Part shown: one piece after another, positions 1 through 64,000 of the stretch | Numbering within the stretch: position 1 is the first letter of the stretch | Layout: every line of letters begins with the position of its first letter | Source: Thermococcus barophilus MP | Lineage (GTDB): Archaea; Methanobacteriota_B; Thermococci; Thermococcales; Thermococcaceae | Length of the DNA: 64,000 bases | Assembly: GCF_000151105.2 (NCBI RefSeq) | Contig: NC_014804.1 | Coordinates: forward strand, 1,600,567 to 1,664,566 | Direction: 5' to 3' | Made by a program: the position numbers and the translations under genes | Notes under the pieces: model-generated | Databases searched by the model: none | The model's input: the letters and a program-made list of their open reading frames with translations, nothing else | Told to the model about the DNA's origin: nothing

Positions 1-1
1 T

Positions 2-184
2 GAAGTTGCAAAGAATCTCAAGAAAATCTCAAAGGTTAAAGAGGTGTACACTCTTTATGGGAACTACGATGTCATCGCCAAAGTGGAAGTTGAAAATCTG
101 CAAAGATTAAACGAGCTTGGAAACGAAATCTTAAAAGAGAATAAAGGAATTTTATATACCGAAACTCTAATCTGTGCGAGGTGA
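2..184 (+). CDS. Lrp/AsnC-family regulator, C-terminal part (partial)
   Basis: The reading frame is open from the left edge to a TGA at 182-184, about 60 codons. The translated piece has the beta-alpha-beta pattern of the RAM/AsnC ligand-binding domain, including the usual segment VYTLYGNYDVIAKVEV. The N-terminal DNA-binding half lies outside the window. The stop region overlaps the ribosome binding site of the next gene, which suggests co-transcription. The effector is not predictable. Confidence 0.7.
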   Translation, partial: EVAKNLKKISKVKEVYTLYGNYDVIAKVEVENLQRLNELGNEILKENKGILYTETLICAR

Positions 185-189
185 TCCTG

Positions 190-717
190 TTGGGGATTGA
201 GGAGGCAAGAAGGATTATGATGAATCACTTTGCAAACGCCGCAAGAAGGTTTGGACTAAGCGAGCTCTATGGGTACATCTATGGTGTTTTGTTCTTTGCA
301 GATGAACCGCTAAGCTTAGGAGAAATTGCGGAAAAGACAGGATACTCTATTTCTCATGTAAGTTCCGCCTTAAAGCTCCTTGAAAGTGTTGGCTTAGTTA
401 CAAGGATTAAAAAGCCAGGAGACAAAAAAGCATACTTCACAGCAATAAAGAATCTAAAAGAATGGAGAAAAGCTGCATATTACAACAAGCTTCTTGAAGA
501 TGTCCGACAAACAAGGGTAAACGTCCAAAAAGCTCTTGAAGAAATCAAAGAGGACAAGAGTGAAGAAGCCGAGAAAATAAGAGAAAAGCTGAAATTTATG
601 CTTAAAAGAAATGAAATAACAGAGAAAATTATAAAATTGCTTGTAAGAAGTGATGAAGAGAGGCTCCTCGAAAAATTAATCCTCTGCCTACATGAACTTG
701 AGAATGAAAGAGCTTAA
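190..717 (+). CDS. GbsR/MarR-type winged-helix transcriptional regulator
   Basis: A protein of about 175 residues. The N-terminal 90 residues form a winged helix with a clear recognition helix (TGYSISHVSSALKLLESVGLV), and the rest is a charged helical dimerisation region, as in GbsR-like MarR relatives. Start choice: a GAGGTGAT ribosome binding site at 178-185 is best spaced for the TTG at 190; a GTG at 181 is in frame but lies inside that site. It follows the Lrp-type gene directly, so two regulators may share one transcript. The target is unknown. Confidence 0.7.
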   Translation: MGIEEARRIMMNHFANAARRFGLSELYGYIYGVLFFADEPLSLGEIAEKTGYSISHVSSALKLLESVGLVTRIKKPGDKKAYFTAIKNLKEWRKAAYYNKLLEDVRQTRVNVQKALEEIKEDKSEEAEKIREKLKFMLKRNEITEKIIKLLVRSDEERLLEKLILCLHELENERA

Positions 718-750
718 AAAGGAAAGCGAGAAAATCATGCAGGTGATTAA

Positions 751-1257
751 ATGAATCCTCTGTTTGAGGCGCTTTGGTACATTCTTCCAGCATATTTCGC
801 AAATGCATCCCCTGTGATATTTAAGGGAAAGACCCCAATGGACTTTGGTAAGGAATTCATTGATGGAAAGCGTCTATTGGGAGATGGAAAAACCTGGAGA
901 GGGTTCTTCGGAGGACTACTCACAGGTATTTTTATAAGCATTATCCAATATCACATAACCCCAAACTTCTATGGCTCCTTTGCTGTGGCATTAAAATTAG
1001 GATTTGCCCTTTCTTTAGGAGCCCTTATTGGTGATTTAATTGGAAGTTTTGTGAAGAGAAGAGTAGGGATGGAGAGGGGATATCCCGCTGTGGGATTGGA
1101 CCAGTGGGGGTTTTTAATCGCAGCCCTAATTTTTGCATATCCTATAAAGACACTCTCAACTGGGCAAGTTTTGTTTTTACTGGCAGTTACGCCCTTTATT
1201 CACTGGTTTGCCAACGTATTTGCATATAAAATGGGATGGAAGAGCGTTCCCTGGTAG
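751..1257 (+). CDS. carS: CDP-2,3-bis-(O-geranylgeranyl)-sn-glycerol synthase (CDP-archaeol synthase)
   Basis: A 168-residue integral membrane protein of the CarS (DUF46) family, which activates digeranylgeranylglyceryl phosphate with CTP before polar head-group attachment in archaeal lipid synthesis. The family signature is visible: a short N-terminal helix ending NASPVIFKG, then the charged loop around GKEFIDGKRLLGDGKTWRG, which holds the probable nucleotide/metal-binding acidic and basic residues. Three to four hydrophobic helices follow. An AGGTGATT ribosome binding site precedes the ATG. The length is typical of the family. Confidence 0.9.
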   Translation: MNPLFEALWYILPAYFANASPVIFKGKTPMDFGKEFIDGKRLLGDGKTWRGFFGGLLTGIFISIIQYHITPNFYGSFAVALKLGFALSLGALIGDLIGSFVKRRVGMERGYPAVGLDQWGFLIAALIFAYPIKTLSTGQVLFLLAVTPFIHWFANVFAYKMGWKSVPW

Positions 1258-1308
1258 TGCCATAAATCTTTTTATAAAAAGAGAAATATTAAATTTCTTG
1301 GTGATAGC

Positions 1309-1572
1309 ATGAAGGTTAAAGTAAAATATTTTGCCCGCTTCAGAGAGCTTGCTGGAGTTAGCGAGGAAATTGTAGAGCTCCCTGACGGAGCTAAAGTTAA
1401 AGATCTCATTAAAATCATAAAAGAGAGACATCCAAAGTTCAAAGATGAGGTTTTTGAACAAAGTGAGGATGCTGACGTTAACGTGTCAAGAAACGGGAGC
1501 TACGTGAACTTTGACGAAGAATTAAAAGATGGAGATGTTGTTGCCCTCTTCCCGCCAGCGAGCGGTGGTTGA
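1309..1572 (+). CDS. MoaD/ThiS-like ubiquitin-fold small archaeal modifier protein
   Basis: An 87-residue beta-grasp protein ending in the diglycine (PPASGG) that E1-like enzymes adenylate. Such proteins serve as sulfur carriers for molybdopterin/tungstopterin and thio-tRNA synthesis or as protein modifiers (SAMPs). A GGTGAT ribosome binding site precedes the ATG. An E1-like gene lies downstream at 2156 with a VapBC pair between. The organism makes a tungstopterin enzyme (GAPOR, 16330) and MoaE (9394), so a MoaD role is plausible; sequence alone does not separate MoaD from SAMP. Confidence 0.82.
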   Translation: MKVKVKYFARFRELAGVSEEIVELPDGAKVKDLIKIIKERHPKFKDEVFEQSEDADVNVSRNGSYVNFDEELKDGDVVALFPPASGG

Positions 1573-1573
1573 G

Positions 1574-1762
1574 ATGAAAGTGATAAAAGTGGAAGTTCCA
1601 GAATGGGTAGACGAAGAAGAAGTAAAAAGGATAATCAAAATATTCTTTACAGAGAAACCGGATTTCATGGACTTTGCTGGCCTCTGGAAGGATATGAGTG
1701 AGGAAGAAGCAAAAGAGTTCAAAGCAACTATAAAACGGATGTGGGATACATGGAAAATCTGA
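1574..1762 (+). CDS. vapB: VapB-type antitoxin
   Basis: A 62-residue acidic, helical protein starting two bases after the preceding stop codon. It begins with the KVEVPEWVDEEEVKRI segment seen in many Thermococcales VapB antitoxins. Its 3' end overlaps the toxin gene by 13 bases, the usual antitoxin-first order. The overlap and the PIN-domain neighbour carry most of the functional weight. Expected to bind and mask the VapC active site and to repress the operon. An upstream in-frame extension lies inside the previous gene and is not used. Confidence 0.7.
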   Translation: MKVIKVEVPEWVDEEEVKRIIKIFFTEKPDFMDFAGLWKDMSEEEAKEFKATIKRMWDTWKI

Positions 1763-2178
1763 TTCTTGACACCGATGTTGTAATTGATTTTCTTAGGGGT
1801 AAACGTGAAACAATTGAAAAATTGAAAGAACTAAGAAAAACCTACCAATTCATAATAACAACGATAACTGCTTTTGAATTATATCTCGGAGCATATAAGT
1901 CCCAGAAAAGGGAGAAAAGGTTACTTGAAGTCAAAGCTTTCTTAAACACATTACTAATTCTTGAACTCGACGAGGTATCTGCCGAGATTGCTGGGAAAAT
2001 TGCAGCAGAACTTTCAAAAGATGGAGAGCCAATTGACGTAAGAGATTTGTTAATTGGCTCAATCGCAATTTCACACAGCATTCCTCTCCTTACAAATAAT
2101 GTAAAACACTTTGAGAGGCTCAAAAAATTTGGTTTAAAGCTTCTGGGGATTGAAAATGCTAACCGAAAGAGAACTTGA
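1750..2178 (+). CDS. vapC: VapC-type PIN-domain toxin ribonuclease
   Basis: A 142-residue PIN domain. The metal-binding acidic residues are in place: LDTDVVIDFLRG near residue 7, the Glu of FELYLGA near residue 38, the Asp pair in EPIDVRDLL near residue 97, and the C-terminal LTNNVKHFERL. VapC proteins are Mg-dependent endoribonucleases that cut tRNA or rRNA when freed from VapB. The ATG at 1750 is preferred to the GTG at 1741 because it fits the PIN start. It overlaps vapB and runs into the E1-like gene, so the toxin pair sits inside a housekeeping transcript. Confidence 0.82.
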   Translation: MENLILDTDVVIDFLRGKRETIEKLKELRKTYQFIITTITAFELYLGAYKSQKREKRLLEVKAFLNTLLILELDEVSAEIAGKIAAELSKDGEPIDVRDLLIGSIAISHSIPLLTNNVKHFERLKKFGLKLLGIENANRKRT

Positions 2179-2854
2179 GAGGTATGACAGACAGATCAGG
2201 ATTTTTGGAGTGGAAGGTCAAGAAAAGCTCAAAAAGGCTAAAGTAGCTGTCGTTGGAGTTGGAGGGCTTGGAAGTCCAGTTGCTTATTATTTGGCGGCTG
2301 CAGGAGTTGGGACTTTACTCTTAATTGATGAGCAAATACCAGAGCTGAGCAACTTAAACAGGCAGATACTCCACTGGGAAGAGGACATAGATAAAAATCC
2401 CAAGCCCCCCTCAGCTAAATGGAAGCTTGAAAGGTTCAATTCAGACATAAAAGTTGAGACATTTGTGGGAAAGCTTACAAAAGAGAACATCGAAGAGATT
2501 TTAGCCGATGTAGATGTTATAGTTGATTGTTTGGATAATTTTGAAACAAGGTACCTTTTGGATGAGTTTGCCCATAAGAGAGGAATTCCGTTGGTTCATG
2601 GAGCAGTTGAAGGAATGTTCGGACAAGTTACAACCATAATCCCCGGAAAGACAAAATGTCTGAGGGAGATATTCCCAAAGCCGCCAAAGAAAAAAGAGAA
2701 GTTCCCGATTTTAGGGGCAACTGCTGGAGTCATTGGAACCATCCAAGCAGCTGAAGTTATTAAGCTGATCACAGGCTATGGGGAGCCATTAGCAAACAAG
2801 TTATTGATAGTTGATTTGGCACATGGAAGCTTTGAAGTTCTCAACTTAGATTAA
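2156..2854 (+). CDS. ThiF/MoeB/HesA-family E1-like adenylyltransferase
   Basis: A 232-residue Rossmann protein that adenylates the C-terminal glycine of ubiquitin-fold partners. Visible motifs are the ATP loop VVGVGGLGSPVAYYLAAAGVG, the SNLNRQ segment, and DNFETRYLLDEF. A single Cys in the segment GKTKCLREIF could be the acceptor cysteine. The paired CxxC zinc motifs of classical MoeB/ThiF are missing: the second Cys of the first pair is Glu, and the region before AGVIGT has none. The likely partner is the diglycine protein at 1309. ATG 2156 is preferred; TTG 2150 is an alternative. Confidence 0.82.
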   Translation: MLTERELERYDRQIRIFGVEGQEKLKKAKVAVVGVGGLGSPVAYYLAAAGVGTLLLIDEQIPELSNLNRQILHWEEDIDKNPKPPSAKWKLERFNSDIKVETFVGKLTKENIEEILADVDVIVDCLDNFETRYLLDEFAHKRGIPLVHGAVEGMFGQVTTIIPGKTKCLREIFPKPPKKKEKFPILGATAGVIGTIQAAEVIKLITGYGEPLANKLLIVDLAHGSFEVLNLD

Positions 2855-3789
2855 GCCCTATAGGATACAGGCTTTTTCACATTCTTTTTCACGTTAATAT
2901 CTTTAACAACGAATTCTTCATACTCCCTACCAGTTTCAATAACTTCAACTGTTCTTCCCTGAGGGTCTTTTGTTAAGATTTTAATTTCCATGTTGTATGC
3001 TACTCTCCCACCAATGAGATTTCCATTTCTAAATTTAACCTCCAGAATCCCCTTACTGACGTTAAATGTTACGTTTGTATCTTTAAAGCCAATGAAAAAC
3101 CTCGCCAGTTGGGTTAAGTCCTCTGTTGTTACGTTGTAATAAAAAATCTGAGTGCCGTTCTCAATGGTTTTATTAAATGGTTCTTTTTGAAGGTATTTTT
3201 CAACAAAGCTAACAACGTTATACCCCCAGGTTAAGTTTAGGACAGCCTCTGGGGGAAGTATAAAACTTTCATTTGTGAGCTTTTTCCATACACCGTTTGA
3301 GTACAAATAAACCTCTCCATCCTTAATGATCTCCCTTGTAAATGTCGTTGCACCACCAGGGAAAGTTGTTGTAGTCGTGTTTATGTCAGATTCCTTATTT
3401 ATCAAATCCACATAACCTACTTTCTTTGAAGTTATACTGACCTCACCAGCGTTAAAGGTAAGGTTTCCTTGCTTAATCTTGACGTCGAGAGTTACGCTTA
3501 CGTTTTCAAGATACGTAAACTGTTTAATTTTCCTTAAGTTATCCAACAGCTCTTCACGAGAATAAATCTTCGGCTGTATTTGTGTTTTAGTTTGGGTTAT
3601 TGTTTTTGAGGGAGATGAAGTTGTGGTTGTTGGTATATTTGTTATACTCGTCGAAGATGTCATTGTCTGAGGCTGAGTTGTTGAAGTTTGGGCAGTTGTT
3701 GAGGTTGTAGAGGTAGATTTACCCCCAATACACCCAGCAACTAAACCAACTAAAAGTATTCCAACCAGCAAAACTCCCAACTTTTTCAT
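2851..3789 (-). CDS. Secreted lipoprotein with Thr/Ser-rich linker
   Basis: A 312-residue protein with a signal peptide and lipobox (LVGLVAGC, Cys near residue 20). A Thr/Ser/Pro-rich linker to about residue 75 is typical of Thermococcales surface lipoproteins. The remaining 230 residues are beta-rich, without Cys or catalytic motifs; a LolA-like lipid-binding fold is possible but not shown. GAGGAGGT precedes the ATG, which overlaps the M48 protease stop, so the two are co-transcribed. The overlap hints at an envelope quality-control partnership. Confidence 0.6.
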   Translation of the reverse strand: MKKLGVLLVGILLVGLVAGCIGGKSTSTTSTTAQTSTTQPQTMTSSTSITNIPTTTTSSPSKTITQTKTQIQPKIYSREELLDNLRKIKQFTYLENVSVTLDVKIKQGNLTFNAGEVSITSKKVGYVDLINKESDINTTTTTFPGGATTFTREIIKDGEVYLYSNGVWKKLTNESFILPPEAVLNLTWGYNVVSFVEKYLQKEPFNKTIENGTQIFYYNVTTEDLTQLARFFIGFKDTNVTFNVSKGILEVKFRNGNLIGGRVAYNMEIKILTKDPQGRTVEVIETGREYEEFVVKDINVKKNVKKPVSYRA

Positions 3790-4937
3790 TCCGCTACCTC
3801 CTCAAGGTGTCTTATTCGTTCTTCAATTGATGGATGAAAGCTTAAAAAGCCGAACCACTTTCCGGTTTTCTTTGGAGTTAGATTTACCTCTGCGAGCTTT
3901 TCAAGAGTTTTTATCACCGTTTCCTTCCCAATGACTTTTGCCGCGAACTCATCGGCTTTGAATTCGTTCCTCAGCGAAATTTTTCCCTGAATAACGACGA
4001 AGTAAATGATATAAGCAGAAAAAAAGACCCCAAAGAACACCACAGGGGAGAGAATATCAACACCGAGCTTTATAAGGGCAAAGACTATTCCCATCCAGAA
4101 ACCAAACCAGCCGATTGCAATTAAAGCGTTTATCCAGAGGTGTCTTCCCTTTATATGCCCAATCTCGTGTGCTATCACTGCTTTAATCTCCTCTGGCTCA
4201 AAGGTTTCGAGCATATATTCGGTTATGAAGATATACCTCGCCCAAGGTAAAATCCCAGTCACTCCAGCGTTGGCTATTTTGTATTCTTTCTTTCCCGTTA
4301 CCCTTATATCCCTCACCTTAAAGCCGAGGCTCTCGCAGAACTTTAAAAGCTCAGTCCTCAAAGGCTCTGGAACCTGCCTCGGCTTGCCGAAAAACCTTGT
4401 GAGATAAGGCGAGAGCGCAAAGAATGAGAGGATGTAAATTACAAATACTCCAAAGCTGGCCAGAGTGCTGTTTCTAATCTTCTCGGGGAGGTTAAGGTAT
4501 ATCCCGAGCCAGACGATTCCGGGTAGAAGAAGAAAGGCAAATGCTTTGAGGATGCCCTTAACCGTTTCCCACGTTTTAATGTTCAAACCCTTAACCTCTA
4601 CTTCTATTTTCGAGGCAACGAGTATCGTAAGCATTATAGAAATCAAAAGCGGTGTTATAAAGACTCCCATAAAAATCAAGGCACCAAGAAACGGGCTGGA
4701 GATGTGTTCAGCCAGGGGTTCCATAACCTTATCCAGAATACCCAACCCGATAACTGGGGGAAAATAAAGTCCAATCGCGAGAATTATGCAGAGCAGCATT
4801 AACTTAGTTCCTTTGTACATTTTTTCATCATTTGAAGTTTCGCCCTTTAGTATTTTCTCCCTCTGAAGCCTCATAATTAGCGGGGGAACTGTGATGGTAA
4901 TTATTGAGATTACAAGAAAAAATATGACCCAGTCCAT
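3786..4937 (-). CDS. HtpX-like M48-family membrane metalloprotease
   Basis: A 383-residue membrane protease. Hydrophobic helices occupy residues 1-25, 45-75, 85-110 and 130-175. The zinc site is HEIGH (followed by IKGRH) with the third ligand expected in the NEFKADEFAAKVIG segment, as in HtpX/Ste24 peptidases, which degrade misfolded membrane proteins. The 383 residues are longer than bacterial HtpX (about 290), owing to extra N-terminal helices. The ATG has a GGAGGGGGAGAT ribosome binding site. The downstream lipoprotein gene overlaps, and a small membrane protein gene lies just upstream. Confidence 0.85.
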   Translation of the reverse strand: MDWVIFFLVISIITITVPPLIMRLQREKILKGETSNDEKMYKGTKLMLLCIILAIGLYFPPVIGLGILDKVMEPLAEHISSPFLGALIFMGVFITPLLISIMLTILVASKIEVEVKGLNIKTWETVKGILKAFAFLLLPGIVWLGIYLNLPEKIRNSTLASFGVFVIYILSFFALSPYLTRFFGKPRQVPEPLRTELLKFCESLGFKVRDIRVTGKKEYKIANAGVTGILPWARYIFITEYMLETFEPEEIKAVIAHEIGHIKGRHLWINALIAIGWFGFWMGIVFALIKLGVDILSPVVFFGVFFSAYIIYFVVIQGKISLRNEFKADEFAAKVIGKETVIKTLEKLAEVNLTPKKTGKWFGFLSFHPSIEERIRHLEEVAE

Positions 4938-4958
4938 ATCTCCCCCTCCATTCCGCGA

Positions 4959-5144
4959 TTACTTTTCATTACCAACTCCAGTGATCCTTTCCCTTTGAGA
5001 GCTATATTCGGTTAGTATGTATGCCAAAATAAAAAGGAAAATTCCACTCCAGACTATAATCCATTTCATGCTGAGGATTCCAAACAGAATTAACAGTGCC
5101 CCCATTAGAAGCCCGGGATTGTCGGTTATTTTTTTCAAATTCAT
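4959..5144 (-). CDS. Small two-helix membrane protein
   Basis: A protein of about 61 residues with two hydrophobic helices and a charged C-terminus. It is the first gene of the protease/lipoprotein transcription unit. The ATG at 5144 is chosen because a GGTGG ribosome binding site lies five bases upstream; a GTG nine bases earlier is in frame. No family is recognised. Its position suggests a subunit or modulator of the protease, but nothing in the sequence proves it. Confidence 0.5.
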   Translation of the reverse strand: MNLKKITDNPGLLMGALLILFGILSMKWIIVWSGIFLFILAYILTEYSSQRERITGVGNEK

Positions 5145-5179
5145 CTCACCCACCAGCTTTCGGTTTTAGGTCTGATTAA

Positions 5180-5195
5180 ATGAAATGCATTTCAT
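5180..5195. promoter_or_regulatory. 16-bp perfect palindrome upstream of the M48 protease operon
   Basis: ATGAAATGCATTTCAT is identical to its reverse complement and lies about 35 bp upstream of the first start codon of the leftward operon, where a TATA box or operator is expected. It is in the divergent intergenic region shared with trkA. The bound regulator is unknown. Confidence 0.45.
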
Positions 5196-5403
5196 AGAAA
5201 AATATTTTGGTTCAAACTTGAAACAAACCCAAAATGCAGAGAATTTTTATTTGATATTATGAACAGAAATAGTCCACTCCCTCGAACCTGTAGAATATAG
5301 CTTGGAGCATTAAGTCTATATAAGTTTAATATCGCTTTTTCATCCCAATACGTTCAGATAAGTTTTTAGGAGATAACCCAGATTAATCATTAAGGTGGAA
5401 TTA

Positions 5404-6570
5404 TTGAAGGTCATCGTGGTTGGTGCCGGAAGGACAGGATTCCTAATCGCAAAGTGGCTCTCAATGAAGCATGAAGTAACCGTTGTCGATAGAAATCCGA
5501 GAATTCTTGATGAAATATCATATGCTCTCGATGTGTTTACCATACCTGGAGATGCAACCCTTCCAGAGACCTTGAAGAGGGCAGAAGTTGAAAATGCCGA
5601 TTACGTAATTGCAACAACCGACAATGATCAAACAAACATAATTGTGTGTTCTCTTTCAAAAACCTTGGGAAGTCCTTTCACAATAGCAAGAGTGAAAAGG
5701 ATAGAGTATCTAAAAGTCTGGGGCCATGGGAGAAGAACTCTTGGTGTGGACTTAATGGTCTGTGCTGCCCCCCTTGTAGCCGAAGGTATAGTCCGAGTCA
5801 TGGAGTATCCCCAATTGGTGTTCTTTAGAAAACTGTATGGGGACATCTATGTAGGGATGAGCTCATCACATATCAAAACCCCTTGGTCATTTAAAATTGA
5901 TGATAAAAACATTATTATAGCGACGAAGAATATGATAGAACGGTCATTTAAAAAATCAAAAACCAAAAAAGTTTTAATACTGGGGGCGGGGGAAACCGGG
6001 AGAATCGTGGCAAAAATGCTCTCAGCAAAGGGAAAAGAAGTTAAACTTGTAGAGGATGATTTCAAAAAAGCAAATGAAATTGCAGATGAGCTCGATGGAG
6101 TTACAGTTATTGCCGGAAACCCTTTCAGCGACTTTTTGTGGTCTGAGGAGAATCTAAGTGAAGCTGACATTGCAGTCGTGGCGTTTGATCAAGACTATAA
6201 GTGTTTCTTTGCATCAGCACTTGCAAAAGAAAAAGGCATAGATAGAGTTTTTTCGATGGTTCACCGGAGCTCGCATATACCCTTGTTCGAAAAGATTGGT
6301 GCTATTTCTTTCAGCCCAGAGCTTGAAACTGCAGGGAAAATAACAGCAGCAGTCAGAGGAAAAGCTGTCCTTGGAGTTGTAACAAGACCCGAGTTCCAAG
6401 TGTATGCTCTCAGCGGAGAGTTCCTTGAGGGGACTCCCTTAGAGAACCTTTCCGGAATACCTGGACCCCTCTTCAGAGATGGAAGACTCGTACTCCCCAC
6501 ACCAAAAATGAAGATCAGAAAAGGTGATATTGTCACTGTAATTACCGAAGGGGGAGGCATGATTCTGTGA
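5404..6570 (+). CDS. trkA: TrkA-like potassium uptake regulator with two NAD-binding domains
   Basis: A protein of about 388 residues. Two Rossmann (RCK-N) domains start at VIVVGAGRTG (residue 3) and VLILGAGETG (about 195), each with the acidic residue at the end of beta-2 that binds NAD ribose. A C-terminal RCK-C domain follows the second. It is cytoplasmic and gates TrkH in response to NAD(H)/nucleotides. AAGGTGG five bases upstream favours the TTG at 5404 over the GTG at 5395. The stop overlaps the trkH start. A TATA-like CTATATAAG lies at 5316-5325. Confidence 0.85.
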   Translation: MKVIVVGAGRTGFLIAKWLSMKHEVTVVDRNPRILDEISYALDVFTIPGDATLPETLKRAEVENADYVIATTDNDQTNIIVCSLSKTLGSPFTIARVKRIEYLKVWGHGRRTLGVDLMVCAAPLVAEGIVRVMEYPQLVFFRKLYGDIYVGMSSSHIKTPWSFKIDDKNIIIATKNMIERSFKKSKTKKVLILGAGETGRIVAKMLSAKGKEVKLVEDDFKKANEIADELDGVTVIAGNPFSDFLWSEENLSEADIAVVAFDQDYKCFFASALAKEKGIDRVFSMVHRSSHIPLFEKIGAISFSPELETAGKITAAVRGKAVLGVVTRPEFQVYALSGEFLEGTPLENLSGIPGPLFRDGRLVLPTPKMKIRKGDIVTVITEGGGMIL

Positions 6571-8036
6571 AGCTAAAGGAAACACTGGCACTTCTCGGGG
6601 AGATAATGCTCCTCTTTAGCATCTCATTTCTTGCACCTTTAACAGTTGCTCTTTATTATAAAACACCCATCTCACCATTTTTGATTCCAATGGTAATGAG
6701 TCTGATTATTGGAGGCTTTCTTCGCTCTCTTGGAGCCGGAGAGGAAATAGGAATTCGAGAAGCATTTCTTCTTGTTTCCCTCGCATGGCTGAGTATAGCA
6801 GTGTTAGGGGCTTTACCTTATATCCTCGCTGGAGAAGGTTCAATTGCTAATCCTCTCAATGCCCTTTTCGAAAGTATGAGCGGTTTCACAACAACCGGGG
6901 CAACAGTTGTGGTGGATTTTTCCATCCATTCAAAGGCAATTCTGTTCTGGCGCCAGCTAACACAGTGGCTCGGCGGAATGGGAATAGTGGTTCTGGCGAT
7001 AGCAATACTTCCGAGGCTAAGTGTTGGTGGTTCAGAGCTTATGAGCCTTGAAGCACCAGGGCCGCAGCTTGAAAAACTAACACCTCATATAAAAAACACT
7101 GCAAGGATATTCTGGGGAATATACGTTGGACTAACTGCCATGGAAACCCTAATCTTAATTACTCTGCACTACATAGGCATCGCGCCGAAAATGACACCAT
7201 ATATGGCTCTTGTTCACTCCTTCACCACCATGAGCACAGGTGGATTTTCGCCCCTTTCCCAGTCCATCAAGGCATTTTCTCCAGCTGTTCAGTGGATTAT
7301 AACAATCTTCATGATACTTGCGGGAGCAAATTTCGCCCTTTTCTGGTATCTCATGAGAAAAGACTACAGAATAATCAGAAATGAGGAGTTCAGATGGTAT
7401 ATTTTTGCTATCCTTGGCCTTTCACTCCTAACTGTCCCATATCTGGAACATCAGTTTAACCTTAATTTCATTACAGCCTTCAGGTATTCTATCTTCCAGG
7501 TAGCATCAATTGTAACAACAACGGGATATGCAACGATGAATTTTTCCAGGTGGGTTTTTCCTGCTCAATTTATTCTTTTCTTTGCCATGTTTCTTGGAGG
7601 GTCAAGCGGTTCAACGGCAGGCTCTATAAAAATAGTCCGATGGGTTACAGCCCTAAAAGCCATAAAAAGAGAACTTTCCTTATCATTCCATCCAAAATCC
7701 TTGATGAACGTGAAGCTTGGAGGGATTGTTGTCGGAGAAAGGTCTATAAGGAGTGCCCTTGCATTCATAGCACTTTATTTTATCATATTCTCTGTATCGT
7801 CCCTTTTTGTAATCCTTAATGGGGCATCTGTTAACCTAAATCCCACAGATGCCATGAGTGCAGTTGCCGCGACACTTGGAAACATTGGGCCAGGAATTGG
7901 AAAAATAGGCCCCATGGCAAACTATCTTATATTTCCCCCCCAGACAAGGGCTCTAATGATAGTTCTCATGTGGTTCGGCAGGCTGGAAATAGTGACTGTT
8001 CTTGTGCTTTTCACGCGCTCATACTGGAGATGGTGA
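6567..8036 (+). CDS. trkH: TrkH-family potassium transporter membrane subunit
   Basis: A 489-residue polytopic protein of the TrkH/KtrB superfamily. Repeated membrane-pore-membrane units carry the selectivity-filter segments: ESMSGFTTTGATV near residue 110, HSFTTMSTGGFSP near 217, SIVTTTGYATMNF near 315 and AATLGNIGPGIG near 435. The GTG start overlaps the trkA stop, so the complex is made from one transcript. It carries K+ (possibly with Na+ or H+) inward, important for the high internal K+ of hyperthermophiles. Length and filter count are normal. Confidence 0.9.
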   Translation: MKLKETLALLGEIMLLFSISFLAPLTVALYYKTPISPFLIPMVMSLIIGGFLRSLGAGEEIGIREAFLLVSLAWLSIAVLGALPYILAGEGSIANPLNALFESMSGFTTTGATVVVDFSIHSKAILFWRQLTQWLGGMGIVVLAIAILPRLSVGGSELMSLEAPGPQLEKLTPHIKNTARIFWGIYVGLTAMETLILITLHYIGIAPKMTPYMALVHSFTTMSTGGFSPLSQSIKAFSPAVQWIITIFMILAGANFALFWYLMRKDYRIIRNEEFRWYIFAILGLSLLTVPYLEHQFNLNFITAFRYSIFQVASIVTTTGYATMNFSRWVFPAQFILFFAMFLGGSSGSTAGSIKIVRWVTALKAIKRELSLSFHPKSLMNVKLGGIVVGERSIRSALAFIALYFIIFSVSSLFVILNGASVNLNPTDAMSAVAATLGNIGPGIGKIGPMANYLIFPPQTRALMIVLMWFGRLEIVTVLVLFTRSYWRW

Positions 8037-8042
8037 TCAGCT

Positions 8043-8438
8043 TTAGCTTTCCAGCATCTTTATCAGTTCACCTTTGACTGGATTTTTGACAATCCCGATC
8101 TCAAAAGCATGCTTGAGTAAATATTCCGGGAATTCTGAATCTTCAAAGAATGCTCTAACTCCCATTTTTGGAATATAGAAAAAGTAAACCCTCTTTACCT
8201 CATGTTCTATTTTTGCATTGGTCACCATAAATCCCTTCTCAACATTAACTCTTATAACTTCAAATCCGAAAACTTCAGCTAAGCCAAGAAACATCTCGAA
8301 GAGCTTTGCTTTAGCATCTCTCAGGGCTTTATTCACTGCCTGCCGTGAAATTCCCAAGGTATCAGCTATTTCAATCTCCCTAAGACCCTCAGCCTTCATG
8401 AGCCAGATCATCTCCATTCTCTCAGGGAGCTTGAACAT
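8043..8438 (-). CDS. Small HTH transcriptional regulator (sigma-region-4-like helix-turn-helix)
   Basis: A 131-residue protein. The first 45 residues form a helix-turn-helix resembling sigma-70 region 4 and archaeal Tfx proteins (EIADTLGISRQAVNKALRDAK). The rest is an alpha/beta domain of unknown ligand. A GGTGGC ribosome binding site lies upstream. Its start is inside the end of the membrane-protein gene at 8422-9141, so the two form an operon, perhaps a sensor/regulator pair. The target is unknown. Confidence 0.6.
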   Translation of the reverse strand: MFKLPERMEMIWLMKAEGLREIEIADTLGISRQAVNKALRDAKAKLFEMFLGLAEVFGFEVIRVNVEKGFMVTNAKIEHEVKRVYFFYIPKMGVRAFFEDSEFPEYLLKHAFEIGIVKNPVKGELIKMLES

Positions 8439-9141
8439 TTTGAGCCACCTTTAGGAGAGCTTTAACAATTTCATCGGCGCTCCGGCAGGTTAGTAGATAA
8501 GTATTTTTCTTGGTTCTAATTAGGACATAATCCTTTCCGTAAATATCTAAAATGGCAAAACCCAATACCATCACCAAAGCAATAAACATAAAGATGTCAT
8601 CTCCTGTAATACTCCCGGTTTTTTGATACAATAGGAAAATAGCAACTGGTACAAAGGAATATGCAAGAATTGCAACAAAAACCTTTCTTGAAAAAGGTAT
8701 TACAAAAGCAAATATGTAAAATAGCCCAAATACTATAAGCCCAATATCTCCAAAATAATATCCCTTCAGAAGCCCACGTGGTAGAGTTATTAAGTCAAAG
8801 AGGGCATAGGCAATAAAAACTATGAACAAAAGTATCTCCCATTTAAAATATCCTGCAATCGCACCTTTCTGAAGCCTGTTGAGAGTCGTTATCTCTTCAA
8901 TGTCATCAAATGGTATTCTTATTTTTAACTTTCCAAAGACATACTTCAGCACAATTGAATTTCCCTCAACTTCAGCTCCCGTTCCCCAAGATGCCATGAG
9001 ACAGAAGACTCCTATAACAAAAAAGATTCCTTGAACATGCGAAACTAATCTGGGCAATACAATGAGCAAAACAAACGAAACAACAACAAGAACAAAAGGA
9101 ATTCCACTAAAGTTCATTGGTCTCACACTTTCAAGCTTCAC
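8422..9141 (-). CDS. Membrane protein with PH-like segment
   Basis: A 239-residue protein with two N-terminal helices, a soluble stretch resembling bacterial PH domains (VEGNSIVLKYVFGKLKIRI then FDDIEEI), and four further helices around residues 90-195, then a short cytoplasmic tail. The GTG start has a GGTGAT ribosome binding site. It is translationally coupled to the HTH gene. No enzymatic motif is seen, and the function is unknown. Confidence 0.5.
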   Translation of the reverse strand: MKLESVRPMNFSGIPFVLVVVSFVLLIVLPRLVSHVQGIFFVIGVFCLMASWGTGAEVEGNSIVLKYVFGKLKIRIPFDDIEEITTLNRLQKGAIAGYFKWEILLFIVFIAYALFDLITLPRGLLKGYYFGDIGLIVFGLFYIFAFVIPFSRKVFVAILAYSFVPVAIFLLYQKTGSITGDDIFMFIALVMVLGFAILDIYGKDYVLIRTKKNTYLLTCRSADEIVKALLKVAQNVQAP

Positions 9142-9271
9142 TTTGCATCACCCTAATTAATAACGGTGAACCTTGGTCAATATAAGTAGGTTGACTAAGA
9201 TTTATAAAACTTTTCACATTAGTGATAAGGTTTAAAGTTTAGCGCCAAGAAGTGGTTATTGAGGTATCAAG

Positions 9272-9391
9272 ATGGATCCTGAAAAATTCTATGAATTCCT
9301 CAATTGGCATATGCATTCATACGATGAAAATACAGGGAGAATATTTAAGAAGAATCACAATTTGCACATTAATGAATTTCTGGAGGGTTAA
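9272..9391 (+). CDS. 39-residue small protein upstream of moaE
   Basis: ATG-to-TAA frame of 39 codons with a GAGGT ribosome binding site eight bases upstream and TATA-like sequences at 9199-9210 and 9226-9235. It ends two bases before moaE, and its last codons contain the moaE ribosome binding site (GGAGGG). The product is acidic and His/Asn-rich (segments FLNWHMHSY and KKNHNLHINEF) and matches no family known to me. Translation coupling to moaE is likely, but a leader role cannot be excluded. Confidence 0.45.
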   Translation: MDPEKFYEFLNWHMHSYDENTGRIFKKNHNLHINEFLEG

Positions 9392-9393
9392 AG

Positions 9394-9828
9394 ATGCTCG
9401 CAAAGCTATTCAAAAAGCCGGAGGATTTTGAGGTTAATAAAGCCATTGAGCTGGTTTCTTCAAGAAAAGCTGGAGGTATTGCAATCTTCTTAGGTAAAGT
9501 TAGAGAGGAAAGCCATGGACGAAAAGTGAAAAAGCTGATTTATGAAGCCTACGAGGATATGGCACTTAAGGAAATGGAAAAGATAAGAAAAGAAGCAAAA
9601 GAGAAGTTTCCAATTGAAGAAATCCTGATATGGCATCGTTACGGAGAACTTGAAGTCGGGGAGAATACAATATTGATCGTCGCAGCAGGAAAGCACAGAA
9701 GAGAAGCATTTGAAGCCTGTATGTGGGCAGTTAATGAAGTTAAGAAGAGAGTCCCAATATGGAAGAGGGAAGTGACTGACGAGGGTGAATTTTGGATAGA
9801 GGGAGACAAGATTATACCCGCAGGATAG
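9394..9828 (+). CDS. moaE: Molybdopterin synthase catalytic subunit MoaE
   Basis: A 144-residue MoaE. It contains the family segments GAIAIFLGKVRE-like (GGIAIFLGKVREES, residues 29-42), YEAYEDMA, the IWHRYGELEVGE stretch, AGKHRREAF and the catalytic lysine region VPIWKREV. With the MoaD thiocarboxylate it converts precursor Z (cPMP) to molybdopterin, which carries tungsten in GAPOR (16330) of this organism. The strong GGAGGG ribosome binding site lies in the small upstream gene. Length is standard. Confidence 0.92.
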   Translation: MLAKLFKKPEDFEVNKAIELVSSRKAGGIAIFLGKVREESHGRKVKKLIYEAYEDMALKEMEKIRKEAKEKFPIEEILIWHRYGELEVGENTILIVAAGKHRREAFEACMWAVNEVKKRVPIWKREVTDEGEFWIEGDKIIPAG

Positions 9829-9897
9829 TTATTGCACGCTTATGTACTCTCCATTTTTTGCAAACTAATATAAGTAGTAAGAAAAATCCGAATAGAA

Positions 9898-9910
9898 AAA
9901 GTATATATAG
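9898..9910 (+). promoter_or_regulatory. Archaeal TATA box for the SPASM protein gene
   Basis: AAAGTATATATAG with an A-rich BRE-like stretch before it, centred about 38 bases upstream of the ATG at 9942. Transcription would start near 9928, giving a short leader that contains CGGTGA. Confidence 0.55.
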
Positions 9911-9941
9911 TCCCTTTTTGAACTATTTTTCGGTGAAGCTG

Positions 9942-10874
9942 ATGGAGAGGATAGCCAGTGCAAACATCTCTCAACCCGAGATACAGAGATCATGGAACAT
10001 TGCAACCATTGCAAAACCACCATGGGCAAACTACTCTCACTCAGGAAAATTAGAGCGGCTTATCCTACAGCTCGGACAGGGAAAAGGAAAATTTTCCGAA
10101 ATTACCGGTATTCCGAGATCTATTGGATGTATTGGAAATAACGAATTCATACTAAGGCGAGAACCACTGAGTGTTGAGAGGATAAAGGAAATAATTCGGG
10201 AATTTTACTTCGCCAATGGAAGGGAGCTGTACCTTACAAATTACGACAGCGTCGAATATCTCATCAGCGTTGCAAGGCATGCAGCTGCAATTGGCATTAA
10301 AGAAGTATACGCAGTCGTAAGAATCAAAGATATCGAAAAAATAATTCCAGAAGATGATGTTAGAGTAATAGTAGAGCTTGAATACTCCAAAGAAAACTTG
10401 AAAAAACTGAAGGAGTTAAAGTGGGTGCATGGAGCACTAATAATGATAGAACCAGAACAATATGCAGAGTTCATCAAAAGCAAGCCAGAATTTGATGGGG
10501 AAGTTTATGTGGATCTTCTCTACCCCGGATCATTAAGGCACCTCAAGTTCAATGTAATAGAGGTGAAGCGAGTACATTCTGCAACTGCCAACAAGTACCA
10601 CGACTGTCTTGCTGGAACCCTTACGATAACTGCCGATGGTTATGCTCTGCCTTGTCCCCTCTTAAGAAACTTCATAGTTGGAGATGCAAAAAGGGAAACA
10701 GTTAAACAGCTCCGGAGAAAGAAGAGACTGAAAAACTTCTGGAAGCTCACAAAAGATGGAATTGAAGAATGTAAACTGTGTCCATTTAAGTATCTCTGCC
10801 ATGACTGCAGAGCTCTTGAGTATCAAGCAAGCGGAGACATCTTTGGCATTGAATACTGCAATTTAGAATTCTAA
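9942..10874 (+). CDS. SPASM-domain protein without a radical-SAM cluster motif
   Basis: A 310-residue protein. The C-terminal 100 residues carry the seven-cysteine SPASM/twitch pattern: CLAGTLTITADGYALPC, then CKLCPFKYLCHDC, then a last Cys six residues before the end. SPASM domains bind auxiliary 4Fe-4S clusters in radical-SAM peptide-modifying enzymes. The N-terminal 200 residues resemble a TIM-barrel remnant but have no CxxxCxxC and no Cys in the expected place. ATG 9942 follows GGTGA; an upstream in-frame extension to 9792 lies in moaE. It converges with the regulator at 10863. The substrate is unknown. Confidence 0.6.
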   Translation: MERIASANISQPEIQRSWNIATIAKPPWANYSHSGKLERLILQLGQGKGKFSEITGIPRSIGCIGNNEFILRREPLSVERIKEIIREFYFANGRELYLTNYDSVEYLISVARHAAAIGIKEVYAVVRIKDIEKIIPEDDVRVIVELEYSKENLKKLKELKWVHGALIMIEPEQYAEFIKSKPEFDGEVYVDLLYPGSLRHLKFNVIEVKRVHSATANKYHDCLAGTLTITADGYALPCPLLRNFIVGDAKRETVKQLRRKKRLKNFWKLTKDGIEECKLCPFKYLCHDCRALEYQASGDIFGIEYCNLEF

Positions 10875-11765
10875 AATCGATCTATATCCACTTCCATCCT
10901 TTTTTACTCTTTCTGCAAACCTATAACTTGGTTCAATTCCTTCCAATAAATCAAAATAATAAATTGCAAACTTTTTAACATATCTACTGAATTCAAATAT
11001 TTTAGCCCCAATATCCTCTTTTGATGAAAAGTACCATTCAATAAGATACCCCTGAGGTTTTAAAACACCGATGAGAATTTCATAGTTTTTAAACTTTTCA
11101 AGAAGCTTTTCAGAAAGTTCATCAGCTATCCCACAAAAACCCCTATCGTATGCAGTCATGTCAACCAAGGCAGAATATCTTCGGATTATCCCTGTTTCTT
11201 CAAGTCTTTTAATCATATATCTTATTGTAGGTCTGGACTTTCCAAGAATTTCTGACATCTTTGTTGGGCTCGTTCTGGCATCATATTTTAGTATGTCCAT
11301 CAGAACAGCATAGTCATAACTTAGATTCCACTCTCCAAACTCCTTGGGCTTTTCAGGATAAGCTCGCACTTCATAGTACTCATAGTCATCTGAATATCTT
11401 GAAAGCAACTCATCGATTAATCCTGTTTGGTCTTTTGGTACATGAAGAACTGCAGAAATTCCATTCTTAAATCCAAATATCGCAGCAATTGATGGTATAA
11501 ATGGATTTTTTGACATCTCTGATGCAACTCTCCTTATCTCCTCTCGCGGAACTGACAAGAATGCGACATAGCTTTTTAATCCAAGCTTTGCGATATCATA
11601 GATAGCAGAAACATGAACGTATTTGCCGTAATACTTGTTATAGAGCCTTTTAAGTTTATAATAATCTATTCCCTCCCTCTTTGCTATCTTCAGGAGGCTT
11701 TCTCTTGGAGACTTCTCCAAGATCTCGGCGAGATACTCAACTTCCTCGATCTTTACCTCACTCAT
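10863..11765 (-). CDS. Lrp/AsnC-related regulator with two HTH-like regions
   Basis: A 300-residue protein. Residues about 145-200 form an Lrp-type helix-turn-helix (KMSEILGKSRPTIRYMIKRLEETGII). The N-terminus (residues 1-45) looks like another helix-turn-helix (ESLLKIAKREGIDYYKLKRL). The remainder is alpha/beta, possibly a pair of degenerate RAM domains. Its 3' end overlaps the convergent SPASM gene by 12 bases, so the two may be functionally linked, but they are not in one operon. Ligand and target are unknown. Confidence 0.6.
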   Translation of the reverse strand: MSEVKIEEVEYLAEILEKSPRESLLKIAKREGIDYYKLKRLYNKYYGKYVHVSAIYDIAKLGLKSYVAFLSVPREEIRRVASEMSKNPFIPSIAAIFGFKNGISAVLHVPKDQTGLIDELLSRYSDDYEYYEVRAYPEKPKEFGEWNLSYDYAVLMDILKYDARTSPTKMSEILGKSRPTIRYMIKRLEETGIIRRYSALVDMTAYDRGFCGIADELSEKLLEKFKNYEILIGVLKPQGYLIEWYFSSKEDIGAKIFEFSRYVKKFAIYYFDLLEGIEPSYRFAERVKKDGSGYRSILEF

Positions 11766-11824
11766 CCGACCCCACTAAGAAAAAGTTTTATGCCCTCGGA
11801 ATTAAATTATTTTTGGTGATGGTT

Positions 11825-12313
11825 ATGGTTAAGATTGAGGTTGTTGACATCGAAAAACCAGAAGGTGTTGAATGTATAATCGGACAAGGCAACTTCTCAA
11901 TATTCACAGTTGATGATTTAGCGAGAGCATTATTAACAACCGTTCCCGGGATTAAATTTGGAATAGCCATGAACGAAGCAAAGCCACAGCTGACAAGATA
12001 TACCGGAAATGACAGGCAACTTGAAGAGCTTGCTGCGAAGAATGCTGTAAAAATTGGAGCTGGACACGTCTTTGTAATTTTAATGAAAAATGCATTCCCA
12101 ATAAATGTGCTCAACACCGTTAAGAACCATCCTGCAGTTGCCATGGTCTATGGAGCAAGCGAAAATCCAATGCAAGTTATTGTTGCAGAAACAGAACTGG
12201 GAAGAGCTGTGTTAGGAATCGTTGATGGTAAAGCGGCAAACAAAATTGAAACAGAAGAACAGAAGAAAGAGAGAAGAGAACTCGTAGAAAAAATAGGATA
12301 CACTATCGACTGA
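11825..12313 (+). CDS. Adenosine-specific kinase
   Basis: A 162-residue protein of the COG1839/DUF355 family, assigned as adenosine-specific kinase. Family segments seen are EVVDIEKPEGVECIIGQGNFSI near the start, GIKFGIAMNEAKPQLTRYTGND near residue 45, GHVFVILMKNAFPINVLN, and NPMQVIVAETELGRAVLGIVDG. It would phosphorylate adenosine in purine salvage. The start is ATG 11825, four bases after GGTGAT; an upstream ATG at 11819 overlaps that site. Its 3' end overlaps the convergent membrane-protein gene by 11 bases. Confidence 0.85.
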   Translation: MVKIEVVDIEKPEGVECIIGQGNFSIFTVDDLARALLTTVPGIKFGIAMNEAKPQLTRYTGNDRQLEELAAKNAVKIGAGHVFVILMKNAFPINVLNTVKNHPAVAMVYGASENPMQVIVAETELGRAVLGIVDGKAANKIETEEQKKERRELVEKIGYTID

Positions 12314-13193
12314 AAATATCTGTCCTGTATGTAAATTTTATGTCAAATATTTTTCCTCTTTTTGTTATCCCAAGATACTTTATTGCCCCTTCCATTGATA
12401 TTTCAAACACTGTTGTTTCTCCATTAGCAAAATGTAAAAACAAGAACTTTTCAATATTTTGGGTATCCATAGCCACTTCACTTTCAACTATGCTCTTACC
12501 GGGAATTAGAATTGAATCAGTAACAGTTGTTCCGAGGGTTATGTTATTTGCCCTAAACTCATAAGTTGGAAATTGGACTAAAATAGGAGATGTGGAATTG
12601 TTGATATATGTGAGTTTCATTCTGAGCGTTCTCCCATCCCACGTAACTCCTGAGAACTTTACCGAAGGATACCGAAGCCTATAATACCCAACATTTTCTT
12701 TTCTTCCCGGAAACTCCTTATTAATGATCTCGATGAAAGGATTTGAAGAAACATCAGCAACCTTTGAATGAACATAAATAGGTGCCTTTACCGGTCCAAA
12801 TTCCACAATAATCCTGCCCCTTACATAGAGCGTGGAATGCCATCTATGGGTTGCATAGTAATAAAACCACTCCTTCAATGTTTCAGTTGGGATCTTTCCC
12901 TCATATATAACCACATTCTTGGAACCTCCAGCTAACACTCCAGAAGACGTACGTACAACAGCCAGGGGATGGTCATCATAGTATAAAGTGAGATTATGGG
13001 GAGCATATCTAACATCTAATGTTATGGGATTTGAAACAACTAAGCTCATCCTGAAGACAACAGAATTGTCTGAAACTCCAATAAGATTCAATCTAACCTC
13101 CGAGACATAAGCTGAGGCTATGTAATCCCCAGCCTTGTAATATATACCAACAAGCACCATCAGCAGTAAAATAAGCACCACTGCCTTCTTCAT
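12303..13193 (-). CDS. Membrane-anchored LEA14/WHy-like protein
   Basis: A 296-residue protein with an N-terminal anchor helix (residues 4-20) and an extracytoplasmic beta-rich remainder. It contains a pattern like LEA_2/WHy domains (VVFRMSLVVSNPITLDVRY, with NLTLYYDD and VVIYEGKIPTETLKEW following), perhaps twice (second at about residues 180-270). Such domains are beta sandwiches of uncertain function. No Cys and no catalytic motif. No ribosome binding site precedes the ATG, so the transcript may be leaderless. Assignment is by pattern only. Confidence 0.45.
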   Translation of the reverse strand: MKKAVVLILLLMVLVGIYYKAGDYIASAYVSEVRLNLIGVSDNSVVFRMSLVVSNPITLDVRYAPHNLTLYYDDHPLAVVRTSSGVLAGGSKNVVIYEGKIPTETLKEWFYYYATHRWHSTLYVRGRIIVEFGPVKAPIYVHSKVADVSSNPFIEIINKEFPGRKENVGYYRLRYPSVKFSGVTWDGRTLRMKLTYINNSTSPILVQFPTYEFRANNITLGTTVTDSILIPGKSIVESEVAMDTQNIEKFLFLHFANGETTVFEISMEGAIKYLGITKRGKIFDIKFTYRTDIFSR

Positions 13194-13253
13194 TTTAGTT
13201 GCCCAAACTTTTATTTTGGGATTATGGTATTTAACCGTTATTGGTGATAGATA

Positions 13254-13808
13254 ATGAAAATAGTGTTCATAACTTCAAACAAAGGTAAAGTTAAGGAAGC
13301 TCAGAAGTATTTTGACTCCATAGGAGTGAATATTGTACAGCAAAAAATTGAGTATCCAGAAATCCAGGCAAAAGAACTGGAAGAAGTCGTCAAATTTGCC
13401 ATTGAATGGCTCAAAGATAAGATTGACAAACCGTTTTTCATAGATGACTCGGGGCTGTTTATTGAAGCATTGAATGGATTTCCGGGAGTTTACTCCGCAT
13501 ATGTTTTCAAAACTCTCGGAAATGAGGGCATTTTAAAGCTTATGGAGGGAGTTAAAAACAGAAAAGCATACTTTAAAAGTGTTATCGGATATTATGATGG
13601 GGAGATACACATTTTTAAAGGAATAGTAAACGGGAGAATTGGATATACAAAAAGAGGAAATCTCGGTTTTGGATTTGACCCCATATTTATTCCAGAAGGG
13701 TTCACTAAAACTTTTGCCGAAATGACAACAGAAGAAAAGAACAAGATATCCCACAGGGGTAGAGCATTAGAGGCATTTTCAAAATGGCTAAAGGAAAACC
13801 TTATATAA
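13254..13808 (+). CDS. XTP/dITP pyrophosphatase (HAM1/RdgB family)
   Basis: A 184-residue house-cleaning nucleotide pyrophosphatase that hydrolyses XTP, ITP and dITP to monophosphates. The family motifs are intact: [14 protein letters not shown] (residues 6-19) for triphosphate binding, [21 protein letters not shown] with the metal-binding Asp pair near residue 64, FGFDPIF near 143 and the C-terminal SHRGRAL. A GGTGAT ribosome binding site precedes the ATG. Length is typical of archaea. Confidence 0.93.
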
Positions 13809-13871
13809 TGGTTAAACGACAAATGGAATAGCTCAAGAGTTGAAGAAATGACAATACCGTGAGGGGTTAGG

Positions 13872-14324
13872 ATGGGAGAGGTTTTGGACAAAATAGATTT
13901 GAAACTTTTGGAAGAATTAAAAAAGAATGCAAGAGAAAACATAGCGGCACTGAGTAAAAAGCTTGGAATACCCAGAACAACTGTCCACTATCGCATAAAG
14001 AAACTTGTTGAAGAAGGAGTTATAGAGAAGTTCACCATAAAACCAAATTACAAAAAGCTAAATTTGGGAACTACAGCGTTCATTTTAGCACGTTATGATC
14101 CAGATTCTGGACTCACCCAACGAGAGGTAGCTGAAAGAGTTGCAACCATTAATGGAGTTTATGAAGTCCATATAATTGCCGGAGAGTGGGATCTATTAAT
14201 AAAGGTTAGAGCGGCATCGGCTGAAGACATCGGAAAAATAGTAATCGACAAATTGCGGGAGATAAAGGGGATAGATCAAACAGTTACAATGGTTTCATTC
14301 GTTACGGTAAAAGAAGACGTATAA
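13872..14324 (+). CDS. Lrp/AsnC-family transcriptional regulator
   Basis: A 150-residue full-length Lrp: an N-terminal helix-turn-helix (ALSKKLGIPRTTVHYRIKKLVEEGVI, residues 25-50) and a C-terminal RAM domain (VYEVHIIAGEWDLLIKVRA, about residues 97-115). GAGGGGTTAGG precedes the ATG. It stands alone between the pyrophosphatase and the tRNA-Trp gene. Such proteins form dimers or octamers and answer to amino acids; the ligand is not visible. Confidence 0.85.
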   Translation: MGEVLDKIDLKLLEELKKNARENIAALSKKLGIPRTTVHYRIKKLVEEGVIEKFTIKPNYKKLNLGTTAFILARYDPDSGLTQREVAERVATINGVYEVHIIAGEWDLLIKVRAASAEDIGKIVIDKLREIKGIDQTVTMVSFVTVKEDV

Positions 14325-14450
14325 GGGCGATGATTAGCGTTCTCCTTTCTGATTTTATGATGATGCGAGGAATTGTATGAGCCCGCCCAAACTTGGTTAA
14401 CAAACTCATAAAAGCGTGTAACTTTGTCAGTAAAGTTTCTGTTAAAATTA

Positions 14451-14590
14451 TGGTGGGGGCGCGGGGATTTGAACCCCGGTCCGCGGGTTTCTCCGGGTCA
14501 GAGCTCCAAAGGCTCATCCCCAATCAGCAAACCCGCCTGTCTTCACACCTCTGGAGCCCGCGATGATGGACCAGGCTACACCACGCCCCC
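14451..14590 (-). tRNA. tRNA-Trp (CCA) with a 62-nt intron
   Basis: On the minus strand the gene runs from the acceptor GGGGGCG (14590 down) to an encoded CCA at 14453-14451. The D arm, the anticodon stem GCGGG/CCCGC with loop CUCCAGA (anticodon CCA), and the T arm GGGGTTCAAATCCCC all fold normally. The anticodon stem-loop is interrupted after position 37 by 62 bases. Mature length is 78 nt including CCA. The intron is described separately. Confidence 0.95.
14489..14550 (-). ncRNA. tRNA-Trp intron carrying a box C/D methylation guide
   Basis: The intron has C-like (GTGTGAA), D' (CTGA, 14527-14524), C'-like (GGATGAG) and D (CTGA, 14501-14498) boxes in order. The stretch before D' pairs with AAACCCGC at the intron/3'-exon junction and puts tRNA position 39 at the fifth base from the box. 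The stretch before D pairs with the anticodon (GCTCCA plus a G-U and flanking pairs) and puts C34 at the fifth base. This matches the known euryarchaeal pre-tRNA-Trp intron that guides 2'-O-methylation of positions 34 and 39. Confidence 0.85.
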
Positions 14591-14687
14591 ATGTTCAATA
14601 CTCCTTTACCAGTGTACCAACTTATAAGCTTTATGCCTGGGCGGAAATTTTATTAACTTTAACTTACAAAAATATTTGGTGAGCACC

Positions 14688-14921
14688 ATGAGTGCTATAA
14701 TGATTGGTCAAGACAAATTTAAGATCAGCGAAGATGAGGTAGCAAAGAGAGAGCTCAAAGTCATTAAGGTCAGTGACGACGTTATACAAGTACAGGAAGA
14801 AATTCATGGAATTATAGCTCTTGTAGGTGCAACAAGCACCGTTAATATCAAAAAAGAAGAGCTCAAAAACCTGATCAAAGTAGTGAAAGAAGAATTTGGA
14901 TGGACCGATATCTGCGAATGA
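14688..14921 (+). CDS. Conserved-looking small acidic protein
   Basis: A 77-residue protein with no recognised domain: mostly beta, with a central hydrophobic GIIALVGATST segment and a helical C-terminus. ATG 14688 is preceded by GGTGA; a longer in-frame start at 14676 lies before that site. It sits between tRNA-Trp and fbp with about 160 bases to the latter, so it is probably not in the fbp transcript. Good codon pattern and ribosome binding site support it as real. Confidence 0.5.
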   Translation: MSAIMIGQDKFKISEDEVAKRELKVIKVSDDVIQVQEEIHGIIALVGATSTVNIKKEELKNLIKVVKEEFGWTDICE

Positions 14922-15002
14922 GGCAAAGTAAAAATCTCAAAATAATTTTTATTTTTCATAATCAAAACTATGCTAAACTTCTTGATTTTTGTTGGATTTA
15001 TG

Positions 15003-15019
15003 TATCATTTGTAGTGATA
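15003..15019. promoter_or_regulatory. Glycolytic motif (Tgr/TrmBL1 operator) upstream of fbp TATA box
   Basis: TATCAT-N5-GTGATA, one mismatch from the Thermococcales glycolytic motif TATCAC-N5-GTGATA; the flanks extend it to TGTATCA-N7-TGATACA, a perfect dyad. It lies about 20 bp before the probable TATA box (TTTTATAAG, near 15039-15047). At gluconeogenic genes an upstream position is the activating arrangement. Confidence 0.7.
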
Positions 15020-15081
15020 CATCTTTGCATTAACAAAATTTTATAAGCTTAAAATAACTTATAAATTACTTGGTGATGAAA

Positions 15082-16206
15082 GTGGCAGTTGGAGAAAAGA
15101 TAACAATTAGCGTAATAAAAGCAGATATTGGAGGATGGCCAGGACACCACAAGGTTCATCCAGCATTGATAGAGAAAGCCAGAGAGATATTATCTAAAGC
15201 AAAAGAAGAGGGAACAATCATAGACTTCCACGTCACATACTGTGGTGACGATCTACAACTGATAATGACGCACAAAAAAGGAACCGACAGCCCAGATATC
15301 CATGGACTTGCATGGGAAACATTTAAAGAGGCAACAAAGACAGCCAAAGAACTCGGTCTTTATGGAGCTGGCCAAGATTTGCTTAAAGATGCATTCAGTG
15401 GAAACATCAGGGGAATGGGACCTGGAGCGGCAGAAATGGAGATAACAATAAGAAAAAGCGAGCCAATAGTAACTTTCCACATGGATAAAACTGAACCAGG
15501 AGCATTTAACCTCCCAATATTCAGAATGTTTGCAGATCCTTTCAACACTGCAGGACTTGTGATCGATCCAAACATGCATATGGGCTTCAGATTTGAAATT
15601 TGGGACATCAGAGAACACAAAAGAGTAATAATGAATTCTCCAGAGGAAATGTATGACATTCTGGCATTGATTGGGGCAAAATCCAGATATGTAATAAAAA
15701 GAGTATTCCCCAAGGAGGGACATAAACTCCCAAAGGATGAACCAGTTGCCGTCGTTTCTACAGAGAAGCTCTATGAAATTGCCGGCGAGTATGTTGGAAA
15801 AGACGATCCCGTCGCAATAGTGAGGGCACAGAGTGGTTTGCCAGCTCTTGGAGAGGTTCTTGAGCCCTTTGCATTTCCACACTTGGTAAGTGGCTGGATG
15901 CGTGGAAGTCACAACGGACCAATAATGCCCGTACCCCTCAAATACGCAACCCCCTCAAGGTTCGATGGACCCCCAAGAGCTGTAGCTTTGGGGTGGCAGA
16001 TAAGCCCAGAAGGAAAGCTGATCGGCCCAGTTGATCTCTTTGACGATCCAGCATTTGATTGGGCAAGACAGAAAGCATTAGAGATCACCGAATACATGAG
16101 AAGGCATGGACCCTTTGAACCGCACAGATTACCCTTAGAGGAGATGGAATACACCACATTGCCGGGGGTTCTTGAAAAGCTCAAAGACAGATTTGAACCC
16201 CTTTAA
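15082..16206 (+). CDS. fbp: Fructose-1,6-bisphosphate aldolase/phosphatase (archaeal bifunctional, class V FBPase)
   Basis: A 374-residue enzyme of the archaeal FBPA/P family, which condenses triose phosphates and dephosphorylates the product to fructose 6-phosphate, the committed step of gluconeogenesis. The N-terminus ITISVIKADIGGWPGHHKVHP carries the catalytic His and metal-binding Asp. FHVTYCGDDLQLIMTH gives the Asp pair near residue 52, and GPGAAEME near 115 is also typical. GTG 15082 is chosen four bases after GGTGAT; it gives the usual start AVGEKITIS. GAPOR and TPI follow on the same strand. Confidence 0.93.
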   Translation: MAVGEKITISVIKADIGGWPGHHKVHPALIEKAREILSKAKEEGTIIDFHVTYCGDDLQLIMTHKKGTDSPDIHGLAWETFKEATKTAKELGLYGAGQDLLKDAFSGNIRGMGPGAAEMEITIRKSEPIVTFHMDKTEPGAFNLPIFRMFADPFNTAGLVIDPNMHMGFRFEIWDIREHKRVIMNSPEEMYDILALIGAKSRYVIKRVFPKEGHKLPKDEPVAVVSTEKLYEIAGEYVGKDDPVAIVRAQSGLPALGEVLEPFAFPHLVSGWMRGSHNGPIMPVPLKYATPSRFDGPPRAVALGWQISPEGKLIGPVDLFDDPAFDWARQKALEITEYMRRHGPFEPHRLPLEEMEYTTLPGVLEKLKDRFEPL

Positions 16207-16299
16207 AGCTCTTGCCGCTTTTTTATTTTACGTACTTATCTGTACATGCCCTCAGAATCTTTTTTATGACAAAAACCTTAAATAACTCTTTTTTTAAAT

Positions 16300-16316
16300 T
16301 AACACCCAGAGTGATA
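16300..16316. promoter_or_regulatory. Glycolytic motif (Tgr/TrmBL1 operator) downstream of gor TATA box
   Basis: TAACAC-N5-GTGATA, one mismatch from the TATCAC-N5-GTGATA consensus. The TATA-like CTTAAATAA at 16277-16285 lies upstream, so the motif overlaps the expected transcription start near 16307-16310. This is the repressing arrangement known for glycolytic genes of Thermococcales. Confidence 0.65.
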
Positions 16317-16329
16317 CGGAGGGATAAGA

Positions 16330-19009
<2,680 letters not shown>

Positions 19010-19047
19010 ATCTTCTCTGTTTTTAATGCTTTTTTCCTTGAGACATG

Positions 19048-20073
19048 TTATGTTCCTTCAATAACTATCAAATCAGCCTCAATATCTTCAAGAGATGAAT
19101 TCCAGCCACCAACCACATACTTTTTCCCATCTTTAGTCTCAACGGTGATATTGGAAATAACTTTAGCTTTATCCTCATAATAATCCACTATCCTACCTTC
19201 AATCTCTACAGGCTCCTTGCTTTTAACAAACTTTCCTATGATCCTAACTTTTGAGTTTACCAAGTTAAAAAGCCGTATATCCCTGACCAACTTCCTTATG
19301 TGGATGTATTCCCTTGGAAGGATGAGCTTTCTTTCTTCTTCATACACTGTCCTTCCAGTGGGCCAGAGAGCATGGTAGAAGTACCTGTCAAACATGAACA
19401 GCAAATTCTCGTCTTTGATTATCATGGCATAGCCATGAAGGCCAGAAGTTTTTGAGTTTAATGCTTCACTTGGAGCATAAATCCCAGTTTCCTTATCTTG
19501 GATCAGGATAAAGGGATCCGGAACTTCCCTAATCTTAATTTTATGAGCAACTGGAGGTATTTCACCAACGCCGTATACAAATAGATCTATCTCAACCCCC
19601 ATTTTTTTCTTTTTTATTAGATCGTCTTGAATTCTCTTCAAGAAGGAAATTGGAAGGGCAAGAGAGATGTGTCTCTTTGCGTTTTTGATCGCATCCTTTA
19701 CATATTTTTCAAATGTTATCTTGCTTTTCACGACAATTATGTTGCCTATCTCCCCATCCCTCGGATTGTAAATCTCTTTCAACATTTCTTTTACCAGGCT
19801 AACTTTTCTGACGTATTTACGTTCAATCTCGGAGAAAACCTTTTCTGGATTAACTGCAACCACTTTTTTAGGTCTTCCACCGATTGTTATCACGAATCCC
19901 TTCCCCATAAGAGTTCTAATTACGTCATATATCCTCGGCTGGGGAACTTTTGATAGAGTTGCAAGCTCACCTGCAGTTAATGGGCCTTCCTTTATTAGAG
20001 TAAGGTATGCACTAACCTCATACTCGCTGAATCCAAGTTCTCTGAGGAGACCCTTAAGCTCTTTTTCGCTCAT
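19048..20073 (-). CDS. TrmB-family sugar-responsive transcriptional regulator
   Basis: A 341-residue TrmB protein. The N-terminal winged helix (LLRELGFSEYEVSAYLTLIKEGPLTAGELA then VPQPRIYDVIRTLMGKGFV) covers residues 5-70, a coiled dimerisation helix follows, and residues 115-341 form the sugar-binding domain (ALPISFLKRIQDDL, VYGVGEIPP, GLHGYAMIIKDENLLFMFD). It is the last gene of the ABC sugar transporter operon, so it probably controls that operon and the neighbouring dehydrogenase/glycosyltransferase genes through the shared element at 24265-24310 and 26405-26455. The ligand is unknown; the operon lacks TreT, so maltose/trehalose is not implied. Confidence 0.88.
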   Translation of the reverse strand: MSEKELKGLLRELGFSEYEVSAYLTLIKEGPLTAGELATLSKVPQPRIYDVIRTLMGKGFVITIGGRPKKVVAVNPEKVFSEIERKYVRKVSLVKEMLKEIYNPRDGEIGNIIVVKSKITFEKYVKDAIKNAKRHISLALPISFLKRIQDDLIKKKKMGVEIDLFVYGVGEIPPVAHKIKIREVPDPFILIQDKETGIYAPSEALNSKTSGLHGYAMIIKDENLLFMFDRYFYHALWPTGRTVYEEERKLILPREYIHIRKLVRDIRLFNLVNSKVRIIGKFVKSKEPVEIEGRIVDYYEDKAKVISNITVETKDGKKYVVGGWNSSLEDIEADLIVIEGT

Positions 20074-20081
20074 AGTATCCC

Positions 20082-21188
20082 TCAGATTATCGCTTTTTCA
20101 GTGCTCTTATCAAAAACATGAATGTTGTCAAGGTCAATGATTATATCAACAGGCCTTCCAAGCTCAATTGGTACATGTCCCGGTATTTTAATTTTTATAA
20201 TTTTCCCTCCAACTTTAGCATGAATTATTGTGTCTGTTCCTAATGCCTCAACAAAGTCAACTGTACCTTTAATCTTAGCTTTCCGTTTAACATGGAGAAC
20301 CTCTGAAATTCCCTCAACGGTCATGTGTTCGGGCCTTATTCCAAATACGACCGTTTTATTCACATAATCCTTCAAAAATTCTCCCAAGTCCTCTGGAAGC
20401 AGAATTTCAAACCCTTCCCCTTCAAGGGCAATGCCTTTGTCAGTTTCTTTAACAGTTACATCCATTAAGTTCATCTCTGGAGCTCCAATAAAAGTCGCAA
20501 CAAATATTGAATTAGGCTTAGAATAAACCTCAACAGGAGGCCCAACTTGGAGGAGCTGTCCTTTGTTCATAACCGCAATTCTGTCCCCCATTGTCATTGC
20601 TTCAACCTGATCGTGGGTAACATAGATAGTTGTGACCTTAAGCTTCTCTTGAAGCTTTTTGATTTCAGCACGCATCATGACCCTAAGCTTTGCATCCAAG
20701 TTTGAGAGAGGTTCATCCATTAAGAGAACATCGGGCTCAACAACGATTGCCCTTGCAACTGCAACCCTCTGCCTCTGACCACCACTTAGCTGTGCCGGAT
20801 ACCTGTCCAAAAGTTCCTCTATTTGAAGAAGCTCGGCAGCCCATTTTACCCTCTTGTCGATTTCTTCCTTTGGATACTTCTTTATCTTCAAGGGGAAAGC
20901 GATGTTATCATAAACAGTCATGTGTGGCCACACAGCATAGCTCTGGAAGACCATTGAAATGTTTCTGTCCTTGGGCGGCAAATATGTAACGTCTCTATCC
21001 CCAAACCATATTTTGCCGCTTGTGGGTGTTTCAAGACCTGAAATCATCCTGAGTGTTGTGGTCTTACCACAGCCACTTGGCCCCAATAGGACCAAAAATT
21101 CTCCATCTTTTATCGTCAGGGTTAACTCATTTACTGCCGTGAAATCTCCAAACTTCTTCGTTATTTTTTCCAACCTTACTTCAACCAT
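20082..21188 (-). CDS. MalK-type ABC transporter ATPase
   Basis: A 368-residue ATPase of the carbohydrate uptake (CUT1) type. Walker A GPSGCGKTTTLR near residue 38, Q-loop near 82 (SMVFQSYAVWPHMTVYDN), signature LSGGQRQRVAVARA near 135, Walker B VLLMDEPLSNLDAKLR near 155, H-loop THDQVEAM near 193. Residues 240-368 form the MalK-like OB/TOBE regulatory domains. Operon order is binding protein, permease, permease, ATPase, regulator. A GGTGTT ribosome binding site precedes the ATG. Confidence 0.93.
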   Translation of the reverse strand: MVEVRLEKITKKFGDFTAVNELTLTIKDGEFLVLLGPSGCGKTTTLRMISGLETPTSGKIWFGDRDVTYLPPKDRNISMVFQSYAVWPHMTVYDNIAFPLKIKKYPKEEIDKRVKWAAELLQIEELLDRYPAQLSGGQRQRVAVARAIVVEPDVLLMDEPLSNLDAKLRVMMRAEIKKLQEKLKVTTIYVTHDQVEAMTMGDRIAVMNKGQLLQVGPPVEVYSKPNSIFVATFIGAPEMNLMDVTVKETDKGIALEGEGFEILLPEDLGEFLKDYVNKTVVFGIRPEHMTVEGISEVLHVKRKAKIKGTVDFVEALGTDTIIHAKVGGKIIKIKIPGHVPIELGRPVDIIIDLDNIHVFDKSTEKAII

Positions 21189-21197
21189 GGTAACACC

Positions 21198-22031
21198 TCA
21201 CTTGAGCGTTATACCCCACATGCTTACGAGGTATTTTCTTGCGAAGAATATGAATATCATGGCTGGAAGGGTCATTATGAAGGCTGCAGCGAATTTATAA
21301 TATGGAGGCGCTGCTCCTCCACTCGAACCTGCCATTATTGACAGTATCTGAGCAGGTAAAGTCCTGTTTTTAAGAGTTAATATCGACGCAACAAAAACCT
21401 CGTTCCAGCTCATCACAAATGTAAACATTGCAGCGGCCGCCAAGCCTGGAAGCGCTAATGGTAGTGTAATCCGGAAAAAAGCACCAAGCCTTGTTACACC
21501 AAAGACCATTGCTGCCTCCTCAAGCTCTTTGGAAACACCTGCAAATATGCTTGAGGTTATCAGCACAACGAAAGGTAATGCCATTGCAGTGTGAGCCAAT
21601 GCAACCCCAAGGAGAGTATCTATAAGGTTAAGCTTTATGTAAAGCACAACCAATGGAATTGCCATAACCGGAATTGGAAACATTCTGAGGGCTATTATTG
21701 ACAGCTTTATTGTATCTTTTCCCGGAAAGATGAACTTCGCTATCGCATAGCCCGCGGGTATACCGAGGGAGAAGCTTATGATAATGGTTAATATGGCAAC
21801 TATAACGCTATTTTTAATCCCATCCCATGCTCCAAGAGTAAAGAGCAGAGTCTTGACCCACTGGGTTGTGTAATGTGTTGGAATGACCTTTTGGGGATCA
21901 TAATAGTCAAGTTTTGAAGAAAAGGCATAGAGGATTGACACAATTATTGGAAGCACTATCCATACAACGATTGTAAACAGGAAAGAGTATAAGAGCAGTT
22001 TCTTCAGCATAAATCTTGTTTTGTCGTTCAT
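21198..22031 (-). CDS. ABC sugar transporter permease (MalG type)
   Basis: A 277-residue permease with six hydrophobic helices. The coupling-helix EAA motif is EEAAMVFGVTRLGAFFRITLPLALPG near residue 165, giving contact with the MalK-type ATPase. Sequence and gene position match the MalG subfamily. Its start overlaps the stop of the first permease gene by four bases. Confidence 0.9.
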   Translation of the reverse strand: MNDKTRFMLKKLLLYSFLFTIVVWIVLPIIVSILYAFSSKLDYYDPQKVIPTHYTTQWVKTLLFTLGAWDGIKNSVIVAILTIIISFSLGIPAGYAIAKFIFPGKDTIKLSIIALRMFPIPVMAIPLVVLYIKLNLIDTLLGVALAHTAMALPFVVLITSSIFAGVSKELEEAAMVFGVTRLGAFFRITLPLALPGLAAAAMFTFVMSWNEVFVASILTLKNRTLPAQILSIMAGSSGGAAPPYYKFAAAFIMTLPAMIFIFFARKYLVSMWGITLK

Positions 22032-22873
22032 GTTCTCACCTCCAAGTACTCAGCCTTGAGGAACTTAACGTACATGGCACCCAAGAGGATTGAGAGAGCT
22101 GCTATAGTAAGGGCATATATTGACGCCACCCCGTAGTCTTTTATGAAAGTGAGCTGATAGAATCCTTCCCCAGCCAAAACTGGTATGTCTCTGCCCGCAA
22201 GTATCCATACCACACCGAACACCTGCATTGCGAAGAGAGTTCTTATGATCAGAGCACTCTGAATTGAAGGTTTAAGCAAGGGAATTACTATTTTTCTCAT
22301 TCTTGTCCAGTAATCAGCACCAAAGACTTCCGCTGCCTCAAGATATTCCTTGCTTATCATTTGCAGACCCGCAAGGATAATAACGAAGACAATTGCCGTT
22401 GCCCTCCATAACTCCTCAATAACTATTGCAAGGAACTCCATATTTCTATATTCGTATCCAAAAAAGTGTATAGGCTGGGTTATTAAACCAAGATTAAGAA
22501 GAAGTTTGTTCAAAAATCCAGCATCGGTAAGCATGGTATACCAAATCAGACCCCCTGCAACATCACTTATTGTAAGAGGGATTATCAAGGCGTAAAGAGC
22601 AAGATCTTTACCCTTAAATGTCCTATTCATAACAACAGCCAATATAAGAGCCAAAAAAAGCTGGATAGGTATGATCACAACAGCAAGGGCGATTGTATAC
22701 TTTAAAGCCTGCCAGAAGTAGGGATCACCAATAGTTCGTCTAACATTGTCAAGGGTAAAATGTCCATTTTGAGTAAACGCCAAATATAACGCCTGAACAA
22801 GCGGATATCCGATGAAAAAAACAAGATACAAAACGGCGGGCAAAAGTAAAAGATAGGGGAGGCGAAGCTTCAT
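22028..22873 (-). CDS. ABC sugar transporter permease (MalF type)
   Basis: A 281-residue permease with six hydrophobic helices. The EAA motif lies at EAAEVFGADYWTRMRKIVIPLLKPS near residue 180. The first helix starts at residue 5 and lacks the extra N-terminal helices of enteric MalF, as in other thermophile CUT1 systems. GAGGTGTT precedes the ATG. Partner of the permease at 21198 in a heterodimeric channel. Confidence 0.9.
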   Translation of the reverse strand: MKLRLPYLLLLPAVLYLVFFIGYPLVQALYLAFTQNGHFTLDNVRRTIGDPYFWQALKYTIALAVVIIPIQLFLALILAVVMNRTFKGKDLALYALIIPLTISDVAGGLIWYTMLTDAGFLNKLLLNLGLITQPIHFFGYEYRNMEFLAIVIEELWRATAIVFVIILAGLQMISKEYLEAAEVFGADYWTRMRKIVIPLLKPSIQSALIIRTLFAMQVFGVVWILAGRDIPVLAGEGFYQLTFIKDYGVASIYALTIAALSILLGAMYVKFLKAEYLEVRT

Positions 22874-22882
22874 GCCAACACC

Positions 22883-24220
22883 TCACGGCACTTCTATTCC
22901 TTTCTCCTTAAATAACTGCAGCAGCTTTGGTCCAAGTTCGCTGATAACTTTCTGTGGGTCCTCTCCTTGGAGGACGATTCTTCTGAAAGCTTCTTTATAG
23001 ATGTTCTTGAATTCACCGCCTTTGTCTCCAAGGTTCGGTATCATCACAATCAGTGCATCTGGAGTTGATGACTGGGCAGTAACACCTTCTGCAAGTATCT
23101 TAAGTGGTCCCTCTGGAATTGCATTTGTTGCTTCCTTAACGGTTGGGAAGAACCCAACATTCTTAAGTACTTCAACTTGAGTTTCTGGCTTTGTTAGGTA
23201 GTCAATTAACTTCCATGCAGCATCTGGGTTTGGAGCACCTTTTGGAATCGCGAGACCAGCAAGAACAACTATGAATCCTCTTCCCTTTGGTCCTCTTGGC
23301 ACTGGAACAACTACAAATTCATCGGGTTTTGTCTGGATTGCATTCTTAATTCTCGCAGTGTGATCCCATGCAATCAAGACTTGTCCTGTCAGCAGTGGAT
23401 CACTCATTGCATCCCAGGTTGTGGATGCGGGGTTAACATATTTCCACAGCTCCTTGAGATAGTTCCACATTGTTACTGCTTCTGGGCTGTCAAATGCCTT
23501 AGCCTCATATCCAGTGAAACTTGGGTACAGGTAACCGTGCAGGAATCTAACAAAGAGACCGTTTGGCCCTGCTGGGAAACCAACCTGAGGCTTTCCAGTC
23601 TTTTCATAGAGGTTCTTTGCCCATGCAAGGAATGCATCATAAGTCCATTTGTCAGTCCCCTTAATGACATCGTCCTTTGTTAAGCCAGCGGGAAGGTAGT
23701 CAAAGGCTTTCTTATTGACTACCATAACATATGTGGCACTCATCCAGGGAACATAGACCTTCTTTCCGTTAATTGTTGCATACTTTTCAAAGCTTGTGAT
23801 AAATGTTCTGCCTTCAAGCTTTGGCATTTTGCTGAGATCCATAAGCCAGCCTTGGGAGTTGAAGTAGTCAAGTCCACCGTGTAGGTCTCCAATTACATCA
23901 ATAGTAACTTTTCCAGTTTTTTCTTCACCAGCAAGTCTTGTTGAAAGATCAGTGTAACTCATTGGGATAAAATCAACATCAATCCCATACTGCTTTTTAA
24001 AGTTCGCAAGAAGTGTTTCCTTAACAAAAGCCCTTTCTTCAGGAGGTGCCAATTGAGTTGAGACCCAAACAATCTTAGCAGGAGTTGTTGATTGTGTCGG
24101 CGTTGTTTGAGTTCCAGTGGGTGTGGTCGTTTTTTCTCCCCCAATACAGCCGCTTGCTGCTACTGCAAAAACTATCAGGCCAACCAAAAACAAACCAAAC
24201 ATTGTTTTTACTTTTTTCAT
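22883..24220 (-). CDS. Extracellular sugar-binding lipoprotein (family 1)
   Basis: A 445-residue binding protein. Signal peptide with lipobox (VAASGC, Cys near 25), Thr/Pro-rich linker to about residue 48, then a family-1 solute-binding fold with typical segments VPWMSATYVMVVNKKAFDY, LIAWDHTA, LAGLAIPKGAPNPDAAWKLIDYL and GFFPTVKEA. Aromatic residues in the putative cleft fit a carbohydrate ligand, but the sugar cannot be read from sequence. It is the first gene of the transporter operon, downstream of the shared promoter element. Confidence 0.9.
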   Translation of the reverse strand: MKKVKTMFGLFLVGLIVFAVAASGCIGGEKTTTPTGTQTTPTQSTTPAKIVWVSTQLAPPEERAFVKETLLANFKKQYGIDVDFIPMSYTDLSTRLAGEEKTGKVTIDVIGDLHGGLDYFNSQGWLMDLSKMPKLEGRTFITSFEKYATINGKKVYVPWMSATYVMVVNKKAFDYLPAGLTKDDVIKGTDKWTYDAFLAWAKNLYEKTGKPQVGFPAGPNGLFVRFLHGYLYPSFTGYEAKAFDSPEAVTMWNYLKELWKYVNPASTTWDAMSDPLLTGQVLIAWDHTARIKNAIQTKPDEFVVVPVPRGPKGRGFIVVLAGLAIPKGAPNPDAAWKLIDYLTKPETQVEVLKNVGFFPTVKEATNAIPEGPLKILAEGVTAQSSTPDALIVMIPNLGDKGGEFKNIYKEAFRRIVLQGEDPQKVISELGPKLLQLFKEKGIEVP

Positions 24221-24264
24221 TAGCCCCCACCTCAGTATGCTAAGTCACTAAAATTTACTTAAAG

Positions 24265-24310
24265 GAGATATATAAACGTTATGATAAAACCACTTTTAGT
24301 TGTTGTATTT
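24265..24310 (-). promoter_or_regulatory. Promoter/operator of the sugar ABC transporter operon
   Basis: Read on the minus strand: AAATACAAC, a degenerate dyad matching AACCA-N7-TGGTT (here TTGTT; 24288-24304), AACGTT and the TATA stretch TTTATATAT. The same words in the same order occur before the dehydrogenase operon at 26405-26455. The dyad lies upstream of the TATA box relative to the binding-protein gene. Candidate site for the operon's own TrmB. Confidence 0.5.
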
Positions 24311-24347
24311 TGTAAAGAGAAAAGAGAAGAAAATTAGAAAAGTTATG

Positions 24348-25352
24348 CTACAATCGCACTACCTTCCCAGTTTTTGAAGATTCATAAGCAGCCAAAACTA
24401 TCTCCAAGTTTTTCCTGGCATCTTCTCCAGTTATTGGGGGTTCCTTATCCTCAAGTATAGCCTCAATGAAATACTTAACTATACTTTCGACGTCAGGCCT
24501 CTCCCAGTATATCTTTTCAGCCCTATCCTGATAGACTGTGAAATCCGGATAGGCTGTCCTTACATCCAAAAAGCCGTCCTTCCCAAGAATGTAGTATTTC
24601 ATCTCCAACCCATACGAATACCCCTTTGGATTGCCCCAGCCAGCATTCAGAACAGCAGTGACACCATTTTTAAATTCAAGAACTGCAGTTCCAATGTCAT
24701 CCACGGGGAAACCGTAGATCTTAGACCCAATGTCTGCATAGACTTTCTCAACGTCACTCTCTGTCAGCCAGAGAAGTGAATCAATGCCATGGGGAGCTGT
24801 ATCCATGAAGCCTCCTCCACCTGCTTTATCCTTATCCAAAAACCAGCTCATATCAAGGCCTTCAAGGAATATTGGCGGTTTAACGTATTCTGAGATTGCA
24901 TATACATACTCAAGACTTCCAATTTCCCCGCTTTCAATCATGCTCTTTGCCTTTCTGAGAGGAATTGTAAATCTTGGATTGAAAGGCACCATCAGCTTAA
25001 CTCCAGCTTTTTTAGCTGCTTTGATTATCTCATCGGCATCCTCAAGCGTCAGAGCAATTGGTTTTTCCAAGAGAAGATGCTTCCCCTCCTCAATAACTCT
25101 AAGAGCAACCTCTTTATGGCGATAGGTTTCAATTGCAACATAAACCGCATCAATTTTTTTATCTTTTAACAGCTCATCATATGTCCTGTAAAACTTCGCC
25201 TTAAACCTCTGAGCTTCCCTCTTTGCAACATCAGAATTCGAACCATCTCCAGAAATTGCATGGAGCTTAACCTTAGGATTAGAGGCAAAAGTCGAGCCAT
25301 ACCTTAAGGCATGAGGATGAGCATAGCTTATAATCCCGACGTTAATCTTCAT
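24348..25352 (-). CDS. Gfo/Idh/MocA-family NAD(P)-dependent oxidoreductase
   Basis: A 334-residue sugar dehydrogenase-like protein. N-terminal Rossmann domain (VGIISYAHPHALRYG, less canonical than GxGxxG) and the catalytic-site segment HLLLEKPIALT near residue 92 with the EKP lysine. The conserved GGGGFMDTAPHGIDSLLWL near 180 has the catalytic Asp/His pair. It overlaps the next Gfo/Idh gene by four bases. Sequence divergence between the two suggests different steps in one sugar conversion, or a heteromer. Substrate unknown. Confidence 0.82.
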   Translation of the reverse strand: MKINVGIISYAHPHALRYGSTFASNPKVKLHAISGDGSNSDVAKREAQRFKAKFYRTYDELLKDKKIDAVYVAIETYRHKEVALRVIEEGKHLLLEKPIALTLEDADEIIKAAKKAGVKLMVPFNPRFTIPLRKAKSMIESGEIGSLEYVYAISEYVKPPIFLEGLDMSWFLDKDKAGGGGFMDTAPHGIDSLLWLTESDVEKVYADIGSKIYGFPVDDIGTAVLEFKNGVTAVLNAGWGNPKGYSYGLEMKYYILGKDGFLDVRTAYPDFTVYQDRAEKIYWERPDVESIVKYFIEAILEDKEPPITGEDARKNLEIVLAAYESSKTGKVVRL

Positions 25353-26377
25353 GAAATCACCCCCAGCTCAATGGGCTCTCCTTTTTGGGCAGATTTTATT
25401 GCCGTTTCAGCAATTTGAAGTGCAATGAGAGCATCTTTTGCAGTTATCACTGGTTCTTCTTTGCCAAGAATCACATTGAAAAAGTGCCTCAGCTCTCTTT
25501 CAAAGGCATCTGGGAACGTTGAAAGCATTGGTGAAAAGCGGGGCATTTCAAAATGGCTTTTGACAACACCAACAACAGGAGTATCCATTGGCGTGAACCT
25601 TATCCGCCCATTTTTGCCGAGGATGTCTAAGTGATGATAGAACACTCCATAACGCGCTGGATAGGAGTAAGCCCAGCTTACTTCAGCAATTCCAGTTTTA
25701 CCCCCTTCGAACTGGATCATCATGACAAAGTGATCGTAAGTGTTGTTAACTTTTGCCTCCTTCCTTATCGCTTTCCCGATTCCCAAGACTTTAACCGCTT
25801 CACTTTCAAAGAACCATCTCAGGAAATCGGTAACGTGAACTCCTAAGTCAATTGCAACGCCACCACCTTTGTGGGGCTTCCAGTACCATGCTGTCTCCGG
25901 GAAGGGGAGCCTCTGAACTTCGGCTTTTCTTATTTGCATGGGCAGTATATTTCTCTTTTTGATAATTTCTTTGATCTGCATCCACCGCTTATCAAATCTT
26001 CTTGTATGTCCAACTAAAAGCCACAATCCCTCTTTCTCCGCAACCTTAATCATTTTTTCCGCTTCCTCGCTTCTCAATGCGATGGGCTTTTCAACTATAA
26101 CATGCTTTCCAGCTTTTAGGGCTTTGATTGCAATATCAGCATGAGTGTAAGTAGGAGTCAATATTTCAACCACATCCAAGTCAAAATCAAGAAACTCATC
26201 CAAGCTTGTAAAATACTTGGCGTTAAATTCTTTTGCTGCCTCTTTTGCTTTTTTTATCCTAATGTCCATAAAAGCAACGGGCTTTACTGTCTCAAGGTTC
26301 TTAAGAGCGTTTTTATGGGCTAAATTGAATATATTTCCGCAACCTACAACGCCTACCCTTAGTTTGCGGTCTGGCAT
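25349..26377 (-). CDS. Gfo/Idh/MocA-family NAD(P)-dependent oxidoreductase
   Basis: A 342-residue protein, first gene of the dehydrogenase pair. Rossmann signature VGVVGCGNIFNLAHK at residues 8-22, catalytic lysine motif HVIVEKPIALRS near 93, and GGGVAIDLGVHVTDFLRWF near 172 with the Asp/His pair. The GATG-containing leader is short. It is divergently transcribed from the glycosyltransferase at 26468, sharing the operator region. Family members oxidise or epimerise hydroxyls of sugars, inositols and glycosides. Confidence 0.85.
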   Translation of the reverse strand: MPDRKLRVGVVGCGNIFNLAHKNALKNLETVKPVAFMDIRIKKAKEAAKEFNAKYFTSLDEFLDFDLDVVEILTPTYTHADIAIKALKAGKHVIVEKPIALRSEEAEKMIKVAEKEGLWLLVGHTRRFDKRWMQIKEIIKKRNILPMQIRKAEVQRLPFPETAWYWKPHKGGGVAIDLGVHVTDFLRWFFESEAVKVLGIGKAIRKEAKVNNTYDHFVMMIQFEGGKTGIAEVSWAYSYPARYGVFYHHLDILGKNGRIRFTPMDTPVVGVVKSHFEMPRFSPMLSTFPDAFERELRHFFNVILGKEEPVITAKDALIALQIAETAIKSAQKGEPIELGVIS

Positions 26378-26404
26378 AGGGCATCACTATTAAGGGGAGG
26401 GAAC

Positions 26405-26455
26405 AAAAAGTATATAACGTTTTTCATTATAAACCACTTTAGATGGTTGTATTTT
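26405..26455. promoter_or_regulatory. Divergent promoter/operator between dehydrogenase and glycosyltransferase genes
   Basis: A perfect dyad AACCA-N7-TGGTT occupies 26432-26448. On the minus strand it is followed by AACGTT and TATATAC (26408-26419), serving the dehydrogenase operon; on the plus strand ATTATAAA at 26427-26434 would serve the glycosyltransferase, with the dyad over its start region. So one factor could act in opposite ways on the two genes. Confidence 0.55.
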
Positions 26456-26467
26456 TGGGTGATAAAA

Positions 26468-27610
26468 ATGAAGGTTATGGTGGGAATACCAAGCTACAAC
26501 AACGCCGACACAATAGGCTTTGTAGTCAAACAAGCAGCTGAAGGACTGAAAAAGTACTTCGGGGGAGGAATAATAGCCAATGCTGACGGTGGAAGCAACG
26601 ATGGAACAAGAGAAGTTGTTATGAAAACCAGAGTTCCAGAAGGGGTAGAAGTGATGAGCTTCGTTTATAAGTGGCCAATCCCTGGCAAAGGTAGCGCAAT
26701 GAAAGAGCTCATGGAGCTCGCAAAGGAAAAAGGTGTTGATGTTCTGGTTTTTGTTGACAGCGATTTGAGGAGCATAACCCCTGAGTGGATTTACAAATTC
26801 GCCAAGCCAGTTGAAGATGGATATGATTTTGTTGCTCCGCTTTACATAAGACACAAATATGATGGTACAATAACAAATAACATCGCTTATCCAATGACAG
26901 CATCCCTCTATGGATACAATGTTAGACAGCCAATTGGGGGGGACTTTGGAATCAGTGCGAAGCTGATTGATGTTTACTTAGCGGATGAAGAGGTTTGGAA
27001 AACAGACGTTGCAAGATTTGGTGTTGATATATTTCTAACAACAACAGCCTTGGCTGAGGGATTCAGGGTAGTTCAAACAGCTTTGGGCTTAAAGATTCAC
27101 AATCCGAAGGATCCAGCTGCCTCTCTCGGTCCAATGTTCAACCAAGTCGTTGGCACTTTGTTCATGTTGATGAAAAAATATGAAGAGAAATGGAAACCAG
27201 TTAAAAACATTAGAGACGTTGAGGTATTTGGAGAAATCCAATGGAAAGAACCAGAAGAAGTGAAGGTTACACTTGAGCTTTTGAAGCAAAAAGCCAAGGA
27301 ACTTTTCAAAGAAAATGAAGCTATTTTAAAGAAGGCTTTAAGTGAAGAAACATTTACCCAAGTCACAAAAGCCCTTGAGACCTTTGAACTTGATGATGTT
27401 CTCTGGAGTCATATCCTATTTGATGGAGCAGTTGCATACAAGAGGGGAATCCTCAAGAACGCTGAACCACTGATACCACTCTACTTTGCAAAGACTGCTG
27501 ATTTCGTTGAGAAGACAAGGGAGTTAACAACAGCAGAGGCAGAGAAGATAATTCAAGAGAGGGCAAAGGTCTTCTTAGAGGAAAAAGACTATCTGCTTGA
27601 GAAGTGGTGA
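26468..27610 (+). CDS. GT-A fold glycosyltransferase, mannosyl/glucosylglycerate-synthase-like
   Basis: A 380-residue nucleotide-sugar glycosyltransferase. VGIPSYNNADTIGFVV (residues 5-20) is the nucleotide-binding start, GKGSAMKELM near 73, the metal-binding FVDSDLRSITPEWI near 93, QPIGGDFGIS near 155 and the GVDIFLTTTAL segment near 183. This order resembles mannosylglycerate and glucosyl-phosphoglycerate synthases (compatible-solute enzymes) more than ordinary GT2 enzymes. A GGGTGAT ribosome binding site precedes ATG 26468. It shares a divergent operator with two Gfo/Idh genes and the ABC importer regulon. Exact donor and acceptor are unknown. Confidence 0.72.
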   Translation: MKVMVGIPSYNNADTIGFVVKQAAEGLKKYFGGGIIANADGGSNDGTREVVMKTRVPEGVEVMSFVYKWPIPGKGSAMKELMELAKEKGVDVLVFVDSDLRSITPEWIYKFAKPVEDGYDFVAPLYIRHKYDGTITNNIAYPMTASLYGYNVRQPIGGDFGISAKLIDVYLADEEVWKTDVARFGVDIFLTTTALAEGFRVVQTALGLKIHNPKDPAASLGPMFNQVVGTLFMLMKKYEEKWKPVKNIRDVEVFGEIQWKEPEEVKVTLELLKQKAKELFKENEAILKKALSEETFTQVTKALETFELDDVLWSHILFDGAVAYKRGILKNAEPLIPLYFAKTADFVEKTRELTTAEAEKIIQERAKVFLEEKDYLLEKW

Positions 27611-27667
27611 GCTTTTGTTAATTCATTTTTTCTTGAAGTTTTCAAGAGAAGAGAATCTGGAGCCCGT

Positions 27668-28759
27668 TTGTGTGGTAGCCCCGCGGGGATTCGAACCCCG
27701 GTCGCGGGATCCAAAGCCCGTCGAAAAAGCCTTTATTCGCCGAATGAAGGTTTTATAGGGCTTATTTCAGAAGAAGCCATGAAAATGCCCCAACAGACAT
27801 TTCCAGCCATAGGACATGTTTTCCACAGTAGTGGTAAACAAGATTACTACAGAAGGCTCCTTCAGGTTCAGAATCCAAACCAGTACTACGTCATCACAGA
27901 GGAAGACATCAACAGGCTCTTCCTAGAGTTCGAAGCAAAGGGGGTCACCCACTCCCACAAACGGAGCGTTGAGTACATTATCACAATGTTCCTGAAGGAA
28001 GCCACGAAAGAGAACCACGGAAGATACATTTTCACAATGAAAGACCTGAAAGAATACCTAACCCTGATACGACAGTCATACTCCCCCTCCTTTTACCGCA
28101 AAAACATCACATACCTCAAAAAGCTCTTCAGAATCGCAGGGATAGACTTGGCAGAATCACTCAAGGCACCAACAGAGCTTAACGTGGACCTGACCATCGT
28201 GACCGTGGATGACATCAAGAGCCTCATTCAGCTCGTTGATTCCCTCCACATTAGCAACCGTTTTGAGGACTGGAAAAGGGATCAGTTTATCACAGCAATG
28301 CTCCTAATGGCAGTGAGTGGAATGAGAGTCAGCGAACTCGAAAGGATTCCCCTGAAGGAGATTGACATTGAAAACAGGCGGATTCGCCTTAACACGCACC
28401 AGACCAAAACCAGACAGGCAAGGGTCGTCTTTTTCACGTCTGAGGTTCAGGAGTTGCTGGAGGACTACATCAGAACTCATAGACCAAACGTGAATCTGCC
28501 CTTGGCTACGATAGCCCAGTTGCAGAGGCCCTTCCGCAAAAAAAGTCCCCTTAGAAACCAGAAACTCCGGCCAAAACACATGAGAAAGTTCTTTGCTCAA
28601 GAATGGGACAGAAGAAACGGCAATGCGACTATCAAAAAGATGCTGATGGGTCATTCAATAAGATACGATATCAATGCACTGCATTACTCTCACCATACTG
28701 TTGATGAACTACAAGATGCGTACGACAAGGTCTTTTGTGATCTACGATTCCTAGGATAA
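27668..28759 (+). CDS. Integrase C-terminal fragment int(C), SSV-type tyrosine recombinase
   Basis: The frame enters through attL; true integrase sequence starts at 27717. The catalytic domain is complete: Arg of SGMRVSELE (near 28325), Lys region NTHQTKTRQ, KHMRKFFAQEW with the second His/Arg, MLMGHS, and the Tyr of ALHYSHH. In the circle it continues from int(N) as ELYGSPAGIRTPVAGSK-ARRKSLY. The N-terminal part of this piece is a SAM-like core-binding domain. Expression in the integrated state would need a start inside attL; the TTG at 27668 has no ribosome binding site. Confidence 0.9.
   Translation: MCGSPAGIRTPVAGSKARRKSLYSPNEGFIGLISEEAMKMPQQTFPAIGHVFHSSGKQDYYRRLLQVQNPNQYYVITEEDINRLFLEFEAKGVTHSHKRSVEYIITMFLKEATKENHGRYIFTMKDLKEYLTLIRQSYSPSFYRKNITYLKKLFRIAGIDLAESLKAPTELNVDLTIVTVDDIKSLIQLVDSLHISNRFEDWKRDQFITAMLLMAVSGMRVSELERIPLKEIDIENRRIRLNTHQTKTRQARVVFFTSEVQELLEDYIRTHRPNVNLPLATIAQLQRPFRKKSPLRNQKLRPKHMRKFFAQEWDRRNGNATIKKMLMGHSIRYDINALHYSHHTVDELQDAYDKVFCDLRFLG
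27673..27716. repeat. attL: 44-bp copy of the tRNA-Gln 3' half
   Basis: Identical over 44 bases to 61691-61734. It contains the encoded CCA, acceptor 3' strand, T arm and anticodon loop of tRNA-Gln, but no 5' half, so it is not a tRNA gene. This copy is the original chromosomal 3' end, displaced by the insertion. Confidence 0.95.
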
Positions 28760-28782
28760 ACTTTTTTCTCTCCTTTTTTAGT
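28760..28782 (+). terminator. Oligo-T terminator after int(C)
   Basis: Two T-runs (TTTTTTC and CCTTTTTTAG) directly follow the int(C) stop codon, the usual archaeal intrinsic-termination signal. No hairpin is needed or seen. Confidence 0.4.
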
Positions 28783-28882
28783 TTTTATTCCAAAAATTGA
28801 GTATCAATCCCAGAACTTCGTGATGAATCCTGAAGCAGGGATCCAAAAATCAAACAACAAAGAATTAAAGGAAAACCTAAGC

Positions 28883-29968
28883 CTATGCTTCTTTTACTAT
28901 TGTGAACGTTTTGAACACATCTCGCATAAAATCAACTGTTTGTTCCACGGCTTTTTCTTCATCTCCGAGCCATGAATAATTAAATTTTAATACTTCAAGG
29001 GCATTGAGCAGGAGCTGAAGATTTGACGCCATGTCCAAATACAGCGAATCGTATTCATGCAGAATTTTCCAATTGACAAGTTCAAAGTCATTCTCCATTT
29101 TAGCATCATACCTAACATTGATGCGATAAAATTCAGCGCTCACGTTATCCGTGTAATTAACCATTTCATCCATCTTTAGCTTCATAACCCTCTCTCTAAC
29201 CCAAGTAGGGTCAATTGTAAAGTACCTAACATGTTTTAACGCTTCCTCAAGCCTCAAAAACACATCATCTGGAATATCCTCTATGACAGGAACATTTGTA
29301 AACTCAAACCTCACAGGTTTGAACAAGCCTATCCCCGGTCTCTGAGGCTGTGTTATTCTAACTGGAACAAACCTGAACAGCAAGTCAGAGGGAGCAATTC
29401 GCGAGATCGGAACAACTTTGTATCTATCAAACCGCTCCAACGTTTCCTTCCCCCACGCATGCCGATATTGTTGCTCAATAACCTTAGTCCTCTCCTTAAC
29501 ACTCCTCACAACATCATAGAGATTTTTTAGATGCAAATCTTGAACTACAATGGGTTCTCCAATCTTGCCAAAGACTGCCTGAATCAAAGATGTTTTCCCC
29601 GCCCCCTGGCTACCAAAAACCAGGATCCTGAACTTCGTAAACTTCGCATACATTAGTGCAATTGCCACAATTTCATGCGTTGAAACCCGCCAGCCAAAAC
29701 TTCTCAACTTCCTGAATATTTCAAACTTCAAATCATAATAACTTTTGATGTCATTTAAATCAACTATGACTACATTAGTACGCACTATCCTGTATGTCAA
29801 AGGATTTTCCGAAACTAACTCTACAGCTCCCGCTTTAACCAATTCTTCAAGTGCAATTGTTAGCGTCTTGCCGCTCTTATTGGTAGCTTTCATAATTTCA
29901 TTCCTAGTGGCAATACCTACTTGCTCCAGATATTCGAGAATTTTAGACTTAAGTTCAGCTGACGCCAC
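28883..29968 (-). CDS. Winged-helix protein with P-loop ATPase domain
   Basis: A 361-residue protein. Residues 5-65 look like a winged helix (LEQVGIATRNEIMKATNKSGKTLTIALEELVKAGAV). A P-loop GSQGAGKTSLIQ lies near residue 119 in a hydrophobic strand context (FRILVFGSQGAGKT). No clear Walker B is seen. The rest is helical and unfamiliar. The GTG start has GGTGTGAG upstream. As the gene beside the integrase it may handle replication, partition or integration control of the element. It is neither Orc1/Cdc6 nor a known viral packaging ATPase as far as I can see. Confidence 0.5.
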   Translation of the reverse strand: MASAELKSKILEYLEQVGIATRNEIMKATNKSGKTLTIALEELVKAGAVELVSENPLTYRIVRTNVVIVDLNDIKSYYDLKFEIFRKLRSFGWRVSTHEIVAIALMYAKFTKFRILVFGSQGAGKTSLIQAVFGKIGEPIVVQDLHLKNLYDVVRSVKERTKVIEQQYRHAWGKETLERFDRYKVVPISRIAPSDLLFRFVPVRITQPQRPGIGLFKPVRFEFTNVPVIEDIPDDVFLRLEEALKHVRYFTIDPTWVRERVMKLKMDEMVNYTDNVSAEFYRINVRYDAKMENDFELVNWKILHEYDSLYLDMASNLQLLLNALEVLKFNYSWLGDEEKAVEQTVDFMRDVFKTFTIVKEA

Positions 29969-30675
29969 ATCTCACACCACCACTGCGACATAGCACAAAA
30001 AGAAATTAAATTTAGCTTTTCACGTGTTGATTAAAACCAACGCCATTTAAAACTCTATTGTCCATTTATCCTGTTGTCATTGCTATTTTTGGCAAAAGAA
30101 AACCATGGCACTGTTTGGTACGCTTTGGCAAGCCTTGGCACGCTTTTTCACTATTTAATATTAAACTAAATACAAATAAAGATAGTAAAAATTAATATTT
30201 TTATGGAAATATTGAACTAAAAATAATAGAATAACAAATTTAGAATTCTAAAATTCTCTATGTATTAGTTTTTATTATTTATTTTTATTATGTGGACCAA
30301 AAGTGCCAAAAGCTCCAAATTTTAAATTCTCCAATCATTTATTACCAAACTCGTACCAAACGATAACTCTTACTTTAAAAGAAAAAATAATGTCTAAAGT
30401 ATCTCCATTCAACCAAAACTCTGACGAAAAGTTTATTCAATAAACAAAGAACTTAAGGATGATTTTAGCTTGTACTGGTTTAACATCTCTTAAAACTTTA
30501 AAACAAGGGTTTGGTATGGAAAATTTCTCATTAAAACGTAGCTACATCGAGAACAGTCAACGCAATACTTCAATCACAAATAACAAACACATTCACAAAT
30601 ACACACCCACTCCAATGCTGGAATAGGAAAAGTAACAATTAAATGCAACGATTCAACGAAAAAATTAAAGAAAAA
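29969..30675. other. 707-bp AT-rich non-coding region with dispersed inverted repeats (origin-like)
   Basis: No convincing gene. Short repeats cluster: GTTTGGTACG at 30113-30122 is inverted as CGTACCAAAC at 30352-30361; TTGGCAC at 30135-30141 is inverted as GTGCCAA at 30303-30309; GGCA words recur at 30091-30140. Between them is a 150-bp A/T tract. The largest non-coding gap of the element, beside a P-loop/winged-helix gene, is a natural place for a replication origin or control region, but no iteron array or ORB element is recognised. Confidence 0.35.
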
Positions 30676-31002
30676 TCAGAGAAGATCAGCGCTTGAAAAG
30701 AGCTTGACTGCAACAAGCTGTCTGACATCGGTGGAGTAAACTTCTATCCAATCCTTCCTATTTTCACTCATCAAGAATAATAAACGGGCTTCATCCTTGA
30801 ACTTTTTCTCAATCAGTAGCATCTCAAAAAACTGGATTATTACTTCGGCGAATTCATCATCAATTCTCTTTAACTTTCTCCTCTTCACAATATCTTTCAA
30901 CTCCTCTCTCGTGCAACCTTTAGCCCTAAGTCTTTGTGAAACAGTGTCAAACTCAAAGACAAGGAAGTACTCGAACGACGTTGTTTCTCCCCCCACCTTC
31001 AA
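30676..31002 (-). CDS. Hypothetical protein
   Basis: A 108-residue basic, helical protein with no recognised motif (segments LKDIVKRRKLKRIDDEF and FFEMLLIEKKFKDEARLLFLM). The annotated start is TTG at 31002 with only a weak GTTAGGATT upstream; a GTG six bases later is possible. It faces away from the 31126 gene across a divergent promoter region. The function is unknown. Confidence 0.4.
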   Translation of the reverse strand: MKVGGETTSFEYFLVFEFDTVSQRLRAKGCTREELKDIVKRRKLKRIDDEFAEVIIQFFEMLLIEKKFKDEARLLFLMSENRKDWIEVYSTDVRQLVAVKLFSSADLL

Positions 31003-31125
31003 AATCCTAACAAGGTAGAATAAATTTAGCTGAAAATTTCCGTTGATTCAAAATATTTAATATGCATTGCTTCAAGCTTTCTACTGGTGCCTGTTTTTGT
31101 TTTTCATTTTTCGGAGGGAGTTCTT

Positions 31126-31521
31126 ATGGAGAAACTTCTAGCATACGTTGAGTTGAAAACTCAAGAAAGTAAAAAGAAAGCATTGGACCTCATAAAAAAG
31201 GCGGGTTCCTCAAGAGGTCATGAAAAGAGAAGATTTGAGGTTGAAGTTGCATATTGGGCAGGCAAGCTCTCAGCTTATGCTGAAGTTAGAGGCATGATAC
31301 TAAGGAATGTGGAAGCAAGAGAGGAGCTCAAACAGCTTATCGAAAAAGCCGCAGAAACAGCACTAATTAAAGAAAAACTTGCAGTTCTTCATGCAATATC
31401 AAAACATTCAAATCATACAACAGACATAAAATCATTCGAGAGAGGAGTGGAAGAACTCAAATTCGAACTTTTTAAGGCTCTTAATTTATTAGATGACGTG
31501 ACAATAATTGAAATAAAGTGA
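31126..31521 (+). CDS. Hypothetical helical protein
   Basis: A 131-residue, highly charged, almost all-helical protein (Lys/Glu-rich, for example KKALDLIKKAGSSRGHEKRR). A GGAGGG ribosome binding site places the start at ATG 31126 rather than the in-frame codon at 31087. No domain is recognised. T-rich sequence after the stop (31532-31551) could terminate transcription. It is isolated between two large non-coding gaps of the mobile element. Confidence 0.45.
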   Translation: MEKLLAYVELKTQESKKKALDLIKKAGSSRGHEKRRFEVEVAYWAGKLSAYAEVRGMILRNVEAREELKQLIEKAAETALIKEKLAVLHAISKHSNHTTDIKSFERGVEELKFELFKALNLLDDVTIIEIK

Positions 31522-32000
31522 CTGTTCTATGTTTTTTAATTTTTATTTTTACACTATTGCGCAAATGTTTTTAGCCTCTTAAGCAAAAACCGGACTCAAT
31601 GTTAATGCTTCAGCACCGTACTAAATTATCACACAAATCAACACACTATTATCCAGGCGTTGTTTTTAAAATATCCTATTTTACTTCTAGAATTGATTTA
31701 GTAAAGAAAGCAACGATTCAAATTAGCCAAGTTTAAGTTTTCTAAGTTATTTTTATCCCGCACACAATCCAAAAAACAGCCCTCTCATGCCTTCTTTTTA
31801 CACATGAATAGAATTTCATGTTTTTGAGGAAAACTATTGTGGTCAAAATACGTGCATTGTCCCCAAACTTTGATGTTACAAATTGCTCCAAATGAAGCTC
31901 CCAGAAAGCTTCTTTTTAAAATCTTCTAAAATACGTCTGTATTGTATCCAAACCTAGATGTTAAAGAAAAGAAAAATGCATCATAGATTGACCTAACAAC
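31522..32000. other. 479-bp non-coding region with an imperfect direct repeat
   Basis: No gene is supported. Two related stretches of about 37 bases begin with AAAATACGT and end with GATGTTA (31846-31880 and 31929-31964), sharing ATTGT, CCAAAC and GATGTTA words in order. They lie just beyond the 3' end of the helicase gene. The meaning is unknown: a former insertion duplication, or a regulatory repeat of the element. Confidence 0.3.
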
Positions 32001-34859
32001 CTAACCAACATAAAGTACGTATCGTTTTTTCGTTTTAATGTCTAAAGTTTCCAATGGATTTCTGAATCTAAAGAGCATGGGTTCCTTTCCAATATTTACA
32101 ACCAAATAAAGCCAATAGTTAGGAGCATGGTCTTCGGCGAATTTATGCTCGGCTTCTGTAAGTTCGGCCCATAAAGAAAACCCCTTATGCCCCTTGACTT
32201 CAATGTATCTGACTTCACCAGTGACTAAATCTCTACTCAAAATGTCATAGTGTTCTTCTAAAGACACATTTTTCACAAGCCATTTGCTTGGATCATTTCC
32301 ATATTTCCTAATGTATCTCTGTTTTTCATACTCGATAGCTATTCTCATTGCTTCTTTTTCTATCTTAAGTATTTCTTCTGTTGGAGAATTTCTTTCCCAT
32401 TTTTCTTCTCCACTTTCAACTTCTCTAATGTATTTGAATATGGCTATCTCTTCAACTGTTGTCTTATCAAAGTCTAATGGAAAGAACACTTGTCCAGCCT
32501 TTAAGGGTTTATGGAATCGATCTTCATATTTTTCCCATTTAAAGGAGATTTCTTGAAGTAATTTCCTTATGGTGCTTTTTATTTTACCAATATCTCTAAA
32601 TTTTTCAATGCTTGTTTGGTTAGTTTCTTCAACACTCTCATATGGGACAGCTGTTAATATTTGTGTACTCATGTCTTTAAGAGCTTCGAGGAGTTTGAGC
32701 CCATAGAGAATGTCTCCCTTCTTGTCAATAGCTACAGGAATTTCAATCAGTGTTTGGGAGGAATTCTTTAGTTTCACTAAATAGATTCTCCTAAGTGTTT
32801 CTTCCCCCTTTACAAAAAGAATCATTTTGCTTCCAAGGTCCGTACTGCCTTTTAATAGTAGGGCATTAAGCTCCTTCCATAGATTTATTGCCTTTTTATC
32901 GCCCCCATAGATGAATAACGAAAGCCATTCTTGAAGTTCTTTCTCAACTTGTTTTCTAGAAAGATAATCTGAGCCAAGATATTTTGAAAGTTCACTTCTG
33001 ATTTTCTCTCCCTTAATAACTGGAAACACACTTTTGGCTCTTAATCTTGCAGAGAGTTGGTTTATCATTGCTAATAATTCCCTAACATAAATACCAAGAT
33101 TGCCCTTTATTGATTCCAAAACAAGCGTGTATTCGTTAATTTTCTTCCTTTTCTTTGGATCGAGATTTAGCAATCCTAAATCGGCTCTCCATAAGTTTTC
33201 TGCACTTGCAATGTAGACCTTGCTGCCTACGAGTTGAGGAGGATTAGTCATGGCTTTGTCAATGTTCATTAACTTATGATAAAGGTTCTCTAATACATCT
33301 CTATCCATTTTATTTGATAGAAATACGGTGTACACATAAGATTCTTTTTTCTGACCTAAACGCCATATTCTTCCCATTCTCTGTTCGAGCTTGATTGGGC
33401 TCCATGGAGCTTCATAATTTATCAAGACATTTGCAACTTGAAGATTCAGACCTTCTCCAGCAACATCTGTCGCTATCAATATCTTTGCACCATTCTCTTG
33501 TTCAAATCTCTCTTTGATATTATGAACATCCCCTTTATTTTTGCCAGAAATTGTTACAATATCCGTTTCATTGATCCCCAGATATTTGGGGAGATTGTTT
33601 TTGAGATATTCTAAAGTGTCCAGGTATTCTGTGAAAATTACAATTTTCTCTCCTCTGTCAAGATGATACTTGACAAGTTTTGCTACGTTTTTTATTTTGC
33701 TGTCTTTTTCCTGAGCTTTTCTTGCTAACTCCAAGATTCCTCTCAATTTCTCTATTTGTCTCGATGTCAAAATATCGGCATAAGCTTCAACTATTTTGTT
33801 CAGCTCCTCATCAATTTCATCTGCTTCAATTTCTAATTCGTCATAACCAAGAGCAAATATTTTCTGTAAGATGTCTTCTACTTTTTTTGGGTGTTCCTTT
33901 CCTCTGCTTTTTGATATCATCCTGTTGAGTGTCTGAATTGAGGCATAATAACTTGAACTTGCTCTCTTTCTTAGGATAACAGCAAGCAAAGATAGTGGAA
34001 TATTATCAGGGGCAATCATCTCTGTTAGAATCTTTTGAAGTTCTGAGAAGTACTCTTTTTCAACATCGCTGATATCAACTATGAAGGAATGAACATGACA
34101 CTTCTTGAATATTTCCTCCCCTTCAGCTTGGTTTACTATCCCCTTAGTTCTCCTGAATACAAGTGTTTCATGTGTTACCCTGTAAAACTTTGGAGCATCC
34201 AATGCATCGTAATTCTCGGTAAGTGTTGGGTCTAAGTATCTAAGTCTGTTTAGATAGTCTTTGTAGTCTCCTCTATGAGGAGTCGCAGAAAGCAGAATTA
34301 TGTTTCTATGTTTATTGCTGGTTAATCTCCTCAATAAATAGTCTCTTTGTGTGCCAAGCGTTGCATTGTGGGCTTCGTCCACTATTATTAAATCCCAGCC
34401 AACAGAATCGATAATATCTGGATATCTCTTAGCTAAATCAATTGACATTATGTAGTAATATGCCTTGTCTACTCCACTTTTGAAAAAGGTGTTCTTTAAC
34501 TGAGAGCCACTTGAGACAATCCAAGGCATGCCTCCAACTCTTTTAACTTCAGAAACCCATTGTTCGATAAGAATTTTTGGGGTTAATATCAGCACCTTTC
34601 TAATACCATCTTGAAGTTCGAGATACTTTGCTATTGCAAGGGCTTCTATGGTTTTCCCTAATCCAATTTCATCAGCTATCAGTACTCTAATTGGTCTAAC
34701 AGTCATTAGATGCAGAAGCAAATCAGCTTGATGTAAGAATGGGATTATCTTTTGTTTTGAGAGAGGATTTGTAATTGCAAAAAAGAATGCAATAGGATTA
34801 CTCCTAATGATTCTGTTTGCTAAATAAACTTTAAATTCACTTTCAAAACCTCTAATCAC
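32001..34859 (-). CDS. SNF2-family helicase with C-terminal DUF3883 domain
   Basis: A 952-residue superfamily-2 ATPase of the HepA/COG0553 group. DEAIGLGKT-type motif I is ADEIGLGKTIEALA (Lys69), motif II IIVDEAHNA near 158, motif III LLSATPHRG near 193, and motif VI QRMGRIWRLGQ near 490. Residues about 855-930 match DUF3883 (YDILSRDLVTGEVRYIEVKG), a nuclease-like fold found on defence helicases. The GTG start overlaps the 145-residue gene after a GGTGAT site. It resembles DrmD-like helicases, but the partners here are DUF499 and DUF1156, a different cassette. Predicted DNA translocase of the restriction-like system. Confidence 0.85.
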   Translation of the reverse strand: MIRGFESEFKVYLANRIIRSNPIAFFFAITNPLSKQKIIPFLHQADLLLHLMTVRPIRVLIADEIGLGKTIEALAIAKYLELQDGIRKVLILTPKILIEQWVSEVKRVGGMPWIVSSGSQLKNTFFKSGVDKAYYYIMSIDLAKRYPDIIDSVGWDLIIVDEAHNATLGTQRDYLLRRLTSNKHRNIILLSATPHRGDYKDYLNRLRYLDPTLTENYDALDAPKFYRVTHETLVFRRTKGIVNQAEGEEIFKKCHVHSFIVDISDVEKEYFSELQKILTEMIAPDNIPLSLLAVILRKRASSSYYASIQTLNRMISKSRGKEHPKKVEDILQKIFALGYDELEIEADEIDEELNKIVEAYADILTSRQIEKLRGILELARKAQEKDSKIKNVAKLVKYHLDRGEKIVIFTEYLDTLEYLKNNLPKYLGINETDIVTISGKNKGDVHNIKERFEQENGAKILIATDVAGEGLNLQVANVLINYEAPWSPIKLEQRMGRIWRLGQKKESYVYTVFLSNKMDRDVLENLYHKLMNIDKAMTNPPQLVGSKVYIASAENLWRADLGLLNLDPKKRKKINEYTLVLESIKGNLGIYVRELLAMINQLSARLRAKSVFPVIKGEKIRSELSKYLGSDYLSRKQVEKELQEWLSLFIYGGDKKAINLWKELNALLLKGSTDLGSKMILFVKGEETLRRIYLVKLKNSSQTLIEIPVAIDKKGDILYGLKLLEALKDMSTQILTAVPYESVEETNQTSIEKFRDIGKIKSTIRKLLQEISFKWEKYEDRFHKPLKAGQVFFPLDFDKTTVEEIAIFKYIREVESGEEKWERNSPTEEILKIEKEAMRIAIEYEKQRYIRKYGNDPSKWLVKNVSLEEHYDILSRDLVTGEVRYIEVKGHKGFSLWAELTEAEHKFAEDHAPNYWLYLVVNIGKEPMLFRFRNPLETLDIKTKKRYVLYVG

Positions 34860-35289
34860 AGTAAATCACCCTAAAACACTTTGATATTCTCCTAACTCGT
34901 TTTCTTCCTCCCTCCCAATAGGCATTCCTAAAAGTTGAAGCCCAATATCTAAGAGCCAAAATCGGCAACTCCATAACTGTTCTTTCAATTTCCCTACGCT
35001 CAGTTTCAGACTTCACAAATTGTGAAACCATGGCATAGACAAAAAGTCTTAAGTAGTTCTCGTCATTTTCTCCCTCTAGGACTTTTCCTTTGATATTAAA
35101 GCCAAGCTTTCTTGCAAAATCAAGAAATTCTGGAAGAAATACTCTTGCTTTTCCTTCAATCTTTCCTTTGACATATTTGTTCTCCCCTTCAATAGGTAAA
35201 AAAGGAATAAACTCAGCCATTTTCTGCTCCTTTTCAAATAGCAGTTTCATAGGTCTAATGTACTTTAATTTTATCAGATATTTTGTCAT
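34852..35289 (-). CDS. Small protein linked to the DUF1156/DUF499 cassette
   Basis: A 145-residue basic protein between the DUF499 ATPase and the helicase, with AGGAGGT before its ATG and an eight-base overlap into the helicase gene. The first half seems beta-rich and the second helical, ending basic (RKRVRRISKC). No domain is recognised. Tight coupling to both neighbours implies a subunit of the same complex. Confidence 0.5.
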   Translation of the reverse strand: MTKYLIKLKYIRPMKLLFEKEQKMAEFIPFLPIEGENKYVKGKIEGKARVFLPEFLDFARKLGFNIKGKVLEGENDENYLRLFVYAMVSQFVKSETERREIERTVMELPILALRYWASTFRNAYWEGGRKRVRRISKCFRVIYCD

Positions 35290-35294
35290 TTACA

Positions 35295-38200
35295 CTACCT
35301 CCTAAGTTCAACTACAAACGTCACTTTATCATTTAGCACAGACAACTTTTTGAGTAGTAGTTCTGTAATTGTAATTTCTCCTTGGATCGTGACATCTACA
35401 TTAAGTTCGTCGCTCCCATCTAAATATTCCTTTGAATCTTCAATTACTTGAGTAGCTACATCAAGTGGAATTCTATCCAAGTCCATAGAAACTCTTGAAC
35501 CATTGGCTTTTATTACAGCAGTTCCTGACAGTATGTGTTCACTACCAATAGCATCCTGCAATATTTTGAGATGTTCAAGTCTCCTGATGTTTTCAATTTT
35601 TATTAATGTCCCTCCAATATGCTCTTCTGTGAGTTTTCTAGTTCTTATGGTGGGGGTGATTACTTCTACTCTTAGGGTAGCTACATGCTCCACATCTTTA
35701 CTTTCAGCATAAAGCCTGAATTCGTCGCTTTCTCTTGGAGCCTTTAGATGCCAGACAGTCTCGAAAGGCACGATTCCATTTGTTTCTTTAAGTTTTCCAT
35801 AATCAACTTTCAGCTTGACTTCAAATGATTTATTTGGATCCTTTGGAGCTATTACAACTTTCACTTCAATGAGCTCTTCAGGATGTGCTGAAACATAAGC
35901 TGGAGAAATTTCAATTTCGAAGTCGCTGAAATCATCTGAGAGTTCTTCTTCAGTAATGACAACGACAAAATTCCCTTCAACAAGCATGTTAATGTCTTCA
36001 TCTTTGATTGAAATATTGTCCTTATCTCCGACTATGTCTTTGAGTCTTATTCTCTGTCCGTCTATCTCAAGAAATACTTCAACTTTTCTTCTGATTTTCT
36101 TCTTTCCTCTCTCGATTGTCTTTGTTTCCTCCCTTTGCAGTAGAGAACTCACTTGGGCCTCAAGCGCAATTCTCTTTGGCAAAATCTTGTCATCAAGAGT
36201 TATTTGATGAATTGTGGCTTGCTCCGTACTCTCTTTTTTGATTTCACCATTTACTATTGCTATTTCCTTGACATCTTTGAATACTAACTTGCCACTTTTT
36301 GTTAAGATTCCTATTTCAAGTCTTGAAAGACCCTCTTTGAGGGCTTCTTTTATCCGCTCATCCTCAACCATTGGTAACGCTGGATTCATGCGGAAGTAGT
36401 TTCGTATCTCTCCAAAAGTGTAAGGTCTTGAGCTTAGGTCAATCCCTACAATGTTTAGCATTGCCTTTAACTCATCAAACGAAAGATATTCTGCAACTTT
36501 TTCAACTTCCGGTGAAATTAGGACTGAATAAACAGTTTCAAGTATTGATGTTGAAGTTGTTGAAGCTTCAGTTGCTTTTACACTGTCTCGGTATCCTTCA
36601 TTTACCGGAAATGCGACTTTTCTGAAGGATTGTACTATTGTGGTGAACAAATCATCTTTAGCAGCATTTTCTATGTGCTCAATCATTGATTGCTGTATCT
36701 TTACAACGTTCTTCCCATAGTCGGAGTAGATTTTGTCAACTTCTTTTTTAACCTCTTTACAGGCTTCAACTTTCGCGAAAGCTTCTAGAATTGAATTAAA
36801 TCCTTGCGGCGTTGGATACGTGACGACTATTGTATTCCTGAATTTCCTTGTTCCTCCCTTATGTTTAAGGATCAAATCCTCAAGCAGTTCTTCATCTACA
36901 TATTCATAATAGAGTGCTAGAAGCTTGTATTTGTCATCATCAACAATGTCTCCGATTTGGGGGTCAAAGATAACGTCTTTCCATTCAAATAGAGTTATCT
37001 TGATTTGCTCCCCTTTAGACTTTTTCCCTTTTCCTGGTTTACCTTCAATAGCCTTCTTAATTTCTGCAGTGGCTTTTTCGATAAGTTCTCCTTTTTTATT
37101 TCTGAGAAGTTCGTCCTTCTTAGCGAGAACCATTTGATTCACATTTGCTATTCTCCAAACCCAGAAAACATTGTGCCTATCATCATAGTTTAAGTGGATA
37201 AAGTAGTTCCTTGATATTATTTCTTCAATGGCATCATGAATCTTTGTTGAGTCCCACTCCATTGCTTCAAAAATCTCTACCTCGTAAATCCCCCTTGATA
37301 TTTTGAACTTGTCTGGAAATCCTGTTAGAGGTGTCGGAGAATCGTAGGGATACGTTGAAAGGAATATGTATTCATAAATAATCTTCACGAGCTCTGGTTG
37401 TGAATATTTCTTTAGGACTTTTGGATTAAGGTCAACATCAACAACTCCAGCATAATTAGCATAATTCTCTTGGAAGAGAAGGCCTCTCAGGTCGTTATCA
37501 AAGACATCAATATGATGGGGCATTACTAAGGAATATTCTTTTTCCTCTCTGTGTATTCTTCTAACAACTTTTCTTGTGAGCTTTATCAGATCTCTTGTCT
37601 TTTGTAGTCCAGGCACTCTTTCAAGAATTGTTCTCATTATTGTGAAGTAATCCGGATGGAATGGGTATGTAACCTCAAGCTCTCTCAGGAAGTCTCTTGT
37701 ATCACCGAAAATCTCCTCATTTGCCATATCAACCATGTATCTCTCAATGATCTTGATTTTGTTATTTGGATCAATTTTTTCGAAAATTCTTCTTTTGAGA
37801 ACTTCAATTAAATCATTGCTCCCTCTCTCGGTTCTTAGAGGAGCAACGAGTTCTCCACTAAGTTTTGCAACGGCCTTCCACAGAGCTTCAAGATAATCCT
37901 TATCATAGGCTTTCTCAGTTTCTCTTAAAACCCCTCTTTCTACTTCAATCGGCAAAGTGACTATCAGAACATTATCGGTTCCAATTATTGCCTTTGAGAG
38001 TCGCTCTAAAAATATTGGAATGTTATTTGCATAGTTCTTGGCATCCTCTCTGTTGCTTCTTCTCAAGTTATTTCCATAGTCCGCAACTTCATCAATCATT
38101 ATCAGCGTTTTGCCTTCTTTGAGAAGTTCTCTCAAGCTGTTTATGTCTGGAACTGTTAGACTCTCATCATATGCCTTTATGTCAGCGTATCTACCAAGGA

Positions 38201-38684
38201 GATGTGCCAAATAGCCCCAGATAGTGTGGACTTTGTAAACTCCAAAGTCAAGAGGCTTAATTGGATTCCCTATGTCCCCCATACCATAAATAACAGCAAT
38301 ATTGACTTTGCCCAATGATTTTATTCTCTGTGCAATATGCTCCAGTCTCTTTCTCTTCATAATGTCGTAATCTCTCAAGACCTCCTCATCAAGGAGAGCA
38401 TCGGGATGATTTAGAATGTGATACAGAGTTACCAATGTGTGTGTCTTGCCTCCACCAAAGAGCGAGTAAACCGTAAATACGTTAGTTCCTCTTCCCTCAA
38501 GTGTTGATAGAACTTTTTCAATCAAATCCAACATTGAATCGCTGAAATATGTTCTTCTAAAGAACTCCTTTGCATCAGAATAAATTTTGTGTGCTCTTCC
38601 ACTCACCACATCGTTAAGCTCTGGAGCAGAAAATTCATCAAGTGTTTCATCCATAACATCATTCCATATCTTTTCCCTTAGCAT
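35295..38684 (-). CDS. DUF499 (COG1483) large AAA-type ATPase
   Basis: About 1129 residues. The start LREKIWNDVMDETLDEFSAPEL is typical of DUF499 proteins. P-loop SLFGGGKTHTLVTLYH has Lys80, and Walker B is LIMIDEVADYG near residue 192. The C-terminal third is beta-rich. ATG 38684 follows GGTGA by five bases; a TTG at 38744 gives 20 more residues but has no good site. DUF499 proteins recur with DUF1156 methylases and helicases in defence islands of bacteria and archaea, where a role in restriction or phage exclusion is predicted. Confidence 0.85.
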   Translation of the reverse strand: MLREKIWNDVMDETLDEFSAPELNDVVSGRAHKIYSDAKEFFRRTYFSDSMLDLIEKVLSTLEGRGTNVFTVYSLFGGGKTHTLVTLYHILNHPDALLDEEVLRDYDIMKRKRLEHIAQRIKSLGKVNIAVIYGMGDIGNPIKPLDFGVYKVHTIWGYLAHLLGRYADIKAYDESLTVPDINSLRELLKEGKTLIMIDEVADYGNNLRRSNREDAKNYANNIPIFLERLSKAIIGTDNVLIVTLPIEVERGVLRETEKAYDKDYLEALWKAVAKLSGELVAPLRTERGSNDLIEVLKRRIFEKIDPNNKIKIIERYMVDMANEEIFGDTRDFLRELEVTYPFHPDYFTIMRTILERVPGLQKTRDLIKLTRKVVRRIHREEKEYSLVMPHHIDVFDNDLRGLLFQENYANYAGVVDVDLNPKVLKKYSQPELVKIIYEYIFLSTYPYDSPTPLTGFPDKFKISRGIYEVEIFEAMEWDSTKIHDAIEEIISRNYFIHLNYDDRHNVFWVWRIANVNQMVLAKKDELLRNKKGELIEKATAEIKKAIEGKPGKGKKSKGEQIKITLFEWKDVIFDPQIGDIVDDDKYKLLALYYEYVDEELLEDLILKHKGGTRKFRNTIVVTYPTPQGFNSILEAFAKVEACKEVKKEVDKIYSDYGKNVVKIQQSMIEHIENAAKDDLFTTIVQSFRKVAFPVNEGYRDSVKATEASTTSTSILETVYSVLISPEVEKVAEYLSFDELKAMLNIVGIDLSSRPYTFGEIRNYFRMNPALPMVEDERIKEALKEGLSRLEIGILTKSGKLVFKDVKEIAIVNGEIKKESTEQATIHQITLDDKILPKRIALEAQVSSLLQREETKTIERGKKKIRRKVEVFLEIDGQRIRLKDIVGDKDNISIKDEDINMLVEGNFVVVITEEELSDDFSDFEIEISPAYVSAHPEELIEVKVVIAPKDPNKSFEVKLKVDYGKLKETNGIVPFETVWHLKAPRESDEFRLYAESKDVEHVATLRVEVITPTIRTRKLTEEHIGGTLIKIENIRRLEHLKILQDAIGSEHILSGTAVIKANGSRVSMDLDRIPLDVATQVIEDSKEYLDGSDELNVDVTIQGEITITELLLKKLSVLNDKVTFVVELRR

Positions 38685-38736
38685 TTCACTCACCAGAGTA
38701 ACTTTGTTTCCAATCTTTTTATGTTCTTCGGATAGA

Positions 38737-39064
38737 CTACCCAAATATCTTCCTTTTGAGCTTCTTAGCTAAGTACAATATTCTAATTAACATGTGTATG
38801 CTCCACTCCCAGGATTCAAAGAGCCCTCTGAGGAAATAGAGTCCAATTATCCATCCCATTAGATATCCAGTTGACCAGTAGTTCATCTTTAGGAAAAGGG
38901 AGTAAAGAGAAACAATTGCAACAAGATAGGCTACTATGTACCCCATTTGTGAGGTTATTCCAAGCAATGGTGGGATAACTCTTGTTAATTAGGTAATATC
39001 CAACTGTTCCTGTACCTGCCACTGCTGCGGCTCTCCTAAAGCCATGTTTTATTCCACCCGCCAT
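38737..39064 (-). pseudogene. Small membrane protein, probably frameshifted
   Basis: Two overlapping minus frames share the segment. The first (39064 down) reads MAGGIKHGFRRAAAVAGTGT and then GYYLINKSYPTIAW, then turns into unlikely Cys-rich sequence. The second, from about 38985 to the stop at 38737, reads VIPPLLGITSQMGYIVAYLV and on as two membrane helices and a basic tail. Joining the frames near 38980 gives one plausible membrane protein of about 105 residues. Alternatively the second frame is a separate 76-residue protein starting at a TTG (38967). No family is known. Confidence 0.35.
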
Positions 39065-39077
39065 GCAACCACCATTA

Positions 39078-39920
39078 TCAAGACTTTATTATTGTTTCAA
39101 GCTCTCTTAGCTTTCTCTCAAAGAGCTTTTCCTCAAAGACTCTAAAGCCAACGTAGTCAGCCAGCATTACCCTAATGTCCTCTTTGTACTGACTTTCCTT
39201 TAGAACTTCATAAATTGAAGTTGGCTTGTAACTCTTAGCCTTGTAGAGCTCTCTTAGAATGTCCTTCCTGAGATAAAAGTCTTTTTCACGCCACGCATTT
39301 CTTTTCTTGTAAAAGCCCATTACGAGAGAGTAAACGTCAATTATGTCCTTCCAGTGCTTGTCCCTCTTATCATCTGGATAATCTCCAAGGTTAGTGTAAA
39401 TATCGAACTTTAAAGCCAAGACTGCCTCAGGAAAAGCCACATCAATTTCTCCTCCAGCAATTAAATTTTTGTTAAAGTCTCGAACTTCAAAGTTAACCCT
39501 CGAATAATACCGGTTTCTGAAAATTGATGAAGCAAATGGAGTGTCAAAGCTCAATTGTGAGGGCTTTTCGTCAAAAAGAAAGTCAACCTTCACCTCCTCC
39601 CTGACGATTAATCTTTTGAGAGGTTTCGCAAATCTGAAGCCAGCACTTTGAAAGCCAAGGTTCTTCATAACCTCCCTTATCTCCTCAAAACTTTCAGCCT
39701 TTGCGAGGAAGTCAATATCAATTGAAGGGACGCCGTTGTAATCCAAAACGTTATCCACCCAGTAATACACACTCCAGCCGCCAACAAGGACAACCTTTCC
39801 CCTCAACTCATCGGCAATCTTAAACATTGCACTTATTGACTCTCTAATAGCATCATTGTTGTAGCTCCTCAAATCATAAACCTCAAGGAATATGTCATCA
39901 GAAAGCTCAAGCCTTTTCAT
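39078..39920 (-). CDS. AbiEii-like nucleotidyltransferase toxin
   Basis: About 280 residues with the nucleotidyltransferase signature VVLVGGWSVYYW followed by the acidic pair in SIDIDFLAKA (DxD, near residue 75), and VKVDFLF as third acidic strand. The ALKFDIYTNLG and DKHWKDIIDVYSL segments are typical of AbiEii/DUF1814-type enzymes that modify tRNA or other targets. ATG 39920 follows AGGTGAG. It overlaps the winged-helix gene, giving the antitoxin-then-toxin order of AbiE. It lies within the DUF1156-DUF499 operon. Confidence 0.72.
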   Translation of the reverse strand: MKRLELSDDIFLEVYDLRSYNNDAIRESISAMFKIADELRGKVVLVGGWSVYYWVDNVLDYNGVPSIDIDFLAKAESFEEIREVMKNLGFQSAGFRFAKPLKRLIVREEVKVDFLFDEKPSQLSFDTPFASSIFRNRYYSRVNFEVRDFNKNLIAGGEIDVAFPEAVLALKFDIYTNLGDYPDDKRDKHWKDIIDVYSLVMGFYKKRNAWREKDFYLRKDILRELYKAKSYKPTSIYEVLKESQYKEDIRVMLADYVGFRVFEEKLFERKLRELETIIKS

Positions 39921-40509
39921 TCTTCTCACCTTCAATTATTGAAACAACTGTCTCAAAAACATCATCAAAGAGCCTCGTGTACATTCCCTGAACGAGCATA
40001 TCAGCCAGAATCATTCCCCAGCTTGGAATGTAATAACCGTTGAGTTCCTTCCTAATCTTGAAGTAAAACTCATCGTAAATGTAGACCTTGAAGGGATAGC
40101 CTTCGGGATCTTTAAACTTCATGAGATCTTTGAAAGTTTTTTCACTTGCGTAGAGGATTCCGCCTGCAGGGCTGATTATCTTGCCAAGCAGCCAGAGAGC
40201 GGAATTCCCAGAAAATAGGACCAAATTCCTCATGTCATAATCTGGAACGAGCTTGATAGTTATTGGACTTAGAGAGTTCAGTATTACCTCCTTATCCCTA
40301 GCCCACTTGAATATTAGCCCTTTTCTGTCTAAAATTATTATTCTTCCATCTGATGCTGTTGTGAGGTAGCCTTCTCTTTTTAGGGCTCTTATTGTTTGGT
40401 AAGTGTAAATGTAGTTCAGCTCAGCTAATCTCGCAACTTCTGGAATCCGAATTCCTGTGTAGTCAAATACCACGCTGTAAATTTTCTCCCTTGATACCGG
40501 TGGTTTCAT
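39907..40509 (-). CDS. AbiEi-like winged-helix antitoxin/repressor
   Basis: A 200-residue protein. The first 60 residues form a winged helix (IRIPEVARLAELNYIYTYQTIRALKREGYLTT), and the rest is an alpha/beta domain like AbiEi-type regulators. It overlaps the nucleotidyltransferase by 14 bases. There is no ribosome binding site; a TATA-like TTTAAAAAG (40539-40547, minus strand) about 30 bases upstream suggests a leaderless transcript. A perfect 15-bp inverted repeat flanks that TATA box, fitting autorepression. Confidence 0.65.
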   Translation of the reverse strand: MKPPVSREKIYSVVFDYTGIRIPEVARLAELNYIYTYQTIRALKREGYLTTASDGRIIILDRKGLIFKWARDKEVILNSLSPITIKLVPDYDMRNLVLFSGNSALWLLGKIISPAGGILYASEKTFKDLMKFKDPEGYPFKVYIYDEFYFKIRKELNGYYIPSWGMILADMLVQGMYTRLFDDVFETVVSIIEGEKNEKA

Positions 40510-40518
40510 GATGCATCA

Positions 40519-40569
40519 CATTAGTAATATTAGCAAATCCTTTTTAAACATTTACTAATATTACTAATG
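40519..40569. promoter_or_regulatory. Inverted-repeat operator around the promoter of the AbiE-like pair
   Basis: Arms CATTAGTAATATTAG at 40519-40533 and its exact reverse complement at 40555-40569 are separated by 21 bases that contain the TATA-like stretch. Each arm has an internal ATTAG repeat. The right arm runs into the end of the 40564-40929 gene. Confidence 0.65.
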
Positions 40570-40929
40570 CAGTAGTTTTGGTAAGACTTGAATAAGAAGA
40601 CTGCCAAGCGAAATTCCTACTGCAATCTTTGAGTATCTCAGGGCTTTTTTATTAATGAAATCCTGGTAATAGAAGTTTAATCCCTTTTCTGTGATCCTAA
40701 TCTCATAATCCATACTGGGATTCTTTAGCTCGTCTCTGGAAGTTCGTCCTATTCCAACAATAAGTGGGTAGTCAGTTGCAAGTAGTTCATTATTGAGCAT
40801 CTCTTCTAATAATTGGACATCAATCTCGGATCCAAACCTTTTGTGAAACTCAGATATCTTCTTTGGATACTCAATAAAAAATTCTAAAATTTCTAATCTG
40901 CGTTTAATTGGATCATTTTCCAGTACCAT
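40564..40929 (-). CDS. Small winged-helix-like protein with C-terminal membrane anchor
   Basis: A 121-residue protein. Residues 1-85 look like a winged-helix domain (RRLEILEFFIEYPKKISEFHKRFG and IRITEKGLNFYY), and residues 98-118 are hydrophobic (IAVGISLGSLLIQVL). GGGGATC precedes the ATG. It sits between the methylase and the AbiE-like pair, same strand. Possibly a membrane-tethered regulator; the function is unknown. Confidence 0.5.
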   Translation of the reverse strand: MVLENDPIKRRLEILEFFIEYPKKISEFHKRFGSEIDVQLLEEMLNNELLATDYPLIVGIGRTSRDELKNPSMDYEIRITEKGLNFYYQDFINKKALRYSKIAVGISLGSLLIQVLPKLLH

Positions 40930-40983
40930 TTTGATCCCCAGACAAATTTTAAGGTAATGGAAAATTCAAATAAAACGAAAAAA

Positions 40984-43900
40984 TCAGCTCCCAATAATCT
41001 CCATCAATGTCTTCTGAGGCTTCTTTATGAGTTCGAGCTTCTCTGCAATGTTCTCAGCAAGCTTGAACTCCACATCGTCCCATCTTAGGTTCTTTGCCAT
41101 GCTTGTGAATATCAAAGCCAAGTTTGTAGCTTCTTCAACAAGGCTTTGGTACTTCTGCTTGAGTTCGTCGTATCTTCTCCTGAACTCGCTCTTTGGATGC
41201 CTCTTTGCATAATACTCGAGGAGATGCAAAGCATCAATGGCGTTCTTTGGCTTTGGATTTGCAATGTCAATACCCCTGCTCTTTAAGAAAGCCTCAAGCT
41301 TAGTTAGGTTGTCGCTCTGCGGTGAGTTGAGCTGGTAATACTTTGAGCTTCCCTCTTTCTTCTCCAAGAGTATCTTGCTGCTGATCAGCTCCCTTGAGTT
41401 TGTTTCTGTTGCTATCGAGAGCAGGACAACATCATTTGATGAAACCTTTGCCTTTCCAAAGAGAAGCTTGGCTAAGAGGTAGAAGAGAGCCTCCTTTGAT
41501 GAGACTCTGCCGTGAACTTCCTGAGCCAAGGCTTTTGCAATGGCTTGGGCTGATGCTGGATAAACGTATTTTTCAAGAATTTCAAGCACGGGGAGTTTGG
41601 TTCCATACCTCTGGACTTCCTCATACTCGGTGATCACGCTCAAGGCTGAGGCTATTACTCCATAAAGCAGATCCAGACCAGTGTAGCCATGGGCTAAAAG
41701 CTGTCTGGCTTTTTCTTCAGCAACAAGCTGTATCTTTTCCGTGAAGCGGACTTTTTTGACTTCGCCTGTGTATGGATCTTTGTATTCAACAAAATCTCTG
41801 ACATCAACGACTTTTTTGCCATCTCTCTTGACCTTACGCCAGACTGCTATGATTGAAGTATCAAGGGAAAGCTTTCCTCTCGACATTATGCTCGTTGCCG
41901 ATTCTGTGCTCAGTGGAATTGCGGTGGTGATTTGTAACTTTGCACCTTGCCAGCCTGCTTCAATTAGAGTAGCCCAAGCATCAAGGGATGTGTGGGCATA
42001 GTAGGTTGCCAGGATTCCGTCATCTTTAAGGTTGGTCTTCATTGCTATGAACGCCTGAGTGAAGAGATTTTTGAAATGTTCCTTGGCGAGCTTTTCTTTT
42101 TCTCTCTCAGTAAAGAATCTTGCAGAGAACTCTGAGACCTCTTTGCTCGCAAACTCCTTCCACTGGACTTCCCTCTCCCTGTACTTCTTTCCGATCTTCT
42201 TGAAGAAAGCTTCGCTGTGAAATCTGGGGACAAGCTTGTTTCCTTCAACGTCACTCAAGGCCCTCTTGAGCCAAACATAGTAGAAGTCGCTAAGCTCCGC
42301 ATAGGGGACGTCAATTGAGTAAGGCGGGTCGGTCACGATGACGTCGAACTTTTCAGGCAAGTTCAAAGAGGTCGCGTCGCCCTGGATTACCTTGACGGTG
42401 TTTGAGGAAAGCCCGGTGAGGGTCCTCTGGCCGGAGGAGAGGGCGGAGGTAAGATACCCTATGGCATTCTTTAAGTTAGGGAGGTTTCCAGAATATGTAA
42501 GAGGTAAATCTTTTACTGCGGGAATTTCACACCAGTTCCATTGCATTGCAATGCCCCTTGAGCTTAATGTGTGAGCAACTTTATTATCACTCCAAGAGCC
42601 AGCATTCCATAGTGTGTTTATTGAATTGTAATCTGCATATCTTCCTAAAGCAATTGCCAAATACGTCGCCACAGCCTCCGCATATTCAAAGGCCTTCTCT
42701 TCCCCCCAGCCCTCCTTGAGCTTCTCCTCCTCGACTTTCCTGCCAACCTCGCGGATTAGTCTTAGGATCTTAATCAGCGTGAGGAGCTGGCGGGGGTTGA
42801 ACAGCTTGTACCACTGGTCAAAGCCCCACCCAATTATCTGCAACGCACCGAAGAGTAAGCTACCATAGGGCGGAACGGGTTCCCTTGGAATATCCGGGTT
42901 TCCCTTCTCCAACAGCTCTTTAACTTTCTCCTTAGCTTTCTCCAACTTTGCGTTGTCTTCTTTGGTTGCTGGTTCAAAGACCAAGTCTTTGTCTTCAATC
43001 TTTACTTTAACAAGCAACCTCTGCCTTGCATAGCTTTCGTCACCCTGATGATACTTTTTGAGGGCAAACTTGATGTAAAATTCTCCTTCTCCCTTCTTTC
43101 CAGTGTAGTGGTTGCCACTCTCATCAACGAATCTCATGACGTTCCCACAGTTTAAGCAGAACGCCTGCTGTCTCCTTGACTCAATGTTGCTCTTTGGAAC
43201 ATCAAAAACAACGATCTCTTTTCCATCAATCTTTCTAATCTTTGCGTCAACTTCCCCTTTCTCGATCTTAGGCTTAAGCTCCTTGACTATTTCCTCATCT
43301 TCAAAGACTATCTCTCCTTTTCTCGTATCAACTCTGGCGTTTGAAACATCACCCACTATTCGGTTTAAATCAACGACTTCAATCTCAATGCCATTCTTGG
43401 CTCTCTTGGGCTTCATGTAAGCTAAACGCTGATACTTGCCTTTGCTGTCCTTAACCCTTGCAAGCCACCAATTGCCCACTATCGGCGTCCACTTTCCACA
43501 GTGGGGGCATTTAACTTCCCACGTGCCAATGTAAACGGCGACATCATCGTCATAAAGCTCTCTGAGCTCTGGGTCGTTTTTGAGCTGCCCAGTAATCCAG
43601 TTGCCCCATTTTGCAACATCATAAACCAAAGCGGGAACTTCAACATTTGCAACTATCTTTTTCTTTGCCTCTCGTGCGTAGCTGTTTAACCCTAAAGCTT
43701 CAAGCTCTTTAACTGGAACTTTCACCTTCAGCCTTCCAAACTTCTTTGGGTATTCAAGAACAGCCTTGAGGAAGACGTAAGCGGTTGGTAATAGCTCAAC
43801 AGCGGTAACATCCAAACCCAAGCGGAGTCCTTCAAGCGGAATGCTTCCAAAACCCGCGAAGGGATCAAGAAGCTTTTTTCCTTCAAAATATTGCTTGTAT

Positions 43901-44157
43901 TTATCTGGGATTTGAGGATTAAAGCGATGAGGACTTGTCTTCTCATTGAGCCTTATTATTTTCTTAAACTCATTGGTATCGAAGTCCTTTGGAAGCAATG
44001 CTCCTGCTATTACAGCTCTTGCTCCAATTAACGGCTTCCTTGTCCACCAGAAGACCATCTCCCAATAAGGTGGTCTCGCCGGTCCCTTTTCTTTAGCACT
44101 TTTTTCATTAATTTCCCTTATGGGAAAGTTTGGGCTTTCAAGAAAAGTTCTTTCCAT
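40984..44157 (-). CDS. DUF1156 (COG1743) adenine-specific DNA methylase with zinc ribbon
   Basis: A 1057-residue methylase. The DUF1156 N-terminus is intact (REINEKSAKEKGPARPP then YWEMVFWWTRKPL). SAM motif I is LLDPFAGFGSIPLEGL (Asp98) and the catalytic motif IV is TDPPY (Asp610-Tyr613), typical of N6-adenine methylation. Two CxxC pairs, C217/C220 and C334/C337, form the zinc ribbon. GGTGA precedes the ATG. It heads the leftward operon that ends with DUF499 and the SNF2 helicase. Expected to mark self DNA; the recognition sequence is unknown. No adjacent type II endonuclease is seen, so the ATPase/helicase pair is the likely effector. Confidence 0.88.
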   Translation of the reverse strand: MERTFLESPNFPIREINEKSAKEKGPARPPYWEMVFWWTRKPLIGARAVIAGALLPKDFDTNEFKKIIRLNEKTSPHRFNPQIPDKYKQYFEGKKLLDPFAGFGSIPLEGLRLGLDVTAVELLPTAYVFLKAVLEYPKKFGRLKVKVPVKELEALGLNSYAREAKKKIVANVEVPALVYDVAKWGNWITGQLKNDPELRELYDDDVAVYIGTWEVKCPHCGKWTPIVGNWWLARVKDSKGKYQRLAYMKPKRAKNGIEIEVVDLNRIVGDVSNARVDTRKGEIVFEDEEIVKELKPKIEKGEVDAKIRKIDGKEIVVFDVPKSNIESRRQQAFCLNCGNVMRFVDESGNHYTGKKGEGEFYIKFALKKYHQGDESYARQRLLVKVKIEDKDLVFEPATKEDNAKLEKAKEKVKELLEKGNPDIPREPVPPYGSLLFGALQIIGWGFDQWYKLFNPRQLLTLIKILRLIREVGRKVEEEKLKEGWGEEKAFEYAEAVATYLAIALGRYADYNSINTLWNAGSWSDNKVAHTLSSRGIAMQWNWCEIPAVKDLPLTYSGNLPNLKNAIGYLTSALSSGQRTLTGLSSNTVKVIQGDATSLNLPEKFDVIVTDPPYSIDVPYAELSDFYYVWLKRALSDVEGNKLVPRFHSEAFFKKIGKKYREREVQWKEFASKEVSEFSARFFTEREKEKLAKEHFKNLFTQAFIAMKTNLKDDGILATYYAHTSLDAWATLIEAGWQGAKLQITTAIPLSTESATSIMSRGKLSLDTSIIAVWRKVKRDGKKVVDVRDFVEYKDPYTGEVKKVRFTEKIQLVAEEKARQLLAHGYTGLDLLYGVIASALSVITEYEEVQRYGTKLPVLEILEKYVYPASAQAIAKALAQEVHGRVSSKEALFYLLAKLLFGKAKVSSNDVVLLSIATETNSRELISSKILLEKKEGSSKYYQLNSPQSDNLTKLEAFLKSRGIDIANPKPKNAIDALHLLEYYAKRHPKSEFRRRYDELKQKYQSLVEEATNLALIFTSMAKNLRWDDVEFKLAENIAEKLELIKKPQKTLMEIIGS

Positions 44158-44233
44158 GTTTTCACCACCAGAAATAACTTATTGTTAGAAGAGTTTTTAA
44201 CTTCTTTGATAGTCAAATGTTAAATGGAAGGCA

Positions 44234-44857
44234 ATGAACAGGACAAATAATAGGGAGCTGAATGTATTTAGCTTCTTTGTTGCAGTTGCTTCAATAATAG
44301 CTACTCTAGTTTATCAGCTGATTAATAAAGAAGAAAGGGAGTTGGCAAGAGAATATGCCCTAGTTGCAGTCTATGCTTTGTTTATGGCAATGTCTTTTGC
44401 ACTATCTTACTATTATGGAGATGATTCCTCTAAGGATAATAAGCTTGACTCTGACCTGAGAATTATCGCTGGAGCATTTCTTGATGGATTTTTGGTAACC
44501 TCACTTTTTGTTGTAGTTGTTGAGTTTCTACGGCAGTCATTTTCAAACACAGTGTTCACATGTGCATTGAGTTTTGTGATAGTGTTATGGTTTGGTTGTG
44601 TTCTCTTAAGCTTGTATGGTAAATTAGACAAAAGTACAATTAGTCATTACCTGTCTCGTGAATATCTTCTTAGAATTTGTTTTATCATCTTTGTAGCACT
44701 TGCTCTCATTTATTATTGCAATTATCCGCTAATAGGAACATTTCTGTTGGCGTTTTTTATGAAGCTAACTATTGATGGGTACTGGGAGTTCAAACAAACG
44801 GATATTAAGGATTCACGGGACAAACCAAACAAAGATGAGTTGGAATCACAAAAATGA
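44234..44857 (+). CDS. Membrane protein, five helices
   Basis: A 207-residue protein with hydrophobic helices around residues 9-27, 45-60, 78-100, 105-125 and 138-175, and a charged tail. It is divergent from the methylase and overlaps the next membrane-protein frame (ATGA). No family is recognised. A membrane pair beside a defence cassette could be an effector pore or simply an element surface protein; the sequence does not decide. Confidence 0.5.
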   Translation: MNRTNNRELNVFSFFVAVASIIATLVYQLINKEERELAREYALVAVYALFMAMSFALSYYYGDDSSKDNKLDSDLRIIAGAFLDGFLVTSLFVVVVEFLRQSFSNTVFTCALSFVIVLWFGCVLLSLYGKLDKSTISHYLSREYLLRICFIIFVALALIYYCNYPLIGTFLLAFFMKLTIDGYWEFKQTDIKDSRDKPNKDELESQK

Positions 44858-44919
44858 AGAATTCAAAAGGTTTTTATTTCCCCACGTTGTATTTGTTTTT
44901 AAAGGGGGTGTCCATAGGG

Positions 44920-45225
44920 ATGGACCCTGAGAAGTTGTTTGCTCTTTTTGTCTCTACCATGATAGCGTTAATTGTTGCAGTAACTATTCCGAGCCAAGAA
45001 AAAGTAGCTTATGATGCACTTACTCCAGCAATAAACGAGATTTATGAGCAAGCTCAAAGTCAGATTAATGATTCCCAACTTGAGAGCTCTATGGGATTGG
45101 CTAAGTTAAGCTGGAACTTGCTCGGCTTTGGAATATGGCTTTTAGAAGTTCTTGCACCATTTGCCATAATCCTCAGCTTCCTGGCAAAAGCCGGACTCTT
45201 TGATGGGTTTGACTTTAGCTTTTGA
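44920..45225 (+). CDS. Small membrane protein with two hydrophobic segments
   Basis: A 101-residue protein with hydrophobic segments at residues 4-22 (LFALFVSTMIALIVAVTI) and 65-92, and a hydrophilic loop with QAQSQINDSQ. ATG 44920 is chosen for the upstream GGGGGTG; an ATG at 44854 overlapping the previous stop would add 22 residues. Its end overlaps the convergent TBP-like gene by 11 bases. It has a holin-like or pilin-accessory appearance, but no function is assigned. Confidence 0.45.
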   Translation: MDPEKLFALFVSTMIALIVAVTIPSQEKVAYDALTPAINEIYEQAQSQINDSQLESSMGLAKLSWNLLGFGIWLLEVLAPFAIILSFLAKAGLFDGFDFSF

Positions 45226-45739
45226 GAAGCTTTTTTAATTTTTTAATTGCATTCTCAGCTTCTTCAAGACTTTTTGCACCAACAACTACAAAACGCCCAC
45301 TGTTGAAAAGCAGAACAGTCAAGCTTTTATTAAACTTGAGAATTAAACCAGGGAACTGTTCGGGATCATATTCAACGTTTGGCAGCTTAATGGCAAGTTC
45401 CTCTAAACTCAACTTTTCTTCGAGTTTGCCACTGATCACAAGATTTCGAATCTTTGGTTTTTCAGCGTTTGACACATCAATGAGCTTTGACAGATATCGT
45501 ATCATCTCATCAAAAGATGGCTCAATGTCTTCCAGCCTTTTAACACCGGGAATTATGTATTTTCCAGTTCTGTAAATTGTTACACTCAAGCCGTTACTTA
45601 GTCTTAAATAACCTCCATGATAATATTCTGGATCATAGGAGAAATTATCTAATTCTAACAATTTTTCGAGATTTATTTGACTTCCCAAGTGTCCTGAAAC
45701 TACTATGTTGACTATTTTGTACTCCATTGCTATCAACAT
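45215..45739 (-). CDS. Divergent TATA-binding protein (TBP) paralogue
   Basis: A 174-residue protein made of two TBP repeats. The second (residues about 92-174) is clear: VEYDPEQFPGLILKF then LTVLLFNSGRFVVVGAKSLEEAENAIKKL, closely like archaeal TBP. The first (6-88) has FSYDPEYYHGGYLRL, SVTIYRTGKYI and PGVKRLEDIE, so the EQFPG phenylalanine of that half is replaced (YYHG). Normal TBP is about 190 residues and needs paired phenylalanines to kink TATA DNA. A TATA-like TAATTAAAAG lies about 25 bases upstream, suggesting a leaderless transcript. The host's own TBP must be encoded elsewhere. Confidence 0.85.
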   Translation of the reverse strand: MLIAMEYKIVNIVVSGHLGSQINLEKLLELDNFSYDPEYYHGGYLRLSNGLSVTIYRTGKYIIPGVKRLEDIEPSFDEMIRYLSKLIDVSNAEKPKIRNLVISGKLEEKLSLEELAIKLPNVEYDPEQFPGLILKFNKSLTVLLFNSGRFVVVGAKSLEEAENAIKKLKKLLKS

Positions 45740-45833
45740 GAACTAATGGATAATGGCTTTTAATTATTGTGGGGAAATACTGAGGAAATTATTATGAAGA
45801 TTAAAAACGAATCTCTAAATTGGTGATTGAACG

Positions 45834-46265
45834 ATGACGTATTGGCTTTGCATTACAAACCGTGACAATTGGGAGGTTATCAAAAAGAAGAACATCTGGG
45901 GAGTGCCAAAGAGGCACAAGAACACTATTGCAAAAGTCAAGCCCGGTGATAAGCTTGTCATTTACGTGAAGCAAGAAAGAAAAGATAAGCAAATCCTCGA
46001 GCCAAAAATTGTAGGAATTTTTGAGGTTATGAGCGAGCCTTATCAGGACTCGACAAAAATTTTCAAGTCTCCACCACATTTAAACGAAACTTATCCCTTA
46101 AGAGTCAAAATTAAGGCCATAAAGCTTGGAGAGGTTGAATTCAAGCCTTTAATTCCAAAGCTGAACTTCATCACAAACAAGAGGAAGTGGAGCGGACATT
46201 TAATGGGCAAGGCCATGAGGGAACTGCCTGAAGAAGATTACAAGCTGATAGAGAGCCTGCTTTAA
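45834..46265 (+). CDS. EVE-domain protein
   Basis: A 143-residue PUA-like EVE domain, full length. [24 protein letters not shown] at the start, [12 protein letters not shown] near 45, [14 protein letters not shown] near 62 and the C-terminal [16 protein letters not shown] are family features. EVE/YTH-like pockets bind modified bases (5-methylcytosine, N6-methyladenine), and the domain is often fused to or near restriction and other defence genes. GGTGATT precedes the ATG. Beside a DUF1156 adenine methylase, a reader role for modified DNA is a fair inference. Confidence 0.82.
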
Positions 46266-46389
46266 TGCTTAATTTGGTTCCTTTCTTTACATTTCAATTC
46301 TCCAATTACCATTAAGATGGGGACTTTGTCATTAGTTACAAAAGCGGAAGATTTATTTATCTAATAGGTATTAATTTTAGTGATGCACT

Positions 46390-47700
46390 ATGTCCAAGTT
46401 CTATGATCTTTTTGCTAAAGAGTTAAGGTCAAAGAGAGATAAATGGAAGAAGAGATACCATTCACTTCCAAATACACTCGAAAAATTCCTAAGAGGAAAA
46501 TTCAATAAATTCTGGAAACCTGTTAATCTAAAAGATTATGAAAGAAATCCCAAAGAGTTTAATATTCTTGCTGTTGATAGCAGTTATCAGGCTGAGTCCC
46601 TCAAAAATGGCGGGATATTCTATGCAGTCAGAGCTCTTGGGATATCCAAAGACAAAGAATACCGTGATTTAATAGTTGATTTCGACTATGCAGATGGCCC
46701 GGTTCACAATGTAACTCATTTTCTTCAGAGAAAAATGGAATATCTGGAGATTAAAGTTGCTGCAGATGCAATTTTCGACGGCTTCAATGGGACTATCTTA
46801 ATTGATGGCTCAATCTACGGAAGAATATCCCACCTAATTGAAGAAGGCCCTATGAGCAACGATAGAGGCTTTTTCATCGAGTATTACAAAGAAGTCATGA
46901 GGCTCTTTAAGCTTGCTAAGGAAAATGAAGTGTTACTTGTAGGAATCAGCAAAGAAAGCAGAAGCCGCTTTTTCAGAGATTTTCTTGTTAAAAACTTAGT
47001 TTCTTTAGACGAAATTAGGGGTGATGTTCCACTTAACGAGGTTTTTCATTTGTTGTCTCTGGCATTAGATCAGAAGAGAAAAGCAATTAAGATATTGGAC
47101 TCCTTAAGGAGGCAGTACGAGAATATCGGATTACTGGATGAGGTCTTGAAAGAATTGCTAACTCCCAGACCAGATTACCAGCTAATTGATAAATTTGCTC
47201 AACAGCCAGGTTACACGATTCCGCTGTTACTGGGGCCTTCTGCGAGATGGCTTCGTGGTATTGAACAAATAGAAAAGGATCCAGAAGGATACATTGAAAG
47301 TCATTTTCCAACTCTGTTTTCAGATCCCAATTTTGTCAGTTATGCAAAAGTCATTCTAAAGACTATTCCTGACCTTCCTTCCATAATCTCAATGCATGTA
47401 CTACCAGATGTCAATGACTCTCCTCTCAGAATAGATATTCCAGCTTTCTGTTTGGGAAATGATGTTAAGTTAAAAGAAATTGGATGGCCAGAACCATTTA
47501 CTGGAACTCTCGATCAAATTTTTGAAATCATAGCTACTGGATATGGAGGGCTGGAATTCTACAATATTTGGCTTTGGAAAGTTGATAGGGAGGTTAAGTT
47601 TCATAGGCATGAGTTTGATGAGCTGTATTTCTCTAAGTTTAAAGAAGCTATTGGGGTGGAAATAAATGCCCGAGATTACAGAAGAGTTAGGTTCCTTTGA
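46390..47700 (+). CDS. nurA: NurA-family 5'-3' nuclease
   Basis: A 436-residue NurA. The first catalytic Asp is D63 in FNILAVDSSYQAES; ILIDGSIYGR near residue 137 carries the next acidic residue, and VGISKESRSR near 179 is the basic strand. NurA dimers attach to hexameric HerA and resect DNA ends. The gene starts the rightward operon and overlaps herA by 35 bases. Order here is nurA-herA-X-mre11-rad50, unlike the usual chromosomal herA-mre11-rad50-nurA. Upstream is an AT-rich promoter region (TTTATTTATCTAA). Confidence 0.85.
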   Translation: MSKFYDLFAKELRSKRDKWKKRYHSLPNTLEKFLRGKFNKFWKPVNLKDYERNPKEFNILAVDSSYQAESLKNGGIFYAVRALGISKDKEYRDLIVDFDYADGPVHNVTHFLQRKMEYLEIKVAADAIFDGFNGTILIDGSIYGRISHLIEEGPMSNDRGFFIEYYKEVMRLFKLAKENEVLLVGISKESRSRFFRDFLVKNLVSLDEIRGDVPLNEVFHLLSLALDQKRKAIKILDSLRRQYENIGLLDEVLKELLTPRPDYQLIDKFAQQPGYTIPLLLGPSARWLRGIEQIEKDPEGYIESHFPTLFSDPNFVSYAKVILKTIPDLPSIISMHVLPDVNDSPLRIDIPAFCLGNDVKLKEIGWPEPFTGTLDQIFEIIATGYGGLEFYNIWLWKVDREVKFHRHEFDELYFSKFKEAIGVEINARDYRRVRFL

Positions 47701-49264
47701 AAAGATTGGAGTTGTTACTGGAGAAAGCACCCATGTCGAGTTTTATTTTGCAGTTGAAGATGAGAAAATGCCACAAGTATGGGACTATGTGGTTGTTCCG
47801 TCAAATGAATTGATTGATGGAGAGGAAAAAAGAGTCTTGGTGTTGGGGCAGATAACTTCAATAATAGCATATTCTCCAGGATTGACAGAATATGTGCCAT
47901 ATTCAGTGGCTGAAAAGCTTAAAGAGGCTGAAATAATAGAGCCAAGAAATCTTGCCAAAGTTAAAATTCTTGGATTTCTTCATAATGGAACTGTTCTAAT
48001 GCCTCGACGAACTATTTATCCCGGAACCTATGTGTATTTGGCTCCTGATGACATTTTAACTGAAGTTTATTCATATCCAGAGGAAGAGGGTCTTTACATA
48101 GGCAACTTAATAACAAGACCAAGCGTTAAAGTCAATCTCACGATTAGGGGATTTAGACGGCATTTGGCTATCTTGGCACAAACAGGTGCAGGAAAAAGCT
48201 ACACTGCCGGCGTATTGCTTGAAGAACTTTACAAAAAAGGAGCCACTGTCATTGTGTTAGATCCCCATGCAGATTATGTGTTTATCTCAAAAGATCCAGA
48301 AGGAAAGAAAAAAGTGCTAAAGAGGGTTAGAGTATTTAGAACCTTAGAAAGTACTGGAAGATACACAAAAGAAGAAATTGGGCACGTGGAGACTTTTGAA
48401 ATTAAGTTTGCAGACTTGTCTCTTGAAGAAATCTTTACAATAGCTGGAATCAATGAAAACTGGACCAACATTATGAAGGCTATTGAAGATGCTTTGGAGA
48501 GATTAAAGAATAGCAGTAAGAATTACACGTTAGATGACTTGATTACAGCATTGCAGACTTCAGATAACAACAACGCCCTTCGTGCTCTCACGTACATAAA
48601 GAGACTCAAAAAACTCAAAGTATTTGGAGACTCAACCACCCCAATAGGAGAGTTCCTACAACCCCAAAGCATTGCAGTTATGGATCTCTCTGGATTAAAT
48701 GATAATGTTGCGGACTACATAGCTTACAAAATACTTTCAGAGGCGTACAATCAAAGAGAAAGTGGTAAATATGAGTATCCAATCTTTATTTTGATCGAAG
48801 AAGCACACAGATTTATTCCTAAAAACCAGAATACTCTCTCCAAAAGAATCGTTAAGAAAATCGCAGCAGAGGGTAGAAAATTTGGAGTCTTCTTGATTTT
48901 AGTAACTCAGAGACCCCAGAAAATTGATAGCGATGTTCTGAGCCAATGTAACAGCCAGATAATCATGAGAATGACGAATCCTGAGGATCAAAAAGCCGTC
49001 AGAATGAGTGCTGAGCAGGTTAGCGAGGATCTTCTTAGAGATTTGCCAGGATTAAATGTTGGAGAGGCTATTATTGTTGGGGAAGTTACTAAGATGCCGG
49101 TTATGGTCAAGATTAGAAAACGCATGACCAAAGAAGGTGGAGCAGATATTGACATCGTTGCAAAGCTTAGAGAAGCAATGAAAGCTGCTGAGGAATACGA
49201 GAAAAACTTAGACAATGTAATAAGGGAAGAATTGGAAAAAATAAAGAGTATTGTGGAAGTGTAG
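47666..49264 (+). CDS. herA: HerA hexameric DNA translocase
   Basis: A 532-residue HerA/FtsK-type ATPase. The N-terminal HAS barrel (FEKIGVVTGESTHVEFYFAV) is followed by the RecA core: Walker A TGAGKS at residues 173-178, Walker B IFILIEEAHRF near 370, arginine/sensor region VTQRPQKIDSDVLSQCNSQIIMRM near 415. It pumps DNA into NurA. GGGGTGG precedes the ATG, which lies inside nurA. Length is close to chromosomal HerA. Confidence 0.92.
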   Translation: MPEITEELGSFEKIGVVTGESTHVEFYFAVEDEKMPQVWDYVVVPSNELIDGEEKRVLVLGQITSIIAYSPGLTEYVPYSVAEKLKEAEIIEPRNLAKVKILGFLHNGTVLMPRRTIYPGTYVYLAPDDILTEVYSYPEEEGLYIGNLITRPSVKVNLTIRGFRRHLAILAQTGAGKSYTAGVLLEELYKKGATVIVLDPHADYVFISKDPEGKKKVLKRVRVFRTLESTGRYTKEEIGHVETFEIKFADLSLEEIFTIAGINENWTNIMKAIEDALERLKNSSKNYTLDDLITALQTSDNNNALRALTYIKRLKKLKVFGDSTTPIGEFLQPQSIAVMDLSGLNDNVADYIAYKILSEAYNQRESGKYEYPIFILIEEAHRFIPKNQNTLSKRIVKKIAAEGRKFGVFLILVTQRPQKIDSDVLSQCNSQIIMRMTNPEDQKAVRMSAEQVSEDLLRDLPGLNVGEAIIVGEVTKMPVMVKIRKRMTKEGGADIDIVAKLREAMKAAEEYEKNLDNVIREELEKIKSIVEV

Positions 49265-49295
49265 TTTGTCTATTAGGAAATTCGGGGTGGAGGGA

Positions 49296-49928
49296 ATGAG
49301 GCAATTTACTATCTTTAGAAAACTGGAGGAGATAGACAGAATTAGATATGTCTTTAAAGAGTTTTTTGAGAAATTAGAGAAAATTGTTCCCTCCCTTGTC
49401 ACAGAAGATGGCATATTAGAAATATTTGAGCAAGATATGGAACTAATACAAGAAATGTACAATAGGGGAGAGATCTCTAGAAAAGAGGCATTACAGCTAC
49501 TTAGGGAGTTAGATGAGGTTGCAGATGATTTAGAGGAGTATGTTTTAAGAGTTAGAGAACGGCTCATCGAGCTTGAGAGGGAAAATCTTGCTGCATTGGG
49601 AAAACTAAGAAAATCCATCGAACCTCCACAGATAGGGATACCTATTGTTATTGTAAAAGAGAAGATCAAGGACTCCATTAGAAAAATAGCAGGGAGTGGA
49701 TTACCAAAGAAAGACTTTGGGATCCTCAATGTATCAGATTATCCCAGAAATTACTGTAAAGAAGAAATCAAAGAAAAAATCCTAGGATTCCTAGAAGAGT
49801 ATTCTTCGGGAATAGTGATTGCACGGTCAGAACTTAAAGAATGTATTATGGGAATCTTGAGTGAGAGAGGGATGAAATTTGAAGTTAAGGAAATGGGAAC
49901 AAAAACAATATTCATAGTGGAGGGGTAA
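49296..49928 (+). CDS. Unknown coiled-coil protein between herA and mre11
   Basis: A 210-residue protein. Residues 1-115 are helical and charged (FRKLEEIDRIRYVFKEFFEKLEK; LDEVADDLEEYVLRVRERLIELE), followed by a linker (PPQIGIPIVIVKEK) and a small alpha/beta end with one Cys pair (YCKEE, KECIMG). GGTGGAGGG precedes ATG 49296; mre11 starts three bases after its stop. It has no counterpart I know in chromosomal HerA-Mre11 operons, so it may be an adaptor specific to this mobile operon. Confidence 0.55.
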   Translation: MRQFTIFRKLEEIDRIRYVFKEFFEKLEKIVPSLVTEDGILEIFEQDMELIQEMYNRGEISRKEALQLLRELDEVADDLEEYVLRVRERLIELERENLAALGKLRKSIEPPQIGIPIVIVKEKIKDSIRKIAGSGLPKKDFGILNVSDYPRNYCKEEIKEKILGFLEEYSSGIVIARSELKECIMGILSERGMKFEVKEMGTKTIFIVEG

Positions 49929-49931
49929 ACG

Positions 49932-51074
49932 ATGAGAATTGCCCATATTTCTGACACTCATTTGGGATATCGGCAGTACAACTTAGATGAAAGAGAAAAT
50001 GACATTTATGATGCTTTCAATGAAGCCATTGACATCATAATTGAAGAAAGGGTCGATGTAGTTATTCATGCTGGAGATTTCTTTGACACTCCGAGACCAC
50101 CAATCAAAGCCCTTTATGTGGCAAAGGAAGCAATTAAGCGATTGCATGAAAATGGGGTTAAGATTTTAACAGTACTTGGGGAACATGATACTCCAAAGAG
50201 AAGAGCAATGCCACCACATAAGCTTTTGGATATCCCCATTCTAGGAATTGGAGAGGTAAATGTTGTGGAAGTCAACGGAGTTGGATTTTTTGGAATATCA
50301 AACATGAAAGGGAAAAGGGTTGACCTACTAAAACAAGAGCTTTCAAAAGTTGATGCTCTAGCGAACAGATATTCAAAGGCTGTCTTAATTGCTCATCAGG
50401 GCATAAAGAAATACTTACCCTTTGAAGGTGCATATGAGCTTGAACTTGGGGATTTACCAAAGGAAATAGACTATTATGCATTTGGACACATTCATAGGAG
50501 AACCTTTGAAAAGTTTGGCAGAGGATATTTAGCATATTCGGGCTCAATTGAAATACTGAGTCGCAGTGAAATAACCGATTGGAAAAGAGATGGAAAGGGC
50601 ATCTACATTGTTGATCTCGAAGGGGACCTCCCAGAGGTACATAAAATTTCCCTCCAGCAAATACGCCCTCAATTTGAACTTTCATATTCCGAGGGTGATG
50701 TTATTGAAGAATTAAAGGCTTTTCTCTACAATTTGCTTAAAAATCCTCTAGATAAATCCCCCATCTTGAGGATAAATATCAGTGGAGAGGGTATCAGAAA
50801 ACCAGAAATCCTTGAAAAGGTCCAATATTTGCTAAGAAAAATGGTTCCAGAAAAAGTGTTAAGGTATGATGTCCATTTTGTTGGAAGTGATGCCCCCATT
50901 ACCATTACTGCAGAAGAGCTTGGCAAGATTGTAGATTTAGAGGAACTTTTCATAGAGTACCTTGGGGATGAAACCTTAGGTCATTTAGCATTCGAACTTT
51001 ACAAATCCCTTCAATATGGAGACGTTGAGGGAGGAATAGAGATTTGTAAGGAATACTTGGAGGGAAGGAAATGA
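49932..51074 (+). CDS. mre11: Mre11-family nuclease, element-encoded
   Basis: A 380-residue calcineurin-like phosphoesterase. Metal ligands: D8 and H10 (ISDTHLGY), D49 (AGDFFD), H85 (GEHD), His of LIAHQG near 155, and GHIH near 180. Position 84, Asn in the GNHD motif of Pyrococcus Mre11, is Glu here (GEHD), a change in the active site worth checking. The rest includes the capping domain. It overlaps rad50 by four bases. With Rad50 it processes DNA ends and hairpins. Similar in length to the C-terminally complete archaeal proteins (about 400). Confidence 0.88.
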   Translation: MRIAHISDTHLGYRQYNLDERENDIYDAFNEAIDIIIEERVDVVIHAGDFFDTPRPPIKALYVAKEAIKRLHENGVKILTVLGEHDTPKRRAMPPHKLLDIPILGIGEVNVVEVNGVGFFGISNMKGKRVDLLKQELSKVDALANRYSKAVLIAHQGIKKYLPFEGAYELELGDLPKEIDYYAFGHIHRRTFEKFGRGYLAYSGSIEILSRSEITDWKRDGKGIYIVDLEGDLPEVHKISLQQIRPQFELSYSEGDVIEELKAFLYNLLKNPLDKSPILRINISGEGIRKPEILEKVQYLLRKMVPEKVLRYDVHFVGSDAPITITAEELGKIVDLEELFIEYLGDETLGHLAFELYKSLQYGDVEGGIEICKEYLEGRK

Positions 51075-53689
51075 TACTAAGGAGGATTACTATGAAGAAT
51101 TTCCTCTCACATAAGGATACAAAAATCGATTTCCCTCTTGGTGTTACAGTCTTCATAGGGCCTAATGGTGCTGGAAAAACATCAATAATAGATGCTATTT
51201 TTGTAGCACTCTTTAATACCCTCCCACGTGGAGACAAGTTTGACGATATTATCTACAGGGGGGAAAGAGAAGCAAAAATAGAACTAGAATTTGAAGAAGG
51301 TGGAATCCCATACAAAATTGTTTGGAGAAGAAAAAAGGGAAAGAGCTCCCCAACTTATGAACTTTATCGGCTTGACAAGAATATGCTTATTGCACATGGA
51401 GTAAAGGCAGTTAAAAAAGAAGTTGAAAATATTATTGGTATCGAAAAAGACTCGGCTGTTAACTCAATACTCATAAGACAGGGGGAGATTACGTCTTTAC
51501 TAGACCAAGCGCCAGCAAAAAGAAAAGAAATCATCGGAAAACTGCTAGGACTAGAAAAGCTAGAGAAAGCTTGGCAGTTTATGAGAGAAGTAATTGACCA
51601 TTTTGAACAGATTAAAAATGACCTGGAAAAAGAGATCGCAGAAATTGGAGGAGAATTAAGGAGTAAAAGTGAACAAAGAGAAAAACTCAAACAAGAAATA
51701 CAGGAGTTAAAAGAGAAAATAAAAGAGCTTGAACAAATATTAAAAAAGCTTGAGCATCAACTTGGCGAGATTAAACGAGAATTGGACGAACTAAATGAGA
51801 AAGAAAAAAGATACAATGAATTGATGATAGAATTGGCCAAAAAAACTGAAGGAATAAAATCCGTACAAGAACAAATTAAGAGGCTTGAAAAAGACCTAAA
51901 TGAATCCAAAGAAGCTAAGGAGAAAGTGAAAAAATTAGAAGAGGAAATTAAAAAGATACCCTACCTCGAAAAGTACATCAAATGTCTTAACGAGCTCAAG
52001 GAATTAAACACAGAAAAAGAGCAATTAAATGCCGATTTAAGTAAAATATTGGAAATAAGAAATGAAGCCAATGAAAAAATAACAGTTTTGTGTGAGAAGT
52101 ATGGTGGGAACATTGAAGATAGCAAGGAAGTTGGGGAACTACCCAGTGACCTAGCGGAGATTGCTAAATTTGTCTCGAGAATTTTTACATGGGTAGAGAG
52201 TATTGTCCAGCAAATCGAAGAAAAGCACAAGGAGCTCGAAAAGTTGATTATCAAGGCTCTAGAAGTCCTGCCTGAAGCAACAATCGAGGCCAAAGAAAAG
52301 AAACTACAGGAGCTCAAGGAGGAAAAGGAAAGATTAGAAAATGAAATATCTAGGTTGCAGAATGAAAAAGGCAAACTAGAAGGAAGAATAAACGACTTAC
52401 AGCAAGCTTTAAGCATGCTTGGCGAATCGGACACATGCCCCGTTTGTAAAACAAAGTTAACACCAGAACATAGAGATAAAGTAAAGTCTGAAATGCAAGA
52501 AGAAATCAGAGGTCTAAAAGAAGAAATAAGACAAAAAGAGAAAATGCTCATAGAAGTATCGAGACAATTATTAGAAGTCGAAAAGAGAATTGAGCAAGTA
52601 TCAAAGGTAGACATAGAACGTATTGAAAGATTGAAAAAAGAAATAGAAGAAAAGAAAAAAGAACTTGCGGAGCATTACAAAGAACTGCAAAGAATAATAA
52701 CAGGACTTAATGATATTGAAAATGATATTAGGTCAAAAATTTCAGATATTGAATCAAAGATAAAGGAGATCGAAGAGAAACTCAATGAACTTATTAAAGA
52801 GATTGGGCATAAACTTGAAGATCCAGAAAATGAACTGAAGGAATTAAGAAAGAAAAAGGAAGAATATGACCGTCTAAAGCCAATTGCAGACAAATATGAG
52901 GAACTGCTTAAAGATCTCAAAGAAAAACAGGAAGAATTAGAACAATTAGAAAGGGAAAAATGTAAACTTCAAGAAGAAATTGAAAAACTTGGATACGACA
53001 AAAAACATCATGAGGAAGTTAGAAAGAAGCATGAAGAATTATTAAGACAGTTTGAAAGAACTAAGGCTGAACTTGAAGAGAAAAATAATTCATTGAAAAA
53101 GAAGTTGGAAGAACTAAACGAAGTGAAAGAGAAAATAAAAGAACTCGAAGAAAAACTCAATAATCTCGAAGCAGAGTTAGATAAGGTTAAAAAGTTCATA
53201 AATGATTTAGAGCGTATTAGGGCCGCATATCACAAAGATGGGGTTCAGAAGCTCCTTCGTAAAAAGTTTGCTCCAGCATTATCAGAGCTGGCAACAAATT
53301 ACATTGAGAGTTTCAATATGGACATAACAGACATTTACCTTTCCGAGGACTTTGATATTTCAGTTACTAAAAACTCTGTAGAGGTTCCAATATCTCTCCT
53401 TAGTGGTGGTGAGAAAGTTGCTGTAGCTCTTGCGTTGAGGTTGGCGATTGCGAGGGTTCTTGCAAGAAGGCTTTCAGTGATAATAATGGATGAGCCAACA
53501 ACACATTTGGATGAAGAAAGACGGAGAGATTTAGTAGAAATTCTCGGAAAGTTCTTTAAAGCTGAGAATACAGTGCCACAAATAATCATTGTAACCCATC
53601 ATAGAGAGCTTGAAGACGTGGCAGATACAGTGTACATTGTCCAAAAGGTTGATGGAATTTCAAAAGTTGTTGAAAGCTCTCCTTTGTAA
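51071..53689 (+). CDS. rad50: Rad50-family SMC-like ATPase, element-encoded
   Basis: An 872-residue Rad50, close to the 880 of Pyrococcus. Walker A GPNGAGKT at residues 30-37, Q-loop near 140 (ILIRQGEI), two long coiled-coil arms, zinc hook CPVC at 456-459, ABC signature LLSGGEKVAVALALR near 776 and Walker B VIIMDEPTTHLDEE near 803. All ATPase and hook elements are intact, so it should dimerise and drive Mre11. Last gene of the operon; a T-rich stretch follows the stop. Confidence 0.93.
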   Translation: MILRRITMKNFLSHKDTKIDFPLGVTVFIGPNGAGKTSIIDAIFVALFNTLPRGDKFDDIIYRGEREAKIELEFEEGGIPYKIVWRRKKGKSSPTYELYRLDKNMLIAHGVKAVKKEVENIIGIEKDSAVNSILIRQGEITSLLDQAPAKRKEIIGKLLGLEKLEKAWQFMREVIDHFEQIKNDLEKEIAEIGGELRSKSEQREKLKQEIQELKEKIKELEQILKKLEHQLGEIKRELDELNEKEKRYNELMIELAKKTEGIKSVQEQIKRLEKDLNESKEAKEKVKKLEEEIKKIPYLEKYIKCLNELKELNTEKEQLNADLSKILEIRNEANEKITVLCEKYGGNIEDSKEVGELPSDLAEIAKFVSRIFTWVESIVQQIEEKHKELEKLIIKALEVLPEATIEAKEKKLQELKEEKERLENEISRLQNEKGKLEGRINDLQQALSMLGESDTCPVCKTKLTPEHRDKVKSEMQEEIRGLKEEIRQKEKMLIEVSRQLLEVEKRIEQVSKVDIERIERLKKEIEEKKKELAEHYKELQRIITGLNDIENDIRSKISDIESKIKEIEEKLNELIKEIGHKLEDPENELKELRKKKEEYDRLKPIADKYEELLKDLKEKQEELEQLEREKCKLQEEIEKLGYDKKHHEEVRKKHEELLRQFERTKAELEEKNNSLKKKLEELNEVKEKIKELEEKLNNLEAELDKVKKFINDLERIRAAYHKDGVQKLLRKKFAPALSELATNYIESFNMDITDIYLSEDFDISVTKNSVEVPISLLSGGEKVAVALALRLAIARVLARRLSVIIMDEPTTHLDEERRRDLVEILGKFFKAENTVPQIIIVTHHRELEDVADTVYIVQKVDGISKVVESSPL

Positions 53690-53769
53690 GTTTCTTTAAA
53701 TTTTTAAGTTTCTATCTGGACTTTAACGTGAATTTTGACCCAAGTCGCTAATCTAAACTAATGTTTAAG

Positions 53770-54093
53770 CTAAATAAACTCCAGCTCTCTACTTAGCGGT
53801 ACAAAGATGTAGTGCCTCAGTATTAGTCCTTCTTTTGGATGTTTTTCAACAGTAAGTGTGAAATTCAGTTCAAATAGTGCTCCCTTGCTCGATAAAGCTT
53901 TGCTGATGATTTCATGTAGTTCACTTTCAGAAAATTTTCTCACTTCATTTCCTATGAGTGTTGGCTTGCTGATGTCCAGCAGATTCTTCACTGTCCCATG
54001 TTCTCTTATTTTTCCCATAATACTCAAAGCATTTACTGGAGTTAGTTGAACTTTTGAAATAGCTATTGCAGTATTGGCCCAAGTTTTAATCAC
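53770..54093 (-). pseudogene. C-terminal gene remnant beside the second recombinase
   Basis: The frame is open from a TAA at 54180-54178 to the stop at 53770, and the stretch before the only possible start (GTG at 54093) still reads like protein (VLSFTADKLVINFEKTFYAIEDEIGK). There is no ATG, TTG or ribosome binding site there, and the recombinase gene ends at 54190. The likely reading is a gene truncated at its 5' end by arrival of the recombinase segment. The C-terminal part (NEVRKFSESELHEII, LRHYIFVPLSRELEF) matches no known family. Confidence 0.45.
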
Positions 54094-54189
54094 TTTGCCG
54101 ATTTCATCTTCTATGGCATAAAATGTCTTTTCAAAGTTGATTACTAGCTTGTCAGCGGTAAATGAAAGAACTGGCCGTTAAAAAATTAT

Positions 54190-55446
54190 TTATGAAGCAA
54201 TAATGAGATAATTCATGGCAAGCTGAGACTTTCTTGGAACAATTAAACTGCCTGCGATAATCTGGTAATAAGATGCTACTATGCCATAATCCCTGTTGGG
54301 TGTTGCCACCCTCTTGCATGACCCACCCTCATCAATTCCAAAGAGTTTTCGTTGCTTTGGAGTTAACACTCTGAGGTCATAGTAAATCTGCTTATAGTAC
54401 TTCCACAGTTCACTGATCCTCAAGGCATCGTAATGCATGTTATGGACATCTCTAACAGGACTATGGCCCATTATCTTTCTTCCAGCCGTCAGGACACGGT
54501 CATTTGCAATACCCTTAGCCTCGGCTTGTCTTCTCCACTCCTGCGCAAATATTTTTCTGAAAAATTTTAGCTCGAACTCATGAATTCCGTCAGAAACTTC
54601 AAACTTCATGATCTCGCGGTTTTCTTTGATAATCTTGTGAAGGAAGGTGTCTTTAAAGTACTTCTTATTCTGGTGTATGAAAAGATAACCACCTCTATCC
54701 TCTATTTCCTTTCCGTACTTTGTGAGATAAAACTTCAATGCAAGCTCAGCCTCTCTTGTTAGAAAGGCAATCTTAAAATAACCTGTCGCATTTCTGAGTC
54801 TTCCTTCCTTTGTTTTACTAGCATCAAACTTGACTTGATGCAACTTGATGTTGATCATGTCAACGGTTGTTTGGGCGACCTCACTTACTCTCCTACCTGT
54901 CGAGAATAACAGCAATGCAAAGACTACTGCTTTTACATATCTACTTTCCGAGAGCTTTCCACTTTCAAATAGCTTTTCTAACCTAGCAAAGAACTCCCGA
55001 GCATCTTCAATTGTTACATCAGGGGTGTCATCTTCCAATTTTGCTATCCACGCATCTTTTGTTTTTCTAAGTGGCGCATCTAACACTTCAATAACCTTCG
55101 CTGGCGCCCCCAAAAGTCTTAGCATCATCTTCACGTATCTCATCCGCTTTAACTTAGCAGACTCCCCATAACCTGCCCGAGAAAGTGCATCTACATACTC
55201 ACGCAAGATGTCTTCCGATATTTCATACACTTCAACTTTCTCAGGAGCTTTTGGATTTTTTCCTTTAACGAGTTCCCCTGTCTTAGTAAAGTGCAAGAAC
55301 TGCCAAATGTAGCGTTCAATTTCTTTTCTTGATGATTCTGAAAGTTCTTTTGTATGGTCTGCCAGTAGTTCTTCTATGTCTTCACTAGTGAATTTGTATT
55401 TAACATTGTTACCTTTGTACCGGAGCCATATGGTTTCACTAGCCAT
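54190..55446 (-). CDS. Second tyrosine recombinase/integrase, uninterrupted
   Basis: A 418-residue tyrosine recombinase. Core-binding domain at about residues 35-135, catalytic Arg in STGRRVSEVA near 185, Lys in ASKTKEG near 215, FFRKIFAQEW near 290, KIMGHS near 320 and Tyr of NMHYDAL near 333. It is homologous to the split integrase (FAQEW, GHS, HY and the C-terminal YDLRVL) but carries about 60 extra C-terminal residues with a Gly/Ser/Cys turn. GGTGGGAG precedes the ATG. It is transcribed away from the Argonaute gene. It may be left from a second element or help excise this one. Confidence 0.85.
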   Translation of the reverse strand: MASETIWLRYKGNNVKYKFTSEDIEELLADHTKELSESSRKEIERYIWQFLHFTKTGELVKGKNPKAPEKVEVYEISEDILREYVDALSRAGYGESAKLKRMRYVKMMLRLLGAPAKVIEVLDAPLRKTKDAWIAKLEDDTPDVTIEDAREFFARLEKLFESGKLSESRYVKAVVFALLLFSTGRRVSEVAQTTVDMINIKLHQVKFDASKTKEGRLRNATGYFKIAFLTREAELALKFYLTKYGKEIEDRGGYLFIHQNKKYFKDTFLHKIIKENREIMKFEVSDGIHEFELKFFRKIFAQEWRRQAEAKGIANDRVLTAGRKIMGHSPVRDVHNMHYDALRISELWKYYKQIYYDLRVLTPKQRKLFGIDEGGSCKRVATPNRDYGIVASYYQIIAGSLIVPRKSQLAMNYLIIAS

Positions 55447-55681
55447 TCATGGCTCCCACCGTAAGTAAATTTGCAAAAAGGGATTATTAAACATAGCGGA
55501 AGACTAAAATAAGTGAAAAGAGGTATGTTTAAATACCAGTCCTAATTGCTTGAATTTCCTATTATCTTGCACTAAGTGTACCATCTTAAACTTGAGTCAT
55601 GACTTTCAGAGAAACTCCTTGTGGTAAAACAGTAAAAACTTTAAAAAGCACTGATTTGTTTCATTATTTGGGAAGTTTAAG

Positions 55682-58186
55682 ATGTCGCCTAAGAGTAAAC
55701 AAGCAACAATACTTGAGTTTTTATCTGTAAAAGGAAAAGACAAACAACAGAAAACAATCAAGTCTCAACCATTGATGAAATCTTCTGAACCAGAAGAAGA
55801 AAGTTTTCCTCTCGTAGAAGTTGATTCGGAATGGAATATCATTAGAATAAATCCTGAGATTGCCAAATCTCTATTTGCAAAAACCGTAAAAACTTACTAT
55901 GGATTAGGCAAAAATTATGTCGCAGAGAATTTACTGCATGACGAAGAGAAAGTTGAGTTTCTAAGAAGAGTCTACGAACTTTTCCCCTACAACTATCTTG
56001 CAAAGTCAGAAAATGGAATTCCCTACTACGAGTATTACTCAACAGCAGAAAACATTGACGCTGACATAGTAGACCATCTCCAACTTATCAAGATTGGCGA
56101 ATATCATTGGGAAGAGCTTGATCCACACATAGCTGTGCGTTTAATCACTGCACACATTCGCTCTTCTTTCGGGGAGTTCTTAAAGAACAAACTATCCTCA
56201 AGAGAATTGAAGGATGTATGGATAAGACTTCCAAAAGGGAGAGAGCGTGTATCATTGGAATTCGTGAAGAAATTTGAGCTTGGAACATTAGGGTACTCAA
56301 TAGAAGATGGAGAAATCTGGATGGCACTTAGACGGCGCTCAAGTGCTAGTGCTGTACTACTTGCAGACTTTCCCCCTAAAGTTCTCGAATATGTTATGAT
56401 TAAGCTAAAGAAGCTGGCCGAAGAAGCAGTAAAGCAAGACTACAGAAAAGTGAGGATTTACAGCGAGACACAGCCGGGTTCTGGAACGGCGGCAGTTATT
56501 GATGTTATCATTGGACATGACAACGTAATTCGCTTTCTTGAAGAACATCCAAAAGGGGCTTTTCACGTGAAGAAGAGATTAGAGGAGCTTGGAAAAAGTC
56601 TTGATGATGTCAATTATCTACTCATAGGAGTTTATGACAACAGCATTTCTCTCAAAAGGGCACTAGAAGATGAAAATTGCCAGTACTACTTTACAGAGCA
56701 CAATGCTTATCTTGTTCTAACAACTGAGGTCCAAAAGGAGCTATTTGGAAGAATTGTAGATGATTGGAGAGGAGAGATTGTTGAGGAATATCGGGAAAAG
56801 CTGAACGAAATAACAACTTCAGGAAAATTATTTAGTCAAGTCTCCGGAATCAAGGGAATCACTGTAAATATTCGTGAGAATCTTCTTGTAAGAACCCTTA
56901 AGGGGGAAATAACTGTCAAAGATGTCAAGGATATTATGAGAGATGAGTCAATATTCCTCAATCTCCTTCCAATTTCTGAAAAAATTCTCAATGAAACAAA
57001 GAGACATAATCTCAGATTGCTTATTTTCTACCCGAAGAAATTTGATGAACGCATTAGGAAATCAATATTTCTCGATCAGATAGAAAGACTAAGAAATGGA
57101 TTATTATCAAACTCATTTTCCAGCGTTGATGAAGTTGATCTTATTCCAGTTAGTAGAGACAGATCATTGGACTACCACAAGACCATGCTTGAGGCTGGGT
57201 TGGATAAAGTTAGAGACTACACTCTCGCAACAATTATTTTTCCTGAGCAGTACAACAAGCGCGATCTTGAGCTGAGAGAGTTTTACAACTGGCTTAAAAA
57301 AGAGTTTTATGACGAGACAAAGCCACTTGTGTTTCAAGGAGCTAGAGTTGAATCTGTTTTTGGAATGTACAAGCGATATGCAGTGCCTAATATTGTTCTT
57401 CAAATGGCGGCTAAGCTTGGTGTCTATCCATACAGTCTTGAAACGAGTAGTGGATATGATTACATAATTGGTATTGACTACACGTATTGGCACGAGAGAG
57501 ATGCTGTATCAGTTGGTGGTGGAGCTGTCGTTGTTAGCCCATCCGGTTTGATAGAAGGCATTTATCCGATAGCAATACCATCTAAAAGGGAATCATTAGA
57601 TATGAAGGAGATACTCCAAGAATGGTTCCTAAAGACTGTTCAGAATAATCCAGAGATCATGAAGCAAGGAAGAGTTACGGTGCTGATATCCAGAGATGGT
57701 ATGGTTCCAAAATATGAGAGGAACAGAATCCAAGAGTTTCTCTGCGAGTATTCAGATGAACTTGACATGACTATTGAAGCTGTGGAAGTTAGAAAAAGGA
57801 TTCTCACTAGGATCTGGTCATTGGATGGACCAAATACCTTCTATTCGCCAGTTAAAGTTGGCAACTACACTTACTACATGGTCAATGCTCACGCTGGCTA
57901 TCCTCTCAGAAGAAAAGAAAGGAAGATTTATTACTCAAAGCCCTATCTAATTGGGAGTCTTTATCGCTTCCAAAGTGGTAAAGTGCAACCTATTCACGGT
58001 AGTGCAAGTAGACATCTTGTAGAGTCATTAATTCGTCTTCAGAAAATCAATTACACTACGACAAAAATGGACAACGTGAGATTGCCTCTCCCAATAGACG
58101 TCACTCATAAGCTAATAAATTTCATCAGAGACGTTAACATGAGGGTAAAAAGAGTTGGAATTCCAAACAGCCTCTTCATGGCTTAA
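55682..58186 (+). CDS. ago: Prokaryotic Argonaute, catalytic, with N-terminal PIP-box-like motif
   Basis: An 834-residue long-type Argonaute. PIWI tetrad is complete: D599 (IGIDYTY), E637 (SKRESLD), D672 (LISRDG), H809 (DVTHKL), the DEDH set of Pyrococcus furiosus Ago, and H809 sits the same 25 residues from the end. The MID segment YAVPNIVLQMAAKLG fits 5'-end binding. N-terminal about 60 residues are extra, and residues 7-14 QATILEFL match the PCNA-interacting (PIP) pattern Qxx[ILM]xx[FY][FYL]. So it is likely a DNA-guided endonuclease that can bind the sliding clamp. TATA-like CTTTAAAAAG at 55639. No partner nuclease is fused. Confidence 0.93.
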   Translation: MSPKSKQATILEFLSVKGKDKQQKTIKSQPLMKSSEPEEESFPLVEVDSEWNIIRINPEIAKSLFAKTVKTYYGLGKNYVAENLLHDEEKVEFLRRVYELFPYNYLAKSENGIPYYEYYSTAENIDADIVDHLQLIKIGEYHWEELDPHIAVRLITAHIRSSFGEFLKNKLSSRELKDVWIRLPKGRERVSLEFVKKFELGTLGYSIEDGEIWMALRRRSSASAVLLADFPPKVLEYVMIKLKKLAEEAVKQDYRKVRIYSETQPGSGTAAVIDVIIGHDNVIRFLEEHPKGAFHVKKRLEELGKSLDDVNYLLIGVYDNSISLKRALEDENCQYYFTEHNAYLVLTTEVQKELFGRIVDDWRGEIVEEYREKLNEITTSGKLFSQVSGIKGITVNIRENLLVRTLKGEITVKDVKDIMRDESIFLNLLPISEKILNETKRHNLRLLIFYPKKFDERIRKSIFLDQIERLRNGLLSNSFSSVDEVDLIPVSRDRSLDYHKTMLEAGLDKVRDYTLATIIFPEQYNKRDLELREFYNWLKKEFYDETKPLVFQGARVESVFGMYKRYAVPNIVLQMAAKLGVYPYSLETSSGYDYIIGIDYTYWHERDAVSVGGGAVVVSPSGLIEGIYPIAIPSKRESLDMKEILQEWFLKTVQNNPEIMKQGRVTVLISRDGMVPKYERNRIQEFLCEYSDELDMTIEAVEVRKRILTRIWSLDGPNTFYSPVKVGNYTYYMVNAHAGYPLRRKERKIYYSKPYLIGSLYRFQSGKVQPIHGSASRHLVESLIRLQKINYTTTKMDNVRLPLPIDVTHKLINFIRDVNMRVKRVGIPNSLFMA

Positions 58187-58839
58187 TTCTTAATTTTTTC
58201 TCTTGAGTCTCCATAAAATACCTCTTACTCACGCCATTGGATAATTAAAAAACAAAAGCGACAGCTAAAATTACTTGTTTTCAGCGTTTAGTGTTAGTGT
58301 AGCAATTTTGAGTTCCGTTTTAGTGCTTCTTAATGTGTTAAGGATGATGTTCATCAGGTGGGTAACAAAATTTGATCTGTCGAAACTATGAGGTGTAATA
58401 TTCTTCAGAGGATCCTTTGAAAACATGTCCCATGACCCCTTAAGAAATCAAACTTCCCACCAATATTGTAACTTCACAACAGGCCTAGCAAAATTGGCTG
58501 ATAGAAACCTTAATTAACATCAAAAAGCTTAGATTAAAGGTGAGAGCCCCGTGAGGTGGCAACCAATGATAGAGAAAAGACAAATTTCGAACTTCGAACC
58601 AAGCGACCTAGGTCGCAGGTCTAGAACAGGTTTAAAGCTTTTGTTGTATTCACAGTAACATCTACAACAAATATTTGAAGAACCTCTCAAACTCCCAGTA
58701 AAAGAAGGATTCGTATTGTTATTCTCCGTAAAGTGGAAAGACCCGTCTATGATGGAAAAACAAATCGCAGAAGGATTCAAAAGTTTAACAACTCCCCCAT
58801 AACACGTTAATTTTTAAACGAGCGTAAGGGGTTACAAGA
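58187..58839. other. 653-bp gap with palindrome and gene debris
   Basis: No intact gene. It contains a perfect GC-rich palindrome GCGACCTAGGTCGC at 58604-58617, two neighbouring TTCGAA words, and a 48-codon coding-like remnant (58659-58802). This looks like a scar of an earlier insertion between the Argonaute and the next gene. Confidence 0.4.
58659..58802 (+). pseudogene. Coding-like remnant, origin unknown
   Basis: After a TAA at 58656 the frame reads HLQQIFEEPLKLPVKEGFVL and LFSVKWKDPSMMEKQIAEGF, ending at 58802. The composition is protein-like, but it has no start codon near its beginning. It could be the tail of a decayed gene. No family is recognised. Confidence 0.3.
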
Positions 58840-59607
58840 ATGCACGAGTTCGATAAATCTATCTTCAAATTTCTCATGAGCTCAGGTGGAACTATTGCAA
58901 GCAATTTAAAGCCCTATCTGAGTCTTGCTCTTGAAATCTATGGGGTATTTGAAATTATCTCCAAGTTCATTCAATGGAGAAGGGAAGTAGAGAGAAAGAG
59001 GCGGCTTAGAAAGTCGCTTGCCAGTACATTCCAGAAAAAGTTAGACAAAGCAAAAAGGGATTTAGAACAATTGGCAGATGATATTGCTTATGCATTCGGG
59101 GCACTGTTTATGTACTCTACAGCAATACCACCTTTTGAACCAAAAGAGAAAGCTCAGAGAATAGTGAATCAAATTGAAAGAGATTACAAAGAGATGACAA
59201 AGAGCATGTATGAACTTATGAAGCTTGTTAGGAGGCATAGAAACATGATTATCGATGCTCTTGATTTGGATGAAACCCAGATTTTATTGTTGGATGGCTT
59301 AGCTACTGCGTTTAAAAATGAAACCCCAGATATTGAATCTCTCACTGATTATCTACCTCTTATCGTAGAAGAGATTCAGAAGAGCAAGAAGGAAAGGCAA
59401 ATTTTTAGTCAAGAGTTGGGCAAGCAACTTGGAAAATTTAACTCCACTTATGGTTTAGTTACCATAAATCACGCTCTCGGAATTAACCGGCAATACAAAC
59501 AGTGCTTTAAAAAAGCAGCCAGACATGGGATTAGGGAATTCTTACGGAGATTTAATGAATGCCGTACAAGACCCAAGCAAAAGCACCTCCCTCCTAAAAA
59601 GAAATGA
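58840..59607 (+). CDS. Unknown helical protein downstream of Argonaute
   Basis: A 255-residue basic, all-helical protein with long charged helices (WRREVERKRRLRKSLASTFQKKLDKAKRDLEQLADDI-like, residues about 47-84) and a Lys-rich tail ending PPKKK. There is one hydrophobic patch (residues 20-40). AAGGGGTT precedes the ATG. It is on the Argonaute strand but separated by 650 bases, so not clearly in its operon. No family is recognised. Confidence 0.45.
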   Translation: MHEFDKSIFKFLMSSGGTIASNLKPYLSLALEIYGVFEIISKFIQWRREVERKRRLRKSLASTFQKKLDKAKRDLEQLADDIAYAFGALFMYSTAIPPFEPKEKAQRIVNQIERDYKEMTKSMYELMKLVRRHRNMIIDALDLDETQILLLDGLATAFKNETPDIESLTDYLPLIVEEIQKSKKERQIFSQELGKQLGKFNSTYGLVTINHALGINRQYKQCFKKAARHGIREFLRRFNECRTRPKQKHLPPKKK

Positions 59608-59686
59608 ATAGGATAGGAAGCAATAGAAATCTCAAATAAATGAACCCCCATCATTAGTGATTGGGTATTCACATCCACAGAATTTA

Positions 59687-59720
59687 AATAACAACCAATA
59701 ATTTTTTATTGGTTGTTATT
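59687..59720. promoter_or_regulatory. Inverted-repeat operator of the second AbiE-like pair
   Basis: AATAACAACCAATAA at 59687-59701 and its exact complement at 59706-59720, with a four-base T spacer. A TATA-like TTTAAATAAC overlaps the left arm, and the start codon follows at once, so a bound repressor would block initiation. The natural candidate is the protein encoded next. Confidence 0.7.
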
Positions 59721-59724
59721 CAAA

Positions 59725-60360
59725 ATGAATATCATGAGATCAATTACCCAAATACTCCTGGCTGAATTTGGGGGCAAAGTCATTACAAAGGAAGAGCTGG
59801 AAAAGTTTTCCACTTATTTGAAAGTAAATGATGTAGATTACCTCGTAAACTATCTCATTCAGTATGGCTACATCATAAGAATTCTAAGGGGACTCTATTA
59901 TGTTAAAACTCCCATTGAATTCTCTTTTAAGAGCTCTCCCACAATTTACAAACTCCTCTCATTGGGGATGAATAAGATAACGAAAAACTGGTACTTTGGC
60001 CTCTTCACAGCATTAGTTCTAAATGGATTAACTCACGAGCACTACACTACAATCTTCATAATCAACGACAAGATCGCAAGGACAAAAATCATTCACATAA
60101 ATGGAACTCCCGTCAGAATAATCAAAACCAAAAGAGAGCTATTTAACTTTGGAATAATCGAAAAAGATGACATGAAAATTTCTGATTTAGAAAAAACACT
60201 TTTAGATTTCCTCTACTTTGGAAACTATGGGACAATTTCAAAAGAACTGGCTTTAAGAATCTGGAGGGAATACAAAGATAGTGCAGATTGGAAGAAGTTG
60301 AAGAAGTATTTGGAGAAATATCCGGAGTCCATTGCAAAGGTGGTTGATGATGTTGAATAA
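59725..60360 (+). CDS. AbiEi-like antitoxin/transcriptional repressor
   Basis: A 211-residue protein. The N-terminal winged helix (LAEFGGKVITKEELEKFSTYL; LIQYGYIIRILRGLYYV) is typical of AbiEi, followed by the alpha/beta domain with the ISDLEKTLLDFLYF segment near residue 160 that is common in AbiEi relatives. Start ATG 59725; a TTG at 59713 lies inside the operator. The transcript appears leaderless. It overlaps the toxin gene. Confidence 0.75.
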   Translation: MNIMRSITQILLAEFGGKVITKEELEKFSTYLKVNDVDYLVNYLIQYGYIIRILRGLYYVKTPIEFSFKSSPTIYKLLSLGMNKITKNWYFGLFTALVLNGLTHEHYTTIFIINDKIARTKIIHINGTPVRIIKTKRELFNFGIIEKDDMKISDLEKTLLDFLYFGNYGTISKELALRIWREYKDSADWKKLKKYLEKYPESIAKVVDDVE

Positions 60361-61366
60361 TGAACTTCTCTTCAAAATCAGGGAGAGTGAGAGGAAAGGC
60401 TTTGCCAATTTTGTTTCCAAGAAGGTTGGTATTAAAAACGTAGACATGGTTGAGTGGGACTACATTATTCACACCATCCTCAAAGAGCTTAAAAAAGACC
60501 CTCATTTTAGAGAAAACTATGTTTTCAAAGGTGGGACATACTTGGTTAAATGTCATCTGGGCTACTACCGCTTTAGCAGGGATTTAGATTTTGCCTATAG
60601 AAACAGTGAAGAACTCCAAGAGATGTCAAGGAGTAAACTCAAGAAATTTCTAAGTGAAGAGACGGGAAGAATTGCTGAAACACTGAATTGCATTGCAAGA
60701 GACTTGGGATTGGAGTTTTACTACAGAGATCATAACGACTTTAACAATCACCGCTACTTTAGCTTTTTGATAGGGCCTGGCTGGTTTAGAGAAATAATTG
60801 CCTATTCCCCAGCGGGAGAAAAGATAAAACTGGAGTTCAACTATGCTGAAAAGTTCGCATTTAAACCCAAAACAGCAAAAGCACACACTCTTCTGTCATG
60901 GAAAAAGGCAGAATTAAAAGTTAGGGATTATGAGAAATACATTGAGTTCTTCGGGAATCATTATCCCATTAGGGTTTCAGCATATCCGGATAAGGAAATT
61001 TTGATTGAGAAAGTGAGGGCTATTCTAACAAGGAGAGAATTCAAACTGCGTGATTTGTATGACCTTTACAAACTCCATCAGGTTAAAGGGCTGAAAATTA
61101 AAAAATATGAGAAGCAAATAATAATGAAGGTGAAGAATTACATCAGCCTAAGCAACAATGCACGTGAGAACCTCTTGAAGACCCTTGAAGAACTCAAGCG
61201 AGAGGACTACTTGAATGTGCTCAAGCCAGAAGTTGAAAAAGATGCTGTCCTTATTGTTGAAGAATTTGACAAGGATAAGTTCTTTGAGTTTGTAGAATCT
61301 CTCAGGAAAGAATTGCTGGAATTAATTGAATCAGAAGGATTTGCAGCCCTCATTAAAGAGTGGTAA
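60350..61366 (+). CDS. AbiEii-like nucleotidyltransferase toxin
   Basis: About 338 residues. The nucleotidyltransferase core is clear: YVFKGGTYLVKCH near residue 60 and FSRDLDFAYRN near 75 (DLD metal ligands), then IKLEFNYAEK as the third acidic strand; the C-terminal EILIEKVRAILTRREFKLRDLYDLYKL segment is typical of AbiEii/AbiGii toxins. GGTGG lies just before two in-frame ATGs (60347, 60350). It overlaps the antitoxin by 11 bases. Likely an NTP-dependent modifier of tRNA or another target; may also stabilise the element as an addiction system. Confidence 0.82.
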   Translation: MLNNELLFKIRESERKGFANFVSKKVGIKNVDMVEWDYIIHTILKELKKDPHFRENYVFKGGTYLVKCHLGYYRFSRDLDFAYRNSEELQEMSRSKLKKFLSEETGRIAETLNCIARDLGLEFYYRDHNDFNNHRYFSFLIGPGWFREIIAYSPAGEKIKLEFNYAEKFAFKPKTAKAHTLLSWKKAELKVRDYEKYIEFFGNHYPIRVSAYPDKEILIEKVRAILTRREFKLRDLYDLYKLHQVKGLKIKKYEKQIIMKVKNYISLSNNARENLLKTLEELKREDYLNVLKPEVEKDAVLIVEEFDKDKFFEFVESLRKELLELIESEGFAALIKEW

Positions 61367-61505
61367 CAAAAGACTTCAGGTCATGTAACCCCCTTGAAAA
61401 TCGAACCATCTACAGCTCTTAGATCATTTTTGATCAGGGCATGAAAAAGACTTATTAATATCAAAGAACACATTAACAGGCTGAAAACTTTCCGTGGTGG
61501 CGGCC

Positions 61506-61775
61506 ATGCAAAGACGAAAAAATGGTTCGAACTTAGAACCTGAGGGATGGGTCACGGGACACAAAAATGGTCTCGCGACCCATTATGAAGAAGCGCCAGA
61601 AGAGAAGTTTCCAGCCAATGGGCTTGAGTTCTTCATGGAATTGTTCGGTAGGGCTATGGGAGCAGTGTTTAGAGAAATTGCAGAGCTCTATGGTAGCCCC
61701 GCGGGGATTCGAACCCCGGTCGCGGGATCCAAAGTCCCGCATGCTTGGCCGCTACACCACGGGGCTGCCCGATAG
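61506..61775 (+). CDS. Integrase N-terminal fragment int(N)
   Basis: The frame from ATG 61506 (or GTG 61494) runs into the tRNA-Gln sequence at 61691 and ends at 61775 in chromosomal DNA. The true integrase part is residues 1-76, ending PVAGSK at 61734, in the same frame as int(C) when joined across the repeat. It contributes the helical N-terminus (LEFFMELFGRAMGAVFREIAEL). On its own it has no catalytic residues, so the element's integrase is inactive while integrated. Confidence 0.88.
   Translation: MQRRKNGSNLEPEGWVTGHKNGLATHYEEAPEEKFPANGLEFFMELFGRAMGAVFREIAELYGSPAGIRTPVAGSKVPHAWPLHHGAAR
61691..61734. repeat. attR: 44-bp tRNA-Gln 3' half, part of the restored tRNA gene
   Basis: Exact copy of 27673-27716. 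Here it is contiguous with the tRNA 5' half, so integration kept a working tRNA gene; the 3' half now comes from the element. Confidence 0.95.
61691..61766 (-). tRNA. tRNA-Gln (UUG), integration target
   Basis: Minus-strand cloverleaf of 76 nt with encoded CCA. Acceptor AGCCCCG pairs with CGGGGCU, anticodon stem CGGGA/UCCCG encloses loop CUUUGGA (anticodon UUG), and T arm is CCGGGGTTCGAATCCCCG-like. No intron. Its 3' half is duplicated at 27673 by the mobile element. Confidence 0.95.
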
Positions 61776-61858
61776 ATTGAAGTGAGGGTGAATTTATAAA
61801 CCTTACCTTTATCCCTATTCCAAAGAGATCAAAAAAGTTTACAACAAAACTCCGGAGA

Positions 61859-62542
61859 TCAAAAGATAATCTCTTCCTCCCCAACCCCCAAAGAGAACTC
61901 CGAAAGTACTTTATCAAAGTCGCTCTCCGCGGTAAATATGAATCCACAAGTGTCGCACTTTAATGCAGAACCTTCCACTCTGAGCGGGGAAAAGCATATG
62001 GGACATCTGTACTCCTTCTCCTCCAGCTCTCCAAAAACTTCATCAAGCATAACCAAAATTTTCAGCTCATTTTCCCAATCTTCATGAACCATTCCCCAAT
62101 AAGGAATTGATATTGGAACCTTGTCTTCTAAAATCAGGGCATTTATTCCAATACTCCTAATCTTTGGAGGTAGTTTTTGTGCAGGCTCAATTGAAACAAC
62201 ATCTTGGTCATAAAATTCAATGTGCTGAGCTCGAATTGTTATACCAGAAGAGAGCCTTTTGTTCAGAGGATAAAGCTGAACAAATAGAGCACTCTCTGGC
62301 TCAAAGTAAGCGGTTAAGCCGAGGTTTTTCTTCGTGAAAAAATAAACATAGGTTTCATCGTCAACATTTTCTCCAGCCAATGAGAATCCAAGCTTAGCCA
62401 AAGCCCTTTTCAAGAAGAGAGGCTTAGGAAAAGAACCTCTAATCAAGAGATGCTCTCCTATCCAGCCGGCTAAAGGCATTGAGTATCCTATAAAATACTG
62501 CCTCTGCACGCGAAGATAAGCAATGCTTGGAATTAGCTTCAT
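61859..62542 (-). CDS. Hypothetical protein with C-terminal zinc ribbon
   Basis: A 227-residue protein. The N-terminal 170 residues are alpha/beta without known motif. Near residue 180 CPICFSPLRVEGSALKCDTCG gives a four-Cys zinc ribbon, and the tail is acidic. It is just downstream of the PolD large-subunit gene (polC), same strand, with 39 bases between. Zinc-ribbon proteins of this shape often bind nucleic acid, but no role is shown here. Confidence 0.55.
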   Translation of the reverse strand: MKLIPSIAYLRVQRQYFIGYSMPLAGWIGEHLLIRGSFPKPLFLKRALAKLGFSLAGENVDDETYVYFFTKKNLGLTAYFEPESALFVQLYPLNKRLSSGITIRAQHIEFYDQDVVSIEPAQKLPPKIRSIGINALILEDKVPISIPYWGMVHEDWENELKILVMLDEVFGELEEKEYRCPICFSPLRVEGSALKCDTCGFIFTAESDFDKVLSEFSLGVGEEEIIF

Positions 62543-62581
62543 AACAAAGATAAAAGGGTGTTAAACTTTATAGCACTTTCG

Positions 62582-64000
62582 CTAAGCTCCAAAGAACTCA
62601 TCTAAGCTGACGACCTTCTTTTTCTTCTTGGGTTTATGCTTCTCGGACTTTTCGGGTTTATGAGCCTGCATTTTAGTAAGCTCTCTTTTCTCAACTTTTT
62701 TGGGAGCTTCTACTTTCTTCTGGACTTTCCTCCCATTTCCATGGAACTCATCAAGATAACCATTCTTGGTAACAATTTTTCCAGTTCTCTCAGCAATCAT
62801 TCTGTCGCAGATGTCATTCGTGTTCAATGCTAACAGAGTTCTCTGGGTTTCAGGGAAGACATTTGCAAATAGACTCTTAATGTCCTTTTCCGTTAAGCAT
62901 ATCCTTTGCCGCGTGTATGTAAGGACATCGTAATTAGTAACTAACAATTTTGCTGTGGGAAGGTACTTTTCAATTGCCCCCTTGCTGACCGTCAGTACTA
63001 TCTTTCCACCACATTTTGGACACTTCCCGCTTAATGGAGGTCTCCTATATTTGGTGTTACACTTAACACATCTAAACTCCTGCCTTGTGAAGCTCCTTAA
63101 GTTGCCTCTCAAATCTGGAATTAGATGAGAGTTAATTATCGTCTCAGCCACATGATGCTCGTTAACTGCTCTGATTTTTTCAGCTAAAGCCAACTGCTGC
63201 CTAACTTTTTCCTCCATATCACCCAGCTGCTTGTATTTGCTCAGCTTTGGTCCAAGAGCAATGTCATCGGTGTCATGGGTGAACTTTAACCCTTCATACA
63301 TCTCCGGCTTTCCTAATCTGTCTTCAACCCTTTCAACAACTCCAACAAGTTCTTTCGGAGATTTAAGTTCATACGTTGCTTCATAGAATTCAAGCGGATA
63401 ATAACGGGCAATGTCCATATTGTGGACTTCGCTGTCAACTTCTCTTGGATCAAGCCTCGTAGTTACGACGAGAGGAGCATCCATTTTGCCTCCACGTTTT
63501 TCTGGCAAATAAAAGCGAGAGAAGTTCAATAGTGCATCAAGTAGAAGCATGACAGCGTCCTCATCTCCGTCACAATTTGAAGTAGTAATATTATCACTAA
63601 CAATGACCGTATGATACTTGGCTACGCTCAATGAATACACCCACTCTTCAGGGGGTTTAACGTACTCCACACGGCGGACTCTAACAAGAATGCCCATCTC
63701 ATTAGCCCTACGATATGGTTGGAACTTGTGATTCGTCCATGCATTAACCACAGAATTCTTACGCTCACTAATGAAGTCAATCTCCTCAAAGAATCTCTTT
63801 GCTTGAATTCCATAATAATCGAGTCTGTAAACAGTGGAAACAGGGACCCTTCTGCCTCTGTGCTCATGGTATCTTTGGACGATATTGCCTGGTCGGGAGT
63901 TTGCGTTTTTGTCAACCCCCCAACTTGCGTAGAGATTGAATTTTGCTATCATCAAGGTGTCTATATCCTCAAGGAGAGGCTTGTTGACGCTATAAACAAC
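62582..64000 (-). CDS. polC: DNA polymerase II (PolD) large subunit DP2, C-terminal part, intein-containing (partial)
   Basis: The frame is open to the window edge. After the intein the extein resumes [20 protein letters not shown], which is the PolD active-site DGDED signature that holds the catalytic aspartates. Then follow the zinc modules ([23 protein letters not shown]) and the basic tail ending [10 protein letters not shown], a PIP-like PCNA-binding end. PolD is the main replicative polymerase of Euryarchaeota. The region up to 63575 belongs to the polymerase; the rest is intein. No ribosome binding site is needed, since the start lies outside the window. Confidence 0.93.
63575..64000 (-). 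other. Intein in DP2, C-terminal portion
   Basis: The splice junction is Asn (63577-63575) followed by Cys of CDGDED. The preceding stretch [14 protein letters not shown] is an intein C-terminal block, with SDNITTSN at its end in place of the usual VHN. At least 142 residues of intein lie in the window. The insertion in the DGDED catalytic loop is the known Pyrococcus PolII intein site. The intein start and any homing endonuclease motif are not within the window. Confidence 0.88.

Follow-up and report, generated by a model that had tools for sequence, protein, structure and literature searches.

The long active archaeal Argonautes (pAgos), such as PfAgo, MjAgo and TtdAgo (which we take to be the protein of structures 8jsi and 8wd8), have in common a PIWI domain and a DEDH catalytic tetrad. 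The origin of the guides in pAgos, and the way in which own DNA is told from foreign DNA, are open problems. In Archaea, the counterpart of RecBCD in DNA-end processing is the NurA-HerA-Mre11-Rad50 set. In bacteria, pAgos obtain guides from replication termination and from RecBCD-processed breaks, and a role in replication has been documented for them (PMC10269773). An Asgard short-pAgo-like operon includes a PCNA gene (PMC11217426). On the side of the clamp, the archaeal PIP-box clients RFC-L, RNase HII, NreA, Pab0431, NucS and TIP share a KQxxhxxF[FL]-type motif at the extreme terminus. RFC-L, RNaseH2 and NreA are PCNA partners (PMC4929162) and the PHP protein Pab0431 pulls down PCNA (PMC3820547). 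TIP, found in Thermococcales, is proposed to have a likely PIP box at its N-terminus, joined by a short linker, a precedent for N-terminal placement. In the papers that we found, no Argonaute figures among the archaeal PIP-box PCNA clients.

We have analyzed a stretch of 64,000 nucleotides of the Thermococcus barophilus MP genome (the window, Table 1) that codes for an Argonaute which, judging from its sequence, is probably tethered to PCNA through a PIP box in its tail and might be fed with guides by a linked resection machine. The ORF list and the translation place the gene exactly at 55682-58186. By its domain and its tetrad, the product is classified as a catalytically complete long-type prokaryotic Argonaute. 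The PIWI domain was above the cut-off (Pfam Piwi, E=2.6e-11; 43.8 bits against 28.9) and the PADLOC pAgo/PprPIWI models matched at about 1e-28. There was one clear solved relative, 8jsi/8wd8 (E=3e-11 for 8jsi), with about 30% identity over PIWI to the TtdAgo type. The 834 residues are a fitting length for N and PAZ domains, and there were zero matches to the N and PAZ models of Pfam; AlphaFold, run on the single sequence, gave a mean pLDDT of 37.8. A previous reading made from the sequence only had claimed a complete DEDH tetrad spaced as in PfAgo. The four residues D599, E637, D672 and H809 are indeed present, invariant with the two nearest relatives (L002 and L007) and matched to the D/E/D/H of 8jsi. 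The spacing agreed in part when a TtdAgo-type protein of Thermococcales (L006) was taken as reference in place of PfAgo itself: the D-E distance was the same (38), but D-D was 73 versus 70 and D-H 210 versus 187. Compared with PfAgo, MjAgo and TtdAgo, the window Argonaute falls in a separate clade together with L002 and L007, has an N-terminal tail bearing the PIP-box-like motif and is carried by an integrated element.

Table 1. Coordinates of the features described, numbered from the first nucleotide of the window
Feature	Coordinates	Strand	Evidence or remark
Left attachment repeat, 47 nt	27673..27719		46/47 identical to right repeat
int(C), catalytic C-terminal part of split integrase	27673..28759	+	46% identity with int(C) in the G015 element
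SNF2-type helicase (Hma-like trio)	32001..34859	-	Family match
DUF499/HmaC-like ATPase	35295..38744	-	Family match
DUF1156/HmaB-like methyltransferase	40984..44157	-	Family match
Element NurA	46390..47700	+	Pfam NurA, E=1e-12
Element HerA	47666..49264	+	NCBIfam HerA models; distinct from host core HerA
Element Mre11	49932..51074	+	NCBIfam Mre11_Sulfo 285 bits versus Mre11_Pyroc 111; Sulfolobus-type best
Element Rad50	51071..53689	+	NCBIfam Rad50 models
Second tyrosine recombinase, between Rad50 and Argonaute	54190..55446	-	Pfam Phage_integrase E=1e-4, below cut-off; relative in G015 element, 37%
TATA-like box TTTAAAAA	55640..55647	+	Sequence; putative promoter
Argonaute, 834 aa	55682..58186	+	ORF; PIWI domain at residues 536-811
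Hydrophilic N-terminal tail, residues 1-43	55682..55810	+	Alignment; missing from two nearest relatives
PIP-box-like motif KQATILEFL, residues 6-14	55697..55723	+	Translation; host-genome pattern census
Catalytic D599	57476..57478	+	Alignment with 8jsi and two nearest relatives
Catalytic E637	57590..57592	+	Alignment with 8jsi and two nearest relatives
Catalytic D672	57695..57697	+	Alignment with 8jsi and two nearest relatives
Catalytic H809	58106..58108	+	Alignment with 8jsi and two nearest relatives
AbiEi	59713..60360	+	PADLOC match
AbiEii	60332..61366	+	PADLOC match
int(N), N-terminal part of split SSV-type integrase	61494..61737	+	Frame open into int(C)
Right attachment repeat, inside tRNA-Gln	61691..61737		tRNA 61691-61766 on - strand

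The PIP-box pattern reported by that reading, Q7-A-T-I10-L-E-F13-L14, can be read directly in the translation, with K6 immediately before it. This Qxxhxxaa-type motif lies in a hydrophilic terminal segment (K8 E6 S7 Q4 P4 over residues 1-48, which carry zero net charge), a composition that suggests an accessible and presumably flexible tail. An extension had been noticed as well, and it exists, but relative to L002 and L007 its length is about 40 residues and not about 60. Both relatives begin some 12 residues ahead of a conserved W-N pair that corresponds to residues 51-52 of the window Argonaute, and the tail missing from them indicates a lineage-specific addition. Their starts near the aligned W-N block would also be in keeping with translation from M32 (55775), which would leave the tail untranslated and turn the motif into an upstream artefact, and a strong Shine-Dalgarno sequence is missing at 55682. 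Against this, the TATA-like TTTAAAAA precedes the ATG at 55682 by about 35 nt and none was seen before 55775, the frame is open across the entire tail, and the specificity of the motif at the level of the genome would have to be a coincidence. We consider the M32 start very improbable; translation starting at 55682 is consistent with the position of the TATA-like box, which falls short of proof.

A more serious alternative is that the motif arose by chance in a fast-changing low-complexity tail, the Argonaute being an ordinary DNA-guided defence nuclease with no clamp binding. Many proteins were inspected at the first reading and, from the residue frequencies, a loose PIP regular expression should be found within the first 20 residues with p ~9e-4 per protein, that is ~0.14 times over the 163 ORFs scanned, among which the Argonaute was the only terminal match. 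Away from the termini the same expression was not commoner than chance (2 seen against 4.2 expected), which speaks against a chance match. So does the full thermococcal form of the motif, with the preceding lysine, for which the probability within the first 20 residues dropped to ~3e-5 (residue frequencies of the same 163 ORFs). Across the DNA of the host genome, we collected all the sites from which K-Q-x-x-[ILMF]-x-x-F-[FL] could be translated and read them in frame. There were 24, of which only six fell in reading frames of 200 codons or longer: RFC-L, RNase HII, NreA, a TIGR00375/PHP protein (of the Pab0431 type), a lipoprotein signal peptide and the Argonaute. The other sites were in frames shorter than 150 codons, mostly probably non-genes. 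Thus, in ORFs of this size the form otherwise appears only at the C-termini of PCNA partners (in all four at most 3 residues from the end) and in one signal peptide. The host RFC-L motif, KQATLFDFL, is nearly identical to the KQATILEFL of the Argonaute, and the last position is L in the Argonaute as in all four partners. The six terminal matches compare with ~0.13 expected by composition (Poisson 6e-9), although we settled on the KQ form only once the Argonaute motif had been seen. Two of the matches in the host genome were N-terminal, one of them the false positive of the lipoprotein signal peptide; a looser N-terminal pattern gave 315 sites and was left out of the analysis. The census is strong circumstantial support but not proof, since the pattern was post hoc and signal peptides mimic the motif at N-termini.

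The distribution of the motif among homologues also favors a chance origin. Searching 94 genomes of Thermococcales with the Argonaute as single query, we found matches in five besides the host, and a profile search added one further genome (G053). The nearest sequences, L007 (genome G113) and L002 (genome G015), are 25-27% identical over the full alignment, and no close homologues appeared in the genome contigs, viral contigs, plasmids and phages searched. In the tree the window Argonaute (P0001), L002 and L007 form one clade with support 100/99, a grouping with which the pairwise searches agree (the tree contains two wrong rows that should be ignored, L153 and L154, both of them Rad50-like proteins from the neighbourhood). 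The sequence-only reading had looked to conservation of Q7, I10, F13 and L14, and there was none: the two nearest and about 36 other archaeal Argonautes, from searches that spanned some 700 archaeal genomes, all lacked the motif when both ends were read (0 of ~38, including a few fragments whose 5' ends are open). As a singleton, the motif gains no evidence from conservation. This result points to either a lineage-specific gain or chance and is not a clean refutation, because L002 and L007 lack the entire tail and are only 25-27% identical. Weighing the homologues against the census, we regard the chance match as unlikely. The interpretation of the motif as a PIP box has on its side the census and also the clamp of the host, a single PCNA match that aligned closely over its full length with solved Thermococcus and Pyrococcus clamps including 1ge8/1isq; the homologues devoid of the motif count against it.

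A real PIP box could also serve another end. TIP, with its likely N-terminal PIP box, blocks PCNA-PolB and PCNA-Fen1, and an element-borne protein might likewise compete for PCNA, inhibiting or hijacking clamp clients for replication of the element instead of aiming a nuclease. The intact catalytic tetrad, and an element with no recognisable polymerase or clamp among the families assigned, make this quite improbable in our opinion. In the tethering model that we prefer, the Argonaute would have gained a flexible tail whose PIP box docks in the client pocket of the host PCNA. The nuclease would then be kept on clamp-carrying DNA, that is, replicating DNA, recently repaired DNA and incoming replicons, while the NurA-HerA-Mre11-Rad50 set of the element would produce single-stranded ends or fragments to become guides. 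We infer PCNA binding, tethering, guide supply and a role in defence. Such an Argonaute would differ from RFC-L, RNase HII, NreA, Pab0431, NucS and TIP, which are replication or repair proteins with the motif mostly at the C-terminus. It would resemble TtAgo, SeAgo and LrAgo, pAgos tied to replication termination and with guides from DNA-end processing, but these are bacterial and RecBCD-dependent, and no clamp-binding motif is reported for them in PMC10269773. If true, docking on the clamp would join a pAgo directly and physically to the machinery of replication.

The resection cluster of the element and the Argonaute do not form one operon, since two genes on the opposite strand lie between them. 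A closer association was found in other archaea. In G320 (L165:8211-14485) and G234 (L166), which represent one lineage, Mre11, Rad50 and Argonaute are adjacent on one strand. Two genomes of a single genus, with clusters unlike in gene content and identity, have the orders Argonaute, 1388-aa protein, NurA, HerA, Mre11, Rad50 (G531, L177:7944-19001) and Argonaute, NERD-helicase, NurA, HerA, Mre11, Rad50 (G532, L176:8370-18914). These gene runs are apparent operons in three other lineages. In G087, HerA adjoins the Argonaute. Three independent Mre11-Rad50 linkages in about 20 neighbourhoods correspond to a p of the order of 1e-3, a rough estimate that assumes a ~1% chance for each. The passages searched of the pAgo surveys had no mention of Rad50 or Mre11, limited evidence of novelty given such partial coverage of the literature. 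The recurring linkage of Argonaute with Mre11-Rad50 (and NurA-HerA) suggests the archaeal RecBCD counterpart as a guide-making or partner machine, as reported for bacterial pAgos. We only tentatively propose the complete scheme, a clamp-tethered and resection-coupled Argonaute with a dedicated NurA-HerA-Mre11-Rad50 guide source within a wider archaeal system of Argonaute plus resection.

Some features of these clusters deserve mention on their own. The element HerA is 50% identical to the Argonaute-linked HerA of G531. That the NurA-HerA-Mre11-Rad50 set is nothing more than the core operon of the host was ruled out for HerA (the rejection covers this gene only) because a core HerA of 581 aa is located elsewhere in the host genome and is found in 7/7 genomes of the genus. 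The 1388-aa protein of G531 (L177:10517-14683) had no Pfam match and ends in SYHSFFKK, loosely PIP-like with the glutamine missing.

That the Argonaute is element-borne, as the sequence-only reading had it, is borne out by its location inside a 34-kb integrated element of the SSV type, delimited by attachment repeats that match the 3' part of tRNA-Gln. When the ends of the element are joined across the attachment site, one open frame runs to the int(C) stop and codes for an SSV-type tyrosine integrase. A tRNA attachment site and an integrase split on integration are common to the SSV-type elements of Thermococcales; what differs here is the cargo, made up of the Argonaute, the Hma-like trio, AbiE and the second NurA-HerA-Mre11-Rad50 set. 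The trio SNF2-DUF499-DUF1156 resembles an Hma-like defence set. In G571 (L174:7-14081) an SNF2-DUF1156-DUF499 (Hma-like) trio precedes an Argonaute, and in the window the trio (32001-44157) and the Argonaute are on one element. At 39078-40509 there may be a second AbiE-like pair, recognised only by eye and with no Pfam match, and a divergent TATA-binding protein paralogue is found on the element at 45215-45739. In G113 the Argonaute adjoins an ATPase 50% identical to that at 28883-29968 of the window. The Argonaute of G015 is likewise located in an element with a split integrase and a second recombinase. An EVE-domain protein at 45834-46265 of the window is 91% identical to its equivalent in the G015 element (L037:4891-5322), both elements being Argonaute-bearing and otherwise divergent, an identity that suggests a recent exchange between them.
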